Source of the DNA: Haematococcus lacustris
Taxonomy: Eukaryota; Chlorophyta; Chlorophyceae; Chlamydomonadales; Haematococcaceae
NCBI GenBank assembly: GCA_030144725.1
Contig: JASKMD010000026.1
Span: 13,631,407-13,695,406, forward strand
DNA length: 64,000 nucleotides
Direction of reading: 5' to 3'
The notes beneath the pieces are model-generated. The model saw only the letters and a list, made by a program, of their open reading frames with translations. It made no database searches and was not told the DNA's origin. This document shows positions 1-64,000 of the stretch, in pieces. Each line of letters begins with the position of its first letter. Positions within the stretch are counted from its first letter, which is position 1. Made by a program: the position numbers and the translations under genes.

Positions 1-320
1 CAACCACACGAACCCTAGCCAGCAACTTACTGGAGTCCTATCGCTCGTCAGCGCGTAGGCCCATAACCTGTTGGAAGAGCACGGACACCAGTTCAGGGTA
101 GTTACATTGATCTGCCACAACTGCTAGCGCGCATCCTTGCGCCTACCTGTTGGAAGAGCACGGGCAGACACGGACACCAGTTCAGGGTGCCTACGACTGC
201 CGGGTGTCTGCCCTAAATACGGCAGTCACACTCGCACTCATCGCGGCCGGGCCGCTGGCAGGCACACCCTACAATCCCGGTGCTTGATCTCAACTGCACC
301 GGGAGGGTATGCAACTAACA
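1..320. other. unassigned sequence at window edge
   Basis: No gene or clear repeat end is recognisable. A short phrase containing TGTTGGAAGAGCACGG occurs twice, near 69 and 149, each followed by a segment containing ACACCAGTTCAGGGT, so a small local duplication is present. The reading frames here show no family resemblance. Confidence 0.3.
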
Positions 321-1640
321 GCAACACCTCCCTCCTGGTGCTCACCGTCAAGGCAGCACGGGTGCGCCTCACGCAGCTACAGCGGGCCCACACCGACCCC
401 ACCTATCCTGCTAGTGGGGGCCTCTGGCCAGCCTTGTGGGGGCCGCGCCCGCCGCCGGGGGCAGAGCCAACTCAGGTGCTAGCCGTCGCGGGAGCTGGCC
501 TTCGGACCCTGGAGCAGCACTGGCTAGACTGCGCCACCCTCCTGGCAGCGCAGCGGGCAGCGGGGAATGGGAGCAGCAGGGCAGGGATGTAGAGGAGCTG
601 CTACTGGAGGAAGTGTAGGACAGCCATACACCGCATTGGCCTGGCACCAACGCTATACCTCCTCCGCGGCCCACCCCGGAGCTCAGGGCGGTGCAGCGGG
701 CACAGCGGCAGCTAGACGCCCAGCTTCGACCGGGAAGGGGGGGCAGGCATTGTGGCAACAAGCGGGCAGGTGCGCTGCCAGCTGCCGGGCATGGAGTTCT
801 GGATGGCACGGTGGACGAGCTAGCCCGCTCAGCCCAGGCCGGCCAGCCTTGCCTAGAGGTGTGGCAGGAGCTGCTGGACCCCACCCTCCGCCGGGAGCAT
901 GTCATTGTGGCGTGGCGGGTGCTGCACGGGAGCCTCATTGTGGGGGCCATGTGGGGCCACATCCTGAAAGACGTTGCGGCCCCCGCTTCATCAGCCTGTC
1001 GCCTCTGCCAGCTGGGACCCCTGGAGACGCTCACCCATGCCTTCCTTACCTGTCCCTCCGTGGCTCCCGCTTGGGAGTGGGTGCTTGACGTGTACGGCCG
1101 CCTCACAGGCACCCGCCCTTCCTCAAGCGACGCTCTCTTGCTCCTCAGCGGTCGCCCTACGCACAGCGAGGCTGGCCCCTTCCGGCCCCCCGACGCCCAC
1201 CTGTGGCTGCGCCTACGCGTTGCCTACTTGGGGTCGGTGTGGCGCATCCGGAGCTTGGGCCCAGCCGCAGCGCTACAGCCGCAGTCGCTCGCCCATCGGG
1301 TGGCGCAAGGAGTCATCTTCACCCTGTCGTCGGCGGTGCAGCGGGGCTGGTACCGGGTGGGTAGGGACATCGGCGGCGCCGTCCCGTCCACGTGGTTCAA
1401 GGGGAGAGACCCGCGGCTGGATGAGAGGAAGTTCGCGAGCCTGTGGCCTGCAACGTCGGGAGGGTGGTTTCATCGGCAGTAGGGGGAGCTGGTTGTGCGC
1501 ATGTCGTTGCACTGGCCTGTGCCCCCCCCCCCCATCCTAGGTGCCGCAGCGGAGCCCGGCTTGGGGGTTGTTGCCTGTACGGGAGGCCAGGGAGTAGTGC
1601 TTGTTTGTTGTTTAGGCTGGGTAGTTAAGAGCGTTGGGGT
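321..1640 (+). mobile_element. non-LTR retrotransposon 3' fragment, copy A
   Basis: Bases 321-1275 are nearly repeated at about 4437-5370 (copy B), so this is an interspersed repeat. It encodes the zinc-binding tail (zf-RVT) usually found C-terminal to a LINE-type reverse transcriptase. The catalytic palm (FADD-type) is not visible, so this is a 5'-truncated remnant. After the ORF stop at 1482 there is a C-rich run and GT-rich sequence without a clear poly(A). The right boundary is uncertain because the TIR element at 1664 follows directly. Confidence 0.6.
691..1482 (+). pseudogene. C-terminal zf-RVT region of a LINE-like reverse transcriptase
   Basis: Residues 90-130 of the 263-residue frame contain WRVLHGSL, then a CRLC pair, then H-A-F-L-T-C-P followed by W-x-W. 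This matches the C-x2-C...H-x4-C arrangement of the zf-RVT domain that follows the reverse transcriptase of plant and algal non-LTR elements. The rest of the frame is Arg/Leu-rich and keeps aromatic residues up to the stop. Upstream frames are broken, and no reverse transcriptase motif precedes it. I call it a decayed fragment rather than an active gene. The domain call rests on motif spacing only. Confidence 0.55.
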
Positions 1641-2360
1641 GGTTATGTTGGGGTTTGGAGGGGTGGGGCGTTCCCAACATGGGGTTGGTAATCTTCATGC
1701 AACTGCGGCCCATCTACTCCATCATTTGATGTAACGTTTGCTGCGTCTGCTGCAATGCGATATTGCGCGTTTAATGTTCGACTGGAATTGCCATCGGAGT
1801 CTTTCTATGCGGGCAGCCACATGTGACCCCGGATGTGTCCCAATCAGAGACCGTGGTTATCTACACTGGTAAGCTACGTCCTTGGCTATCCGTTAGCGAT
1901 GCACGACATGTCGGTGGCGCACACCACCGAAGTCCGGCAAACATGGCTGCGCGAGCTTCCTGATGGTGCAGGCCGCTTGGCGAGGATGTGAGGATTCCCT
2001 TAAGTGTTGACGGCAACGCTACATCGCTATAATGGTGGGCGCCTAGCTTGCAAATCCACCCCCCCTCCAACGTCTTTGCTGCTTTTTGCCACCGCCGCTG
2101 AGCTACAGCCAAACTCCCTACACTCTTGTCCAAGATGACTCTTACGTGCATTACCAGAACAAAGAAACAAAGATATTGGATTGACGCACAATGATTGGGA
2201 CCACTCCAAAGGCACATCAATCGTTGGCTGCAGGTGTATGATGAGTAGTTACCCCCTTCCAGTCCACCTAGCCCTACTCCTTGCCCATCCCCGCCCATCC
2301 CAGCTCTCCAGCCCTCCCCTCCTCCCACCCACTCCCACTCTCTCCCACCCCCTGCAAGCC

Positions 2361-2551
2361 ATGGGCAAGAGACCGAGCAGAGCTCTCCGTGCCCATCTGA
2401 AGGCGTTAAACAGCTCTCCCCAGGCAGGCCACCGCCACTGCCCTAGTGGCATGAAGGCTGCGGTGGGCAGGGCACATGCTAAGGTGCAGCGGTTGCGGGA
2501 TGTGGAGCAGTCCCTAGTGGGCACCGTGGATGGGTTGCCTGACAATGGGCA

Positions 2552-2582
<31 letters not shown>

Positions 2583-2587
2583 TGGAT

Positions 2588-2650
<63 letters not shown>

Positions 2651-3455
2651 AGAGGACCCTTATGGCACTTGGCGTCAATATGCACCTGACATTCGTGCCA
2701 TGGCTGTGAACGGCGACCCTGGCAGCCCCGCATTGCGCCTTCACCTCGAACAGTACTACCTTGCCAGCCCCATCTCCAATGCCCCAGTGGAGTCCTTGTT
2801 GCAGCTGCTGAAGCATGGTGGTGGCAGGTACATGGAGCTGCCAGCTCTGCTGCAGTTGATGTCCCTGCGCACATGCAAGGAGGCGGTGAAGACTGTGGAT
2901 GTTCATGATTTGCAGCAGCGTATGGGTCAGCTCCGTGCTGAAGTGCGGCGTAAGGAGGATGCCACAGCTGCAGCACAGCGGTCAGCAAAGGCAGAGCGCC
3001 AGATCACAGATGCAGCGCACAAGGTGGGGAGGGTTGTGATTAATGTGGGTGACCATGCGTGCCAAGAGCGGCTTGCAGCGGCCCATGCCCTTGCCTTTGG
3101 GGGGCGTGATTATGGCCACACAACTGTCGAGGAGGCAATGAAGATGACAGGAAAGCAGCTTCAGTCATACCTCCAGTTTCACAAGCAGGAGGTACACACG
3201 AGCTGGAGGGTACCCAAGCTACAGAGCCACGTGTGCACCCACATCCGTGGGAAGCTCGCCGCAGCTGCGCCCCCTCAGCAGCAGCTGACACCTGCAGGCA
3301 CCATCCCTGAGCTGGCTGTGCCTGCTGGTGCACCCCCTCAGCATCAGCAACAGCTGGCAGCGGCAAGCACGTCACGTAAGCGTGAGGCCCTAACAAGTCG
3401 AGGGCAGCAAAGCAAGGTGAGAGAACACCACGTACTGCACCTAGCACCTTGTTAA
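2361..3455 (+). CDS. Gln-rich protein with SAP-like region, element-encoded (frameshifted)
   Basis: The ATG at 2361 opens a frame of about 364 residues: a basic N-terminus (MGKRPSRALRAHLK), a polyglutamine tract encoded by pure CAG runs (2550-2650), then a non-repetitive domain of about 200 residues shared with copy 2. Near the end, the segment from TTVEEAMKMTGKQLQSYL to HIRGKL resembles a SAP DNA-binding helix-extended-helix (acidic/hydrophobic helix, K/R helix). It is followed by a Gln/Ala/Pro tail. Compared with copy 2, about 8 bases are missing near 3385, so the last 25 residues are out of frame. The function is unknown. A DNA-binding role for the transposon is inference. Confidence 0.5.
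2550..2650 (+). repeat. CAG trinucleotide repeat (polyglutamine coding)
   Basis: CAG units are interrupted by CAACAACAGTGGATG. The second element copy keeps only five CAG units at the equivalent place (37678-37692), so the tract expanded in this copy or contracted in the other. Confidence 0.9.
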
Positions 3456-3854
3456 GCGTAGTAGAGCAGCCGGTAATGCACTTGCGCCAGCAGCAGCTCC
3501 AAATGCTAGTAGTGGTATCCAGTCGTCACGACTGCCGTCGTCGCGTCCACATGCCAAAAGCAAATCATGTTCCGACTGCTGCTGCGCGTTGCAGGTGCCA
3601 GCAACAACGGTGTGGCGAAGCGTGCTAGTGTGGCGCGCCTCGCATGAGTCAAAATCGCATGAAATCAAATGTCGATCTTTGGGCAGGCACTGAGCACCGC
3701 TGAGAGCGAGATAGTTTTTGCTGCGTCGGCCATCTCGTACCTATGAGTCTCCTCTGTTCAAAACACTGTTTACATATATTTGTGACTGAGTGGCTGCGGA
3801 GATACGGGCTTCGTATCACAGGGGGGTGGTTTTCAGGTAGTTGGGAACGCCTGA

Positions 3855-5420
3855 CTTTTGGGCTTAGGGTGGGTGGGTCGTTTCTCGTGTAACCAACACA
3901 GGAGTGGGAGTGTGCGCGGGGTGGGATGGGCTTCCTGGCGCGGCGAGCTCTCTCTCAGCGGCCGACCCACTGGGTGTCGCCTAGCGGTAGGCTGGTGGCC
4001 CTGGACGCTCAAGGGCAGGGTCCCTTGGGGGCTGTGGAGGTTCATCCCGGGGTGGAGTGGCAGGCCGCAGCAGTGGTGCTCTTGGACAAGCCCAGCTATC
4101 GGCTGTCTCCGAAGGAGCTTGTTGCGCACATGCGGCCGCTCCCGGAGCAGCGGGGGGGGGGCAGCTGCCCCTGCAGCGATGGAGCCAAGGGCGGGGCAGG
4201 TGGGGGACGAGGGTGTGGGTAGGGACAACGGGCAGGCAGTGGGGGGGGAAAGGGCACAGGGTATTGGGCGCAGTAGGGGTCGGGGTCGGGGGAGGGGTCA
4301 TAGGAGGGCTGCGGATCGCAGCGGGGAGCGGGGGGCAGACTCATCGGGCAGGAAGGCTCCCCCTTCCTGGCCTAGGGAGGAGTGGCTGCTCGGCCCTTGG
4401 TCCTAAGTGCAGCTGGATCCTCACGTTTGGGGCATGGGCAACACCTCCCTCCTGGTGCTCACCGTCAAGGCAGCACGGGTGCGCCTCACGCAGCTACAGC
4501 GGGCCCACACCGACCCCACCTATCTTGCTAGTGGGAGCCTTTGGCCACGCCGCGCCCGCCGCCGTGGGCAGAGCCAGCTCAGGTGCTAGCCGTCGCGAGA
4601 GCTGGCCTTCGGACCCTGGAGCAGCGCTGGCTAGACTGCGCCACCCTCCTGGCAGCGCAGCGGGCAGCGGGGAGCGGGAGCAGCAGGGCAGGGATGTAGA
4701 GGAGCTGCTACCTGAGGAAGTGCAGGGCAGCCATACACCGCGTTGGCTTGGCACCAACGCTAGACCTCCTCCGCGGCCCACCCCGGAGCTCAGGGCGGTG
4801 CAGCGGGCACAACGGCAGCTAGACGCCCAGCTTCGACCGGGAAGGGGGGGCAGGCACTGTGGCAACAGGCGGGCAGGTGCGCTGCCAACTGCCGGGCGTG
4901 GACGAGCTAGCCCGCTCAGCCCAGGCCGGCCAGCCTTGCCTAGAGGTGTGACAGGAGCTGCTGGACCCCACCCTCCGCCCTGAGCATGTCATTGTGGCGT
5001 GGCGGGTGCTGCACGGGAGCCTCATTGTGGGGGCCATGTGGGGCCACATCCTGAAAGACGTTGCGGCCCCTGCTTCATCAGCCTGTCGCCTCTGCCAGCT
5101 GGGACCCCTGGAGACGCTCACCCATGCCTTCCTTACCTGTCCCTCCGTGGCTCCCGTTTGGGAGTGGGTGCTGGACGTGTACGGCCGCCTCACAGGCACC
5201 CGTCCTTCCTCAAGCGACGCTCTCTTGCTCCTCAGCAGGCGCCCTACGCACAGCGAGGCTGGCCCATTCCAGCCCCCCGACGCCCACCTGTGGCTGCGCC
5301 TACGCGTTGCCTACTTGGGGTCGGTGTGGCGCATCCGGAGCTTGGGCCCAGCCGCAGCGCTACGGCTCTCGCGGGTGGGGTCTCTTCTGGGCTTAGGGTG
5401 GGTGGGTCGTTTCTCGTGTA
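3855..5420 (+). mobile_element. non-LTR retrotransposon fragment, copy B
   Basis: It is homologous to copy A (321-1275) over about 4437-5370 and carries an additional 5' part (3926-4222) reading RPTHWVSPSGRLVALDAQ and VEWQAAAVVLLDKPSY. That part looks like genuine protein but I cannot assign it. The same 33-bp sequence, starting TGGGCTTAGGGTGGG, is found at 3859-3891 and 5388-5420, bounding the copy. It may be a junction of head-to-tail copies or an unusually long target duplication. Frames are broken by stops and shifts. Confidence 0.55.
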
Positions 5421-5530
5421 GTAGGAGGGCTTGTGTCCGCTGGGTGCCTTCAAGGCATCGACTCTGGTCTTGTGTGGTCTTTTCGCTTGGTTTGCCTGCT
5501 TTGCTCTCCTCCGACGGTTTTCTCTCCTAG
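4994..5530 (+). pseudogene. zf-RVT tail, copy B, truncated
   Basis: This is the same protein as at 691-1482 starting from WRVLHGSLIVGAMWG, with CRLCQLGPLETLTHAFLTCP conserved. It diverges after SLGPAAAL, where it runs into the 33-bp repeat and unrelated sequence. The upstream part of the ORF present in copy A (about 100 residues) is shifted out of frame here. It is a decayed LINE 3' piece. Confidence 0.5.
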
Positions 5531-5940
5531 ACTCTCACCTAGTGCGGTTTTGGTTCCTTCTCTTCCTTTGTAACTCTCCTAAACTCTTCCTCTGTAACTC
5601 TCCGGGAACGCCCTACCCACTTGTCTCCAGATCCCCCAGCTTTGGTTTCGAGCGGTTCAGCGATAGGGCCACAAGCGCAGGTTGACTCAGCCACCGCCGG
5701 AACTGGTCCTCTTGCTGTCGGTCCCGCACAAGCAGTAGCTTGGGTGGATTCCGCACTAGACGGTCCAAGCGTTGCATGCGCTGGATTAGCCGGTAGATGT
5801 CCCGGCCATGACTGACAAGTCTGTGGCAAGCGTACAAGGGTGGCTAGACAGCTTACAACTCCGTCAACATTGATGGCAGCAGCACCCCCAACATCCTGCC
5901 GAGAGCCCTACAGGTTTGCCAAAGTCGCTTCAATACTCGC
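5431..5940. other. AT-richer spacer; possible small minus-strand exon
   Basis: Plus-strand 5540-5610 is T/C-rich with two TGTAACTCTCC phrases. On the minus strand 5613-5837 reads a non-repetitive peptide (CHRLVSHGRDIYRLIQRMQ then RLVRNPPKLLLVRDRQQEDQ) that looks protein-like but matches nothing I recognise. It lies beyond the helicase stop and poly(A) signal, so it would belong to another gene or to the retroelement. No start or splice context is convincing. Confidence 0.25.
5863..5867 (-). terminator. poly(A) signal of the exonuclease-RecG gene
   Basis: TTACA on the plus strand is TGTAA on the gene strand, the usual polyadenylation signal of chlorophycean algae, 74 bases after the stop codon at 5941-5943. 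Confidence 0.55.
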
Positions 5941-8900
5941 CTACACTGGCAGTCCTATCCCTTTCCCTGACGCGGACTTCCGGGCGCGGGGGGTCACTGG
6001 AGATGCTGGCAACAGAGTGGCGGCCGCAACTGGGCTTGCGGCCTTCTTCGTGCGGCTCTTCGGCTTTGCAGCGACGACCTTCTTGCTAGACGTCGCAGGC
6101 TTTCTTTTCACGGGCTTCTTCGTCGCGGCCGGCTTGGCACGACTTTTCGCCGAAGAGTGAGCAGCGTATGCGGCTGCGGCGTAATGGAGTTCTGAATCAG
6201 TCATGCCACTCCTGATGACATGGGCAGCGGCCACGCGCGCCGCCTCCACAATCCTCGGTTCGGATGTCACGGCATCCAACGTAAGGTTGGAGCACTCAGA
6301 CCCGCCTGCGTGCACAGACGTCACCCTGTCAATAATGAAATGGTAGCAACCACGTAGCCCCCTTTGGGAAGCCAGCCTCAATCGCACCCATCCCCATCGT
6401 GGGCCTTTCCTGCTTCCTGCCCGCCGCAAACTGCTTACCGGACTGCGTTGTGCCGGTGCCAAAAACAGAGCCCGCGCCCCGCAGCTTCATGTCCTCCTCA
6501 GCGATGTCAAGGCCATTGTGGCAGGTCTCCATCACCTGTGGCCAGAGGCGTCGAGGCAGGGCAGCTAGAGTCACGGGAAGTACTAGGCCAGCTGGGTCCA
6601 TCCACACGACAGGAAACCCTAGGCTGCTAGGAACACCGCCTCATCCACCATGCACCTTAGCCATGCACACCACCCACCTCATGTTCTTCTCCTTCCCTTG
6701 ACCTCACCCTAATGCCCTGCCAGGGGTGACTATGTCATCATCTCATCAGCTCCAGGTTAGGGCCTCCCCGGCAGCCTCCCAGAGCCAGCAGAGTGTGCAG
6801 TATTGTGGGTGGAAGGTGGGCAGAAGGTGGGTGGTGGGGGGGCAGGAAGGTGGATGAAAGGTGGGCAGTCTCCCTGGGCCTGACAGCTCCTCCAGCCCTG
6901 ACAGCTCACCCAGCCCTGACTGCCACCCTAGCCCTGAGACCAACCACGCCCCACTCAGGGTGCCGTCCCCACCCAGCAATGCAGTGGGGTACACTGACCC
7001 GCAGCCTCTTGAGCGCCAGCACATCATAGCTGCCTGACACTAGGAGGCAGCGGGACTGGCGCTGGCCTCGCCCCACGCGGCCCCGCAGCTGGTGCAGCTG
7101 AGCCAGTCCAAACCTAGCAGCGTCAGCAAGGCACAGGAGGAGGTGGGCATGCAGGTCAATGGGGGACTGGGCAGGCAGGCACTGAGCAGGCCATCAGCCA
7201 GCGAAGTGTTCAGGATGGTGGGTGGAAGGTGGGCAGAAGGTGGGTGGAAGTTGGGCAGGAAGGTGGATGCCACCTTGTGACCACACTAGCCTGTCAAGCC
7301 ACTGCTGGCCGCCCTGGCCACCCTGATCCATTGCTGTCAGTCTGCGCATGTCTGGCTGGAGGGTGTAGCAGGTCGGCGAGTGCCATGCACATGCATGCAT
7401 GCCATGCATCCACAGCAACACTGAGGCCAGTGCACAGTGCACTAGGCCAAGGCAGCCTGGTGGTGGGTGGGGCGACCAAGGCTCAGCACAGTGCCGCCCT
7501 CCTCCCCACCTCTCAGCGTGGTGGACCACCATGAGGGTAGCCTGCGGCACATCCACGCCCACCTCCACCACACTAGTGCTGAGGAGGACCTGCACCTGCC
7601 CCTCCCTGAAGCCAGCTATGGCGTCCGCCTTGGCCTGGCTGCTCATGCGGCCGTGAATCACCCCAAGCCTGCGGGAAGAGAGGCAGGCAGCAGGGTGAGG
7701 GCGAGGGGGCCAGGAGAAGCTACAGGCAGGGACATGGCAGAGCTCAGGCAAGCGTACAAACGAGCGGGCGGGCGGGCATGCAGGCAGGCGGCTAATCGGC
7801 TATGGAGCATGTCTTCCTCTTCCACTCCCTTTCCATACTAACAGACCAGCCCACTGTACCCCACGACAGCTTGAATATCTTGTCCTGCCCTGCCTGTGCG
7901 CCAGACCCAGCCTCTCCCCTGACCCTCCCCTGTCCCTGGCTGCCCCCGTCCCGCAGCGTCTCCTGCCCGCTGCCATGCGGCACTGACTTGACCCCAGGCC
8001 CAAAGGTCTGCAGCTGGGTGTGGCGCTCCAGCTCCTCCTCAGCGCTGCTCAGACTCTCCCAAGCGGCACGGCGGGCAGCGCTGACCCGTGACCCCTTGCC
8101 CTGGGCCTGGGGCAGCGCCTCCCCCGGCAGCGCTTGCTCTGACGCCAGGAGCTGGGGGGAGGCCAGGGGCTGGCCGGCAGCCAGGGCCAGGGGGGATAAC
8201 TCCCAGTCAGCCAGCTGGGCCAGCTCCCCCTCCTCCTCCGCCCCAGGGGCAGCATCACGCCGCGGGTACACCATGAACACACGACCCCCTGCAGCACATG
8301 CGGACGCTGGAGGGTGGAGGGGACGAGCAGTGGGAGGTCACTGTGTGACCCAAGTGCGACCCAGGTGTGATCCAGGTGTGACCTAGCTACGTTTGAAGGT
8401 TAGGTTTCTGAGTGGGGATGGCTGGGAAGAGAGGATGTAGGTTTGGGTTCGGGGCTATGGTAGAGTCCAGCGCCACCCAGCCAGCCTGTTCCTGCCTAGC
8501 ACCCTCCCCTGCCGCCATCCTTCCCCTGCTGCCTCCCCTGCTGCTGCCGGTCCATGGCTCCCCCCGTCCCCACCCTCCCTGTACCCACCGCTGCTGACCT
8601 CCTGGCGCACGGCCTGGTGCACCTCCTCCTCGCCCTCAAGGTCATTCGTGACCACCCTAGTGTGCACCAGGCTGCGTCCAGGCGGCATCTCGTACAGGGC
8701 ACTCACCACCATCTCACCAAACCTGAGCACAGGGACAGGCAAGACGCCAGCGGGGCAATAGATGGGTAAGGAGGGCAGCAGGGCGGTGGGGCAGCAGGGC
8801 AGGGGAAAGGAGGGAGGGAGGAGGGTGCCCGGCACATGCGGGAGTGGAGAGATACCGGGGAAGGCTGGTGAAGACTGCATCAGGTGGGTGGGTGGGTGGG

Positions 8901-10058
8901 TGGGTGGGTGGGTGGGTGGAGGGGTGGAGGGGTGGAGGGTGGAGGTGGTAGCGGTGATGATAGTGGTGCCAAAGGTAGTGATGTTGTTGGTGGTGGTAGC
9001 AGTGGTGGTGGTGTGTGGGAAGGGTTGCAGGAGGGGGAGTAGAGTGGGGCATAAACAAGGACAGGTGGGAAGAAGGGCAGGCAAAGCCCTGCTGATCTCC
9101 TTGTAGGGGGCTGGGTACTATCATTGTGCAGGCAGCCCTGAGGCAAGGACCCGGTGCAGCGGCTTGCTAGCCAGGGCAGCCAGGCCCCAGGAGACCAGCA
9201 GCACCCACTTGACCAGGGCCATGGTGCGGGGGATGGGGGTGGCGCTCATGGACAGCAGGTGCGGCTGCAGGCTGCTGCATAGGCTCATCACCTGCCCCTT
9301 CTGCTCCACACCAAACCTGCGGCAAGCGACCAACAGCTCCACCGCCGTTGCAGCAACAGTCACAGTGACAGAGCAGCAGCATGGGGCCAGGGCAAGCAGC
9401 AGGCAACAGGGACGGGCTGGGCACAGCAGGTGGGGTAATCTGCCAAGAGCAAGAGAAGGCACAGTGCTGCAGCTGGGTGAGCTGAAGCAGGGCATTGAAG
9501 GTATGCCCTGACAGGGCCTGGCCTGGCCCATCCCGGCCCACCCCGCCCCTCCTGCCAGCCGCATGTCTTGCTCTAAGCCCAGGTTGGCCACTGATGCTGG
9601 TCGGCCCCAGGAGGTGATAGGTGCTAGGAGCCGTGCTGGTAGGTGCCACTGCTGGCAGGTGTCAGGAGGATGACACTGAAGGTCAGAGGCCTCTGGCTAG
9701 CCCTCGCCCCGCCCCGCCCCGCCCCGCCCCGCCCCGCCCCGGCCCGCCCCTCCCCTCCCCTCCCCTCCCCGCCTCGCCCTGCCCTGCCCTGCCCTGCCCT
9801 GCCCTGCCCTGCCCTGCCCTGCCCTGCCCTGCCCTGCCCTGCCCTGCCCTGCCCTGCCCTGCCCTGCCCTGCCCTGCCCTGCCCTGCCCTGCCCTGCCCT
9901 GCCCTGCCTTGCCCTCACACCGCCCTGCCCTGCCTTGCCCTGCCAGGTGAACATGCACCTGTGCTGTTCGTCAATGACCACCAAGCCCAGCCGGGACCAG
10001 TCGCTGATGTTGAGGGCGCTGTGGGTGCCCTGCGGCAGGGCCAGCAGTGTAGGTGGGT

Positions 10059-10093
<35 letters not shown>

Positions 10094-10717
10094 TGGCCTT
10101 GCCATCACCCACCACAGCCAGCATCAGGCGGCCCGACTGCAGCCCCTCCACCAGCACAGCCTTGCCTTTCTGCAGCCAGCCAAGCAATAGCAGCTCCCAG
10201 CAGGTCCAGCAGGATGGCCAACAGGGGTGGCAGGGGAGTGTGCAGCAGGGTGATGTAGCCTCACCTGCTGGCCTTGCACCCTGCCTTGAGTACAGCAGCT
10301 GCACCCTCTCCCCCCTGCACCTCTCTCCCTTAGCGACCCCCCGCCCTTGACATCACAGATCCCTGGCCCACCTTGGTGGCAGTGGTGGCTGCAGTCAGCA
10401 AGCAGGGCGGCTCAGCCAGGCCTGGCAGCCGGCGTGTGGCCAGCGGCAGCCCCTCCACCAGCGCGGTCAGTGCCTGGCAGTGCTGCTGCGCAAGGATCTC
10501 AGTGGGCACCAGCAGCAGCGCCTGATAGCCGCTGGCAGCAGCAGCAAGCATGGCCAAGCTGGCCACCGCAGTCTTGCCTGAACCCACGTCCCCCTGCAGG
10601 AGTCTGACGCCAGGAACAACAGCGGCAGCAGCAGGGGCAAAGGCAGCAGCAGCAGCAGCGGCAGCAGCAGGGGCAACAGCAGCAACAGCAGCAGCAGCAG
10701 CAGCAGGGGCAACAGCA

Positions 10718-10752
<35 letters not shown>

Positions 10753-12863
10753 GGCAACACAAGGTAAACAGGCAGCTCGACGTACTTCACATCTTCCAGC
10801 AGCAGCAGCACTGGCATGGGGACGGAAGTGGAGCAGGAGGTACCCGTGCCTCACCTCTACCTGCACCTACCTCCATCAGCCCCCAGCCAGCCCTGTGCCA
10901 GGCCCCTGCCAGCCCCCTGCCAGCCCCCAGCGCACCTGAACATGGGGTAGGGCTGCTGCATATCTGCCAGGAGCTCTTGCACTGCCCGCTGCTGCGCCCC
11001 TGTGAGGCTGAAGGGCAGGGCGGCCAGCGCCTGGGCCACCACACTGGGGGCGCTGATGGTGGGTACGCTGACTAGGCTGCAGGGCAGTGGATACGGGGTG
11101 GGGTGGGGTGGGGTGGGGTGGGGTGGGGTGGGGTGGGGTGGGGTGGGGTGGGGTGGGGTGGGGTGGGGTGGGGTGGGGTGGGGTGGGGTGGGGTGGGGTG
11201 GGGTGGGGTGGGGTGGGGTGGGGTGGGGTGGGGTGGGGTGGGGTGGGGTGGGGTGGGGTGGGGTGGGGTGGGGTGGGGTGGGGTGGGGTGGGGTGGGGTG
11301 GGGTGGGGTGGGGTGGGGTGGGGTGGGGTGGGGTGGGGTGGGGTGGGGTGGGGTGGGGTGGGGTGGGGTGGGGTGGGGTGGGGTGGGGTGGGGTGGGGTG
11401 GGGTGGGGTGGGGTGGGGTGGGGTGGGGTGCCCACAAGCCTCTGCATTCCCATCATCTGCGTGGCCAGCCAGCTAAGCAGCCTGGAATGGCTGGTAGGTG
11501 ATGGTGGGCGGGCAGGGCAAACAGACAGCCTGGGTCCCCCTCCTGCTGCCCCTCCTGCTGCAACGACCTCACCACCGCCACTCACTCAGAACGAGCCTTG
11601 AGGAACTGCGCCCGCTGACGTAAGAGCTGCAGCTGCAGGAAGAACATCTCCTGCATCCAAACAGGCCCAGGGACACGCCCACACAGCCAGAGCAGAGCAG
11701 TGCATTCGACTGGCACTTTGTTAAGGATGAGGGAGGCAGGGGCAGGGGCAGGGGAGGGGCAGGGGCAGGGGCAGCCCCCAGCCCCTCCCACCCACCTGGA
11801 ACGCCAGGCGTCTGAAGGCGTCCTGCAGCTGCCTCAGGCTCACGGGCCGGTGCACAGCCTGGATGGCCGTCTGCCAGGGCAGCAGCTGCAGGGGCTGCAG
11901 GCCAGGCACCTGGAGTAGGAGGTCTGGGGCGCCCTCTGTGTGGCAGGTGGGCAGAGGAGCAGGGGCAGAGGGGAGGTGTGTCAAGCCAACTCCAGGAAGG
12001 GCTTACCAGATCAGTCTTACCAAACAGAACCAGAACCAGAACCAGAATCAGAAGCAGGCAACCCGATGGAAGCTATAGGTAGCTGCCACACACCTGCTGC
12101 TGCCGCTGCCCCCCTCAGCGCCCGGGTGATGAGGTCGGGCTGGCGGCTGCTGTAGCGGAAGAAGTCAGCAGGGTCCAGGGGGGTGAGAGCCGGGTACACA
12201 GGCACCAGCCGCTCCTGGCAACCAGGGCATCACAACACTTGTCACAAAAGGCCCCTTCTGCCCAGGCTGCACGGGTCAACTCTGCTAAGCAACGACTACT
12301 GCCTTGCACACTGCATCACTGGACCACCCCTTCCCCTTCCCCTTCCCCTTCCCCTTCCCCTTCCCCTTCCCCTTCCCCTGCCTCTTCCCCTGCCCCTGCC
12401 CCTGCCCCTGCCCCTGCCCCAGCCCCTGCCCCCTCCTCCCTCCCCGCCCTCACCAGGTACTGGCTGCCCTGGCCCTGCTCCAGGCACTCCAGGTCCTCAG
12501 GCGGCACGGCCAGGAACTCCGCCTCAGGCACCACGCAGTCCCCCGCCTCCTGCTGCACCTCAGCCTGCGCCTTGCTCTTGGCGCTGGCCTTGCGGGGGCG
12601 CTTGGGGGGGCTGCTGTCTGCAAGCCAGGCCAGGCCAGGCATGAGGGCGGGGGGCCAGCAGGGGCTTGCATGGGGCCAGCAGGAGAGGGGGAGGGTGGCA
12701 GGGCTGGGGGTGGGACAGCGGGGTGGAAAGGCAGGGAGGTGTAGCGAGGGGAGGGTGGGAGTGCAGGTGGGGAGGAGAGGTGGGAGGAGCCCAGGGCCTG
12801 CCTGGGCCATAGGGGGTGGCCAGGGCCGCAGGGCTGATGTGGCTGGCGGGTTGAAGGAGCTGA

Positions 12864-12902
<39 letters not shown>

Positions 12903-15171
12903 GAAGACACCGCCCTCGCCATCGGGCGTGCAATAAGGGAGGAGAGTAGCCTCGGGGCGTGCCCTTGCTACCCTCCCACCAGCGTTAAAGGAGCCGGGCG
13001 CATTGTAGGCGCATTGCCAGCTTTGGCTGTACGGCCTCAGCTCAATGGAGGTCACAGTGGGGCTAGGGTCAGGGTTACCCTGAGCTGGGCCAGGCTAAGG
13101 GTAAAGACCAGTGTCAGGGTCAGTGGGTCAGGGGCCTCACCCTAGCATTCCTCCCAATCATAGCCTCAACACAGTGCACAGCAGGCAGGCAGGCAACCCA
13201 GCCCTCCAGAGGTGGCATGGCAGGGGGCAGCAAGGTCCCAGCCCCCTCCGCCCCCTGGACCCTGCTTCCCTCCTTGCTTCCACCCCCCCTACCCCTTCCT
13301 TTACCCTCCCCCCTTACCCTCCCCAGACCCTCCTACCCACCTCCTTACCCCTCCCCTTGCCCCCCCAGCCCCTTGCAGCCGTCTCAGCACCTGGCCCAGG
13401 GTTCCCCCCTTGCAGCACAGGCATGGCAGGCCAGGGCAGGGCCAGGTACTGGCTGCAGACTGGCCGCCCCCCTGCCTGCTCACAGCATGTGTGCCTGCCG
13501 TCCCTGCTGCCCCGCCCCACCCCTCCTGCTCACCAGGGGCCATGAGCAGGCCTTGAATGCGCACCGCACTGCCCTCACCCCACTTGGCCGCGTCCTGGCG
13601 TGCGACTGAGGCGACAAACGGCCCAAAGTACACCCGCGTGGCCACAACCAGCAGGCCTCCAGCCCCACTGCTGCCGCTGCTGCTGCTGCCACTGCCGCTG
13701 CCACTGCCGCTGCCACTGCCGCTGCCACTGCCGCTGCCACTGCCACTGCCGCTGCTGCTGGCATCGCCACTGCTGCTGCTGCTGCCACTGGCGCTGGCAC
13801 TGCTGGCACTGGCCCCGCTACTGCTGCTGGCCTCTGAAGGCAGGGAGGCAGGGGCGCTGCCGGCGGTGTGGACAGCGCCCTGAGGGATCCTGACGCTGAG
13901 ACGCAGGACGGCGCGGTTTGACGAATGGACCTGCGTATGGACTCCGCTGCAGGCAGCGAGGGGAGCGGGCGGGCAGGCAAGCAGGCAACAACGCGGATTG
14001 GGTCGAGCAAGCGGACGAGAGGAAGGTGGTGCAGCAGGGTCAGGTGCTGTGTGCAGGGCAAAGCTGGCTGCTGCTGCTGCTGCTGCTGCTGCTCCTGCTG
14101 CTGCCACTGCTCATGCTGCTGCTGCTGCCACTGGTGATGAAGTGCAGTGGGCTGCAGGGAGGTTGTTGGGGTTGTGTGCAGGGGGGGTGCGGCCTAGCTG
14201 GGGGTGGGGTGTGTGGGGGAGGGGGTCAGTGGCGCACTCACACCACCCAGCCATCCACCGACACGCGCTGTGGTTCGTCCGGGCAGGGGTGCATGACCCG
14301 GGTGCTGTACTGGGTGTAGTCGCGGGGGAAGTGCATGAGCACGTCCAGGGGGGTGTGCAGGCCAGCCTTGCTCAGCTGGGCCATCTGCAAGGGGCAGGCA
14401 GACTGGGTGGGTAGGGTGAGGGTGAGGATAGAGGTGGGGGGGTATGGGGGTGAAGGTCAGGATGGGGCGAGGATGGGGTGAGGGTGGAGGTGAGGGGGTG
14501 GGGGTGAGGGTGGGATGAGGGGTGAGGACTGGGCTATGGAGGTGTGTGGAGAGGGTGGAGATGGGTGTGTAGATGAGGTGTGTGAGATGAGGTGTGTGAG
14601 ATGAGGTGTGTGAGATGAGGTGTGTGAGATGGGTGTGTGAGATGGGGTGTGTGAGATGAGGTGTATGAGATGGGGTGTGTGAGACGAGGTGTGTGAGATG
14701 GGGTGTGTGAGATGGGGTGTGTGAGATGGGGTGTGTGAGATGAGGTGTGTGAGATGAGGTGTGTGAGATGGGGTGTGTGAGATGGGGTGTGTGAGATGGG
14801 GTGTGTGAGATGAGGCTCACACCTGCTTGTCTGTGTACCAGCGGTCAGCCTTTGCCCCGACCTGTGCCACCTGGCTGTGGCTCTGGCCTAGCAGCATCCA
14901 GGGTGACGGCTGCAGGCACGGGCAGAGCAGCGCAACACGTTGCAGGCACAGCAGGCAGCTGGCCACACACAGCCCAAGGCTCAGGGCACCTGGCAGAGCA
15001 GGCCTCAGCACAAGCTGTGGTGGAGTCCCTCAGCCTGCCTGCCTGGTCCAGAACAAGCACACAGGGCACTGGCCACAGCAGGGGTGCGCAGGTGGAGTGG
15101 ATGGTCACCTGGCACACACTGGCTGACGCACTGATAACATCAAAGTGCGGGGTCATCTGGTGCTGGCGCTG
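5941..15171 (-). CDS. RECG: C-terminal half: RecG-type branched-DNA helicase
   Basis: The 19 exons from 15171 to 5941 sum to 992 codons in one frame. In order: a helical lead-in (QMTPHFDV); the wedge entry [17 protein letters not shown]; an OB/wedge strand region interrupted by a Ser-Gly run; [12 protein letters not shown] and [19 protein letters not shown] typical of Rec[18 protein letters not shown]; Walker [36 protein letters not shown] (motif II); [13 protein letters not shown] (III); [26 protein letters not shown] (IV); [14 protein letters not shown] (V); [17 protein letters not shown] (VI); and [16 protein letters not shown]...QSG. Family members remodel stalled forks, R-loops and D-loops, and in plants they maintain organelle genomes. 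The C-terminus is a long Lys/Ala tail ([11 protein letters not shown]). Every key motif is intact. Confidence 0.93.
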
Positions 15172-16470
15172 CTGTCTGCACCATCGGCTCCCTCACGATC
15201 GCCTGAGCCTGCACTGCCCCCTGGCCTGCCATGGCACCTGCGACCGGGTGGAACAGTGACAGGAACACCCCTCCCTTTGCCGTCCTCTCCCACCCCTCCC
15301 ACCCCTCCCACCTGCTTCCTTTACTGCCCTACCTCCCCCCACCCCTCCCTGTCCCTCACCCCTGGGACCCGCCCTGCCCCACCTTCTCCAGGTCCTTGCG
15401 CCTGCGCTGGCCCTGCAGCGCCGTCATCAGCTCGGCACCACGAGCCAGCAGCTGCTCGGTAGCTTCCGAGGAGGCGGAGGCAGCGAGGTTGGGGACCACG
15501 CTGTGGGTGAGGCGCCCCACGCTGTTGGCCCCCGGGCCCCCTCCCTGCCCTGCCCCTGCACCACTGGCCCGCCCGTCCTCTGGCCCAGCCAGGCTGGGTG
15601 CTGGGGGGGAGGCCTGCGGCTGTGGTGCAGCAGCAGGGGAGGAGGGGGGAGGGGGGCCTATGTCCCCCAGCCCAGTCAAGGGGTCGGGTGTGGCCCACTG
15701 CTGGCTGCCGCTGAGGCCTGCCAGGGGGTCAGCGGGGAGGCGGGGGAGGAGGCTGGTGCTCAGGGCAGGGGGGCTGGAGTTGGGGTAGAGGGTGCCGGGG
15801 GAGGGGCTGGGGGTACAGGGTGGGTGTGGGGCTGCCTCAGGCCTGGCCTGCAGCTCACCAGGGGTGGCCAGGGCCTGGGGCCCAGCAGCTGTGGCTGCCG
15901 TCAGGTGGCTCGCTGTGTGCTGTGCTGTGTGCTGAACCCCCTGAAGTGTAGCCTCTTCAGCCAGCTGCACCAACTCAGGGATCACGGGCACATCGGGGGG
16001 TGGGGCGACTGACTTGGCAGCGGCTGGCTTGCGCTTACGGGGGGCGGCTGTAACTGGTGCTGGGGTGGGCTGGGACCCCTCGCTGGGCTGCACTTCCCCC
16101 ACTACTGCCTCCCCTGCGACAGCTGCGAGGTGCTCTGTGGCCATCACCCCTGCCGCTGTGCCAGAAAACTCTGCCACGCCTGCCGCTGCAGCTGCTGGTG
16201 CTGCTGCTGTCTTTGCTGATATTTTGACATCTTTGGCTGTGCCTGCTGCTGGTGCTGCTGCTGTCTTTGCTGATGTTGTGACATCTTTGGCTGTGCCTGC
16301 AGCTGCTGGTGCTGCTGCTGCTGCTTTGCTGATGTTGTGACATCTTTGGCTGTGCCTGCAGCTTCTGCTGCTGGTGCTGTCTCTAGTGGTGGTGATGGAC
16401 CCTCGGCTACCCCTTCAGCGGTCGTGGCAGTGGTGAGCCTGGGTCGTGCAGGCTGTTTTACATGTGCCTT

Positions 16471-16503
<33 letters not shown>

Positions 16504-19500
16504 GTCTGCTACTGCTGTTGGTGGTGGTGGTGTGGCTGCTGCTGCTGCTGCTTGGGTGCTCGCAGCTATTGTGTCTGCTCCTGCTGCTCCTGCTGGTGGT
16601 GTGTCTGGTACTGCTGCTGGAGGTGGTGGGTGGTGGCGGTGTAGCTGCAGCTGGTGCTGCTGCTGGTGCTACTGGGAGGGCCATTTGCGTACAAGCCCTC
16701 ACACGAGCCATCAGGGCTGCCAGGGATACAGACCAGGGCATCCTGCTGCTGCTGCTGCCCTGCATGATGCTGCTGCTGCTGCCCTGCATGCTGCTGCTGC
16801 TGCTGCCCTTGCTGAGCGTATCACTGCTGCTGCTGCCCTGCATGCTGCTGCTGCCCTTGCTGAGCGTATCACTGCTGCTCTGCATGCTGCTGCTTATCAT
16901 GCTGCTTATCATGCTGCTGCTGCTGCCCTTGCTGAGCGTATCACTGCTACTGCTGCCCTGCATGCTGCTGCTGCCCTTGCTGAGCGTATCACTGCTGCTC
17001 TGCATGCTGCTGCTTATCATGCTGCTGCTGCTGCCCTTGCTGAGCGTATCACTGCTACTGCTGCTGCTGCCTGCTACCATGGGGACTGCCTGTCCTGTGG
17101 TGCTGCTGCTGTAGTGTTCCTGCTGTGGCAGCTGCTGCCCCTGAGCCAGGCTGCCCAAGGTGGAGTGCAGCTGCTGTCTAGCTGCTGCCAAGGCCAGGCA
17201 GGCGGCCTGCTTGCGGGGGTCGTCCTGGCAGGCCTCAAGGTGCTTCAGGCGGCCGGGGCAGGTGGACTTGAAGAAGCCAAGGTCGGCCAGGTGGCCTTGG
17301 ACCTGCAGGCAGAGGGGAGAGAGGGGAAGGAGCTCACCACCACCACCTCCACCACCACCACCACACACTGATTACGAGCACCACCACCGTAACTGCCATC
17401 ACCACAATGCCCACCACAGCGACAGCGGCAGCAACAGCAGCAGTAGCAGTGTGTTGGCAGTCTATCATCGCTACCTCACCCATTGCTGCTACCTATAAGA
17501 TGCAGCACTAGGGGCAGCAGCACAGCCATCGTCAGCATTGTCAGCAATGTCAGCAGCAGCAGCAATGCCTGCCAGTCACATGGCCAAACCAGGCACCTGG
17601 CAAACTGATGCAGGCAACCTGACGTAGGCCTCCCACCCGGCCCCCTCCTCCCTCCCTCCCCTCGCCCAACCTCCCCGGACTGCCCCCAGCCCCCCTGCGC
17701 TTGCCTGCATCAGCGTCGTGCCGGGCCACCTGGCCCCCAGCACCCTGTGGATCAGCTCACTCATGGTGGCCACATCCGCCGCTGCCCGGTGGGTGGGCTG
17801 CTGACTGAGGCCCAGCTGTGTAGCCAGCGCCTTCAGCCCGTAGCCTGTCTGGGTGGGCAGCAGCGCCTTGGCCAGGGCCAGGGTGCACAGCTGCAGCCAG
17901 CTGTCAGGCATGGCCACCCCGGCCTTCACGAACGCGATGTGCAGCACCCTCGAGTCAAAGCTGGGGAGGGCAGCAGGGGAGAGCAAGGGCAGCAGGCAGG
18001 GTCAGACGTCTTGTGCAGGCAGGCAGGGATGGCAGCAGCCACACCCTACCCCCTACCCCTTCTGCCCTACCCCTTCAAGTGAGCCAGGACCCTGGCCCTG
18101 GACCTGGACCTGGCACTGCTCTTGCTGCCTGCCCCTACTGCCTGCCCCTGCTGCCTGGACCTGCTGCCTGCCCTGGCCCCCTCCCACCAGCATGGCCCCC
18201 CCAGTCAGGCCACTTACGCGACATTATGCGCCACTAGGACAGGCGTGGCCCCGCCCCCCGCGCGGCAGCACTGGAACATCCAGCACTGCAGTGCCAGCAC
18301 AGCCTGCTGGGAGCTGGGCGCATCAGCCAGCATGTGCGCCCCGATGCCGTGAACCTGTTCAGAGTCGCCAATGCGCATCCTCAGGATGGTGTCGTCCACC
18401 CACGGCCGCACCAGGGTGTCAAACACCGCACCTGGGCAGCGCCATGAGCCATGCGCCATGCCATGCTCCATGATGCATGATGCATGCACCATGATGACCG
18501 AGTGCACGACCATGATGGCAGGGCAGCTCATGATTCCATGCTGGGTCTATGGCAGTCCATGGTGGGTGACACACTATGCTGACCCTGACACGAGCCAGGC
18601 AGCAGCCTGGGGCGCTGTGCTGCTCTCTTGCGTGACACAGGCAGGGGGTGGCTGAGGACCTGTGGAAAGTTTGACGGCTGAGGTGTGATGGTCATACTCA
18701 TGCTCTGCCACTGTTGCTTGCTTGTGTCACACCTGGAAGCGAGATGTGGCTGGGTTAGGGTCGAGCATGGGTGTGCGTGTGTGTAATGTTGCTGGTGCGC
18801 ATCACACATGCTAAGCGGACATGGCAGAGTGTGACACTAGAGCAGCTGGGTAGGCAGGGGGTTATGCCGCAGCCAGCCAGACCGTGACCAGGGTGTGATG
18901 TGGGAGGCAAGCAGGACCCCGGTGCCCAGCCAGGTCAGCGCATGGCGGTGCAGGAGATATGGGAGACTGCAACAGACATTCCTGCTGCTGTCGCCACTCC
19001 TGCCACTGCTGCCGCAGCTGCTGCCACTCATGCTGCTGCTGCCATTCCCACTGCTGCTTCCGCTGCTGCTGCTGCCAGCAATCAAGCGTCTGCTGCCACC
19101 ACTCATGCTGCAGCTGCCATTCCCACTGCTGCATCTCGCTGCTCCCGCTGCTGCTAAACCACGTTTAGTGTCACTGCAGTTGACACTGCTGCTGCTGCTG
19201 CCGCTGCTGCTGATAATCACGTTGGTGCCACAGCTGCTGACAGGTTGTGCCAGAGGCCCCATGCAGCCAGGCTGCCCTACCGCTGTGCGCGTCCACCACA
19301 TGCACCTCCAGGGCTTGGTGGCAGGTGGTGGTCTCAGTGTCCAGCAGGAAGAAGCGCCGAGGGTGACCCGCCGCAGTCACTGCAAACAGCGCGGCCTGAG
19401 GGCAGTGCAGCGCAGCCAGGCAGCCACCACACTCACCACAGCTGCGACACAGGGGCACCTCCCCGACCTCCTGATGCAGCCTCTCACCTCGTAAGGGCTT

Positions 19501-20450
19501 GCTGCTTGTGTGATAGTATGACTAGAGTGACAGTTGTGTTGATGCATGTACTATGCGTGGCATGCTGGCACACATACTCACAGCCTTCTTGCAGCAGCGG
19601 GGGCAGCCGGTGGCTGCAGCAGAGAGCACTAGGAGGTGAGGTGGGGCGGGCTGCAGCACCTCCCAGCTAATTTGTCCAAACACACTGCGGCTGGACTCGA
19701 GCACCTGTTCCACTTGAAACCCCAGCCCTGCCCATTCACGTCTAATCCCACCTGCAGCTCCTTCAGCAGCCTCTCCACAGCCCCAGTGCCTAACCGCTTC
19801 ACTGCCTGCAGCAGGGCCTGGGCCGAGGCCGGGGCAGCGCCTGGGGCCATGCCAGGCAGGCCCAGCAGTCCAGGTGGCAGGTCATGAGGTACAGCACCCC
19901 CCGCTGCCACCAGCTCCTGCACCACCTGGGCCTCTTGTAAGGCAGCCGCTGACAGCCACGGAGACTTGGCAGCTTTGCCTGCACTTGCTTGCTTGGCCTG
20001 CACAGCTGGGCCCGCTGGCACTGTGAAGATCGGTGTTTTACTCTTGGCGGCTGCCTTGCGAATGATTGGAAGGCCGCGCAAGGACGTGGCAGGAGGGGGA
20101 GGAGATCGTGTCGCTGGGCTGGGGGATCTCGCTCTGTTCGCGGTAACCTGGAGGCATGCTCCAGCTGGCATTAGGTCATGTCCTGGCCTTGCTTCCGGGG
20201 CGGTGTCTGGCTGCTGTTGCTTCAACTGGTGTGATGGTGGGGATTTGGGTTGGGCTTGCACCCAGCCTGGCATGAGCGCTGGCAATCTGCGCACAGGGTA
20301 CACCTGGCGGGCTGGGGCTGGCTGTGCTGGCTCAGGTGCTGCTGTGTCCGTCATGGCTCGGGCGCAAGGAGAGCTCCTGATGTAGCGCTGGAAGAGGCCA
20401 GACAGGCCAGGGGTCACCTGAACGCAGGCACACCAGGCTGGGCTTAACAT
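5941..20450 (-). CDS. DEDDh exonuclease-RecG helicase fusion gene (about 26 exons)
   Basis: Splice sites were chosen by eye from GT/AG context and checked for codon phase. Exons 5'->3' (minus): 20450-19752, 19704-19582, 19470-19281, 18431-18218, 17960-17705, 17302-(about 17070), (about 16180-16290)-15383, 15171-15109, 14909-14823, 14384-14242, 13946-13534, 12617-12454, 12214-12094, 11935-11796, 11650-11586, 11076-10936, 10603-10372, 10169-10113, 10029-9959, 9316-9209, 8722-8589, 8288-7988, 7668-7510, 7113-6999, 6535-6439, 6305-5941. All phases agree. The first Met (20450) follows an in-frame TAG and begins a stretch of about 32 residues with Arg/Ser and no Asp/Glu, like an organelle transit peptide. 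No stop, poly(A) signal or new promoter was found between the halves, but exons 6 and 7 are unresolved, so two tandem genes remain possible. A role in organelle DNA repair or fork processing is inferred from plant RECG1. Confidence 0.7.
9706..9947 (+). repeat. GCCCC/GCCCT pentanucleotide array
   Basis: GCCCC units at the start pass into about 30 GCCCT units. The array lies inside an intron of the helicase gene (between the exons ending at 9959 and starting at 9316). Confidence 0.95.
10613..10755 (+). repeat. CAG-rich intronic repeat
   Basis: CAG/GCA runs with GGGCAACAGCAGCAACAG repeats lie immediately upstream, on the gene strand, of the acceptor for the Walker A exon (10603). Frames through it give polyalanine or polyleucine, but splicing from exon 11076-10936 to 10603 gives the conserved [17 protein letters not shown], so it is intronic. 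Confidence 0.85.
11095..11430 (+). repeat. GGGGT pentanucleotide array (about 67 units)
   Basis: This is an almost uninterrupted GGGGT array of 336 bp on the plus strand in the helicase intron between exons 11650-11586 and 11076-10936. The G-rich strand is the template strand of the gene. Four or more consecutive G-runs can fold as G-quadruplexes. Confidence 0.97.
12328..12430 (+). repeat. TTCCCC then CCCCTG hexanucleotide tracts
   Basis: About eight TTCCCC units are followed by about nine CCCCTG/CCCCAG units in the intron between helicase exons 12617-12454 and 12214-12094. Confidence 0.9.
12860..12899 (+). repeat. GAAA tetranucleotide repeat
   Basis: About nine GAAA units lie in the helicase intron upstream (gene sense) of exon 12617-12454. 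Confidence 0.9.
13674..13760 (-). repeat. exonic Ser-Gly hexanucleotide repeat in the wedge domain
   Basis: GGCAGT-type units encode (Ser-Gly)n on the gene strand inside exon 13946-13534. The exon keeps phase across it, so it is a flexible insertion in the RecG wedge/OB fold between [11 protein letters not shown] and [12 protein letters not shown]. Confidence 0.85.
14540..14817 (+). repeat. 14-bp minisatellite
   Basis: About 18 tandem copies of GATGAGGTGTGTGA or GATGGGGTGTGTGA lie in the intron between helicase exons 14909-14823 and 14384-14242, ending a few bases from the donor at 14822. Confidence 0.93.
15383..16290 (-). CDS. Ala/Pro-rich linker exon of the fusion gene
   Basis: This open frame reads [19 protein letters not shown], then a long Pro/Ser/Gly-rich stretch, then a helical end [20 protein letters not shown] before a donor at 15383 (AAG|GTGGGG, phase 0, matching the next exon). 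Its 5' part overlaps three tandem units reading [16 protein letters not shown]. The exact acceptor is not determinable by eye. It probably joins the exonuclease and helicase halves. Proof needs a transcript. Confidence 0.45.
16180..16370 (+). repeat. about 60-bp tandem repeat, three units
   Basis: Three units contain TTTGCTGATGTTGTGACATC (or ATATTTTGACATC) followed by TTTGGCTGTGCCTGC and a CTG run. On the gene strand they encode the [10 protein letters not shown] repeat. They sit at the 5' edge of the linker exon. Confidence 0.8.
16741..17302 (-). CDS. exon 6 with Cys/Lys segment and Ser-rich DTLSKG repeats
   Basis: Acceptor CTGCAG|GTC at 17302 (phase 0) opens [17 protein letters not shown] and [19 protein letters not shown], then a Ser-rich region with about five DTLSKGSSS repeats produced by CTG-rich DNA (16741-17070). 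The frame stays open to TGA at 16415. The donor is not obvious; a GT near 17085 is possible. The first 60 residues look like real domain sequence at the end of the exonuclease part. The Ser-rich portion may be partly intronic. Confidence 0.45.
17705..20450 (-). CDS. N-terminal half: zinc ribbon plus DEDDh 3'-5' exonuclease
   Basis: Exon 1 (233 codons) holds the putative transit peptide, an Ala/Pro/Lys-rich linker and a helical end ([10 protein letters not shown]). Exons 2-3 carry CPRC and [10 protein letters not shown], a candidate zinc ribbon, then the ExoI motif [10 protein letters not shown] (catalytic Asp and Glu). Exon 4 has the DnaQ-type strand [25 protein letters not shown] and the start of ExoII (VLVAHNVA). 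Exon 5 completes it with FDSRVL and has ExoIII as [14 protein letters not shown], i.e. H-x4-D. All four acidic residues and the His are present, so an active proofreading-type nuclease is expected. Exon 5 appears to end at a GC donor (CAG|GCAAGC). Substrate and partners are not shown by the sequence. Confidence 0.8.
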
Positions 20451-20853
20451 GGGCTAGGATGGAGGCCCTAATGTGGGACGGGGTGGCTGGGCTTCTCATC
20501 ATGCAGTGCAGTTGGCTAAACTGACGATGGCAGGGTCCCTACCAGCGCAGAGCCACATAGCCCTGCAGCACGTCGTCCCTGCAGCATGCCGCTGTGCGTT
20601 CGCTCCCCGCCGGGATGCATCGATATCTATTGGGCGAGCCAGCCAGACCAGGAGTATAGGAAGCCTATAGGTGTCAGTTTAAGTGGCATGTGCATAACCA
20701 TACGCCGTACGGGGCGCCGTCTACAGGCTGCTGGAGGGGGTGTCCAAGGCATGGATTTTCAAAACAACAGTGTGGACTTCGCCAGCTGCCTGGGGTATCG
20801 GAGTATCGGTATCATTCTCCGGGCCCCTAGAGCTTTCGCACACTGCAGCTAGT
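20451..20853. promoter_or_regulatory. divergent intergenic region
   Basis: About 400 bp separate the first codon of the exonuclease-RecG gene (minus) from the signal-peptide ATG of the SGNH gene (plus). It should hold both 5' UTRs and promoters. I see no unambiguous TATA box. It contains GATATCTATTGGGCGAGCC near 20630 and AGTATCGGTATC near 20800. Confidence 0.4.
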
Positions 20854-23800
20854 ATGCTTTCGATGCTGGCAGCCTTGTTGGCGCTACTTTCTATTTTGCA
20901 GACTTGTGCGGTGCGTCTCGTCTTATCGCTACGATGATGAAATACTCTCCGAAGCAAAGTCTGTAGCAAACTCTGAAGCAAAGTCTGTCCCGCCTTCCAT
21001 CTGCAGGACCAGCTGCCAGCCTCACTTTACACTTACTCACCCTCTTGGCCTGTGACTGAGTGGGATGCTGCTGGTAACTACACATGGGTGCTGAAACAGC
21101 GAGCCAGGGACGCAGGTCTCTCATATGTGGGCTCAAATGAACGCCTACGCCTAGCTGTGCAAAGGATGAAAGAAGGTCGGTGCTTCTGCATGATGTCTAT
21201 GCCATCAGCAACAAAACCGACCCTATGCGATACAACAATATCTAGTTGCTTGTAAGGCAAGGCAAGACAGTACATGATGCAGAACCAGGCGTGATGATGC
21301 TGAGTCACATATGCAAGGCATGTTTGCCGCAGGGATGCCAACCAAAGTGGTCACAATCGGTGGGAGCATCACTGCCGGCCAGGTAAGCCGTAAACCACTC
21401 AGGGGACACAGAGCATCATCGTTGTCGCTGCCTTTCACCTGACCCCCACAGCAGGCCTGGGCAGCTGGTCGAGCTGCTGAGCTTGGTTGTGACGTGATGG
21501 CATCACATGGATCCCATCGCTAGCCAACCTGTTGTTGGCTCTAGGCCAAGAGCAGCAACGTAGCTACTCCTGGCTGGCACCTGTACATCAGCATTTGCTG
21601 GCCGCCCCTGAGGGCCCGGAGGGTGGGAGGGCTAGGCTCTAGCATGAGGGGTAGGGGGCCAGGACTGAGTTGCGTAGCAGCAGCTTGAGCAGGCAGGCAG
21701 GCAGCAGGCTCTGGCAGCTGAGGACAGCTGAGCTCCCTCCAGGTGTATCATGACTAGCAGACCTCGAGCCCTCTGCTGTGCCACTACAGGCCAAAGCTCT
21801 TATCAGCCTGGTTACCAATCTTGGCTCCATATAAGCAGCCCTGGGAGATGCTGCTTTGGCCACTTTGAGTGGCACAGTCAGTTGTGCAGCCTCCTGTAGT
21901 ACAGCCCCACCCGACTTGTGCAAGGATGTGAACTTGGCCTCTCATGCAGCTCTGACACGCTTGGCTTGGTTTGTTGTCCCACAATGTGACACATTAGAGT
22001 CGATAGCGCGGCCATGCCTTGAGCAGCAGCAGCAGCAGGGTAAGCATAACCCATGACCCACCCTCATCTTCAGCCACGCGTGATCCCATCATCCCATTAT
22101 GCCCTGATGACACATCCCAGATGATGTGGTGGTCACAGCGCAACACACGTTTACAAAGCACAGTACGCGTTTTTTCATGTAAGAAGTAGTTTGCCCTGGA
22201 GGGAGAGATTCAAGTTTCAGGTCAGCAATCACCAAGTAGTCTGCCCTGTAAGGGTAAGGTTTCAGTGGGTTCGTCAGCAGTGGATCATGATCACTAGCAA
22301 CCAGCACCATCTACACAGGCTGCAGGGCCGCCATCACATAATAAGTGCCCTGCTCGGTCATTGTTGAGCACCTTGAGTAGAATGCTACTGACTACTCGGG
22401 ATGCGGTGACATGCAAAAACACCTCCCCTCTTCCACAAGACCAGGGTGTAGTCAGGCGTCCATTGCAAGGCAATGTCAAAACAGACCACACCCATGGTGC
22501 AGTGCTTCAGTGGCTGCCAGTGGTGCCATGCAGGGTGCGAGTGACAACAAGAACTGGCCGCTGTGGCTGTTTACGATGCTGAAGAAGCAGTACGGGTCAC
22601 ATGTGGGTGTGAAGCCGGCGTGGCCTGGCCCTGGGTGCAAGCACTGCCTAGGATCAGAACTGTGGAGCTCATGCACACCACACCACTCATTTCACACCAC
22701 ACCACACCACACCACACCACACCACTCATTATACATCACACCTCAATACAGCCATCGAGCCAATGGCCGCTTCACGTCCAGGGCCTGGGCCAGGGTCGGG
22801 CCACAGCAGCTGAAAAGGAAGGGGGAAGGAAACAGCTGGTTTTGATACCACTGGCAGCTGTCCGTGTCAGATCTGGGTGGATGATGTCCTGGCGCACAGG
22901 TGGCAGGGCACAATGGGGCCATGGCGGGCGCCTTGTCCGCCTACATGTCTGCCTGCCACAACGTCCACGTGCCCAAGTCAGCTGACATCATCTTTGTTGA
23001 GTGAGTCCCTGAATGGCCAGAACCGTCACCCTTGCAGCTACCTCAGCACTCCTCCTAGCGCCAGCCCGTCAAGAGGGTTGTGGGTAATGAGATGAAGCAC
23101 TGGATGGTGGCACAATCAGTGTGGGGTGTGTCGAGTTTTGAGTGTCATGGCTGCGGCACAATCTTGGCGTGTTGCTGAAAGCTAGCAGGTAGGGTGTGGA
23201 CTCATGACCTGGTGCTAAGGTGCCCAACCAGCTCTGCACAGGGTTGTATTCCAGGACCTCAGGCACACAGGGTCTTTGTCAGACTGCCACTATCACTTGC
23301 CGTCATCGCCAGCACTGCTGCAAGGCTGGGCACGGGGCCCCTGTGCGCTGCGCACCTGTCAGGTACTCTGTGAACGACCAGGCCGTGGCTCTGCCAGTGT
23401 TTGACAACGCGATGCGAAGGTGAGGTGAGGGTGGGCCTCACTTCTCAACAGCCCCTTGCTTGCGCCAAGCACAGCAACAGTGCCAACTAAACAGAGGCTG
23501 TGATGGGTGTTAGGGGGATTACGACCGAGTGCGCCCACTGCAGCTCCGCCATCTAGGGGGGAGGGGTGCGTGCGTTGATGGGTGGGTGCGTGGGAGGGTT
23601 GGTGCGTTTGTGGGGACGGTTGTGGGTGGGTGGGTGTTGCTGCCACGTCTAGTTCTGGCCCTAGCCTGCGCTCCTGCTCACACACTGTCCTGACAGGGGG
23701 CTTATGAGCAACCAGTGGGAGGTGGAAAGACCGGTGGAAGCAGATGCACAGCAGGTGGTGGCCAGCCAAGTGTCCCATCCTATGTCTACGCCTCCACTGC

Positions 23801-26800
23801 TTTCACTGCTTGCAGGCCTTACGAGAGGCTGCTGAGGAAGCTGTTGAAGTATCCCAACCGCCCTGCAGTAGTGCTGGTGAGCTCATGCCAAAGACATCAG
23901 CTCTTTACACTGACAAAAGCCAGCTGATGATGGTGCTAAAGATGCAGATGGACGGAACTGAGCTGCAGTGTCCTGTTCCAGTTGCAACCTGCTTAAAACA
24001 GCGCATTCAATGCTCACACATGTATGTGCTCTCACATGCTTACACTTGCTGTCACTCTTCCTGGCCGCAGGTGCACACCTACGTCCACTCCATGGTGAGG
24101 GCCTCTTGCACCCAGCGACTGTTGCCTGACCACCTTGATCATCATCACATGGCAGGGTGCTGTCTGACACACCTGCTTGGACTGGCCCAACGTCAGCATG
24201 CTGCAGCTCCTGCCCCTTTCTCGTGCCACCTTCCACCCACCTGGCGGAGTGCTATGGCACCAGTGTGCGTCATTGTGTATGCCACCTCAATCCATACACA
24301 GCTTGTGTATGCCACCTTAGCTCACACACAACAGGCAAAGGAGCCAGCCAGGCCAGTAAGGCAGCAGTGCAGACTTAAAGCTGTGTGGAACAGTAATGCA
24401 GAGCTCAGCAGTGGGTATGTGGCAGTGTCAGCCCCCTTGTCCCTCACTAGGGCCTCCATTTGAGCCGGATCAGAAGTACCCACTAGCATACACTATCAGC
24501 CACTAGTAGCCACTAACTAGATCCGACTCAAAGGTGTTATTGGGCTGTGTGGAGTAAACCCAGTGCACATGGCACATGAGCCCGCCTACCACCTACAATA
24601 TTGCCTGACCTGAGGGCTATGATGTAGAGTTGGCATGACAAAACATGCACTAATTGTAAGCTGATGACAGCTCAAATGGGGGGCACACACTACTGTGCCG
24701 CAGCAGGCTGCTGCTGCTGCTCCTGGGCCTTGGGGGGCTTGTCTCGCAGCCGCTTGTAGCCCAGGCCAGGGTACTCCTTGCCCTTGGCTGGCAGCGCTCC
24801 CTGGTCTGGCAAGTAGCACAGCTCGAGTGGGCGCCACCTGCTCTCCCCAATGCGCTGCATGTTCAGCGCTGCATTGCAGTCCCTGTCCAGCCACCTGCCT
24901 GGCTGTGGGGCTGGCTTTGCCTTGGCAGCCTTTCCCTGGGCCTTTCCCTTGGTGGGCTCAGCTGCCCCTGGCTCAGCCTTGGTGCGCTTGCTGCGCTTGG
25001 CTGGCTGGGGTGTGCTGAGCCCTGGCTCCGAGGCTGCTGGCTGTGTGGCTGCCTGGCTGCTGCGTGGGGCCTGTGGGGGCCTGCGGGGGGCCACTACCGG
25101 GCACCACACCAGGCCCCGCACTGTCTGGTCACGCTCCTGGCTCCAGGCTGGGCGCACCAGGCGCTGTTCCACCTGCCCTGCTGGGGGCTTCCAGCCTGCA
25201 GGCCTTGTGGCACTGAGTGTGTTCAGCTCCACCTCACAGGGCTGCTTGCCATTCACTGCTGAGCTGACCCGGCTGGTGCGGTGCTCATCGACAAGCACCA
25301 CCCTGCCCCCATCCTGGTCTTTGCCCCTGGGCCTGCACACCACCTTGCGGCAGGCACGCAACACCGCATCAGCACCCCACCCTCCCCTGGTGCCAATGCT
25401 AGCTGCTCCAAAGAACACCACCAGCTGCTTGGCATGCCCATGTCGCTTCATTGACAACTGCGCCATCTCTCTCTCCAACTGCAGCCATGCACACAAGGCA
25501 CACACATGGTGGCTGACATGGTGGCACCAGGTTAGGCATGGCACAGTCAAGTACTCCTTCATATCATGCCCAACCCACCACCTCTCATTCCCTTACCCTC
25601 CCTCCCACACACCTACCCACCCACCCACCCTCACCTTGTTGAAGAACTGCTCCAGCGCCCGGTCCTGGGCTCCGTACAGCCTCAGCCGCTGCCGTGCCCA
25701 CTTGGGGTCCAGGTACACCTCCCACACCGCATCCCAGGTGGCCAGGGTGACGGTGATGTGCTTCTGGTTGGCCTCCAGGGAGGTGCCGGCTGAGCTTGCT
25801 GCTGCCAGGTGCTGGAGGTGGGGCTTGATCGGTGCTAGCCACCGCTCAGTGTCACGGCGGGCATTGTTCAGGCCGCTGGCATGCTTCAACTCGCCCTTCT
25901 TTCTCGGGTCCTTCTTGTGCTTGTCGCTACCCTTCCGCTTCTTCTTAGCCATCACGCGATGCGCAGTGCGACGGGCGGTGGCATTTTCTAGCAATTTAGG
26001 TTTCCCGTGAAAATAACACGGTTATGTGAAAATACACAAGTGCTCTGTTACAGCCTTGGTCGTAGGCAACGCAGAAGCTCCAGCTTGGTCGTAGGCAACA
26101 CAGAAGCATAGCAGTGGCAGTGTCAGCCTTTGCCCCGACCTGTGCCACCTGGCTGTGGCTCTGGCCTAGCAGCATCCAGGGTGACGGCTGCAGGCGCGGG
26201 CAGAGCAGAGCAACACGGTGCAGGCACAGCAGGCAGCTGGCCACACACAGCCCAAGGCTCAGGGCACCTGGCAGAGCAGGCCTCAGCACAAGCTGTGGTG
26301 GAGTCCCTCAGCCTGCCTGCCTGGTCCAGAACAAGCACACAGGGCACTGGACATTGCAGGGGTGCGCAGGTGAAGGAGCTCACAGGGGATGGTCACCTGG
26401 CACACACTGGCTGACGCACTGATAACATCAAAGTGCGGGGTCATCTGCTGCCGGCGCTGCTGTCTGCGCACACCCACACTGATGCACTGCCCCACCCCTG
26501 CCTAGCCTGCCTGCCATGCACTGCAGGCAACCCCCCTGCCAGGCGTATTTTACAACTCAGCTGAGCGGGAAATGCAGGAGGTGGGTGGGTCCAAGCCGCC
26601 GCAGCGCTTGTCTGTATGCCCACCTGGTCAGTGGGTCTTGCCTCCAATTGCCCACCTACACTAACCGCTCGGGTCATTGAGCTTGTGGGGTGCATGTAGT
26701 TGCCTGTGGTGCATGTTGTAGCGTTGTGGAGAGTCACGGGGCAAGCAGCTGGACAGGCAGAAGGCCAGCGGCCACAGCTGTTGTCCCTAACTTGTGTCGC

Positions 26801-29800
26801 ATGCTACCCGGGACACCATGCATGTGGTACAGACACACCATGCATGTGGGTCTTATGTCGCAGAACAGCAGTTGCTATGTGGTGATGGTGGTGCTGGAGA
26901 CGGTGATGATGGTGACGGCCACGCATGTGTGCTGTGCCTGCAGTTTGCCCTCTACTATGGTCTGCCCAGTATCAGCGTCAAGGCTGCGGTGTTCCCGCTC
27001 ATGGTGGCCAACGTTCCAGGCTTCATGCCATCACCCCCTCGCCTGACAGACGAAAAGGGCCTGAAGCTGGCAAGTGTGCTGCTCAAGATGGCAACCCACA
27101 TCCCTGGTGGCACCTTCCATCCCTGACCACTGGGCTTCCTGTCCAAATCAGACTGCTCAACGCATGAAAGGCTTAGCCTGATCAGCTAGGCCGGCTGCTT
27201 GCCAGCCCGGGCATCAATGCGCTGCCTGACCTCTGCAGCCCGGTGCAGCCTTGGCCTGGCGTTTGGCAGCCGGTCGTTGACCAACTTGTAGCCCTGCCCA
27301 TACCCCTTGCCAGGGGCAGGCAGCGCCTCAAGGCCTTGCTAGCTGCACTTTTCTAGGGGGCGCTGCACGATCTCCCCAATGCGCTGGACGTTCCGCGCTG
27401 GCGCCGGTGGTGTCCTGGTTCAGCCCCCTTGTCCCTCACTAGGGCCTCCATTTGAGCCGGATCAGAAGTACCTACTAGCGTACACTATCAGCCACTAGTA
27501 GCCACTAACTAGATCCGGCCCAACAGTGTTATTGGGCTGTGTGGAGTAAACCCAGTGCACATGGCACATGAGCCCGCCTACCACCTACATTATCGCCTGA
27601 CCCGAGGGCTATGATGTAGAGTTGGCATGACAAAACATGCACTAATTGTAAGCTGATGACAGCTCAGATGGGGGGGCACACACTACTGTGCCTCAGCAGG
27701 CTGCTGCTGCTGGGCCTCGGGTGGCTTGTCTCGCAGCCGCTTGTAGCCCAGGCCAGGGTACTCCTTGCCCTTGGCTGGCAGCGCTCCCTGGTCTGGCAAG
27801 TAGCACAGCTCGAGTGGGCGCCACCTGCTCTCCCCAATGCGCTGCATGTTCAGCGCTGCATTGCAGTCCCTGTCCAGCCACCTGCCTGGCTGTGGTGCGG
27901 GCTTTGCCTTGGCAGCCTTGCCCTTGCCTGTGCCCTTGGTGGCTTCAGCTGCCGGCTAGCTGCGCTTGGCTGGAGGGGGAGTGCTGGGCCCTGGCTCTGA
28001 GGCTGCTGGCTGTGTGGCTGACTGGCTGCTCCGTGGGGCCTGTGGGGGCTTGCGTGGGGCCACTACAGGGCACCACATCATGCCCCTCACTGGCTGGCCA
28101 CGCTCCTGGCTCCAGGCTGGGCGCACCAGGCGCTGTTCCACCTGCCCTGCTGGGGGCTTCCAGCCTGCAGGCCTTGTGGCACTGAGTTTGTCCAGCTTCT
28201 TTCTCGGGTCCTTCTTGTGCTTGTCGCTACCCTTCCGCTTCTTCTTAGCCATCACGCGATGCGCAGTGCGACGGACGGTGGCATTTTCTAGCAATTTAGG
28301 TTTCCCGTGAAAATAACACGGTTATGTGAAAATACACAAGTGCTCTGTTACAGCCTAGGTCGTAGGCAACACAGAAGCTCCAGCCACATCAAACCCAGGT
28401 GTCCTGGTTCAGCCCCCTGCCCCATGGGGGTCCTGGAGTGGTGGCACTGGTGGCACTGGGCCAGGTGCAGCATTGGGGGTCTGGGTAGGGGGTCCTGGGC
28501 AGGCGAGGGGCCTGGTCCGGGGGAGGCAGAGGGGGGCCGGTGTCATGCAAGCAGGCTTGAGTCTGGAGCTGCACAGCAGCACCACCTTTGTGGCAGTGTT
28601 GCCTGGTTGGCCTGAGCAGCTCAGCCTACCTGACAGCTGAGACACGGTGGGCCTGGCAACCTCAGTTCACGCCAGGACCGCGTGTCAGCCTTGTGCACAG
28701 CTGAGCTCTGGCAGCTGAGGACAGCTGAGCTCCTCCAGGTGTACCATTGCCCAACAAACCTTGAGCCCTCTGCTGCGCCACTACAGGCCAACGTACTTAA
28801 ATCAGCCTGGTTATCAACCTTGGCTCCATATAAGCAGCCCTCCAGCAGCCACCTCACCGAGCAGCAGCTTAATGCTACGGTGGTGGAGCCAAAAAATGAG
28901 TATTACATGATGTCGAGACATGTCATTGATATGGTACAGCAGGTCTAGTCGTGTGTGAAACACTGCAACTTACTGGGCGCTCACTGTGCGGGGGCACCAG
29001 CACTCGAGAGGCCAGCGCTCTTTCTTTAAGCTTTCTTTGAGCTCCTTCATTAAGGCCTATCCCATGGAGGCAAGCCATTCTGGGGCGCAGACCGCACCCA
29101 TCATGGCGTGCTTTAGCTCCCGTGGTGACATGCAAGGCGCAACTGCTGATCACGGGTCAGCACAGTGTGACCAGTGTGACTAGTGTGAGTGTGCCATGTG
29201 CAGCTCACTGTGCCCTTGCATGCAGCAGGAGGCACCGCAGCAGGCTAGACCAGAGATGAGGCGTGCTGCTGGGTTCCGTGTCACTTTGTGCAGAAGGCCT
29301 TCTACTTCGACCCAGTGCATCCTGATGGTAACACTGGGTGCAGGTGCGCCCTGAACATAGCGCCATGCAAGCAACATGCGCTCATGCAAGCATAGCAGCA
29401 GCCCCATGCCGAGCCCACACCCTCTCCACAGCATCCACCACCCACTTTGCCTTGCCAAGGGGTCCCAGTAAAAACACACCACACATGCTGCTCACACACG
29501 ACCACCTCAGCGGGCAGCAGGTTGGTGCTGCTGTGGTGGGGCCCACACATCAGGTGTTGCAGTGGTGAGCAAAGCCTTATGCAAGCTGCCAACTGGGCGT
29601 GGTGCTCTGCAGGGTCATTGCAGAGCTGGTGTATCACCTCATCCTCCACACGGCTGCTGACATAAGCTCCAGGCCAGTGGATGGTGATGATACTGCTGTA
29701 GCGGCTGCCAGCCTGGCACCCCCCATGGTGCCTGACAACCATGAGAGCGCCAGTGACAAGTGCGTGCTGAGAGGGAGAGCTTAGCTGTGGTTAGCAGTAC

Positions 29801-29901
29801 AGCAGAGTAGCAGAGCAGCAGCATGGCTTGTCCACTAGCGTGCAGCTTGTCACCACTTGCCACCAGCAGCATGCTCTAGACACTGCACATCATGATGCCC
29901 T

Positions 29902-29934
<33 letters not shown>

Positions 29935-31189
29935 GACAAGCACGAGCCCTGACCCACCCACATCAAACCCATCATCAGCAGCAGCAGCAGCAGCACCACC
30001 ACCACCACCACCACCACTCAATGGCTGCAGGACCACTGTGGGCCCTGTGTGTCTCCTGCTTGCCCAGATGCTTCATTGGCATGCAATTCACTGGGAGGGT
30101 CACTGCCAAGCAGGGCTTTGAATGGATCAATGAATCCAAGACCCCCAGGCCTAAGTTCGGAATGGTGGCGACTGAGGTGTGTACATGTGTGACCGTGTGT
30201 GAGCATGTGTGAACATGTGTGAACATGAGTAGCTGCTCCCCTTGCATGACATACTGGCAACCCCGTGAACCTAATGACAAGGTGGCTGGGCTGTAATGCC
30301 CCATTGTGCGGGGAGTGGCTCAATGGGGCAGCCAACTAGTAAAAGAGAGTAAATAAAGAGAAGCTGACAGGTTGCCTGATCGTTTGCCAACCTTGCATGG
30401 CGTGTTGCATGCCTGCTACCATGTCATGCAGCCCGGCTCACGGCTGGAGATCTCAGTTGACACCACAGCTGGCGGCCCGACTGCCAAGGCTGGTGCTATG
30501 GTGGTGGTGGAGCTGGCGCACCTGAAGCAAGTCCCTCGCCGTGTACAGATAGATGCACCACGCTTGCCCATGTTGCGTTCCTAGCTGCTCATGTTGCCGC
30601 ATACGCAGGTCATACGAAAACATGGGCAAGGCCAGTGTGGCATGTGAGGGTGGCTGCACATGCCAAAGCACGACATTGGATGGACACACGACCTTGCGCA
30701 ACTCCCAGCTGCACCTGCACCAGTTTCATGTGTCACAGGCTGCCGACTGCAAGATTGTGATCACAGGTGAGCAGGTCACACCAACCTGGGGTCCCACAGC
30801 TGGGGCAATGTTGTCTGGGATGCCTGGACGGTGCTCCCTGAACTCCCGTGAGGGGCTATCGTCTCGTGATGGCTAGATCTCTGTTGAATGAATGTGGCTG
30901 CTCCAGTGACTGTCGCACACTGCTCAGCTACGTGCCAGCGCAACCCATGACAAATGGCATGTGTGTGTATCGCACCTAGCAGCTGTGTCTGCAACCGTGT
31001 GTGTGGCCTTGTGGTGCAGTGCTGGCGGAGACGAGCTCGGGCAAAAACAAGGTGAAGTTGGCGGGCATCACAATCAGTGAGGAACCGGGCGACACTGCGG
31101 GCATGCGTAACGACCAGGCCCTCAATTATGCGCATGACATTTCAATGCGAGGCGAGGATGGCGTTTTTGAAGTGATGAACCATGCGTGA
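20854..31189 (+). CDS. secreted SGNH/GDSL-like hydrolase, multi-exon
   Basis: The ATG at 20854 starts a signal peptide (MLSMLAALLALLSILQTCA). In-phase exons found: 20854-20910, 21007-21175, 21333-21382, 22900-23000, 23363-23419, 23816-23876, 24071-24094 (24-nt micro-exon), 26944-?, 29294-29343, 29613-29759, 30068-30176, 30432-30526, 30609-30766, 31020-31189 (TGA). At least one exon is missing in 21383-22899 and possibly one in 24095-26943. SGNH blocks: KVVTIGGSITAGQ (I, nucleophile Ser), HNGAMAG (II), YSVNDQ (III, Asn), AFYFDPVHPDGNTG (V, Asp and His). The C-terminal half (SYENMGKASVACEGGCTCQ) is the beta-rich tail typical of this large volvocine family, whose substrate is unknown. Exon 30432-30526 seems to use a GC donor. 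Two Fanzor elements and other repeats lie in introns without breaking phase, so the gene may still work. Confidence 0.82.
21710..21845. repeat. intronic repeat, copy 1
   Basis: It matches 28700-28845 in another intron of the same SGNH gene, both containing AGCTGAGGACAGCTGAGCTC and TTGGCTCCATATAAGCAGCC. No ORF or terminal structure is recognised. Confidence 0.7.
22684..22745 (+). repeat. ACACC/ACCAC pentanucleotide tract
   Basis: A short run of CACAC/CACCA units in an SGNH intron, with CACTCATT before and after it. Confidence 0.7.
24434..26113 (-). mobile_element. Fanzor element family 1, copy 1
   Basis: It is bounded by the 15-bp direct repeat GTGGCAGTGTCAGCC at 24419-24433 and 26114-26128. 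The plus-left end (CCCTTGTCCCTCACTAGG, hairpin, then about 200 bp) is the family's fixed end and lies downstream of the Fanzor ORF, which reads on the minus strand. The opposite end (ORF 5' side) carries GAAAATAACACGGTTATGTG and GGCAACACAGAAGC. It is internally deleted: the N-terminal NLS block is fused to the middle of the protein. It sits in an intron of the SGNH gene, antisense to it. Confidence 0.85.
24690..25994 (-). pseudogene. Fanzor (TnpB-like RNA-guided nuclease), internally deleted
   Basis: Two coding blocks. 25994-25650 starts with a basic NLS-like segment (MAKKKRKGSDKHKKDPRKK) and jumps straight to GELKHASGLNNARRDT, so the RuvC-I region is deleted. It runs through HITVTLATWDAVWEVYLDPK to QFFNK at a GT donor. 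After a short intron, a block of about 290 codons ending at 24690 reads QLVVFFGAAS, VVLVDEHRTSRVSSAV, RGLVWCPVV and WLDRDCNAALNMQRIGESR, the RuvC-III motif. The usual zinc-finger Cys pairs are reduced to single Cys. Fanzors are transposon-encoded eukaryotic relatives of TnpB and Cas12. Lacking RuvC-I Asp, this copy should be inactive. Confidence 0.8.
26122..26467 (-). pseudogene. duplicated fragment of the RecG-gene exons 8-9
   Basis: It matches 14844-15179 over about 340 bp with scattered substitutions and a small block replacement (GTGAAGGAGCTCACAGGGG for GTGGAGTGG). It carries most of exon 9, the intron and exon 8 with its splice sites ([12 protein letters not shown]). It lies in an SGNH intron on the same strand as the source gene. 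The Fanzor copy 1 insertion falls at its left edge, since the target duplication contains its first bases (GTCAGCC). Confidence 0.85.
27187..27400 (-). pseudogene. older Fanzor C-terminal fragment
   Basis: On the minus strand this reads ARNVQRIGEIVQRPLEKCS, stop, then YGQGYKLVNDRLPNARPR. That corresponds to the post-RuvC-III region of the other copies (NMQRIGESRWRPLELC) and to the fragment at 41150-41345 (YKLVNDRLPKGRQ). Fanzor copy 2 inserted next to it. It belongs to a different subfamily from the five main copies. Confidence 0.65.
27426..28397 (-). mobile_element. Fanzor element family 1, copy 2 (deletion derivative)
   Basis: Bounded by GGTGTCCTGGTTCAGCC at 27409-27425 and 28398-28414. 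The fixed end is at 27426 and the ORF reads on the minus strand. The NLS block (KKKRKGSDKHKKDPRKK) is fused directly to LDKLSATRPAGWK, so all of RuvC-I and the centre are missing. A TAG after PPPAKRS precedes the RuvC-III segment. It sits in an SGNH intron. Confidence 0.85.
28700..28845. repeat. intronic repeat, copy 2
   Basis: Counterpart of 21710-21845, in the intron before exon 29294. It differs by small indels. Confidence 0.7.
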
Positions 31190-31832
31190 CCACACTAGGG
31201 TTTGGTAAGTGGCAGTATGCTGAAAAAACTTGGTGAGGAAATGAAAACAGAGAGAGAGAGAGAGAGAGAGAATGAGAAATGTGATTTGCAAAGGGAGGAT
31301 TAGGCGCAAGCGTGCATTGCTGGCATGTGCAGTTTTCGAGCTGAGGCATGGCTGCTATTGGGCCTGGCACATACCCAGCTGCCCTTGTGGCCAATATTGC
31401 ATCACCACCATTTGTATGCATGCAGCCTCCCCCTCATTCACCCTCATTGCCTCGACCTGGTGCTGCGCTTGCTTTGACGTGCACGGCTGGGTAGCCAGCA
31501 CCCCCTTCTTGTGCTCCTTCCTGACAAGTACATGTGTGGCCCAGCCGTGGAACAATGTGTTTGAAATGGGGAATTCAGCTGTTCAGGTTTAGACCATGAA
31601 CCCCAATGACAGGCGCTAGCCCAATACCTCGTGACAGGCGACAGCCGCTGCTGGGTTCATGGGTAGATGAGGCGTGGCGCTCTACTACGGCGCCAACATA
31701 GCAGCGCTGTCATGCTTTAGCCTACTGGGCAGTCATCTTGCCCCAACCATGGTGACCAATGGTGAATGTCATGAGTTATAACATTATAAGGTTATAACGT
31801 ATGGCTAGATCTCTGTTGAATGAATGTCGTGT

Positions 31833-31837
31833 TGTAA
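31833..31837 (+). terminator. candidate poly(A) signal of the SGNH gene
   Basis: TGTAA lies 644 bases after the stop at 31189. Fanzor copy 3 begins 12 bases later. The 3' UTR would contain a GA repeat at 31249-31271. No nearer TGTAA was seen. Confidence 0.35.
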
Positions 31838-32299
31838 GTACATGCCAGCCCCCTTGTCCCTCACTGGGGCCTCCATTTGAGCCGGATCAGAAGTACCTAC
31901 TAGCATACACTATCAGCCACTAGTAGCCACTAACTAGATCCGACTCAAGCAGTGTTATTGGGCTGTGTGGAGTAAACCCAGTGCACATGGCACATGAGCC
32001 GCCTACCACCTACACTATTGCCTAACCCCGTTAGGGCAACGTGTAGAGTTGGCATGACAAAACATGCACTGATTGTAAGCTGATGACAGCTCAACAAAGG
32101 GGGCACACATTACTGTGCCTCAGCAGGCTGCTGCTGCTGGGCCTCGGGTGGCTTGTCTCGCACCCGCTTGTAGCCCAGGCCAGGGTACTCCTTGCCCTTG
32201 GCTGGCAGCGCTCCCTGGTCTGGCCAGTAGCACAGCTGCAGCGGGCGCCACCTGCTCTCCCCAATGCGCTGCATGTTCAGCGCTGCATTGCAGTCCCTG

Positions 32300-35200
32300 T
32301 CCAGCCACCTGCCTGGCTGTGGTGCTGGCTTTGCCTTGGCAGCCTTGCCCTTGCCTGTGCCCTTGGTGGCTTCAGCTGCCGGCTAGCTGCGCTTGGCTGG
32401 AGGGGGAGTGCTGGGCCCGGGCTCTGAGGCTGCTGGCTGTGTGGCTGACTGGCTGCTCCGTGGGGCCTGTGGGGGCTTGCGGGGGGCCACTACAGGGCAC
32501 CACATCATGCCCCTCACTGGCTGGCCACGCTCCTGGCTCCAGGCTGGGCGCACCAGGCGCTGTTCCACCTGCCCTGCTGGGGGCTTCCAGCCTGCAGGCC
32601 TTGTGGCACTGAGTTTGTCCAGCTCCTCCTCACAGGGCTGCTTGCCATTCACTGCTGAGCTGACCCGGGTGGTGCGGTGCTCATCCACAAGCACCACCCT
32701 GCCCCGCCGCTGGTCTGTGCCCCTGGGCCTGCACACCACCTTGCGGCAGGCACGCAACACCGCATCAGCACCCCACCCTCCCGCTGTGCCAATGCTAGCT
32801 GCTCTAAAGAACACCACCAGCTGCTTGGCACGCTTGTGGCGCTTCATTGACAACTCCGCCATGTCCTCCTCCAACTGCAGCCATGCACACAAGGCACACA
32901 CAGGGTGGCTGACATGGTGGCACCAGGTTAGGCATGGCACAGTCAAGTACTCAGTCCCTTACCCTTCCTCCCACACACCTACCCACCCACCCACCCTCAC
33001 CTTGTTGAAGAACTGCTCCAGCGCCCGGTCCTGGGCTCCGTACAGCCTCAGCCGCTGCCGTGCCCACTTGGGGTCCATGTACACCTCCTACACCGCATCC
33101 CAGGTGGCCAGGGTGACGGTGATGTGCTTCAGGTTGGCCTCCAGGGAGGTGCCAGCTGAGCTTGCTGCTGCCAGGTGCTGGAGGTGGGCCTTGATCGGTG
33201 CTAGCCACTGCTGTGTGTCACGGCGGGCATTGTTCAGGCCGCTGGCATGCTTCACCTGGCCCTTGGTCAGCTTCCACCGGCGCAGCTGGTCTGCCAGGAG
33301 CTGGCCTGTTGCTGGATCCCACACCCCAGAGGCTGCGCTGACTGCCTGGGTGACGCCGGGGTCGATGCCCACCCCAATCTGTGTGTCTGGGTCAAACACA
33401 TACTCACGCGTCTCAGCTATGCCCTTGCCTATGTGGGGGAGTCCCACTGCATGGGCCGCTGCTGCTGCTGCACTTGGGCGGCTGCTGGTGCTGGTGCTGC
33501 TGGCAGCTGGGGGTGAGGCTGGAGGAGGAGGAAGGGGGCGCGTGTAGTGCACGCACACGCTGACACCGTCAGTGTCCACCAACCTCTCGAAAGCAAACCC
33601 CTTGTTGCGAAGCTTCTTGGTGTCGAACCACCTGGCCCAGTGTTGGCTCAGTGCTGGCTCTGAGGTGAATGCTGCCCGGGTTTCCTTGGTCAGGCCCAGC
33701 TGCTTGCACACCCCATGCAGTACCCTGCTGTCCACCTTGATGAAGTGCACCCCCACCCTGGCCATGGGGGTGAGGGTGAAGGGGGGCGGGCAGGTCAGGG
33801 TCCGGGGACCAACCCCACGCCCTCTTGCCGCGCTTTGGTCGCCCTGGTGCGGGTGGGGTGTGGGGCTGCTGCCACCGCTCTAGCCACCGGCACACATGCA
33901 CTGCATGGCGCATGCGGCAGGGCAGGGGCAGGGTGTCCTGCAGGGAGCCTTGCTTCTTCATGCCCAGTAGGCGACGGTGCGTGTTGGCCTCCTCTATCAG
34001 GTCCGCCACATGCCCCTTGTCCAGGGTGGAGGCCTTCAGCTCCGAGCTGTTGGCGTTGATGCCATACCCGCACGCCATCTTGATGAACAGCTGCGCCTCC
34101 TCACCGCTCCAGCCTAGCTGGGCCCTGGCAGCCTTGGCGTACAGCTTCACAAAGCGCTCTGCAGGTCAGGTCAGGTCAGGTATAGGTCAGGTATAAGGTC
34201 AGGTCAGGTCAGGTATCAGGTCAGGTCAGGTCAGGTCAGGTCAGGTCAGGTCAGGTCAGGTCAGGTCAGGTCAGGTCAGGTCAGGTCAGGTCAGGTCAGG
34301 TATCAGGTCAGGTCAGGTCAGGTCAGGTCAGGTCAGGTCAGGTCAGGTCAGGTCAGGTCAGGTCAGGTCAGGTCAGGTCAGGTCAGGTCAGGTCAGGTCA
34401 GGTCAGGTCAGGTCAGGTCAGGTCAGGTCAGGTCAGGTCAGGTCAGGTCAGGTCAGGTCAGGTCAGGTCAGGTCAGGTCAGGTCAGGTCAGGTCAGGTCA
34501 GGTCAGGTCAGGTCAGGTCAGGTCAGGTCAGGTCAGGTCAGGTCAGGTCAGGTCAGGTCAGGTCAGGTCAGGTCAGGTCAGGTCAGGTCAGGTCAGGTCA
34601 GGTCAGGTCAGGTCAGGTCAGGTCAGGTCAGGTCAGGTCAGGTCAGGTCAGGTCAGGTCAGGTCAGGTCAGGTCAGGTCAGGTCAGGTCAGGTCAGGTCA
34701 GGTCAGGTCAGGTCAGGTCAGGTCAGGTCAGGTCAGGTCAGGTCAGGTCAGGTCAGGTCAGGTCAGGTCAGGTCAGGTCAGGTCAGGTCAGGTCAGGTCA
34801 GGTCAGGTCAGGTCAGGTCAGGTCAGGTCAGGTCAGGTCAGGTCAGGTCAGGTCAGGTCAGGTCAGGTCAGGTCAGGTCAGGTCAGGTCAGGTCAGGTCA
34901 GGTCAGGTCAGGTCAGGTCAGGTCAGGTCAGGTCAGGTCAGGTCAGGTCAGGTCAGGTCAGGTCAGGTCAGGTCAGGTCAGGTCAGGTCAGGTCAGGTCA
35001 GGTCAGGTCAGGTCAGGTCAGGTCAGGTCAGGTCAGGTCAGGTCAGGTCAGGTCAGGTCAGGTCAGGTCAGGTCAGGTCAGGTCAGGTCAGGTCAGGTCA
35101 GGTCAGGTCAGCCTGGGTTGGAGTAATGCTTGCCTGGGTTGGAGTAATGCTGCTGCATGGCCACCGCCAGCTGCATGGAGTGTGCGTCGATGGTGTTGGC

Positions 35201-35330
35201 TTCACCCGTCAGCTTGATGCTGCACAGCTTCTGCAGTGCGACGGGCGGTAGCTTTTTCGTTGGTGCTTCCTGACAGCCAGCATGGCTGCTCAGCATGGGG
35301 CCAGGCATCAGAGCTTGCTTGCTCCCCCGA
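32300..35330 (-). pseudogene. Fanzor gene, near full length, with disabling lesions
   Basis: Minus-strand blocks: 35330-35115 (VALQKLCSIKLTGEANTID, N-terminal domain); satellite-filled intron; 34162-33770 (RFVKLYAKAARAQLGW, FIKMACGYGINANSSELK, HVCRWLERW, Arg/Lys linker); 33765-33088 (MARVGVHFIKVDSRVLHGV, WFDTKKLRNKGFAFERLV, then RuvC-I IGVGIDPGVTQAVSAASG, LNNARRDT); then QLVVFFRAAS, VVLVDEHRTTRVSSAV and the C-terminal RuvC-III DRDCNAALNM near 32300. Lesions: an apparent +1 shift near the C-run at 33780, TGG->TAG after WDAV (33091), and TAG after PPPAKRS (32384) before RuvC-III. Decayed, but it shows the parental layout. Confidence 0.75.
34163..35110 (+). repeat. GGTCA pentanucleotide satellite (about 190 units)
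   Basis: It is almost pure AGGTC/GGTCA over 948 bp, with a few GGTATCAGGTCA variants confined to the first 140 bp. It lies inside a Fanzor intron. On the coding strand each unit reads CCTGAC, and the array runs straight into the acceptor TGACCTGCAG. Confidence 0.97.
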
Positions 35331-35480
35331 ACCAGATGCCAGGCCCAGTTCGAAGTACATGCCAGTCAGCAAGCATGGCAACGGCCGATGGCCGAAGCCT
35401 GACGCTGTGAACGTGGTAGACGTGTGCTTCGTCAGGTGCAGGAGTGCGAGAAGCATACAACTCTACAACCAGTTACAGCC

Positions 35481-36661
35481 CCCTTGTCCCTCACTAGGGC
35501 CTCCATTTGAGCCGGATTAGAAGTACCTACTAGCATACACTATCAGCCACTAATAGCCACTAACTGGATCCGGCTCAAACAGTGTTATTGGGCTGTGTGG
35601 AGTAAACCCAGTGCACATGGCACATGAGCCGCCTACCACCTACAGTATTGCCTGACCCGAGGGCTATGATGTAGAGTTGGCATGACAAAACATGCACTAA
35701 TTGTAAGCTGATGACAGCTCAACAAAGGGGGCACACATTACTGGCATGCTGGCAGGATGGGCAGGATGGGCAGGCTGGGCAGGGGCCCGTGTGGGGAGTG
35801 GGGGTAGGGGGGGAGCATCAGGGGGTTGGGGAGGCTGCACGGCTGGAGGCTGAGGGGCGCTGGCACTTCCCGGGGTAGGGTAGCCCACCAGGCAGGTGAG
35901 AAAAATGCGCAATACAAACAAGGAAGCGATGAAGCGGAGCTGAGAGTGGATCTCAGCCCTTAGCCGGAGGTGCTCCCTCAGCTTGCGCCTGGTCTTCTTG
36001 CAGCCGCGCAGCACTGCGCCCTCGGGAACCTTGATGACCTGCAGCCAAGCGAGGTTGCCATTTTGACAGGCCAAGACAAAAGGCGGGGTCAACACAAACA
36101 GTGCGGATACACATAAGGCGAGGACGGACCCACACCTGACGTCGACGCGTGGTCCAGCCATCTCGACGTTCCTGTCGTTGCTTGCCTTGGGCGGAACGCG
36201 ACACTGCGATGGAACCAACAGGAGCGACGGGTTATCTCACAGCGCGTAACTCACGTCTAGGGCTCACGTCACGGCTGGGGACACGAACCTTTATGTTTCT
36301 TGTCGCTACCCTTCCGCTTCTTCTTAGCCATCACACGATGCGCAGTGCGACGGGCGGTGGCCTTTTCTAGCAATTTAGGTTTCCCGTGAAAATAACACGG
36401 TTATGTGAAAATACACAAGTGCTCTGTTACAGCCTTGGTCGTAGGCAACACAGATGCTCCAGCCTGAACATAGCCCGCTAGCACCAAGCATAGTAACAGC
36501 CCCATGCCGAGCCCACACCCTCTCCACAGCATCCACCACCCACTTTGCCTTGCCAAGGGGTCCCAGTGAAAACGCACCACACATGCTGCTCACACACGAC
36601 CAACTCAGCGGGCAGCAGATTAGTGCTGCTGTGGTGGGGCCCACACATCAGGTGTTGCAGC
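35481..36661 (-). mobile_element. Fanzor element family 1, copy 4 (ORF replaced, 5' extension)
   Basis: Bounded by ACAACCAGTTACAGCC at 35465-35480 and 36662-36677. It keeps the fixed end with a 12-bp hairpin (arms 35506-35517 and 35568-35579) and the NLS start region (36300-36420), but the nuclease centre is replaced by unrelated coding-like sequence. Beyond the usual 5' side it carries about 200 bp (36465-36660) nearly identical to the start of an SGNH intron (29349-29562). Confidence 0.8.
35697..36218 (-). pseudogene. captured gene fragment inside Fanzor copy 4
   Basis: The minus-strand frame reads NGNLAWLQVIKVPEGAVLRG, then KKTRRKLREHLRLRAEIH, QLRFIASLFVLRIFLTCLVG and a Pro-rich tail. It is unlike Fanzor and compositionally like a spliced host exon. 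I do not recognise the family. It ends in the element's own 3' region. It is probably a transduced or template-switched host sequence. Confidence 0.4.
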
Positions 36662-36677
36662 ACAACCAGTTACAGCC

Positions 36678-36837
36678 CTGGCATCAGTGAAGACAAGTGC
36701 ATGCAATTAAAGCTGTACGGTCTGACGTGAGGTTTGGTACATTGCAAAGCTATACGGAGCTATGTCCCTGTGTATTAATGGGCAGTTTTGGTCGTCAGAA
36801 ACTTGTGTTGAAGCTGGGGCATAGGTTAAGGTGGCAG
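36678..36837. other. spacer between Fanzor copy 4 and the TIR element
   Basis: About 160 bp with no recognised gene. Its last seven bases (36831-36837, GTGGCAG) are the target-site duplication of the TIR element. Confidence 0.5.
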
Positions 36838-38904
36838 TCAGGCGTTCCCAACATGGGGTTGGCAATCTTCATGCAACTGCAGCCCACCTACTCAATCTTT
36901 TGATGTAACGTTTGTTGCGTCTGCTGCGATATGATACTGCGCGTTTAATGTAAGACTGGAATTGCCATCGGAGTCTTTCGATGCGGGCAGCCACACGTGA
37001 CCCCGAATGTGTCCCAATCGCAGACCGTGGTTAGCTACACCGGTAAGCTACGTCCTTGGCTATCCGTTAGCGATGCACGACATGTCGGTGGCGCACACCA
37101 CTGAAGTCCGGCAAACATGGCTGCGCGAGGTTCCTGATGGTGCAGGCCGCTTGGCGAGGATGTGAAGAAACCCGAATTCGTGTGCGACATCGCTGTATCG
37201 CTGTATTGGTGGGCGGCACAGTAGGGTCTAGTAACCCCCTCCAACTATTATCCGCTATATGTTTTCAACCATTGAACAACAGCCTGGCCGCACACGAATC
37301 TTTTGTAGCATACTCATTAACGCGTCCATGGCACTATGCAACTCAACCATTGGGTCTGTATGTGACAAGATGGACCGCTTACAAGGTACACATGCTGATG
37401 GCTACAGGTGCATGAGGAGCCGACCGAGCTTGTCTTACCACTTTGCCACGTGGCCACCAACACAACTTAACCCACCATCTCCCAACCTCGTCTACCCCGC
37501 CCACCTCCCAGTAGCCCCTCCTCCCAGCCTGCCATCAACCTCCTGCCCCCTAACTCTCCTTCTCCTCGCCTCCTACCTCTCCCCAACCTCTCCTTCACCC
37601 ATCTCCCCCCTACCTCTCCTTCACCCATCTCCGTATCCATCACCCCCCATCACCCTGACCACCAAGCCAAGCCCGTAGCAGCAGCAGCAGCAAGAGGACC
37701 CTTATGGCACTTGGCGTCAATATGCATCTGACGTTCGTGCCATGGCTGTGAACGGCGACCCTGGCAGCCCCGCATTGCGCCTTCACCTCGAACAGTACTA
37801 CCTTGCCTGCCCCATCTCCAATGCCCCAGTGGAGTCCTTGTTGCAGCTGTTGAAGCATGGTGGTGGCAAGTACATGGAGCTGCCAGCTCTGCTGCAGTTG
37901 ATGTCCCTGCACACATGCAAGGAGGCGGTGAAGACTGTGGATGTTCATGATTTGCAGCAGCGTATGGGTCAGCTCCGTGCTGAAGTGCGGCGTAAGGAGG
38001 ATGCCACAGCTGCAGCACAGCGGTCAGCAAAGGCAGAGCGCCAGATCACAGATGCAACACACAAGGTCGGGAGGGTTGTGATTAATGTGGGTGACCATGC
38101 GTGCCAACAGCGGCTTGCAGCGGCCCATGCCCTTGCCTTGGGGGGGCATGATTATGGCCACACAACTGTCGAGGAGGCAATGAAGATGACAGGAAAGCAG
38201 CTTCAGTCATACCTCCAGTTTCACAAGCAGGAGGTACACACGAGCTGGAGGGTACCCAAGCTACAGAGCCACGTGTGCACCCACATCCGTGGGAAGCTTG
38301 CCGCAGCTGCGCCCCCTCAGCAGCAGCTGACACCTGCAGGCACCACCCCTGAGCTGGCTGAGCCTGCTGGTGCACCCCCTCAGCAGCAGCAACAGCTGGC
38401 AGCGGCAAGCACGTCCCGTAAGCGTGGGGCACCTGCAGCTAACAAGTCGAGGGCAGCAAAGCAAGGTGAGACAACACCACGTACTGCACCTAGCACCTTG
38501 TTTAAGCGTAGTAGAGCAGCCGGTAATGCACTAGCGCCAGCAGCAGCTCCAAAAGCTCATAGTGGTATTCAGTCGTCACGACTGCCGTCGTCGCGTCCAC
38601 ATGCCAAAAGCAAAACATGTTCCGACTGCTGCTGCGTGTTGCAGGTGCCACTCACAACAGCGTGGCGAAGCGTGCTAGTGCGGCGCGCCTCGCATGTGGC
38701 GAAATCGCATGAATTCAAATGCTTATCTTTGGACAGGCACTGAGCACCGCTGAGAGCGAGATAGTTTTTGCTGCGTCTGCCATTTCGTAGATATGACTCT
38801 CCTCTGTTCAAAGCACTGTTTACATATATTTTTGACTGAGTGGCTGCGGAGATACTGGCTTCGTATCACAGGGGGGTGGTTTTCAGGTAGTTGGGAACGC
38901 CTGA
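36838..38904 (+). mobile_element. TIR DNA element with SAP-like ORF, copy 2
   Basis: Perfect 15-bp terminal inverted repeats TCAGGCGTTCCCAAC (36838-36852) and GTTGGGAACGCCTGA (38890-38904), flanked by GTGGCAG at 36831-36837 and 38905-38911. Length 2067 bp. The interior matches copy 1 at both ends and over the ORF. The region encoding the basic N-terminus and the CAG tract differ: 37420-37680 is a C/T-rich stretch here. Confidence 0.9.
37742..38743 (+). CDS. SAP-like, Gln/Ala-rich element protein (copy 2)
   Basis: The first ATG of the conserved frame is 37742, but in-frame sequence QQQQEDPYGTWRQYAPD begins earlier, so the true start is upstream and probably spliced. The conserved domain includes YYLACPISNAPVESLLQLL, RMGQLRAEVRRKEDA and the SAP-like helix pair (TVEEAMKMTGKQLQSYL...KLQSHVCTHIRGKL). 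Unlike copy 1, the frame continues through a Lys/Ala/Ser tail to CSDCCC and stops at 38743. No DDE or other transposase catalytic pattern is evident. This is the better of the two copies. Confidence 0.55.
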   Translation: MAVNGDPGSPALRLHLEQYYLACPISNAPVESLLQLLKHGGGKYMELPALLQLMSLHTCKEAVKTVDVHDLQQRMGQLRAEVRRKEDATAAAQRSAKAERQITDATHKVGRVVINVGDHACQQRLAAAHALALGGHDYGHTTVEEAMKMTGKQLQSYLQFHKQEVHTSWRVPKLQSHVCTHIRGKLAAAAPPQQQLTPAGTTPELAEPAGAPPQQQQQLAAASTSRKRGAPAANKSRAAKQGETTPRTAPSTLFKRSRAAGNALAPAAAPKAHSGIQSSRLPSSRPHAKSKTCSDCCCVLQVPLTTAWRSVLVRRASHVAKSHEFKCLSLDRH

Positions 38905-38911
38905 GTGGCAG

Positions 38912-40440
38912 CCAACCACGTCTGGGTCGAAATCTTTTGACAACAGGGTTGCAGTGGCAGTGGATGCACCGCCCTCCACTCATTAGCGGCTTCATGTCTT
39001 GTGTATAAGAGAAGCAGGTGTTAGACTCACGCATGTTCTCGCATATCATAATGCGAAATGCTCGCTTAAAATGTACAGTGTGGGCAGAGGTTTTGCCTCA
39101 ACCTCTTCAGCCACTCTATCAGCGTACGGCGCTGATCTTTGAGTCCCTAGGTTGCGAAGGGCGAGACGCGTTGCGTTACACCAACATGATGGGGACGCGG
39201 CTGCGCGACGCTAATGGGTCGCTGCAAGCGCTATCAATCTTTCTGATGGTGACGGTAGCGGCAGGTACGTCGGCAGCTTGATGACCGTTGTACGCGAAGG
39301 CTGTGATGGCGCGCTTTCATAAAGCGCAGCTCGTAGCAGTGACGCCGTCATCCGATGCCCCAGCTTGACTAGCGACGCAGCACTGCCTGACCTTCAGGAC
39401 CTGTGCGCTGCTTCCAGCCTGTGACTGCTGTGACTGCCATCGGAGTGTCACACCAAGGCATTGGCCGCACCCAGCGTGCACTTACCCAAACAAGTGAGTC
39501 CGTTGGGGTGAAGGGACACAACAAGGACACATTGCTATGCCTAAGCCCATACAACTGACCCAGCATGACCTTCCTAAAAGATGTAGCATGACATGGGTGG
39601 GTGAGGGGAGAGCATGGCGCACAGGGCTTGGTGACCCCAGAGGCCTGATCCTGCTGCTCTGCTGCCCTGCTGCTCTGCTGCCCTGCTGCTCTGCTGCCCT
39701 GCTGCTGCAGCCTACACTTTCCAGGGCCTATTCCGCTCTTTCACTGTCACCACTGGGCAAGGCACAACCGCTGGGCGGGCTGCAGGGGCAGGGACCGGCG
39801 CTGGGGGTGGTGGGGCAGCAGGTGCTGGAGGCGGGGGGGGGGCCAGTGCGCCCGGTGCAGCAGCCGGAGGGGCAGGGGCGGGTGGGAGAGCAGGGGGAGC
39901 AGCAGGCACGGCAGGTGGTGGGGCTGGTGCCGCCGGGGGGGCCACTGGAGGCGCGGGGCCTGCTGCTGCTGGTGGGGGCGCTGGAGCAGCAGCAGCAGCA
40001 GGGGCTGGCAGAGGGCCCGCCCCTGTCAGTGTGGGGCCACCAGGCAGCGGGGTGACCATCAACTTCATCAACATCAGAAACGAGGCTGGGGACAGGCGGT
40101 GAGACTGCAACCCTAGAGAGGGGCGGCTCTCTGCTGGGCCAGTGGTCTCTCCTGCAGGGGTAATGGGGGAGAGGGTCAGCGGGTACCAGCAGGTCGCCAC
40201 CTTTGGCTTAGGCACCGCACACACGGTCACTAACAAGGCTGCAGCCAGGTGTGTTGCAGGCCCATGCGGGCATGCATGCAAGCAGGCAGCGGCGAATGAG
40301 GCCCAGTTCTGGACATGGAGCATGGCCAGGAAGGGAGGCTGGAGGGTCACACAGGGTCACACAGGGTCACTGCAGGCAAGGCTGGTAGGGCCAGGCAGCT
40401 GTGAGGGCAGCTGCACTACCACCTGCTGCCCACAGCATGA
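38912..40440. other. unassigned region with low-complexity frames
   Basis: 39018-39281 (+) contains a protein-like frame (VWAEVLPQPLQPLYQRTALI, ALRYTNMMGTRLRDANGS) ending at 39281, unassigned. 39650-39710 is a CTGCTCTGCTGCC repeat. 39716-40060 encodes Gly/Ala-rich sequence on plus (ending GVTINFINIRNEAG) or Pro/Ala-rich sequence on minus. It resembles hydroxyproline-rich cell-wall protein modules, but the strand cannot be decided. An acceptor-like CTCTCCTGCAG lies at 40149-40159. Confidence 0.3.
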
Positions 40441-40469
40441 AGCAAGCAATGCAAGGCCTGGTGCAAAGC

Positions 40470-40680
40470 CCCTCATGCTGTGTCAGTGCTCGTGTTGGGG
40501 AGGCCCAGCAGCGGCTTGATAGTGCTGGTGGATGAGCACCTCAGCAGCTGGGTCAAGTCAGCTGTGCACAAGTACCGCGCTTTGAAGACCAGCTGAAGCA
40601 CCGCAAAGCCACCAGGCTCGAGGATGGCATCCTCTATACGGGCAGGTGACTCGGTGCGCCCAGCCTGGAGCCAACTCCCA
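40470..40680 (+). pseudogene. decayed Fanzor copy, 5' part of interrupted remnant
   Basis: The plus frame reads IVLVDEHLSSWVKSAV, equivalent to VVLVDEHRTSRVSSAV of copies 1 and 3, and the DNA continues with a match to GGTGCGCCCAGCCTGGAGCCA. The remnant resumes at 41601 after a nested insertion. Stops are frequent. Confidence 0.6.
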
Positions 40681-41600
40681 AGGGTAGCTGAGCATAGCCC
40701 ACCCCCCCACAGCATAAAACAGCATAAAACAGCTGCCGAGAGCTGGGTTGTCAAACAAGACCGGGCCTGGACCTGCAAATCCGTGAGGAGGACTGTGACT
40801 ATGTTCTTTATAGTTGGCTTGTGAATCATGTAATGGATATCACTTCCGCCCCACTCGGTTGCCGGCCCACTCCGGTTGAATGACGACCTGACGCACCCAA
40901 CAGCACGGCCACTCCGCTCCGATGATGTTGCTCAGTTCTTGTGATGTCCCCGAAAAGGAACTGCAAGCGCCCCGTCTCCCGAGCACCCTCCGCAGCCGGT
41001 AAGCCGCAGAGCTTGAGGAAAGGCCCCGAAGCTAACTGACGACGCGGCGCAGTGTGCCCCACGCGACATTTGCGACCTTGTGCATCAAGTCCTGTCGTGC
41101 GTGTGCTGTGCTTTCCCGTGTCTGTAGGCGCCAGTGGCAGTGGGCAGCAAGTCCAGGGGCAGGGGCGGGCTGCCAAGGTAGTGGTTGGAGAGCGTCGGGG
41201 AGCATTGGGGAGAGCAAGCAGCGCCCCCTGGAGCTGTGCATCTATGAGTGCCTGAAGGCTCTGCCCCAAGGAGTACCAGCAGGGCTACAAGCTGGTCAAT
41301 GACCGGCTGCCCAAGGGCAGGCAGTAGCTGCACCGGGCTGCAGAGTACCGGCGGGGTATTGATGGCCGGGCCCGCAACAATGCATAGGGCCTGGTGGTTT
41401 CACACAGGCTGTCAGCCTTACAAGAGCATAATGCTGTTAGTTTTGATGAGGAGCCCAGTGGTCTGTCCCGGGAAAGTGCCACCTGAGTGGGGTTTGTAGT
41501 CATCAAGGGTGCGACCGAGGATGCTACAACATGTTTGTAGTAGCTGAGTGAGATTACCCACAGTGCAACATGTTGTTCCTTGTTGAACAAGTTTTGTTGT
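40681..41600 (+). mobile_element. Fanzor-related element family 2, copy 1, nested
   Basis: Bounded by the 17-bp repeat CCTGGAGCCAACTCCCA at 40664-40680 and 41601-41617. Its 3' 200 bp (41400-41600) match 56787-56976. Upstream, 41190-41345 carries a Fanzor C-terminal remnant (IGESKQRPLELC, then YKLVNDRLPKGRQ) on the plus strand. The 5' part, about 40735-40790, shares short phrases with an intron and exon edge of the coiled-coil gene near 45595 and 45804. As in family 1, the end downstream of the ORF is fixed. Confidence 0.75.
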
Positions 41601-41760
41601 CCTGGAGCCAACTCCCACAAGCCACATGCAACCAGCCAGCTAGCTTCACAGCCGGCAGCTCCAGGGCCTAAGCCCAGCACTCCCCCGCCAGCCAAGCTAA
41701 GCAGGCAGCTGAGCCCACCCAGCTCACCAAGGGCGCAGGCAAGGGGCAAGGCTGCCTAGG
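41601..41760 (+). pseudogene. decayed Fanzor copy, continuation
   Basis: It resumes the remnant of 40470-40680: CAAGCCACATGCAACCAGCC and CCCAGCACTCCCCCGCCAGC match the Pro/Ala/Lys-rich linker of copies 1-3, before losing similarity near 41760. Confidence 0.55.
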
Positions 41761-42326
41761 CAAAATTATTACATCCAGGCAGCACCCTGATCTTGCATGG
41801 GAAAGAAGAGCTGTTTCCGACATAGTCTCTGGCTCGGTTGCTCATCGTATTCGGATGCCTGAGAGCTGACCCAGTCAGACACTGACGCTGTGCTGAACCC
41901 ACAATCGATGAGGGATAAGAGATGTGCATGCATGGACACATGTTCATATACATATAAATGCAAGAATACGTTCATGCTCGTTGGTTGGTGGATGCAAGGT
42001 TGGTGGGTTCAATCCGTTGCCTGTGAACCTGTATGCCTGCCTTTCCTTTCCTGCTGATCTGGTTGGGAGTGCTGGTAGTACAGTCTTGTGGATCCCCAAT
42101 GCCTGAGTGCTGCTGCTGCCACAGCTGCCTGCTCGAAGCTCATCCCAGGATCTCGTCACGAAGTATGGTAGGGAAGAGGTGGTCCCACAAGGGGTCCTCA
42201 GGCCGTGAGGCTGTTGTGGCGGGCGCTGCCTGGCACTAACACGCTTCCGTGGCCTAGTCTTGATACCACTGTCGTGTGATACCACTGTCGTGTGATACCT
42301 CTGCCTGGCACTAACACGCTTCCGTG
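41761..42326. other. spacer without recognised genes
   Basis: No family-level match. ACACGCTTCCGTGGCC occurs twice (42239-42254 and 42315-42330) and GATACCACTGTCGTGT is tandemly duplicated near 42262-42292, just left of Fanzor copy 5. Confidence 0.5.
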
Positions 42327-42339
42327 GCCCTTCACAGCC

Positions 42340-42734
42340 CCCTTGTCCCTCACTAGGGCCTCCATTTGAGCCGGATCAGAAGTACCTACTAGCATACACT
42401 ATCAGCCACTAGTAGCCACTAACTGGATCCGGCTCAAACAGTGTTATTGGGCTGTGTGGAGTAAACCCAGTGCACATGGCACATGAGCCGCCTACCACCT
42501 ACAATATTGCCTGACCCGAGGGCTATGATGTAGAGTTGGCATGACAAAACATGCACTAATTGTAAGCTGATGACAGCTCAGATGGGGGGGGCACACATTA
42601 CTGTGCCACAACAGGCTGCTGCTGCTGCTGCTCCGTAGGCAACACAGAAGCTCCAGCCTGAACATAGCCCGCTAGCACCAAGCATAGTAACAGCCCATGC
42701 CGAGCCCACACCCTCTCCACAGCATCCACCACCC
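42340..42734 (-). mobile_element. Fanzor element family 1, copy 5 (ORF-less, MITE-like)
   Basis: Bounded by GCCCTTCACAGCC at 42327-42339 and 42735-42747. Only 395 bp: about 280 bp of the fixed end, with a perfect 13-bp hairpin, joined directly to the 5' region (GTAGGCAACACAGAAGC) and the same SGNH-intron-like extension as copy 4. It lies about 100 bp beyond the stop codon of the coiled-coil gene. Confidence 0.88.
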
Positions 42735-42770
42735 GCCCTTCACAGCCCTGTTCCCTGCCACTGCCTCGTT

Positions 42771-42835
42771 GGCTGGTTGGCTGGCTGGCTGGCTGGCCGG
42801 CCGGCTGGTTGGCTGGCTGGCTGGTTCGATGGCTG
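42771..42835 (+). repeat. GGCT/GGTT tetranucleotide tract
   Basis: Runs of GGCTGGCT with GGCC and GGTT variants lie immediately beyond the coiled-coil stop codon, between it and Fanzor copy 5. Confidence 0.85.
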
Positions 42836-42837
42836 GC

Positions 42838-45800
42838 TTACTGAGGTGCGCCCACAGATGGTGAGGCGTACATGGAGTTGCGCGATCGAGACCTGCGCCC
42901 AGCGGCTGCTGGGTCCTGCAGCCCTGACACCACCTCCATCTGGAGCGCCACCTGCGAGGAAGGAAACAAGCTACCCGGGATCGTCAGGGTCTCTGGCAAT
43001 AGACATACAGGCTGAGCAGCTGGCTCCCTGCCCCTGCCCCTGCCCCTGCCCCTGCCCCTGCCCCTGCCCCTGCCCTCGCCCCTGCCCTCGCCCCTGCCCT
43101 CACCCTTGCCCTCGCCCCTGCCCTCACCCCTGCCCCTGCCCTCGCCCCTGCCCCCTAGCCCTGCCCTCCCCTCGTTCTAGGTGCCACCTAGGGCCACTAC
43201 GGAGCCAGGCTATCTTGCCAGCAGCCCCCCCAGGCCCTCCAGCCTCAACCCACCTGTGACTCCCATTCAGATAGCGCAGCCTGGTGTCGCTCCAGCTGCT
43301 GCTGGAACATGGTTGCAGAGCCAGAGCGCACGCCTGGCACCGACACAGCACAGCACAGCTCAGGCGTTACCCAACAGAGCAGGCGTCCTAGCATAGCCAC
43401 AGCACAGCACAGCACAGCACAGCACAGCACAGCACAGCACAGCACAGCACAGCACAGCACAGCACAGCACAGCACAGCACAGCACAGCACAGCACAGCAC
43501 AGCACAGCACAGCACAGCACAGCAGCCTTGCCATCTAGAGCAACAGTCTGCCAGCCCCTGGCCACACCAACCCACAATCACTCTACAACACTCTACATCC
43601 CTCAACCAACCAGCCGTAATCTGACACAACAGCCCTGTCATAGTCATGTTAGGTATATATGCGGGCTCCACTGCAACCCCCTGGCTGGGGAAGAGGGAAC
43701 AGGACGGGGCACGGCCGTGGCAACAGTGTCAGTGTTAGGCGGCGCCTACATTGCCATGCAGCCGTCATTGGCATGCTCCATGCACCTAAACAGAACCACA
43801 GCTGTAGTGTGCTACACACCCATCCTTCCTCCTCCCCATCAACCCCCGCAACCCACCTGGCTGCCCTCCTGTACTGGCCTTCACCGCTAGCTCTGCCACC
43901 GACAGCTGGAGCTGCTGCAGCTGCGTGGCCAGATGCTTGATGGAGCGCACACTGTCCTGTACCATCGCTCGACCGACATCATCTGTCGCGTTGTTGGCTA
44001 GTCCAGCCAGGATGCGCTGCAGTCGCTGCAGCCGCTCGTTGCCGCGCTCACATGCTTGCAGCAGCACCGCCAGCAGCTGCTCAGCCGTCGCCTGGCTACC
44101 TCCTCGTGTTGCGGTGGGTAGTGGCAGAGAAGCCACGCGAAGCTGTGGTTGACTCGCAACCTGGCGTCGTGGTTCCATGGCCGTCAGGTTCTGGAAGTCG
44201 AGGCGAACCGGCTCCGCGACAGAGCTAGCAACAGACGAGCCGGGTGGCGGTGGCGGACGCCGGGCCCTGTGTGCCGGGCCCTCTTCAGGCAAACTTGGAA
44301 GGCGGATGAGACCTTCGCGCTGGACAGATGCGAGCTGCGCTCCACGCGCTTCAGGCGCCACAGACCCAAGCAATGGCGTGTCCGAGGCTTGAGACATGCG
44401 CGGTGGGGATGCAGCCGCGGTGAGATACACGGGCGGCCGGCGGTCGCCGCCAAGCTCTCCTGGCAGCGCTGAATACGCCCGACCGACGGGCTGCGGTGTA
44501 GCCGACTGCTGCGGTGGCCCAAGGCCCCCTGTATCGCTGTTCCTGCCGTTTGTAGCTGGAGGGTAGGAGTGCAGCCTCCTCTGCTGCTGGTTCATCTGCT
44601 CTTGCTCCTCCTGCTGCTCCTGCTGTTGCCGCTGTTGCTGACGCACGTTCTGTGCTGCAGTCTGAGACAACTCCGCCTCCTGTGCAGCCAGCCGTTCTCG
44701 CAGAACATCCAGCTCTGCACCCTGGCGCCGCACCAGCTTAGCCTCAGCAGCCAGTCGACCAGCCTGCAGCCAAGCATACCACCATCCGTTGCTTTCGAGT
44801 CAAGTTAGTGGCTACAATGGGGCCGTGGGAGGGCTGGCAGGGTGTGGGCAGGGCTGCAGAGGCATGCCACAAGCAAATGGCCGAGAGCTAAACCCTAGTC
44901 TTTGTATGCCACCTGCACTGGGCTTTGCACCCTGATCTGTAACCAGCTTCTGCTTCGCTCCATGCCTACTATGACTGTGTGCACCGTGTACTTTTCCCCC
45001 TAAGAACCCTGAACCCCACACATTTGGTGCATGTTGATGCATGGCATGAACAATCGTAAAATGTGAGCATGCGGAGGCAGCCACTGGGGTTTTGCCTGCC
45101 CAGCCTACCTGCAGCACCACCTCCTGGTCCTGTACTACACCACGGGCTTCACGCTCAACCAGCTGCTGGGCAGCTTCCGCCACCGCCACCTCACGGGCTG
45201 ACAGTGCCTGCGCCTCAGCCGCGGCTGCCAGCTTGCGTGCTGTCAGCTCTTGCTGCTGCACACGCACCAGCTGCTCCGCCGCACTCAGCCGGTCCACCTG
45301 GGGGCAGGGGCAGACGCAGGGTGACACAGGGGAGGGTGGCTGGGAGGGGAGGGTGGCTGGGAGGGTGGAGCTTGGTGACGCACCCACCAGTGGCTGACAC
45401 TGCCGCTCTCGCTGCCACCAGTCAGAGATGGATACATTACCTGGGGCACTGGGCTAGGCGACACACTCCATACGTACAGGCAAGCTCCTTGGATTGATGA
45501 GATCGCCGTCCCTATGCCTTGCTGCAGAGCTGGTGCCCGGGGTGAGGTCAAGCTGCTGTTGTTGTCGCAGCACGAGGTGCAGCTGCCTAGAGCTGGGTTG
45601 TCAGACATTGGTGGCAGTCAGCTGTAGACAAGTGGCTGTGCTGCCGCCTCACCTGCACTCCCAGCTCCCTCTCTCGCTGCTCCAGCTGCTGCTGCTGGTC
45701 AGCCAGCTGGGCTTGTGCCTGTGCCAGGGCCTCTGCCTCCGCCTTGAGCTTGGAGGCAGTCAGCTGCTGAGTCAGGTCCAAGCTCTACATCAGGCGTAAT

Positions 45801-48800
45801 GGAAAACAAGACCGGGCCTGGACCTGCAGTTGAGCCTGGGACTGAGCCGTGAGCTCAGGCTGAGGCTAGGGCCAGGGTCTGAGTCTGAGTCTGAGTCTGA
45901 GTCTGAGTCTGAGTCTGGGTCAAGGTCTAGGTTAGCCGGCGAGCCAAAGGCTTAGCATTTGTAGTTGGCCAGGGGTTGAACACTAAGCTTAGGCTGGGGC
46001 TCGGGCTAGGTCTGTGCCTGCGATTGGCATTCTGCCAGTACCTTGGACTGAGGCTGCGACTGAGGTAAGGCTGGGGCTGAGGCTGAGGGCCAGAGGCCTG
46101 AGGCTAGAGGCTGCAGACAAAAATCCACAGGTCAGTCCCAGTGCCTCGGTCAGTGTCAGGCAGGGAGGCAGGCAGGCAGCTCTCCCGCTGCAGGGTAGCC
46201 TGCGTGTTGGCCTCAGTGGTTAGCTTACCTGCTGGCCCTGCTGTCGCCGCTCTAGCTGTGCTTTCAAGCCAGCCAGCCGGAGCGCCTCAGCCGCCTGCTC
46301 TTGCTGCGACCGTGTCAGGTGCTCTGCAGACCACACCCACAACAATAACAGTCCAAATGTGGAGCATGTAGCTCTCGTACCAGCTACTTCTGCTTGACCT
46401 CTCCTAGAAGCACATATGATCCTAGCCGACCCAGCCTCACTTTGCTGCAACCATGCGTGATTGATTCCTTGCCATTCCAAAGGCGGTATCCACATTTTCT
46501 ACAGATGCCATGTAATAATACAGATCATATGCTAATTAGCTTCCCTAGTCATACTATCCAGTACCTACCCTTACCTTCACCTCTAGCCAGTGTCTTAGCT
46601 CTGCCATACCTACCTACCTTGCCGTCATCCATTTCTCATCTTTCCAGCCCTGTGCGTGCAGCTTGCCCTGACCTGCCGGTTGCTCCTGCTGCCATGAGCA
46701 TGCCCCTTTACCTTGTTGGGCCAACAGCTGTTGCTCCCAAGCCTCCAACTGCGCCTTTTGAGCAGCCACCAGCTTCTCACTAGCTTCCAAGGATGCGCTG
46801 CGCCACGGTCAACACCACAGCATGAGCCTCAGCCACTACTAATCAGACAACCACATTGTGAACCCACTCTTGGAAACAAGGCTGAGAGGTGTGCGTTCAT
46901 GAATGCTTTCACACACACACACAAACACACCAGGGGCGCACATATGCTTGTACATGTATGCATGCAAGCATGCATGCATGCGAGCTCCTTGGTTTGGTTG
47001 ATGCAAGGCTGGTGTCATCTCGTTGCATTCGAGGCGAGTCAAAGGAGTTGGCGGGGCTGTGTAAGGGCTGGACAAGGCATGGGCAGGGCTGCAGAGTCGT
47101 GTTGACATGTTGCAGATGTTTGCTGTACAAGTGGCATTGACGGTTGTGGCGGTTGTGGCGGTGATGGCAGCGGTGATGATGATGCGTGACCATCACACAT
47201 AGGGCCCCACAGCAGGAGTGGCAACTATGCAGGAGTCGATTAGCCATACCTCCTAAGCCTGGACCCACCTGCTTGCTCCCAACTCCTCGGTGCCCTCCGC
47301 CACCTGGCGTGCCAGCTCTGCCTGGGCCTGCGCCAGCACTGACTCGCGTTGCTTCAGGGAGGCCTCCTGCTGGCCCAGCTCCAGCTGCGCACCACAAGGG
47401 AGGAGGCTAGAGTGCTCCTTATCACATGGCATTTGCACGTGTGTGGTCCAGTAGGCCAATGTGGAAGCTAGAGAGTTTGGCTCTCAGTCGCCACCATAAC
47501 ACAGCTCCTCCTAGTAGCCCACAGCCAAACTGTGAATCAAGGGTGGGTACCTTTTCTGTGCTATGGCAGTCACCCTGCCAGCAGGCCTCCAGTAGCACTG
47601 GCCAGATGCCCAGCTTGGGCGAGGGCACCAGCCTGCCTCACTACAAACCCTAATCTTTGCATGCGACCAAACCCTAACTGTTTCACACCTGCACTTGGAC
47701 CATGAGCAACAATGCAAGCGAGCAACCATGCAAGTGAGGAAGCATGCAAGGGCCATAGCCCAATGGTGCAAGCAGTCAGGCACTACTGTCCCTACATGGC
47801 AGGCGTGGATGGCACGAGGTCCAAAGCCCAGGCACAGCCTGCACTGTAGGCAAGCTCAGTCTTAGAACCTGTGTTTACTACATACATGCTACATTACTGA
47901 GAAGAAACCCCTTACCCCACTGGTCATGAGTCCACTCCCGTGTGAGCGATTGTGACGGTGCACGCGTCTGCTCTTCATCGCTGAGCTCACCTGCTGCTGC
48001 ATGAGCTGGTCCAGCCCCTGGCCCTTTTCCTCGATCAGAGCAAGCAGCTTGACCTGCTGGGACCTCAGCTCTGCCAGCTGCTGCTCGTGCACCTGGGCTT
48101 GTGTTGCCAGCTGCTCCTCACGGGCCGACAGCCGAGCAATGTTCTGCTCAAGCTCAGCCTCACGCTCAGCAACCTGGGGGCAGCAGTCATGAGGGTACAG
48201 CAGCAGCAAAGGGGGTAGACGGCAGGGCGATCATGCAGGAGTTGCAGCAACAGGGGTAGGGTGGGCGGCAGAGCCATCCTTCAGGAAAAGCACCAGCAAG
48301 GAGGAAGAAAGCATGCCATGGCTGTGGGAAGTCGGGGCGAGCCACATGCTTTGTATGGCAGTGCCTGAGCCCCTCTCACCTGTGCTTGCGCTCCTCTGAG
48401 ACTGGCTTGAGCTGCATGCAGCTGTGCCTGCTGAGCCGCTACCTCCTCTTTTGCTGCAATGGCTGCCGCTTCCACCTGTGCTGCTGCAGCTTCGCGAGAG
48501 TCCAGCGCAGCCAAGGCGGCACCTAGGTCTTCTCGTTCCTGGGCAATCAGGGCGGCAGCTGCCTCAGCTGCTTGCCGGTCTGCCTCACAGGCAGCCACCT
48601 ACAGGGAGTGCACCAAGGCAGAGCGTGACATGCAATTATGATGTCCAAGAATGGAGCTCAGGCAGACCAACAGCTGTACCTCTAGCTCACAGTGCCCTGC
48701 TGCACCAGAATAATGAACGGGTGTGTTGCAGCCACACCCGACAAGCGAATGCCATGTAATGATGATGATGGTAAGCACAGGGCCATTGCCATCCAGGGCT

Positions 48801-51800
48801 GGCAAGGATGACAATAGAGAACCCTGTGGACGGAATCCGTGACGCTCAGGCCCAGTCGCTGCTGCCGTTACACAACAAGGACAGACAAGGAATGCAGGCA
48901 AGCGCCGTTGTGACCTCCAGCAACAATCAGAATTGAGTCTCGGACAAGCTGGCAGCTACAGCGAGTTTGCAGTGTACTTGGTGTCACTAGCGCACGATGG
49001 CAGGCTTGATCATGGAAGACATTGAAATGTGTGTAGTACTGTGTGCCTCTCAGCACGTTCCAGTGTGTACCTGCTGCTATTGCTGCTACTGCTGTACCTG
49101 CTCAGCCACATGCTGCTACTGCAGCTGCTGCTGTACCTGTTCGTCCACAAGTTTTTGTGCTCTGGCCAGCTCCACCCGTTGCTCCTCCACCTCCTTCCGT
49201 GCCTTCATCATCACATCCTGTTCGGCCGTGCGGGCCGTCTCAGCCTGCTGCAATGCATGGGCTTGCTGTGTGGTCAACCGACGTTCGGCTTCCAGCTCTT
49301 GTTGCAGGCTGTGCAGCTGCGAGGCTTGCGCGGCAGCGGTCTGCGAAGCAGCGACGCTCTCGGCCCGTGCAGAAAGGCTGCGAGTTCTAATCTCGGACTG
49401 CTCTTTCTCCAGCGCCGATAAGCGAGCCAGCAGCGCACCCTCAGCCCGACGCACCCGCTCCTGCTGTGCCGTGGCTTGGGCCAGCGCATTCTCCGCCTCA
49501 ACGCGTGCGGCGTCCACCTCCGCCTGCCGGGCTGACATTAGGGTTTCCACTTCGTCTAGCCGGGCAGCCGTTGCTCGCGCGGCCTCCTTCTCCCGTGCCG
49601 TGGCTGCCGCTTCCAGCTCAGCCATCCGTTTGGTAAAGTCCGCATCTTTCCTTGCGATGTCACGCTCTGCATCCTCCCGGCGGGCCATGATTGCCTTCTC
49701 TGCCTCTGCGAGCCGCGCATCGGTGGCAGTTTGCCGTTCTCGCGCCGCTTCTTCCAGCGCAAGGACTTGCTCCGCCACCTTTTCATTAACACGTGTCTGC
49801 ATTTCGCTCTCTAGCTGCTGGACCTGTCCACGCAGAGCAGCAACCTCCTGCTCGCTTTCTTGCAGTCGCGACTCCAAGGCACCAGCCATATCTCTGGCTG
49901 ACTTCTGCTGTACTTCCACCTGCTGTCTCAGCTCGCGCTGCTGCTGCTCTAGCTCTTGCTCCCGCTTCTGCGCCGCTCGTTGCTGGGCCACCATTTCGCC
50001 TTCCCATTGCAGCAGCTGCTGCTGCGCAGCTTCCTGTTGCAAAGCTAGTTGGGAGCTGAGCGCAGCATGCTGCTGCCGAGCCTCATGCTGGGCTGCCTCC
50101 AAGGCCATGAGGGAGGTCTGGGTCGTGGCCAGCCTGGCCTGGCAAGCCATGTGAGCATCTGTCATGTCCGCCTCTCTCTGTTGTGACTCTTCTAGCTGCA
50201 GCTTCAGGGCAGCAAAACGTCGCTGGAGACCCGCCAACTCCTGCTCGGTTGCAGCCAGGTCACTCCTCATAGCCGCGAGCCCCACGCTTTCTGATGCATG
50301 GCTGCTGGCCTGCTGCTCCAGCAGTGCTTGCTGGGCTGCTGCCTGCTGTTGTGCCTGTATTTATCAAGGGGCACATACACACCACAAGCATCAGCAGTAC
50401 AGAGCACTATGAACGGTTTGTCCAAGACCCTTCATCACCTTCCCCACCAGCATCAAACCACACCATGACGTTGTACAGCTGCTGTGCTGCAGGACCCTTT
50501 CCTGCCAGTGTGCCACGGGTGAGCATCCGCTGATAAGCACTATATGACTCAAGCGATGCCTTCCCTGCTGCTGCTCCCTCTACCTTGAGACTGGCCCCAC
50601 CTGCTGCCGAGCAGCCAGCTCCTGCTCCAGCCTGCAGCCCAGCTCAGTGACACGGCCCTTCTCCGCAGCCAGATCAGCGCGGATCACGCCGGCCGCCCGT
50701 TGCACCTCCTCAAGCTCAGAGTGCAAGTGGCTCACCTGCAGCAAGCAGCTGCCTCAGTGCTCACGCCAGGGGTGCCACCAGCCCAGGCAGACAGCTGGGG
50801 CAGCGGCCAGGCCTGGGCTGCTTGCAGGGAGCTGGCCATGTCCACCCACATGCCACACACATTAGGTTTGGTGAGATCTGATTGGAGGCAGGGGCATTGT
50901 AGAACCTGGCCAGATGCTGTGGGGTGCCATTGGCCTGTTGAGGGCCATTGCCATCCAGAGCTGGCAAACAAATCGTACAATGGACGACAGTGTGAAGGGT
51001 GGTCACAGTGGAGTAAGAACATCAGCGGAGGGAGATCCACCCACAGCTCACCAAGGTGCAGGAGCACTGTTGGTGTGTGGTGTGGTGGTGGTGAGATGGA
51101 GAGAGGTGTGGTGATGAGAGGGGTGTGGTGAGATGGTACCTCTACCAGCAATGGTTAGTGTCAACACGGACCCATGAACATGGAGCTCCTTACCCAATCA
51201 GGTGACCATCGAAATCATTTGTCAGGAAAGCTACATGGACCGGGACAGCACAGTCACAGCCGCCAGACAGCACACCTGCTGCTGCAGCGCTACCACGCGC
51301 TGCTGGCTGGCCGTGGCCTCTTCGCGTGCAGCCTGCGTTTCTTGGGAGCTGAGCGCCAGCTTGCGCTGCAGCTGGGCCGCCTCAGCAGCGTGCTCAGCAG
51401 TGTTTTTTTTTTAACGCTATATATAGCGATCGCTATAAAAAGCGACATTTCAGAGGGCTCCGTGCGCTATGAATTGGACCCCTTGCGGACTGCGCTATAG
51501 CGCATCGCGTTATAAAAAGTGAACTTTGTACTGCAGCCGCAGCTCGGCTGAGAGCCGCAATTTGGATAAGCGCCGCAGTCTCGATGGCTGAGGGCCGTGC
51601 CCGCCGAGGGTATAGCGATGGTGCCTACTTACAAGCCAGGGCACACGGTAACAGCAACAGGTTTCAGGACAGCTGGCTCACTGGCGATCGCCCACTGTGG
51701 CTTACAAACCAAGGGCTCGATGCCTCAAACCAGTACAAGGCGCGCTGCGAACGCTGCAACAAGAGCTTCAACTGCAACTTGCATACCATCAAGACCCATG

Positions 51801-54800
51801 AGGCGACCTCCGCCCACAAGACGGCAATGGCGGATTTCCATAGGCTGCAATCCAACAAACGTCAGCTGGTTGGTGCCATTACCGTCGCAAGACATCAACG
51901 TGATGAGAGGCGCAACATGCTATTGGAGGTCAGTGCAGTAGGCTTGCCAAAGGAGGGTAATCAAGCTCATCAGCCCAACCTTCTTTCGTCCACTTTTGTT
52001 TGGCAGGACCCTGAGATTGTGACCCAATTCAGCTGTGTGTTGTACTTACTGCGCCTGGGTCGTCCCATGACGGACCTAGAGGCCATGGTCAAGATGTTGA
52101 GAAAAATCAAGCACACAGCTGTGGCCAAGGCGCACTGGAAGGACAACGCTGGCTGGCAGATGGCTGAGGCTATTGACGCTGTTTACCAGGAGGCCGACAA
52201 GGATCTCCTCAATTCAGCCCAGTTTATCTCAATCAGCTTGGACGAGGCCACCACCGTGGACAACATGGCTGTCATGTGCGTGCATGCCTACGTGCTTGTG
52301 GACTTCGAGAGGAAGCAAATCTTCTTGGCCCTTAAGGAGGTAAGCTGGCCTGCCAAGCCCAGCCCAACCTAACCCAAAGCTAAGCCATGCTGTTATGGCA
52401 TGCCATGCAGGTGCAAAAGGCACCCAATGCTGATGAGTTGCTGCGTACGTTGCAGTCAGTGCTCGAGGCAGCAAGCCTGCCAGCCTCGGTGCTGCAGCGC
52501 AAGCTTGTAGCACTAGGCACCGACGGCGCAAGCGTCATGGTTGGGCCTCACTCAGGCCTGGCCGTCAAGGCTCGGCAGCAGCTCGCCCCCTTCAGTGCAT
52601 CAGTGCACTGTGCAGCCCACCGTGTCAGCCTTGCAGCCTCTGTCATGGACAAGCACCGCAATGTGCAGCGGCTGACTAGAGTTGTGGAAAACATCAACCA
52701 GCATTTTTGCAAGAGCCCAGCCCGCACCCAGAAGTACAAGCAGCTTTGCCACAGCCTTGGGCTCAAGGGTCAGCTGATAGGGCGGGCCGCGCCAACCCGT
52801 TGGCTGAGCTTGCGGAAGCCAGCAGAGCGGCTGGTGCGTGACATCAGGTCCTTGGTGTCCTACTTTGACACAGCCTCCACTGGCATCAGCAGCCTCCTCA
52901 CAGACCTCCCTACTCTCTTGGCAGCCTGCGGGCTCTTGCCCATCCTCCGCTCACTCAACCGCCTCAACCTTCTGTGCCAAAGCCGTGCCATCTTTGTCGA
53001 GGACCTTATGCAGGAGGTGGCCCTGACGGCCAACAAGATCACTGCCATGTACTCCGGCCCCTCCCCCTTCTCTGCACTGGACTTTCCTGAGCTGACAGCC
53101 TTTACCAATGTGGCAGGACCTGGCAGCTGCCTGTTGTACAACGGCTCTGGCCATTTAGCATTGCAGCCGCATGGGAGTGGCAGTATGACAGTGCAATCAG
53201 ATGAGGCTGACAGTGACAGTGAGGATGAGGAGGAGGTAGGCAGCAGGCAGGCAGCAGCAGACATGGAGACAACATTTGGTGAGAATGAGGAGGAGGAAGG
53301 CAGTGAGCTAGGCAGTGAGCCGGTGCAGCTGTACGCCATCCCCCCAAAAGGGCGCCGGGCTGCTTTAGTGCCAGCTTGTGACTTCCAGCAGCATGTCGAC
53401 AGTGCCAAGCAGGAGCTGGCAGCAACAGCAGATGCTGTGGTACGTGACCTACACAGCCGCTTCCTCCCACCGGAGCATGCCAAAGGACTGGCTGTTGTGT
53501 ACGCCCACTACTGGGACAAGCAGCCAAGCGATGAAGACTTCCTTGAGCGCCTGGCCATTGTCAAGGCCCGGTACTGCATGGACGCGACCCTGGCTGACGG
53601 CCAATTGGCGCCAGCCTTGTTGGACCAGCAGAAGCTATCTGCCCAGCAATCAGCATTTGTGGAAGTCATGCGCTGCCAAGCTGAACACCGTGTGCAGCTA
53701 AGCTCAGCAGCAGCCAACCCAGCCAAGGAGACCACCAAGCTGTGGCGCTACCTGGCTGGCCAACCCATCACCAAGGCTGACATCTTGGAGTACATCAAGC
53801 TGGCAGAGCTTGCTCTGGTCATGACACCAGGCTCAGTGGAGGAGGAGCGCATGTTCTCAGCCATGGCTTACCTCAAGGATGACACCCGCAACAGGCTGCA
53901 AGAGTGCCACTTGAATGTGTGCGCCCGTGTCTTCAGCAGCAATCAATTTGATTTGGACACATTCCCAGATGAGCGTGCCATTAGCAAGTGGCTGGATAAC
54001 GCTGCTGTGCGTGGGCGCTACCGCCTTTGATTGGGCCAATTGCTTCAATTTGACATTTTTGTTGTGCGCTATGGGGCCCAATAGGGTCGCGCTATGAACA
54101 TGACAGTCCCAATCTGAGCCATGACACTTTGTGCTATGAAATTGGAAAGAGGCCAAATGAAAAAAAAAACACTGGTGCTCAGTAGCCAGACCCTCCAGCT
54201 GGGTTTGGAATTGCAGCCTGTGTGCCAGGCCAGACCAGGCATTGTCAGGATGGGGTTTACCCAGGCAAGATGGCACACTGCCAGGTATCAACGGCATCAT
54301 CCAGGTTGTCACCAGCTTGCTTCAGACCTGTCAGTATTACACCAAGGCTGACCTGGTCGTGTCATCCAGAATGCCACAGGTGCTGCAGGGCAAGGCGGGA
54401 GGGTCCAGGCTGGTAAGCTGGCACATGTTGCCCCCTGCCTGACTACAGTGACTTCGTTGCAAGCGCAGCAGGGTCACAGGCTGTGGGATGCTGTGTGCTG
54501 CTTGCAAGGCTGACGGCTGGCTGCCAGGCTGACTAACCCATATTGCATGTACTGTAGCGATAGGGATTAGGGCCAGCCCTGCCCTGGACCTGTGCGGCCA
54601 GCAGTTCGCGATGGCTTTGCTTCCTTTCTGCCCTACCTGCGCCGCTGCTCCTGCTGCTCCACCTCCATATCTCTGGCCTGCATCAAGCGGCCCACCTCCG
54701 CCTCCCTCTCCGCCAGCACCACCTCCATAGCTTGCAGCCGCTCAGCTGCCTGGCTGGCCAGCTGCTCAGCTGCCTGCTGCTGTGCCGCCAGGCCTGCTGC

Positions 54801-57800
54801 CAGACGGGAGTCAAGGCTGGCTAGCTGGGTGCTGACATGGGCTTGCAGGGCGGCCAGGCGCTCTGCAGCAGCGGGAGGAGCAGCCACCACACATCACGGA
54901 CCCTGTGATGGTGCTAGCAGGGCGTTGACGTGTCACAGAGCGGCAGAAAGCATGTCATGATAAGGAGGCACCACAATGGGAAAGCAGCAGCAGGGGCCAG
55001 CAGGGAGCATCTTGCATGGCTGTACAAAGATGTAAGTAAGGCAAAACTTGTTAGAGGCTGGAGCAAACCTCACTCATCAGGCAGGCAGCAGCTGCAAGTA
55101 GAGGGCGGTCAGGCGCGGATGCCATCAGCAGCAGTGATCATGACAAGGGAGGTTGGCACAAGCCTGGCATGGCACGTACCTTCAGCCTGAGCCAGCGCCA
55201 GCTGCCTGGCAGTGAGCTGCTGTGAGGTCTGGGTGCCTGCAGCCTGCAGGTCCGCGGCTTCACGCAGGGCTGCCTCCGCCTGCACACCACCAGGCCAGTA
55301 CCAGTCCAGGAGCAACGCATGTGTCCCAGCAGACCAGTACATGTAGTCCGTGCACCGTGGCTTCAACTCAGTGCCGGGGTGTGATGCCAGGGGTATGGTG
55401 CTGGTATGGGGTGCTCCTGCAGGATGCGCAGCCCATGGTCCGGAGCCTGTCAGTTTGTTACCACAGAGGGCAGGTGCGTCGCAGCCCTGCACCTGCTGCT
55501 GGTGCGCGGCCGCGGCCACGGCCCGGCGCTCCACGCTGGCACGCTCCTCAGCCAGCAGCGCCTCCCGCTGGGCCAGCCTGCCCCGCATCTCAGCCACCTC
55601 AGCGGCAGCAGCGGCAGCGGCAGCCTGGGCGGTGTTGCGTTGAGACTGCAGCTGGCCCGCCTCCTGTAAGGGTGTACCAGGCAGGGACCGGTGACAACAG
55701 TCTGAGAGTTGCAACTCACGCACTTAGTGTTCCAGTGCAGATAAGGCTCTAGGTTGAGGGCCAAGGTGCTGAGGTTGCCCCAGCATACAGCATGTAGTCA
55801 TATGCCACTGCAATAATAGTAATACATGGCTGGTGGTCCGTGGCTGGCCATTTGTCTCGCTCCGCTACGCCGCACTGTAAGCTGTCTCCGCTGATGACTC
55901 CGCTGATGACTCCGCTGAGGTCTCCCCTGCAGGTCTCAACTGTCAGCAGCTAACCAGCAGCTAAGGACGTGTCCTCAAATGCAACGGCTGTCAAAGGACG
56001 GACACGCGCACAGTGTGACAGCGGACAGTATAAAAGCTCCGTTTGCCGCAGATTGCCATCTTACTTGGCGCAGGCATACGTGCCTGCGCCGATTACCGCG
56101 CGGACCCCAAGCAGTCAGCCCCGGTGTGGGCCACGCTGGAACCATCGCTTATGCGATGCGGAAGGAGCCCATTGAAGGTGAGCTCCGCCACAGCACCCGC
56201 AACACCAGCACCGCACCAGCACTAGCACCGCAGTCCAGCAGCCCCGCAATAAAGCAGCCCCGTTACGTACTTACTAACTATTGCCCTATGCTTGTGCTTG
56301 TGTCCGCAGATCGACGCGCCAAGTCGTGACCGCGCATTAATCCTGACACACGGCACGTACACACGGCACCTCTCTGAAAGGTAAGCCCCTTGCCCTTGTT
56401 GCCCCGCACATAGCCCGCACACCTTGCCCTTGTTGCCCCGCATGTACCATTGCAACACGATTAGGATTTGCCCTTGTTGCCCCGCATATGCCATTGTCCC
56501 GCACATAGCACACAGCGCACAACGCACACAGGTAAGCAAGTCCCGCACATAGCCCGCATAGCTCAAGTTGCCCTGGTTGCCCCGCACGTAGCACACAGCG
56601 CACAACGCACAAATTCCCGCACTCCACCCTAATGTGCCCGTGCCCAATGTGCCCGCAGGTATCGCCGGACACATCGGGGCGATTAATTAAATTCCGTGTC
56701 CACAGAGCGCGTCAGTGCTCTCAGAACCCCAGCCCAAGAGCTCTGGCGACTCGAGGGATGGTTAGGGTAGGTTTGTTTCGCCAGGCTGTTAGCCTTTAAG
56801 CAATTACGCTGTTAGTTTTGATGAGGAGCCCAGTGGTCTGTCCCGGGAAAGTGCCATCTACGTGGGGTTTGCAGTCATCAAGGGTGCGACCGAGGATGCT
56901 ACAACATGCTTGTAGTAGCTGAGTGAGATTACCCACATGCCGACATGTTGTTCCTTGTTGAATGAGTTTTGTTGGCCTGAGAGTTGCAACTGCCTGATGA
57001 TGACAGCAATCTTTTAATCAACAGCACCTGCAAGTGTGCTGCCAGGACACAACAGGGGCAAGATAAAGGAGCTGTACTAGGGTGGCATGTGCTACCCGTT
57101 CCTGTTTAGGCAACCCAAGCTTGATGTGAGAGTGTGTGATGGGGTGCCCATGTACAGGCGCGCAATACCGAGTGCATAGCTCGTGCATACCGAGTGCATA
57201 GATCGTGCTGACATGGCAATAGTGTGAGTGGTGCCAGTCGGCAGGCCCCTGCCTTGGTAGCAACAATGGAAAGTTATGTAAGGAGGTGTCAGGGTGAAAG
57301 GCGCTAGGTAAGGTGGGTAGGCAGGGCAGGCAACCAGCTCACCCACCTTGAGCAGGCTTGCGATCTTGGCACTGGCCTGAGCTGCGCTTGCATCGGCCTC
57401 ACTGCGTACTTTGTCCAGTGCGGACTGCAGCTCTTGCGTGGCGGCCTGGTGGCGCTCAATGTCACTGGTGGCCTTGGAAGTGGCCATCTTCAGCTGATGC
57501 TCCAAATCCTGCATGTGCATGGCAGGCGCCAGGGGCCACAGTCAAGCTGAGCCAGGGACAGCCACAAACACCGCAGGCATCATTACGCCACATTGTAAGC
57601 AGCCATGCACCATGACAGAACCACAAGCTGCAAATCACAGCTAGGTGCGAGAGATGGGTGGTGAAGCAGCACTGGAAGGCAGGATGGGCTTTACATGTGA
57701 ATGGACGCGAAGGAGTGAAACCCAGGAGGACGAGAGGAAGCGGGGAAAAGCAGGACGTGGTTGTGTTGTGCGTGTCAATGCGCGCGCCAGGCGTCACGTG

Positions 57801-60800
57801 CGCCTCGTGCCTACGCGTACCGTGACCGCGGCCTCCAGACGCGCTCTCTCGGAGTCCCGGTCGCGTTCCGCCCGCAGTTCCTTCCAACCCGCTTCAACCG
57901 TCGCTTCCTGTGCGCGTGCCTTTTCCAGGGACGAGCATACCGCCTGCTCCTGCAGCGCCAGGGCGTCAAGGCGTTGCATCAGATCCACCTCCTTGGCGGC
58001 AAGGGACTTGCGAACCAGCTCAATCTCCGCGCTGCAGCACGACACGCACGCACAGCGGTCGGGAAGGGATGATGCACATTCTTACGTGGAGGCGCAACGC
58101 CGGCCAGCATTCGTGCGAGGGGGTAAATACACGCACCTGGCCGCGCTGACGGCTTTGGACTGTTCCTCAACCTCTGCCGCAATCGCAGCAGTTTGCGACT
58201 GTTCGACCGTCAGCTTCGCTTTGACCGCTGCGACCTCCGAGCGCTCCTCTGCAAGTTTCTCAAGCGCAAGCTGCACCTGCTCTTGGCGCTGCAGAATGTC
58301 CTCCTCCTGCACACCACACCACCAGTGTGTGGCAGTGTGCTCTCCAATAATGCCAGGGGCGCGACCCAGCAGGTGAAGTACGACATACAGCAATGACAAT
58401 GAGCACTGAAACGCCTCCTCCCTTTACCCTTGTCCTCCCGCTTCAAGCGGCCTACTTATCCTGCAGGGCTTGGTTAAGGGTGATTCCTACAACTGAGAGG
58501 TCGTGGGTTCGACTCCACTACGACGAAAAAGTATCTCTGGTGGGATAGTGTCGGCGCCCCATGCCGGAGTCCTCCCTTAATGCACGCTGGCGTTAAACCG
58601 GAGTAGTCTTTCTTTCTTTTTTTTTTTTTTATCCTGCAGGGCCCTTGCAGGTGCTAGTCCGCTGCAGTGGCCACGCCTACCTGCTGAGAGAGGAGCAGCT
58701 GCAGGGAAGCTGCCTTGGACACCTTAAGCTCTAGGTCAGCCAGCTGGGCCTGGCCTTGTCGCACACGCACCTCAGCAGCGGCCAGTCTGCAGGCAACAGC
58801 CAGACACAGGTTAGAGCACTGCAGTCACACAGCCTTCTGCCCACATGGTGGCACTACTTGCCATCCGATGGCACTGGACCAGCATAGCTTGTTATCAGAA
58901 TCTCCTCCATTGATAACTGTACCTGCAGGCCCCCACACCTGGTCACGACACACCCAACACTTAGTAGCTGATGCCTATCCACATGCCACCCTTCCCCTTG
59001 CATTGGAGTTGACTCGTGCAGACGCCCTTGCAGCCCATTGAGACTGGCAGCTAACCCTATGGCTTCATAAAATCCGTGCTGATCTCAACGCACGAGCCAA
59101 TGAGCAAACATACATCATCCGTAGGGGAAGGGAAGTCAGGCCAGCTGGTAACAGCGAAGCTGGTCCAGTAGGAGCTGATCAGCAAGGGCCAGGTGCGGCA
59201 GGCCAGTGGCCTGAACAACGCCCGTGGCAGCACTGAGCGGCGGCTTACACCGATCCGGCCCCACCTCCAGCACCTGGCAGCAGCCAGCTCAGTCGGCACC
59301 TCCCTGGAGGCCAGCCTGAAGCACATCACCGTCACCTTGGCCACATGGGATGCGGTGTGATGGGATACCTGGACCCCAAGTGGGCCCGGCAGCGGCTGCG
59401 GCTGTACGGAGCCCAGGACCGGGCGCTGGAGCACTTCCTCAAGAAGGAAGGGGTGGGTGGGTGGGTTATGAATTGCGAGGTGGTGGGATGGCTGAAGGGT
59501 ATATAAAGCGCTATGACTGTGTCAAGCAGGCGATGGTGTTCTTTGGTGCAGCTGGCATTGGCACCCAGGGAGGCTGCGGTGCTCACACGGTTCTGCGAGC
59601 CTGCTGACCAGGCCTGCAGGCTGACAGTCCCCAGCTAGGCAGGTGCACCACCGCCTGCTTTGCCCAGCCTGAAGCCAGCGACATGACCAGCCGGTGCGGG
59701 GCCATATGTGATGCCCGGTAGTGGCCAATCGCATCCTGCCACAACCCCCATGCAGCCAGGAGGCCACACAGCAAACAGCTTCTGAGCCAGGGCCCAGCAC
59801 TCCCCCGCGAGCCAAGCGCACCCAACACACCGTGGCTGAGCAGGCAGCTGAGACCACCCAGCCCACCAAGGGCAAAGTCAAAGGCAAGAGCAAGGCTACC
59901 AAACCCAAAGCAGCACCACAGCCTGGCAGGTGGGTAGACAGAGACTGCAATGCAGCGCTGAACATGCAGCACATTGGGGAGAGCAGGTGGCGCCCGCGGG
60001 AGCTGCGCTGGTGGCTGGGGCTGCCCGAGCTGCCAGCTAGGGGAACCAAGGGCAAGGAGCACACAGGCCTGGGCTACAAAGCGGTTGCTAGACCGCCCAC
60101 GCAAGGCCCAGCAGCATCATCATCAGCAACAGCAGCATCAGCAGCCTGTAGCATAACATTGTGTGCTCCCATTTGAGCTTCGTCAGCTTCCATCATTGTA
60201 TGTTTGTCATGCCAAGTCTAGGCTATAGCGCTGTTACAGGGATCAGGTGTAGGTGGAATGCGCACATGCCCTGTGAATGGGAACATACCTCCACACAGAC
60301 AAAACACCACCCCTAGTGAGGGGACCTGGTTATGCCTCTACGTTTGGTCTTGTTGCCTGCTGGGCTGAGGTGATGAAGCTCCACCCAGATGGTGACATCT
60401 AACAGCATCTAGTACTATACTATGTATTGGTTTGACATCTAGCAGCAGATCTGTCACCCCATATGTTGAATGGCATGAGTGCTGTCAGCATTCCCTTCCT
60501 TGCCCCCGTCCCCACACTGGCTCATGACATGCCCAACACTTGGACGTTGATGCCTTTCCCCATGCCACCCTTACCCCTTGCATCATAGTTGAACCTTGCA
60601 GACACACTCGCAGCCAATAAGCAGCCAGCCCGCTGGCAGACAGCCGCTGCCAGGCAGCCTGCCCTCTGGCTTGACACCAAAGAGCAGGTCAGCAGAGGTG
60701 GCCCGGCTGCCGCTCACCTGGCTGCCTCCTCTGCATTGCAGGTCTGCAGGGCGGTGGCCTGCTGCAGCTGCTCCCTGGCCTGGCGTGCCTGCACATCCGC

Positions 60801-63566
60801 CTCGCGGCCCCTGGCCTCCACCGCTGCTTGCTGGGCGGTGACCTGCTGCAGCAGCTCCTGCAGCCCGGCCACCTCCTCCACAGCTTTGTCCACCTGCAGC
60901 AATCAACCAGTATGCCAGACAAAAAACCAGCCAAGCAGTCAATCAATCAGCCAGTCAGCCAGCCAGCCAAGCAGTTACCAGCCAGCCCATGGTCAGCTCA
61001 TGGCCATGATGCTGGTCTTACATACAATGTGGTTGTCAGTACACAATGCCACAGCGCAGCGCTCAGCTTAACAGACCCAGGCCATGGTGCTAGGACAAGC
61101 TCCCGGAACCCCTGACACCCAAACGAGGTCGAACACAGCCACAGCCACAGCCAGCCAGTGAACTCCACCTGTGCTTCCCTCTCCGCCACCTCCTGCTCCT
61201 TCCGCCCCAACACCAACTCCAGGGCATGCAGCCGGGCCTCCTTCTCCTGTACGGCAGTCTTGCTAGACTCTAGCGCTGCCTGTGAGGCCGCAAGGCTGCT
61301 GGCCTGATTGGCAAGCTGGTTGGCGGCTGCGGTGTGGCGCGTCTGCTCTGCATTCAAGACCTGTTCCCGCTGCCGCACAGCTGCCTCCTGCTCTTCCAGC
61401 GACTTTGTGCGGGCCTGGAGGTAGACAGGAGGTCAGGCAGCTTCGAGGGCAGCCAGAGTGGCATGTGTGGATGCTAGCCTAAACACACTAGCTCAACAAG
61501 CAGGCAGGAGGACAATGGTTACCCTGACCACCAGACACACCCTCCCCCCTCCCCTGTTCCCTCTCTCTCTCCTGCCAAGCAGCAGCAGTTCCCTCAGGGC
61601 GAGCACAACCAAGGCGACTGAGGACATGAAGCACACCAGTGCTGCCAGCCAGGCTGCACGCACCTGCAGGTCAGTAGCCAGTGCTGCCAGCTGCGACTGT
61701 TCCCGGTGTAGCTCCTGGCTCAGGGTGCCCAGCTGCTCCCGCTGCTGCTGCACCAGCGCCAGGTCGGACTGCACCAGGCTGGACTGCTGCTGCGCTGCAG
61801 CCTGCAGCGGCATGGGGCAACAGCAGGCATTGCGTGGCTGCTCCCTCGCATTGCATCAGCTACAGCCGCACAGCCGCAGCCCTGCCAGTGTATACAAGGC
61901 AGGCAGGTCTTTACCATGCTGGAAGGTAGGGCGAAGCAGCACGCAGGAACACAGCTGGAGTCAGGGAGTGCCATGGAGGTCATTATCACTGATGTTCATG
62001 TTTGTTTTGCATTGTCAGCAGGTTGACTGGGATGTGGATGCAGGCCGCAGCACTTGCTTGTGTGTTGCGGGCGCGCTGCTCAGTCAAGGCCAGCCGTGTG
62101 ACTGCTGCCTGTAGGTTCAGGGCCCACAGCTGCAAGGCCGCCTCCCGCTCCATCATGGAGGCTCTGGTAAGAGGCACAGGGCAGGGAGCAGGCAAGCAAG
62201 CAAGGGAGCGGGAGGCGGCGGTTGAGCTAGCAGGCAGTGTGACAGTAAGCACTCAGGCAGGCAGGCAGGCAGGAGGGTGTGTAGCTGTACCTACAACCCC
62301 ATCCCAAGGCAGGCAGGGCTGCAGCTGCAGGCAGGCAGGCTGATCACAGGAGGGCCAGTCAGGGCGCAGTTGGAGCCACTCAGAGCGTTGCCTGGCATCC
62401 CTGCCACAGGTTGTTGATCCCTGATAATACTCCTAACCCAAGCCAAGGATTGTGCAGATCTAGACCACCTGTGCGGGCCAACAGCAATGGCACGGGGCTG
62501 GTTCATCCTCTGCCGGACTGGGCGCCAGACCTGCGGGCCTCCACAGCTGCTGCTGCTGCCTCGACTGGTACGCTGCCGTCCATGAGGCTGACAGTGCCCA
62601 GCCGCCAGGCAGCATTGCCTGAGAGGCCTGGTGGCTCGCATGCACCCGGGGGGGCCTCCTGCGCGCAGGCCCATAGGCAAGGTGTGGAGTCAGGTGGCCA
62701 CGAGCGGGCGGGGTGCAGGGGCAGGTAAGCCAAATCTGGGGGGGTGCAGGGGCAGGTGCTTTGGGGTGTGCGGGGTGCAGGGGCAGGTAAGCCAAAGCTG
62801 GGGGGGTGCAGGGGCAGGTGCTTTGGGGCGTGCGGGGTGCAGGGGCAGGTAAGCCAAAGCTGGGGGGGTGCAGGGGCAGGTGCTTTGGGGCGTGCGGGGT
62901 GCAGGGGTAGGGTGCAGCCGTATGGTCCCAGCGCAAGCATTGTCTGCCATGCATACAAACAGAGGATATTTTGTGCACAGCTTGCTGTTGTTGCACATAC
63001 ACTTGCACACAACTTCAGATATGCTTCAGGAGCCTGACCAGTGAATCCACAGCTGTGAAAGAGCCAAGTGCGTGACATTGCAGTAGGTGGTAAAGGAGTG
63101 GCAGAGGACATGAGTGTATTTTCCATGGTCGCATGGCATGTTTTGCTGGTAGGGTTGTGGGCCTCGCCCCTCCATGCACCCATCCCCTCCTGTCCGCCCT
63201 GCCGCTGCCACTCACCAGCAATGACTCCACGTCCACCAACTCAGCAAACTCAGCCTCCCCCAGCCCCAGCCCCTGAGCCCCACCACTCCTCTGACCCAGC
63301 CCCTCCTCCCCGCCCATCCCCGACCCAGCCCCCTGCGGCAGGTGCAGGCTTGCCGAGGGCCTGCTGCCGGCCCCAGCACCCGCTCCACCCGCCTGCTGGG
63401 CATAGCCCAGGCTGGGCAGCCGGGCGCCTAGCCTGCCCTGCCCTCCAGCGCCTGGGCCTGGTATGCCCGGGCGGGTGGCGCCTGCTGCTGCTAGGCCAGG
63501 GGCAGTGGGTGCCAGGCTGCGCTCCAGGCGCAGGGAGGCGGCCTGGGTGTGCAGACTGGTCCAGGC
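42838..63566 (-). CDS. giant coiled-coil protein gene (5' end outside window)
   Basis: 26 exons chain in phase on the minus strand: 63566-63216, 62658-62531, 62163-62058, 61801-61664, 61414-61169, 60893-60718, 58786-58681, 58306-58137, 58031-57821, 57508-57347, 55663-55493, 55279-55180, 54862-54637, [54217-54175 + 51389-51276], 50735-50601, 50354-49137, 48598-48380, 48173-47991, 47384-47269, 46797-46712, 46323-46229, 45784-45653, 45297-45109, 44763-43857, 43333-43254, 42951-42838 (TAA). The product (about 1970 residues here) is almost wholly heptad-rich Ala/Gln/Glu/Arg coiled coil. The 406-codon exon 50354-49137 is uninterrupted helix. A Pro/Ser-rich linker and a last helical block (SIKHLATQLQQLQLSVAELA) precede the basic end RRSRSRNSMYASP. 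Such proteins often serve basal bodies or centrosomes; I cannot assign an orthologue. The bracketed exon is split by a hAT transposon. Exon 62163-62058 appears to use a GC donor. Confidence 0.85.
43024..43160 (+). repeat. CCCCTG/CCCTCG hexanucleotide repeat
   Basis: About 20 units of CCCTGC/CCCTCG lie in the intron between the last two coiled-coil exons. Confidence 0.92.
43397..43524 (+). repeat. AGCAC pentanucleotide array (about 25 units)
   Basis: An essentially perfect array in the intron between coiled-coil exons 44763-43857 and 43333-43254. Confidence 0.95.
45883..45920 (+). repeat. TCTGAG hexanucleotide repeat
   Basis: About six TCTGAG units in a coiled-coil intron. Confidence 0.85.
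51390..51397 (+). repeat. left target-site duplication of the hAT element
   Basis: GTGCTCAG, identical to 54175-54182. Eight bases is the hAT-typical length. The site lies within coding sequence of the coiled-coil gene. Confidence 0.95.
51398..54174 (+). mobile_element. hAT DNA transposon, apparently complete
   Basis: Terminal inverted repeats CAGTGTTTTTTTTTT (left) and AAAAAAAAAACACTG (right). Perfect 8-bp target duplication GTGCTCAG. Length 2777 bp. Subterminal regions contain repeated GCGCTATA/TATAGCG motifs (for example 51415-51440 and 51490-51500, and GCGCTATG on the right near 54065 and 54090), likely transposase binding sites. The single two-exon gene inside is open. Inserted antisense in an exon of the coiled-coil gene. 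Confidence 0.95.
51584..54030 (+). CDS. hAT transposase
   Basis: Exon 1 51584-52339, intron with GTAAGC donor and GCAG acceptor, exon 2 52411-54030 (TGA); 791 residues. Residues 55-78 form a BED-like zinc finger (C-x2-C-x13-H-x5-H, CERCNKSFNC...THEATSAH). Catalytic acidic positions: SLDEAT at about residue 225, GTDGASVM at about 288, and Glu in the C-terminal VEEERMFSAM block. CAAHRVSL and the PTRW-containing helical insertion are typical. The C-terminal hAT dimerisation segment (YIKLAELALVMTPGSVEEER) is intact. No internal stop or shift was seen, so the protein could be functional. An acidic Asp/Glu-rich loop (DSDSEDEEE, ENEEEEGS) lies in the insertion domain. The start codon 186 bp from the left end is the first ATG in the open frame. 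Confidence 0.93.
55717..56976 (+). mobile_element. Fanzor-related element family 2, copy 2 (no ORF recognised)
   Basis: Bounded by the 15-bp repeat CTGAGAGTTGCAACT at 55702-55716 and 56977-56991. The last 190 bp match 41400-41600 (family 2 fixed end). The interior contains tandem-like phrases TTGCCCTTGTTGCCCCGCA (four to five times, 56390-56590) and no recognised protein. It lies in an intron of the coiled-coil gene between exons 57508-57347 and 55663-55493. Confidence 0.75.
58470..58628 (+). mobile_element. tRNA-derived SINE
   Basis: A-box-like TGGTTAAGGG (58471-58480) and a perfect B box GGTTCGACTCC (58506-58516), an unrelated body, and a 3' T-rich tail (CTTTCTTTC then about 14 T). Flanked by TTATCCTGCAGGGC at 58456-58469 and 58629-58642. 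No tRNA cloverleaf or CCA end. Inserted in a coiled-coil intron. Confidence 0.85.
58930..59040. repeat. diverged direct repeat flanking the old Fanzor copy (left)
   Basis: Roughly 80 percent similar to 60505-60620 (shared CCCAACACTT, GATGCCT, CATGCCACCCTT). It lies on the other side of the decayed Fanzor at 59.1-60.3 kb in the same intron. Confidence 0.65.
59130..60326 (+). pseudogene. decayed Fanzor copy, plus strand
   Basis: Blocks in order: SKGQVRQASGLNNARGSTER, LQHLAAASSVGTSLEASLKH, TLATWDAV then stop/shift, YLDPKWARQRLRLYGAQDRA, MVFFGAAGIGTQGGCGAHTV, Pro/Lys linker, and VDRDCNAALNMQHIGESRW (RuvC-III). It ends in a diverged version of the family-1 fixed end (CCCCTAGTGAGGGG near 60312-60325). 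Stops and frameshifts are numerous. It lies in a coiled-coil intron, antisense to the host gene. Confidence 0.8.
60505..60620. repeat. diverged direct repeat flanking the old Fanzor copy (right)
   Basis: Partner of 58930-59040. Too diverged and too long to be a simple target-site duplication. Confidence 0.6.
62700..62915 (+). repeat. GGGTGCAGGGGCAGGT minisatellite, about 64-bp higher-order unit
   Basis: Three near-identical units of about 64 bp (GTAAGCCAAAGCTGGGGGGG, TGCAGGGGCAGGTGCTTTGG, CGTGCGGGGTGCAGGGGCAG) lie in the intron between coiled-coil exons 63566-63216 and 62658-62531. Confidence 0.88.
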
Positions 63567-64000
63567 CTGTACAGACAACAATGCCCAATGGCAGACAGCA
63601 GGTCTCAGCAAGTCATTTCAAGGTAGGGGAGGGTGTGAATCGTGGCATGCGGGAGGCAGGTGACGCAATGTCCATCCCATGCAACATGGCATAGGAACAC
63701 CATGGCCAAGCATAATGCGCTGCGACACTGCCATCAAAGGCAGCCCATAGTGATGCATGCCATGCCTGCTTGAATCTCTGAGAGCCTGGCTTCAGTGCAC
63801 GTCTGTCCAGCCGATGCTAAAATACAGCCGTGTCACATAGGTCAGGCCACTATTGTTCACAGGTGTCCCCGCAGTATGTGGGAGGTTGACACCATACAGC
63901 CAGACCACAGCCCCCAGTGTGCGGGTTTTATGAACCTTCCTTTGCTGAGGCATGTGGTGCCTGCAGGGTGGATGAGGGCAGTGCTGCAGTATTGAGTGAG
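63567..64000. other. intron or upstream sequence of the coiled-coil gene
   Basis: It follows (gene-sense precedes) the acceptor TGTACAG at 63567-63573. I see no further exon with convincing coding character before the window edge. Confidence 0.4.

Follow-up and report, generated by a model that had tools for sequence, protein, structure and literature searches.

Five copies of a Fanzor element lie in the window analysed here, a 64,000-nucleotide stretch of the Haematococcus lacustris genome (contig JASKMD010000026.1), and all five are on the minus strand, with the fixed end of each corresponding to the sense 3' end. The copies and the direct repeats that bound them are as follows.

24434..26113, minus strand: copy 1, sense 3' end fixed at 24434
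24419..24433: copy 1 duplication, 3' side, 15 bp
26114..26128: copy 1 duplication, 5' side, 15 bp exact repeat
27426..28397, minus strand: copy 2, the same insertion being 1934 bp in a homologous region
27409..27425: copy 2 duplication, 3' side, 17 bp
28398..28414: copy 2 duplication, 5' side, 17 bp exact repeat
31849..35352, minus strand: copy 3, the longest in the window
31836..31848: copy 3 duplication, 3' side, 13 bp; before CTG, the pre-insertion site has GA instead of GG
35353..35365: copy 3 duplication, 5' side, 13 bp exact repeat
35481..36661, minus strand: copy 4, 3' module joined to Fanzor 5' exons
35465..35480: copy 4 duplication, 3' side, 16 bp
36662..36677: copy 4 duplication, 5' side, 16 bp exact repeat
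42340..42734, minus strand: copy 5, fixed 3' end at 42340
42327..42339: copy 5 duplication, 3' side, 13 bp
42735..42747: copy 5 duplication, 5' side, 13 bp exact repeat

Ends, target duplications and interior of the copies

The 3' junction reads ACAAGGGGG|CTG in all five window copies, and the 5' ends are all different. A scan of the window placed exact matches to CCCTTGTCCCTCAC at 24434, 27426, 31851, 35481 and 42340; copy 3 has two extra C residues at its fixed end, so that its boundary is kept at 31849. The exact direct repeats around copies 1 to 5 (15, 17, 13, 16 and 13 bp, respectively) become duplications of 13, 15, 13, 14 and 11 nt when CTG is taken as their start. The GG that precedes CTG can be assigned to either the target or the element in four copies, and is necessarily the element's in copy 3. 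With tandem repeats and element copies masked (the AGGTC satellite inflates the unmasked null), 84 of 20000 positions drawn at random had an exact repeat of at least 13 bp within 4 kb, and 221 of 20000 had an 11-nt match such as that of the genomic locus L019; duplications at five of five copies, against 84 of 20000, thus rule out a chance origin.

No inverted 8-mer was shared between the first and last 40 bp of any of the five window copies, and the duplications vary in length, so that a cut-and-paste DDE transposon with terminal inverted repeats (TIRs) was rejected. Neither poly(A) nor a short-repeat tail was found at the 3' junctions of the window copies and of most of the copies fetched from the genome. 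These results bear out the initial annotation, which had described five copies with a common fixed 3' end, a different direct repeat of 13-17 bp around each, and no TIRs or poly(A). Its ragged 5' end needs a different wording, as can be seen from the parts listed below.

25896..26084, minus strand: Fanzor 5' UTR and exon 1, copy 1 (compare gene models starting MAKKKRKGSDK)
28196-28384, minus strand: Fanzor 5' UTR and exon 1, copy 2
36299-36466, minus strand: Fanzor 5' UTR and exon 1, copy 4
42634-42660, minus strand: Fanzor 5'-UTR fragment, copy 5
24434..24695, minus strand: conserved 3' module, shown for copy 1; it contains a long stem-loop plus a terminal hairpin

The 5' UTR and exon 1, recognised through the Haematococcus gene models that begin with MAKKKRKGSDK, are present in copies 1, 2 and 4, whereas copy 5 has only a short piece of the 5' UTR and copy 3 a 26-bp stretch; interior pieces are missing from the window copies. 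Plain 5' truncation is contradicted by these retained 5' parts and missing interiors, and "truncated" is an incomplete description because four of the five copies keep 5'-UTR sequence. The 5' end does differ from copy to copy, as first described, but not by simple truncation, and foreign sequence is present on the 5' side of copies 4 and 5. In the homologous region the copy 2 insertion measures 1934 bp, versus 974 bp in the window, and contains the missing interior; some interior losses may therefore be later than the insertion.

Compared with 200 shuffled sequences, three stretches taken from the 3' module gave better folds (z = -4.1, -3.4 and -5.1); two of the three, from copy 5, overlap. 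Judged by eye, the terminal hairpin near the 3' end (CCCT-AGTG-AGGG) has a 4-bp stem, and a 5-bp stem in an older copy. No Rfam family, the hammerhead included, matched the element.

Other repeats were also recognised in the window. An older Fanzor copy, diverged and lying on the plus strand (59137-60325), has the hairpin loop AGTG at its 3' end and, by eye, no long stem-loop; it is flanked by direct repeats (58931-59038 and 60510-60618) that are 79% identical and possibly represent an old long duplication. Older Fanzor coding remnants exist at 27199-27400, with copy 2 beside or inside it, and at 40522-41764. One edge of a duplicated segment (14844-15241 and 26122-26524) falls within a few bases of the insertion point of copy 1. 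Another ORF-bearing repeat is present in two copies (1667-3854 and 36841-38904), the second of which has, by eye, inverted ends around GTTGGGAACGCC.

The Fanzor gene and its introns

The protein pieced together from copy 3 had 661 relatives among 8000 candidates scored, and all relatives among the 120 matches listed were from Haematococcus lacustris. The relatives contain the hallmarks of Fanzor proteins, CRISPR-like nucleases that are the eukaryotic relatives of TnpB, namely the RuvC-type aspartate, the C-terminal zinc-ribbon region and the RD motif (by eye, GIDPG, DEFRTS or DEHRTS, and RDCNAA), and PF07282 scored above the cut-off in two (P0092 and P0090) of the seven relatives scanned. No Pfam family was found in the four window frames tested, there was no match to a solved structure, and a search of viral and prokaryote contigs yielded no relatives. 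One exon of gene model P0028 matches copy 3 at 99% over 116 residues, and exon 1 of the model seems to come from copy 4. Many Haematococcus gene models (P0121-P0201) fuse Fanzor exons to host domains, such as an RNase H2 subunit in P0121 and an acetyltransferase in P0123, and are perhaps annotation errors. Among the 120 listed of 150 gene models, a reverse transcriptase (RT) domain was found only in P0124, fused to the Fanzor N-terminus; it matched Ty3-type RTs and was rejected as the engine of the element.

The following introns are retained in the window copies.

25479..25634, minus strand: retained intron, copy 1, 156 bp
32875..33000, minus strand: retained intron, copy 3, 126 bp
34159..35132, minus strand: retained intron, copy 3, 974 bp, made up largely of AGGTC satellite
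36204..36288, minus strand: retained intron, copy 4, 85 bp
36039..36135, minus strand: retained intron, copy 4, 97 bp

Scored as the size of the gap between exon matches, an intron-sized gap was kept in all 35 exon-pair rows (34 distinct places) from the window and 20 fetched genomic loci. The four exon pairs kept it in 13 of 13 rows (12 distinct, one place being common to the loci L010 and L024), 9 of 9, 7 of 7 and 6 of 6, with gaps of 78-974 bp; exon ends that had no partner (2, 5, 2 and 1) were outside the scoring. No exact exon-exon join was seen in any copy in the window and the 20 loci. The AGGTC pentamer satellite inside the copy 3 intron occupies about 950 bp (34162-35110), and the same intron is 78-530 bp in related copies.

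Genomic copies, the GG|CTG target and an empty site

The genome search gave 2957 first-look candidates, of which 40 were scored: 20 loci were fetched (9 kb each), three were in the window (copies 1, 2 and 5), and 17 were left unfetched. The 20 loci contain 30 matching 3' ends, which represent 28 distinct places because L010 and L024 overlap, and CTG directly follows the G run at 25 of the 28 (27 of the 30 rows), the exceptions being L014, L023 and L027. Once L012, which repeats the L011 insertion, had been set aside together with the primary sites in L010 and L024, which are alleles of window copies 1 and 2, 17 further distinct primary sites could be compared with the window. An exact duplication of at least 11 nt is present at 11 of them (L009, L011, L013, L014, L015, L017, L019, L020, L022, L025 and L026), that of L009 being a bare CTG repeat and weak, and imperfect duplications are present at two (L021 and L027); none was found at L016, L018, L023 and L028. 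The mismatch-tolerant search was run without a control, and gave two candidates for L021 and a match only inside an element copy for L018. L011 and L012 contain the same pair of insertions, about 0.1 Mb apart and in opposite orientation on one scaffold, which perhaps includes both haplotypes there.

The 11 further sites, the five window copies and the insertion cM described below make 17 exact insertions with the target GG|CTG: CTG and the G at -2 occur in 17 of 17, and the G at -1, and hence GG, in 16 of 17. Their duplications are 11-16 nt long from CTG, or 13-18 nt with GG. The target table restricted the sites from the fetched loci to those preceded by GG, and an unfiltered scan gives identical exact sites. 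Of the secondary 3' ends that these loci contain, three being near a locus edge, only cM and the window's own alleles have a duplication. In short, the fixed 3' end, the open 5' end, the variable duplications and the lack of TIRs and poly(A) hold in most fetched copies.

Some 3.5 Mb from the window, on the scaffold that carries it, L010 and L024 span its homologous counterpart, which is probably the other haplotype; H. lacustris is reported to be diploid in one published account (PMC7617258). In a host intron of this region there is a 316-bp copy (cM), flanked by CTGCTACCATGCTTG. The site is filled in both L010 and L024 and empty in the window. The features related to cM are the following.

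29387..29403, minus strand: empty cM site, GG|CTGCTGCTATGCTTG on the minus strand
36425..36660, minus strand: copy 4 5' extension, consisting of cM-site host flank, 5' duplication and insertion 5' end; 236 bp, 95.8%, no gap
42634..42734, minus strand: copy 5 5' extension, likewise from the cM site; 101 bp, 98.0%, one gap

Because copies 4 and 5 carry the 5' duplication and host flank of the cM site, copying is anchored at the 3' end and able to pass the 5' end, and both copies descend from an insertion at that site. As cM is too short to have supplied the body of copy 4, the parent of copy 4 was probably a longer copy at the cM site. Capture of DNA from the window's own gene by copies 4 and 5 was considered and dropped, since the homologous region with cM forms one continuous match. 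GGCTG fossils of earlier insertions were not enriched in the 5' extensions (20 seen versus 20.3 expected).

Possible modes of copying

The sequences themselves show that the 3' end is nearly invariant, that insertion takes place at GG|CTG, that the 5' end is open, that a parent site's 5' duplication and flanking DNA are carried over and that introns are kept. We tentatively interpret the family as a high-copy element of the Fanzor1 type that spreads by one-ended, 3'-anchored copying with a Penelope-like RT as the most likely engine, a reading whose probability we place a little short of even; the odds of a Penelope-like and a Helitron-like engine are nearly equal. An enzyme supplied in trans would nick the strand that reads CAGCC, and the nicked 3' end would pair with the element 3' end, GGGGGCTG, whose CTG would come from the donor's own target. 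This pairing would prime synthesis into the element, which would stop at a varying distance, sometimes past the 5' end, and a second nick 11-16 nt away would create the duplication. At copy 3 the site is GA|CTG but the junction is GGGGG|CTG, so the G run is copied from the element. A first cut within GG|CTG, a second one 11-16 nt further on, and Gs contributed by the element in copy 3 all look like target-primed copying. To this extent, with a staggered cut at GG|CTG whose priming side carries the motif, the target-primed reading given in the initial annotation is supported, whereas its mobilisation in trans by a LINE was not borne out, the introns being kept.

Intron retention argues against a spliced template, and the engine would be an RT of the Penelope kind rather than a LINE acting on spliced mRNA. 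As described in PMC3846280, Penelope elements mobilise intron-containing genes in trans, with duplications. The Haematococcus element resembles the Penelope-like elements of that description in its kept introns and target duplications (the trans action being proposed here), and differs from them in that it is not known to have terminal repeats, an RT or a GIY-YIG nuclease. A motif scan of the window and the 20 loci found no RT, GIY-YIG nuclease or donor element, giving one unconvincing match.

A DNA template accounts for the kept introns equally well. Rolling-circle, one-ended transposition by a Helitron2-like or IS91-like replicase, in which DNA is copied from the fixed 3' end and the 5' terminator is often missed so that copying runs into the flank, is accordingly a serious possibility, for which we hold roughly a one-third expectation. 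In the one-ended transposition of IS91, one end is fixed, the other is open into the flank, and a short motif lies beside the fixed end, and the Haematococcus element is similar in all three respects. DNA copying would preserve both introns and flank, but it leaves the origin of the duplications unexplained: the element has a hairpin near its 3' end as Helitron2 does, yet unlike Helitron2 its insertions make target duplications, and IS91 as characterised in PMC3627910 makes none. Moreover, no inverted match of at least 7 bp was found between the copy 4 5' region and the 3' end, although the end of copy 4 may not be the true 5' end, and no RepHel was seen in the part of the genome covered here.

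The closest precedent for rolling-circle copying is that of Bao & Jurka 2013 (PMC3627910), who read the Chlamydomonas reinhardtii Fanzor1 families CRe-1/2/3 as products of one-ended Helitron2 transposition, and whose families have almost the signature found here; the premise of the initial annotation, that Fanzor genes normally reside on cut-and-paste or IS607-like elements, overlooked them. In that account, CRe-1/2/3 copies keep their 3' ends intact, are truncated at the 5' end and deleted internally, have captured sequence on the 5' side, and have duplications of about 7-19 bp. The Haematococcus element shares the intron-bearing Fanzor gene, the intact 3' end, 5' truncation with internal deletions, the captured 5' sequence and variable duplications, whose 11-16 nt from CTG fall within that range. 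However, the CRe ends are described as similar to those of real Helitrons, whereas the Haematococcus ends are not known to be linked to any Helitron. The CRe copies follow TTTT or a T-rich tetranucleotide outside the duplication, whereas here GG (16 of 17) precedes the 5' duplication and GG|CTG spans the cut. CRe copies with the consensus 5' end are described as lacking duplications, whereas the long Haematococcus copies L014, L019, L020 and L026 (a consensus 5' end not being defined here) have them, and flank carry-over is traced here to a located parent site. In the literature searched on Fanzor in Chlamydomonas and Haematococcus we found no published description of the Haematococcus family, and the abundant, uncharacterised Fanzor element reported for Auxenochlorella (PMC12633428), compared by abundance only, is likewise a high-copy Fanzor element in a green alga. 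The precedent is thus the Chlamydomonas pattern of 2013, and the GG|CTG target, the filled/empty pair, the flank carry-over and the intron retention are new.

Mobilisation of the element transcript in trans by a LINE would explain the fixed 3' end, the variable 5' end, the variable duplications and the motif on the priming side. We nevertheless consider it improbable, since mobilisation of mRNA is weakened by the intron-sized gaps that every one of the 35 rows scored (34 distinct) has kept, unlike a LINE-mobilised retrocopy, and by 3' junctions that have neither poly(A) nor a short-repeat tail; a version using unspliced RNA is unaffected by the introns. We know of no LINE that has the 3' end of the element.

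Equally improbable is a staggered break at GG|CTG, perhaps made by Fanzor, with repair from a donor element through the GGCTG end and end joining that adds filler and deletions: the cM 5' filler resembles nearby host sequence by eye, and GG would be at the Fanzor adjacent-motif position, with the guide position in the 3' flank (Saito et al., PMC10432273), but new sites and donor have only GGCTG in common, so that the guide would not match, and at 11-16 nt the 3' overhang would be longer than the staggers described there for four Fanzors.

In the four Fanzors tested in that study (PMC10432273), the sequence that follows the RNA scaffold on its 3' side serves as guide, and the target is preceded on its 5' side by the adjacent motif. 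By analogy, the guide of each Haematococcus copy is predicted to begin with its own duplication, and GG to be the adjacent motif. It is conceivable, though unlikely, that target-primed copying of an unspliced transcript spreads this gene for an RNA-guided nuclease, and that the insertion motif puts GG at the Fanzor adjacent-motif position and makes each copy's own duplication the guide, so that an insertion could arm Fanzor against its own empty allele.

The puzzle of one-ended Fanzor copies posed in 2013 thus becomes a testable system, with up to thousands of candidate sites, that predicts a guide and an adjacent motif for Haematococcus Fanzors. If copying is target-primed, Fanzor nucleases would be cargo of an RNA-copied element; if it is rolling-circle, relatives of Helitrons would have a step that produces long target duplications.
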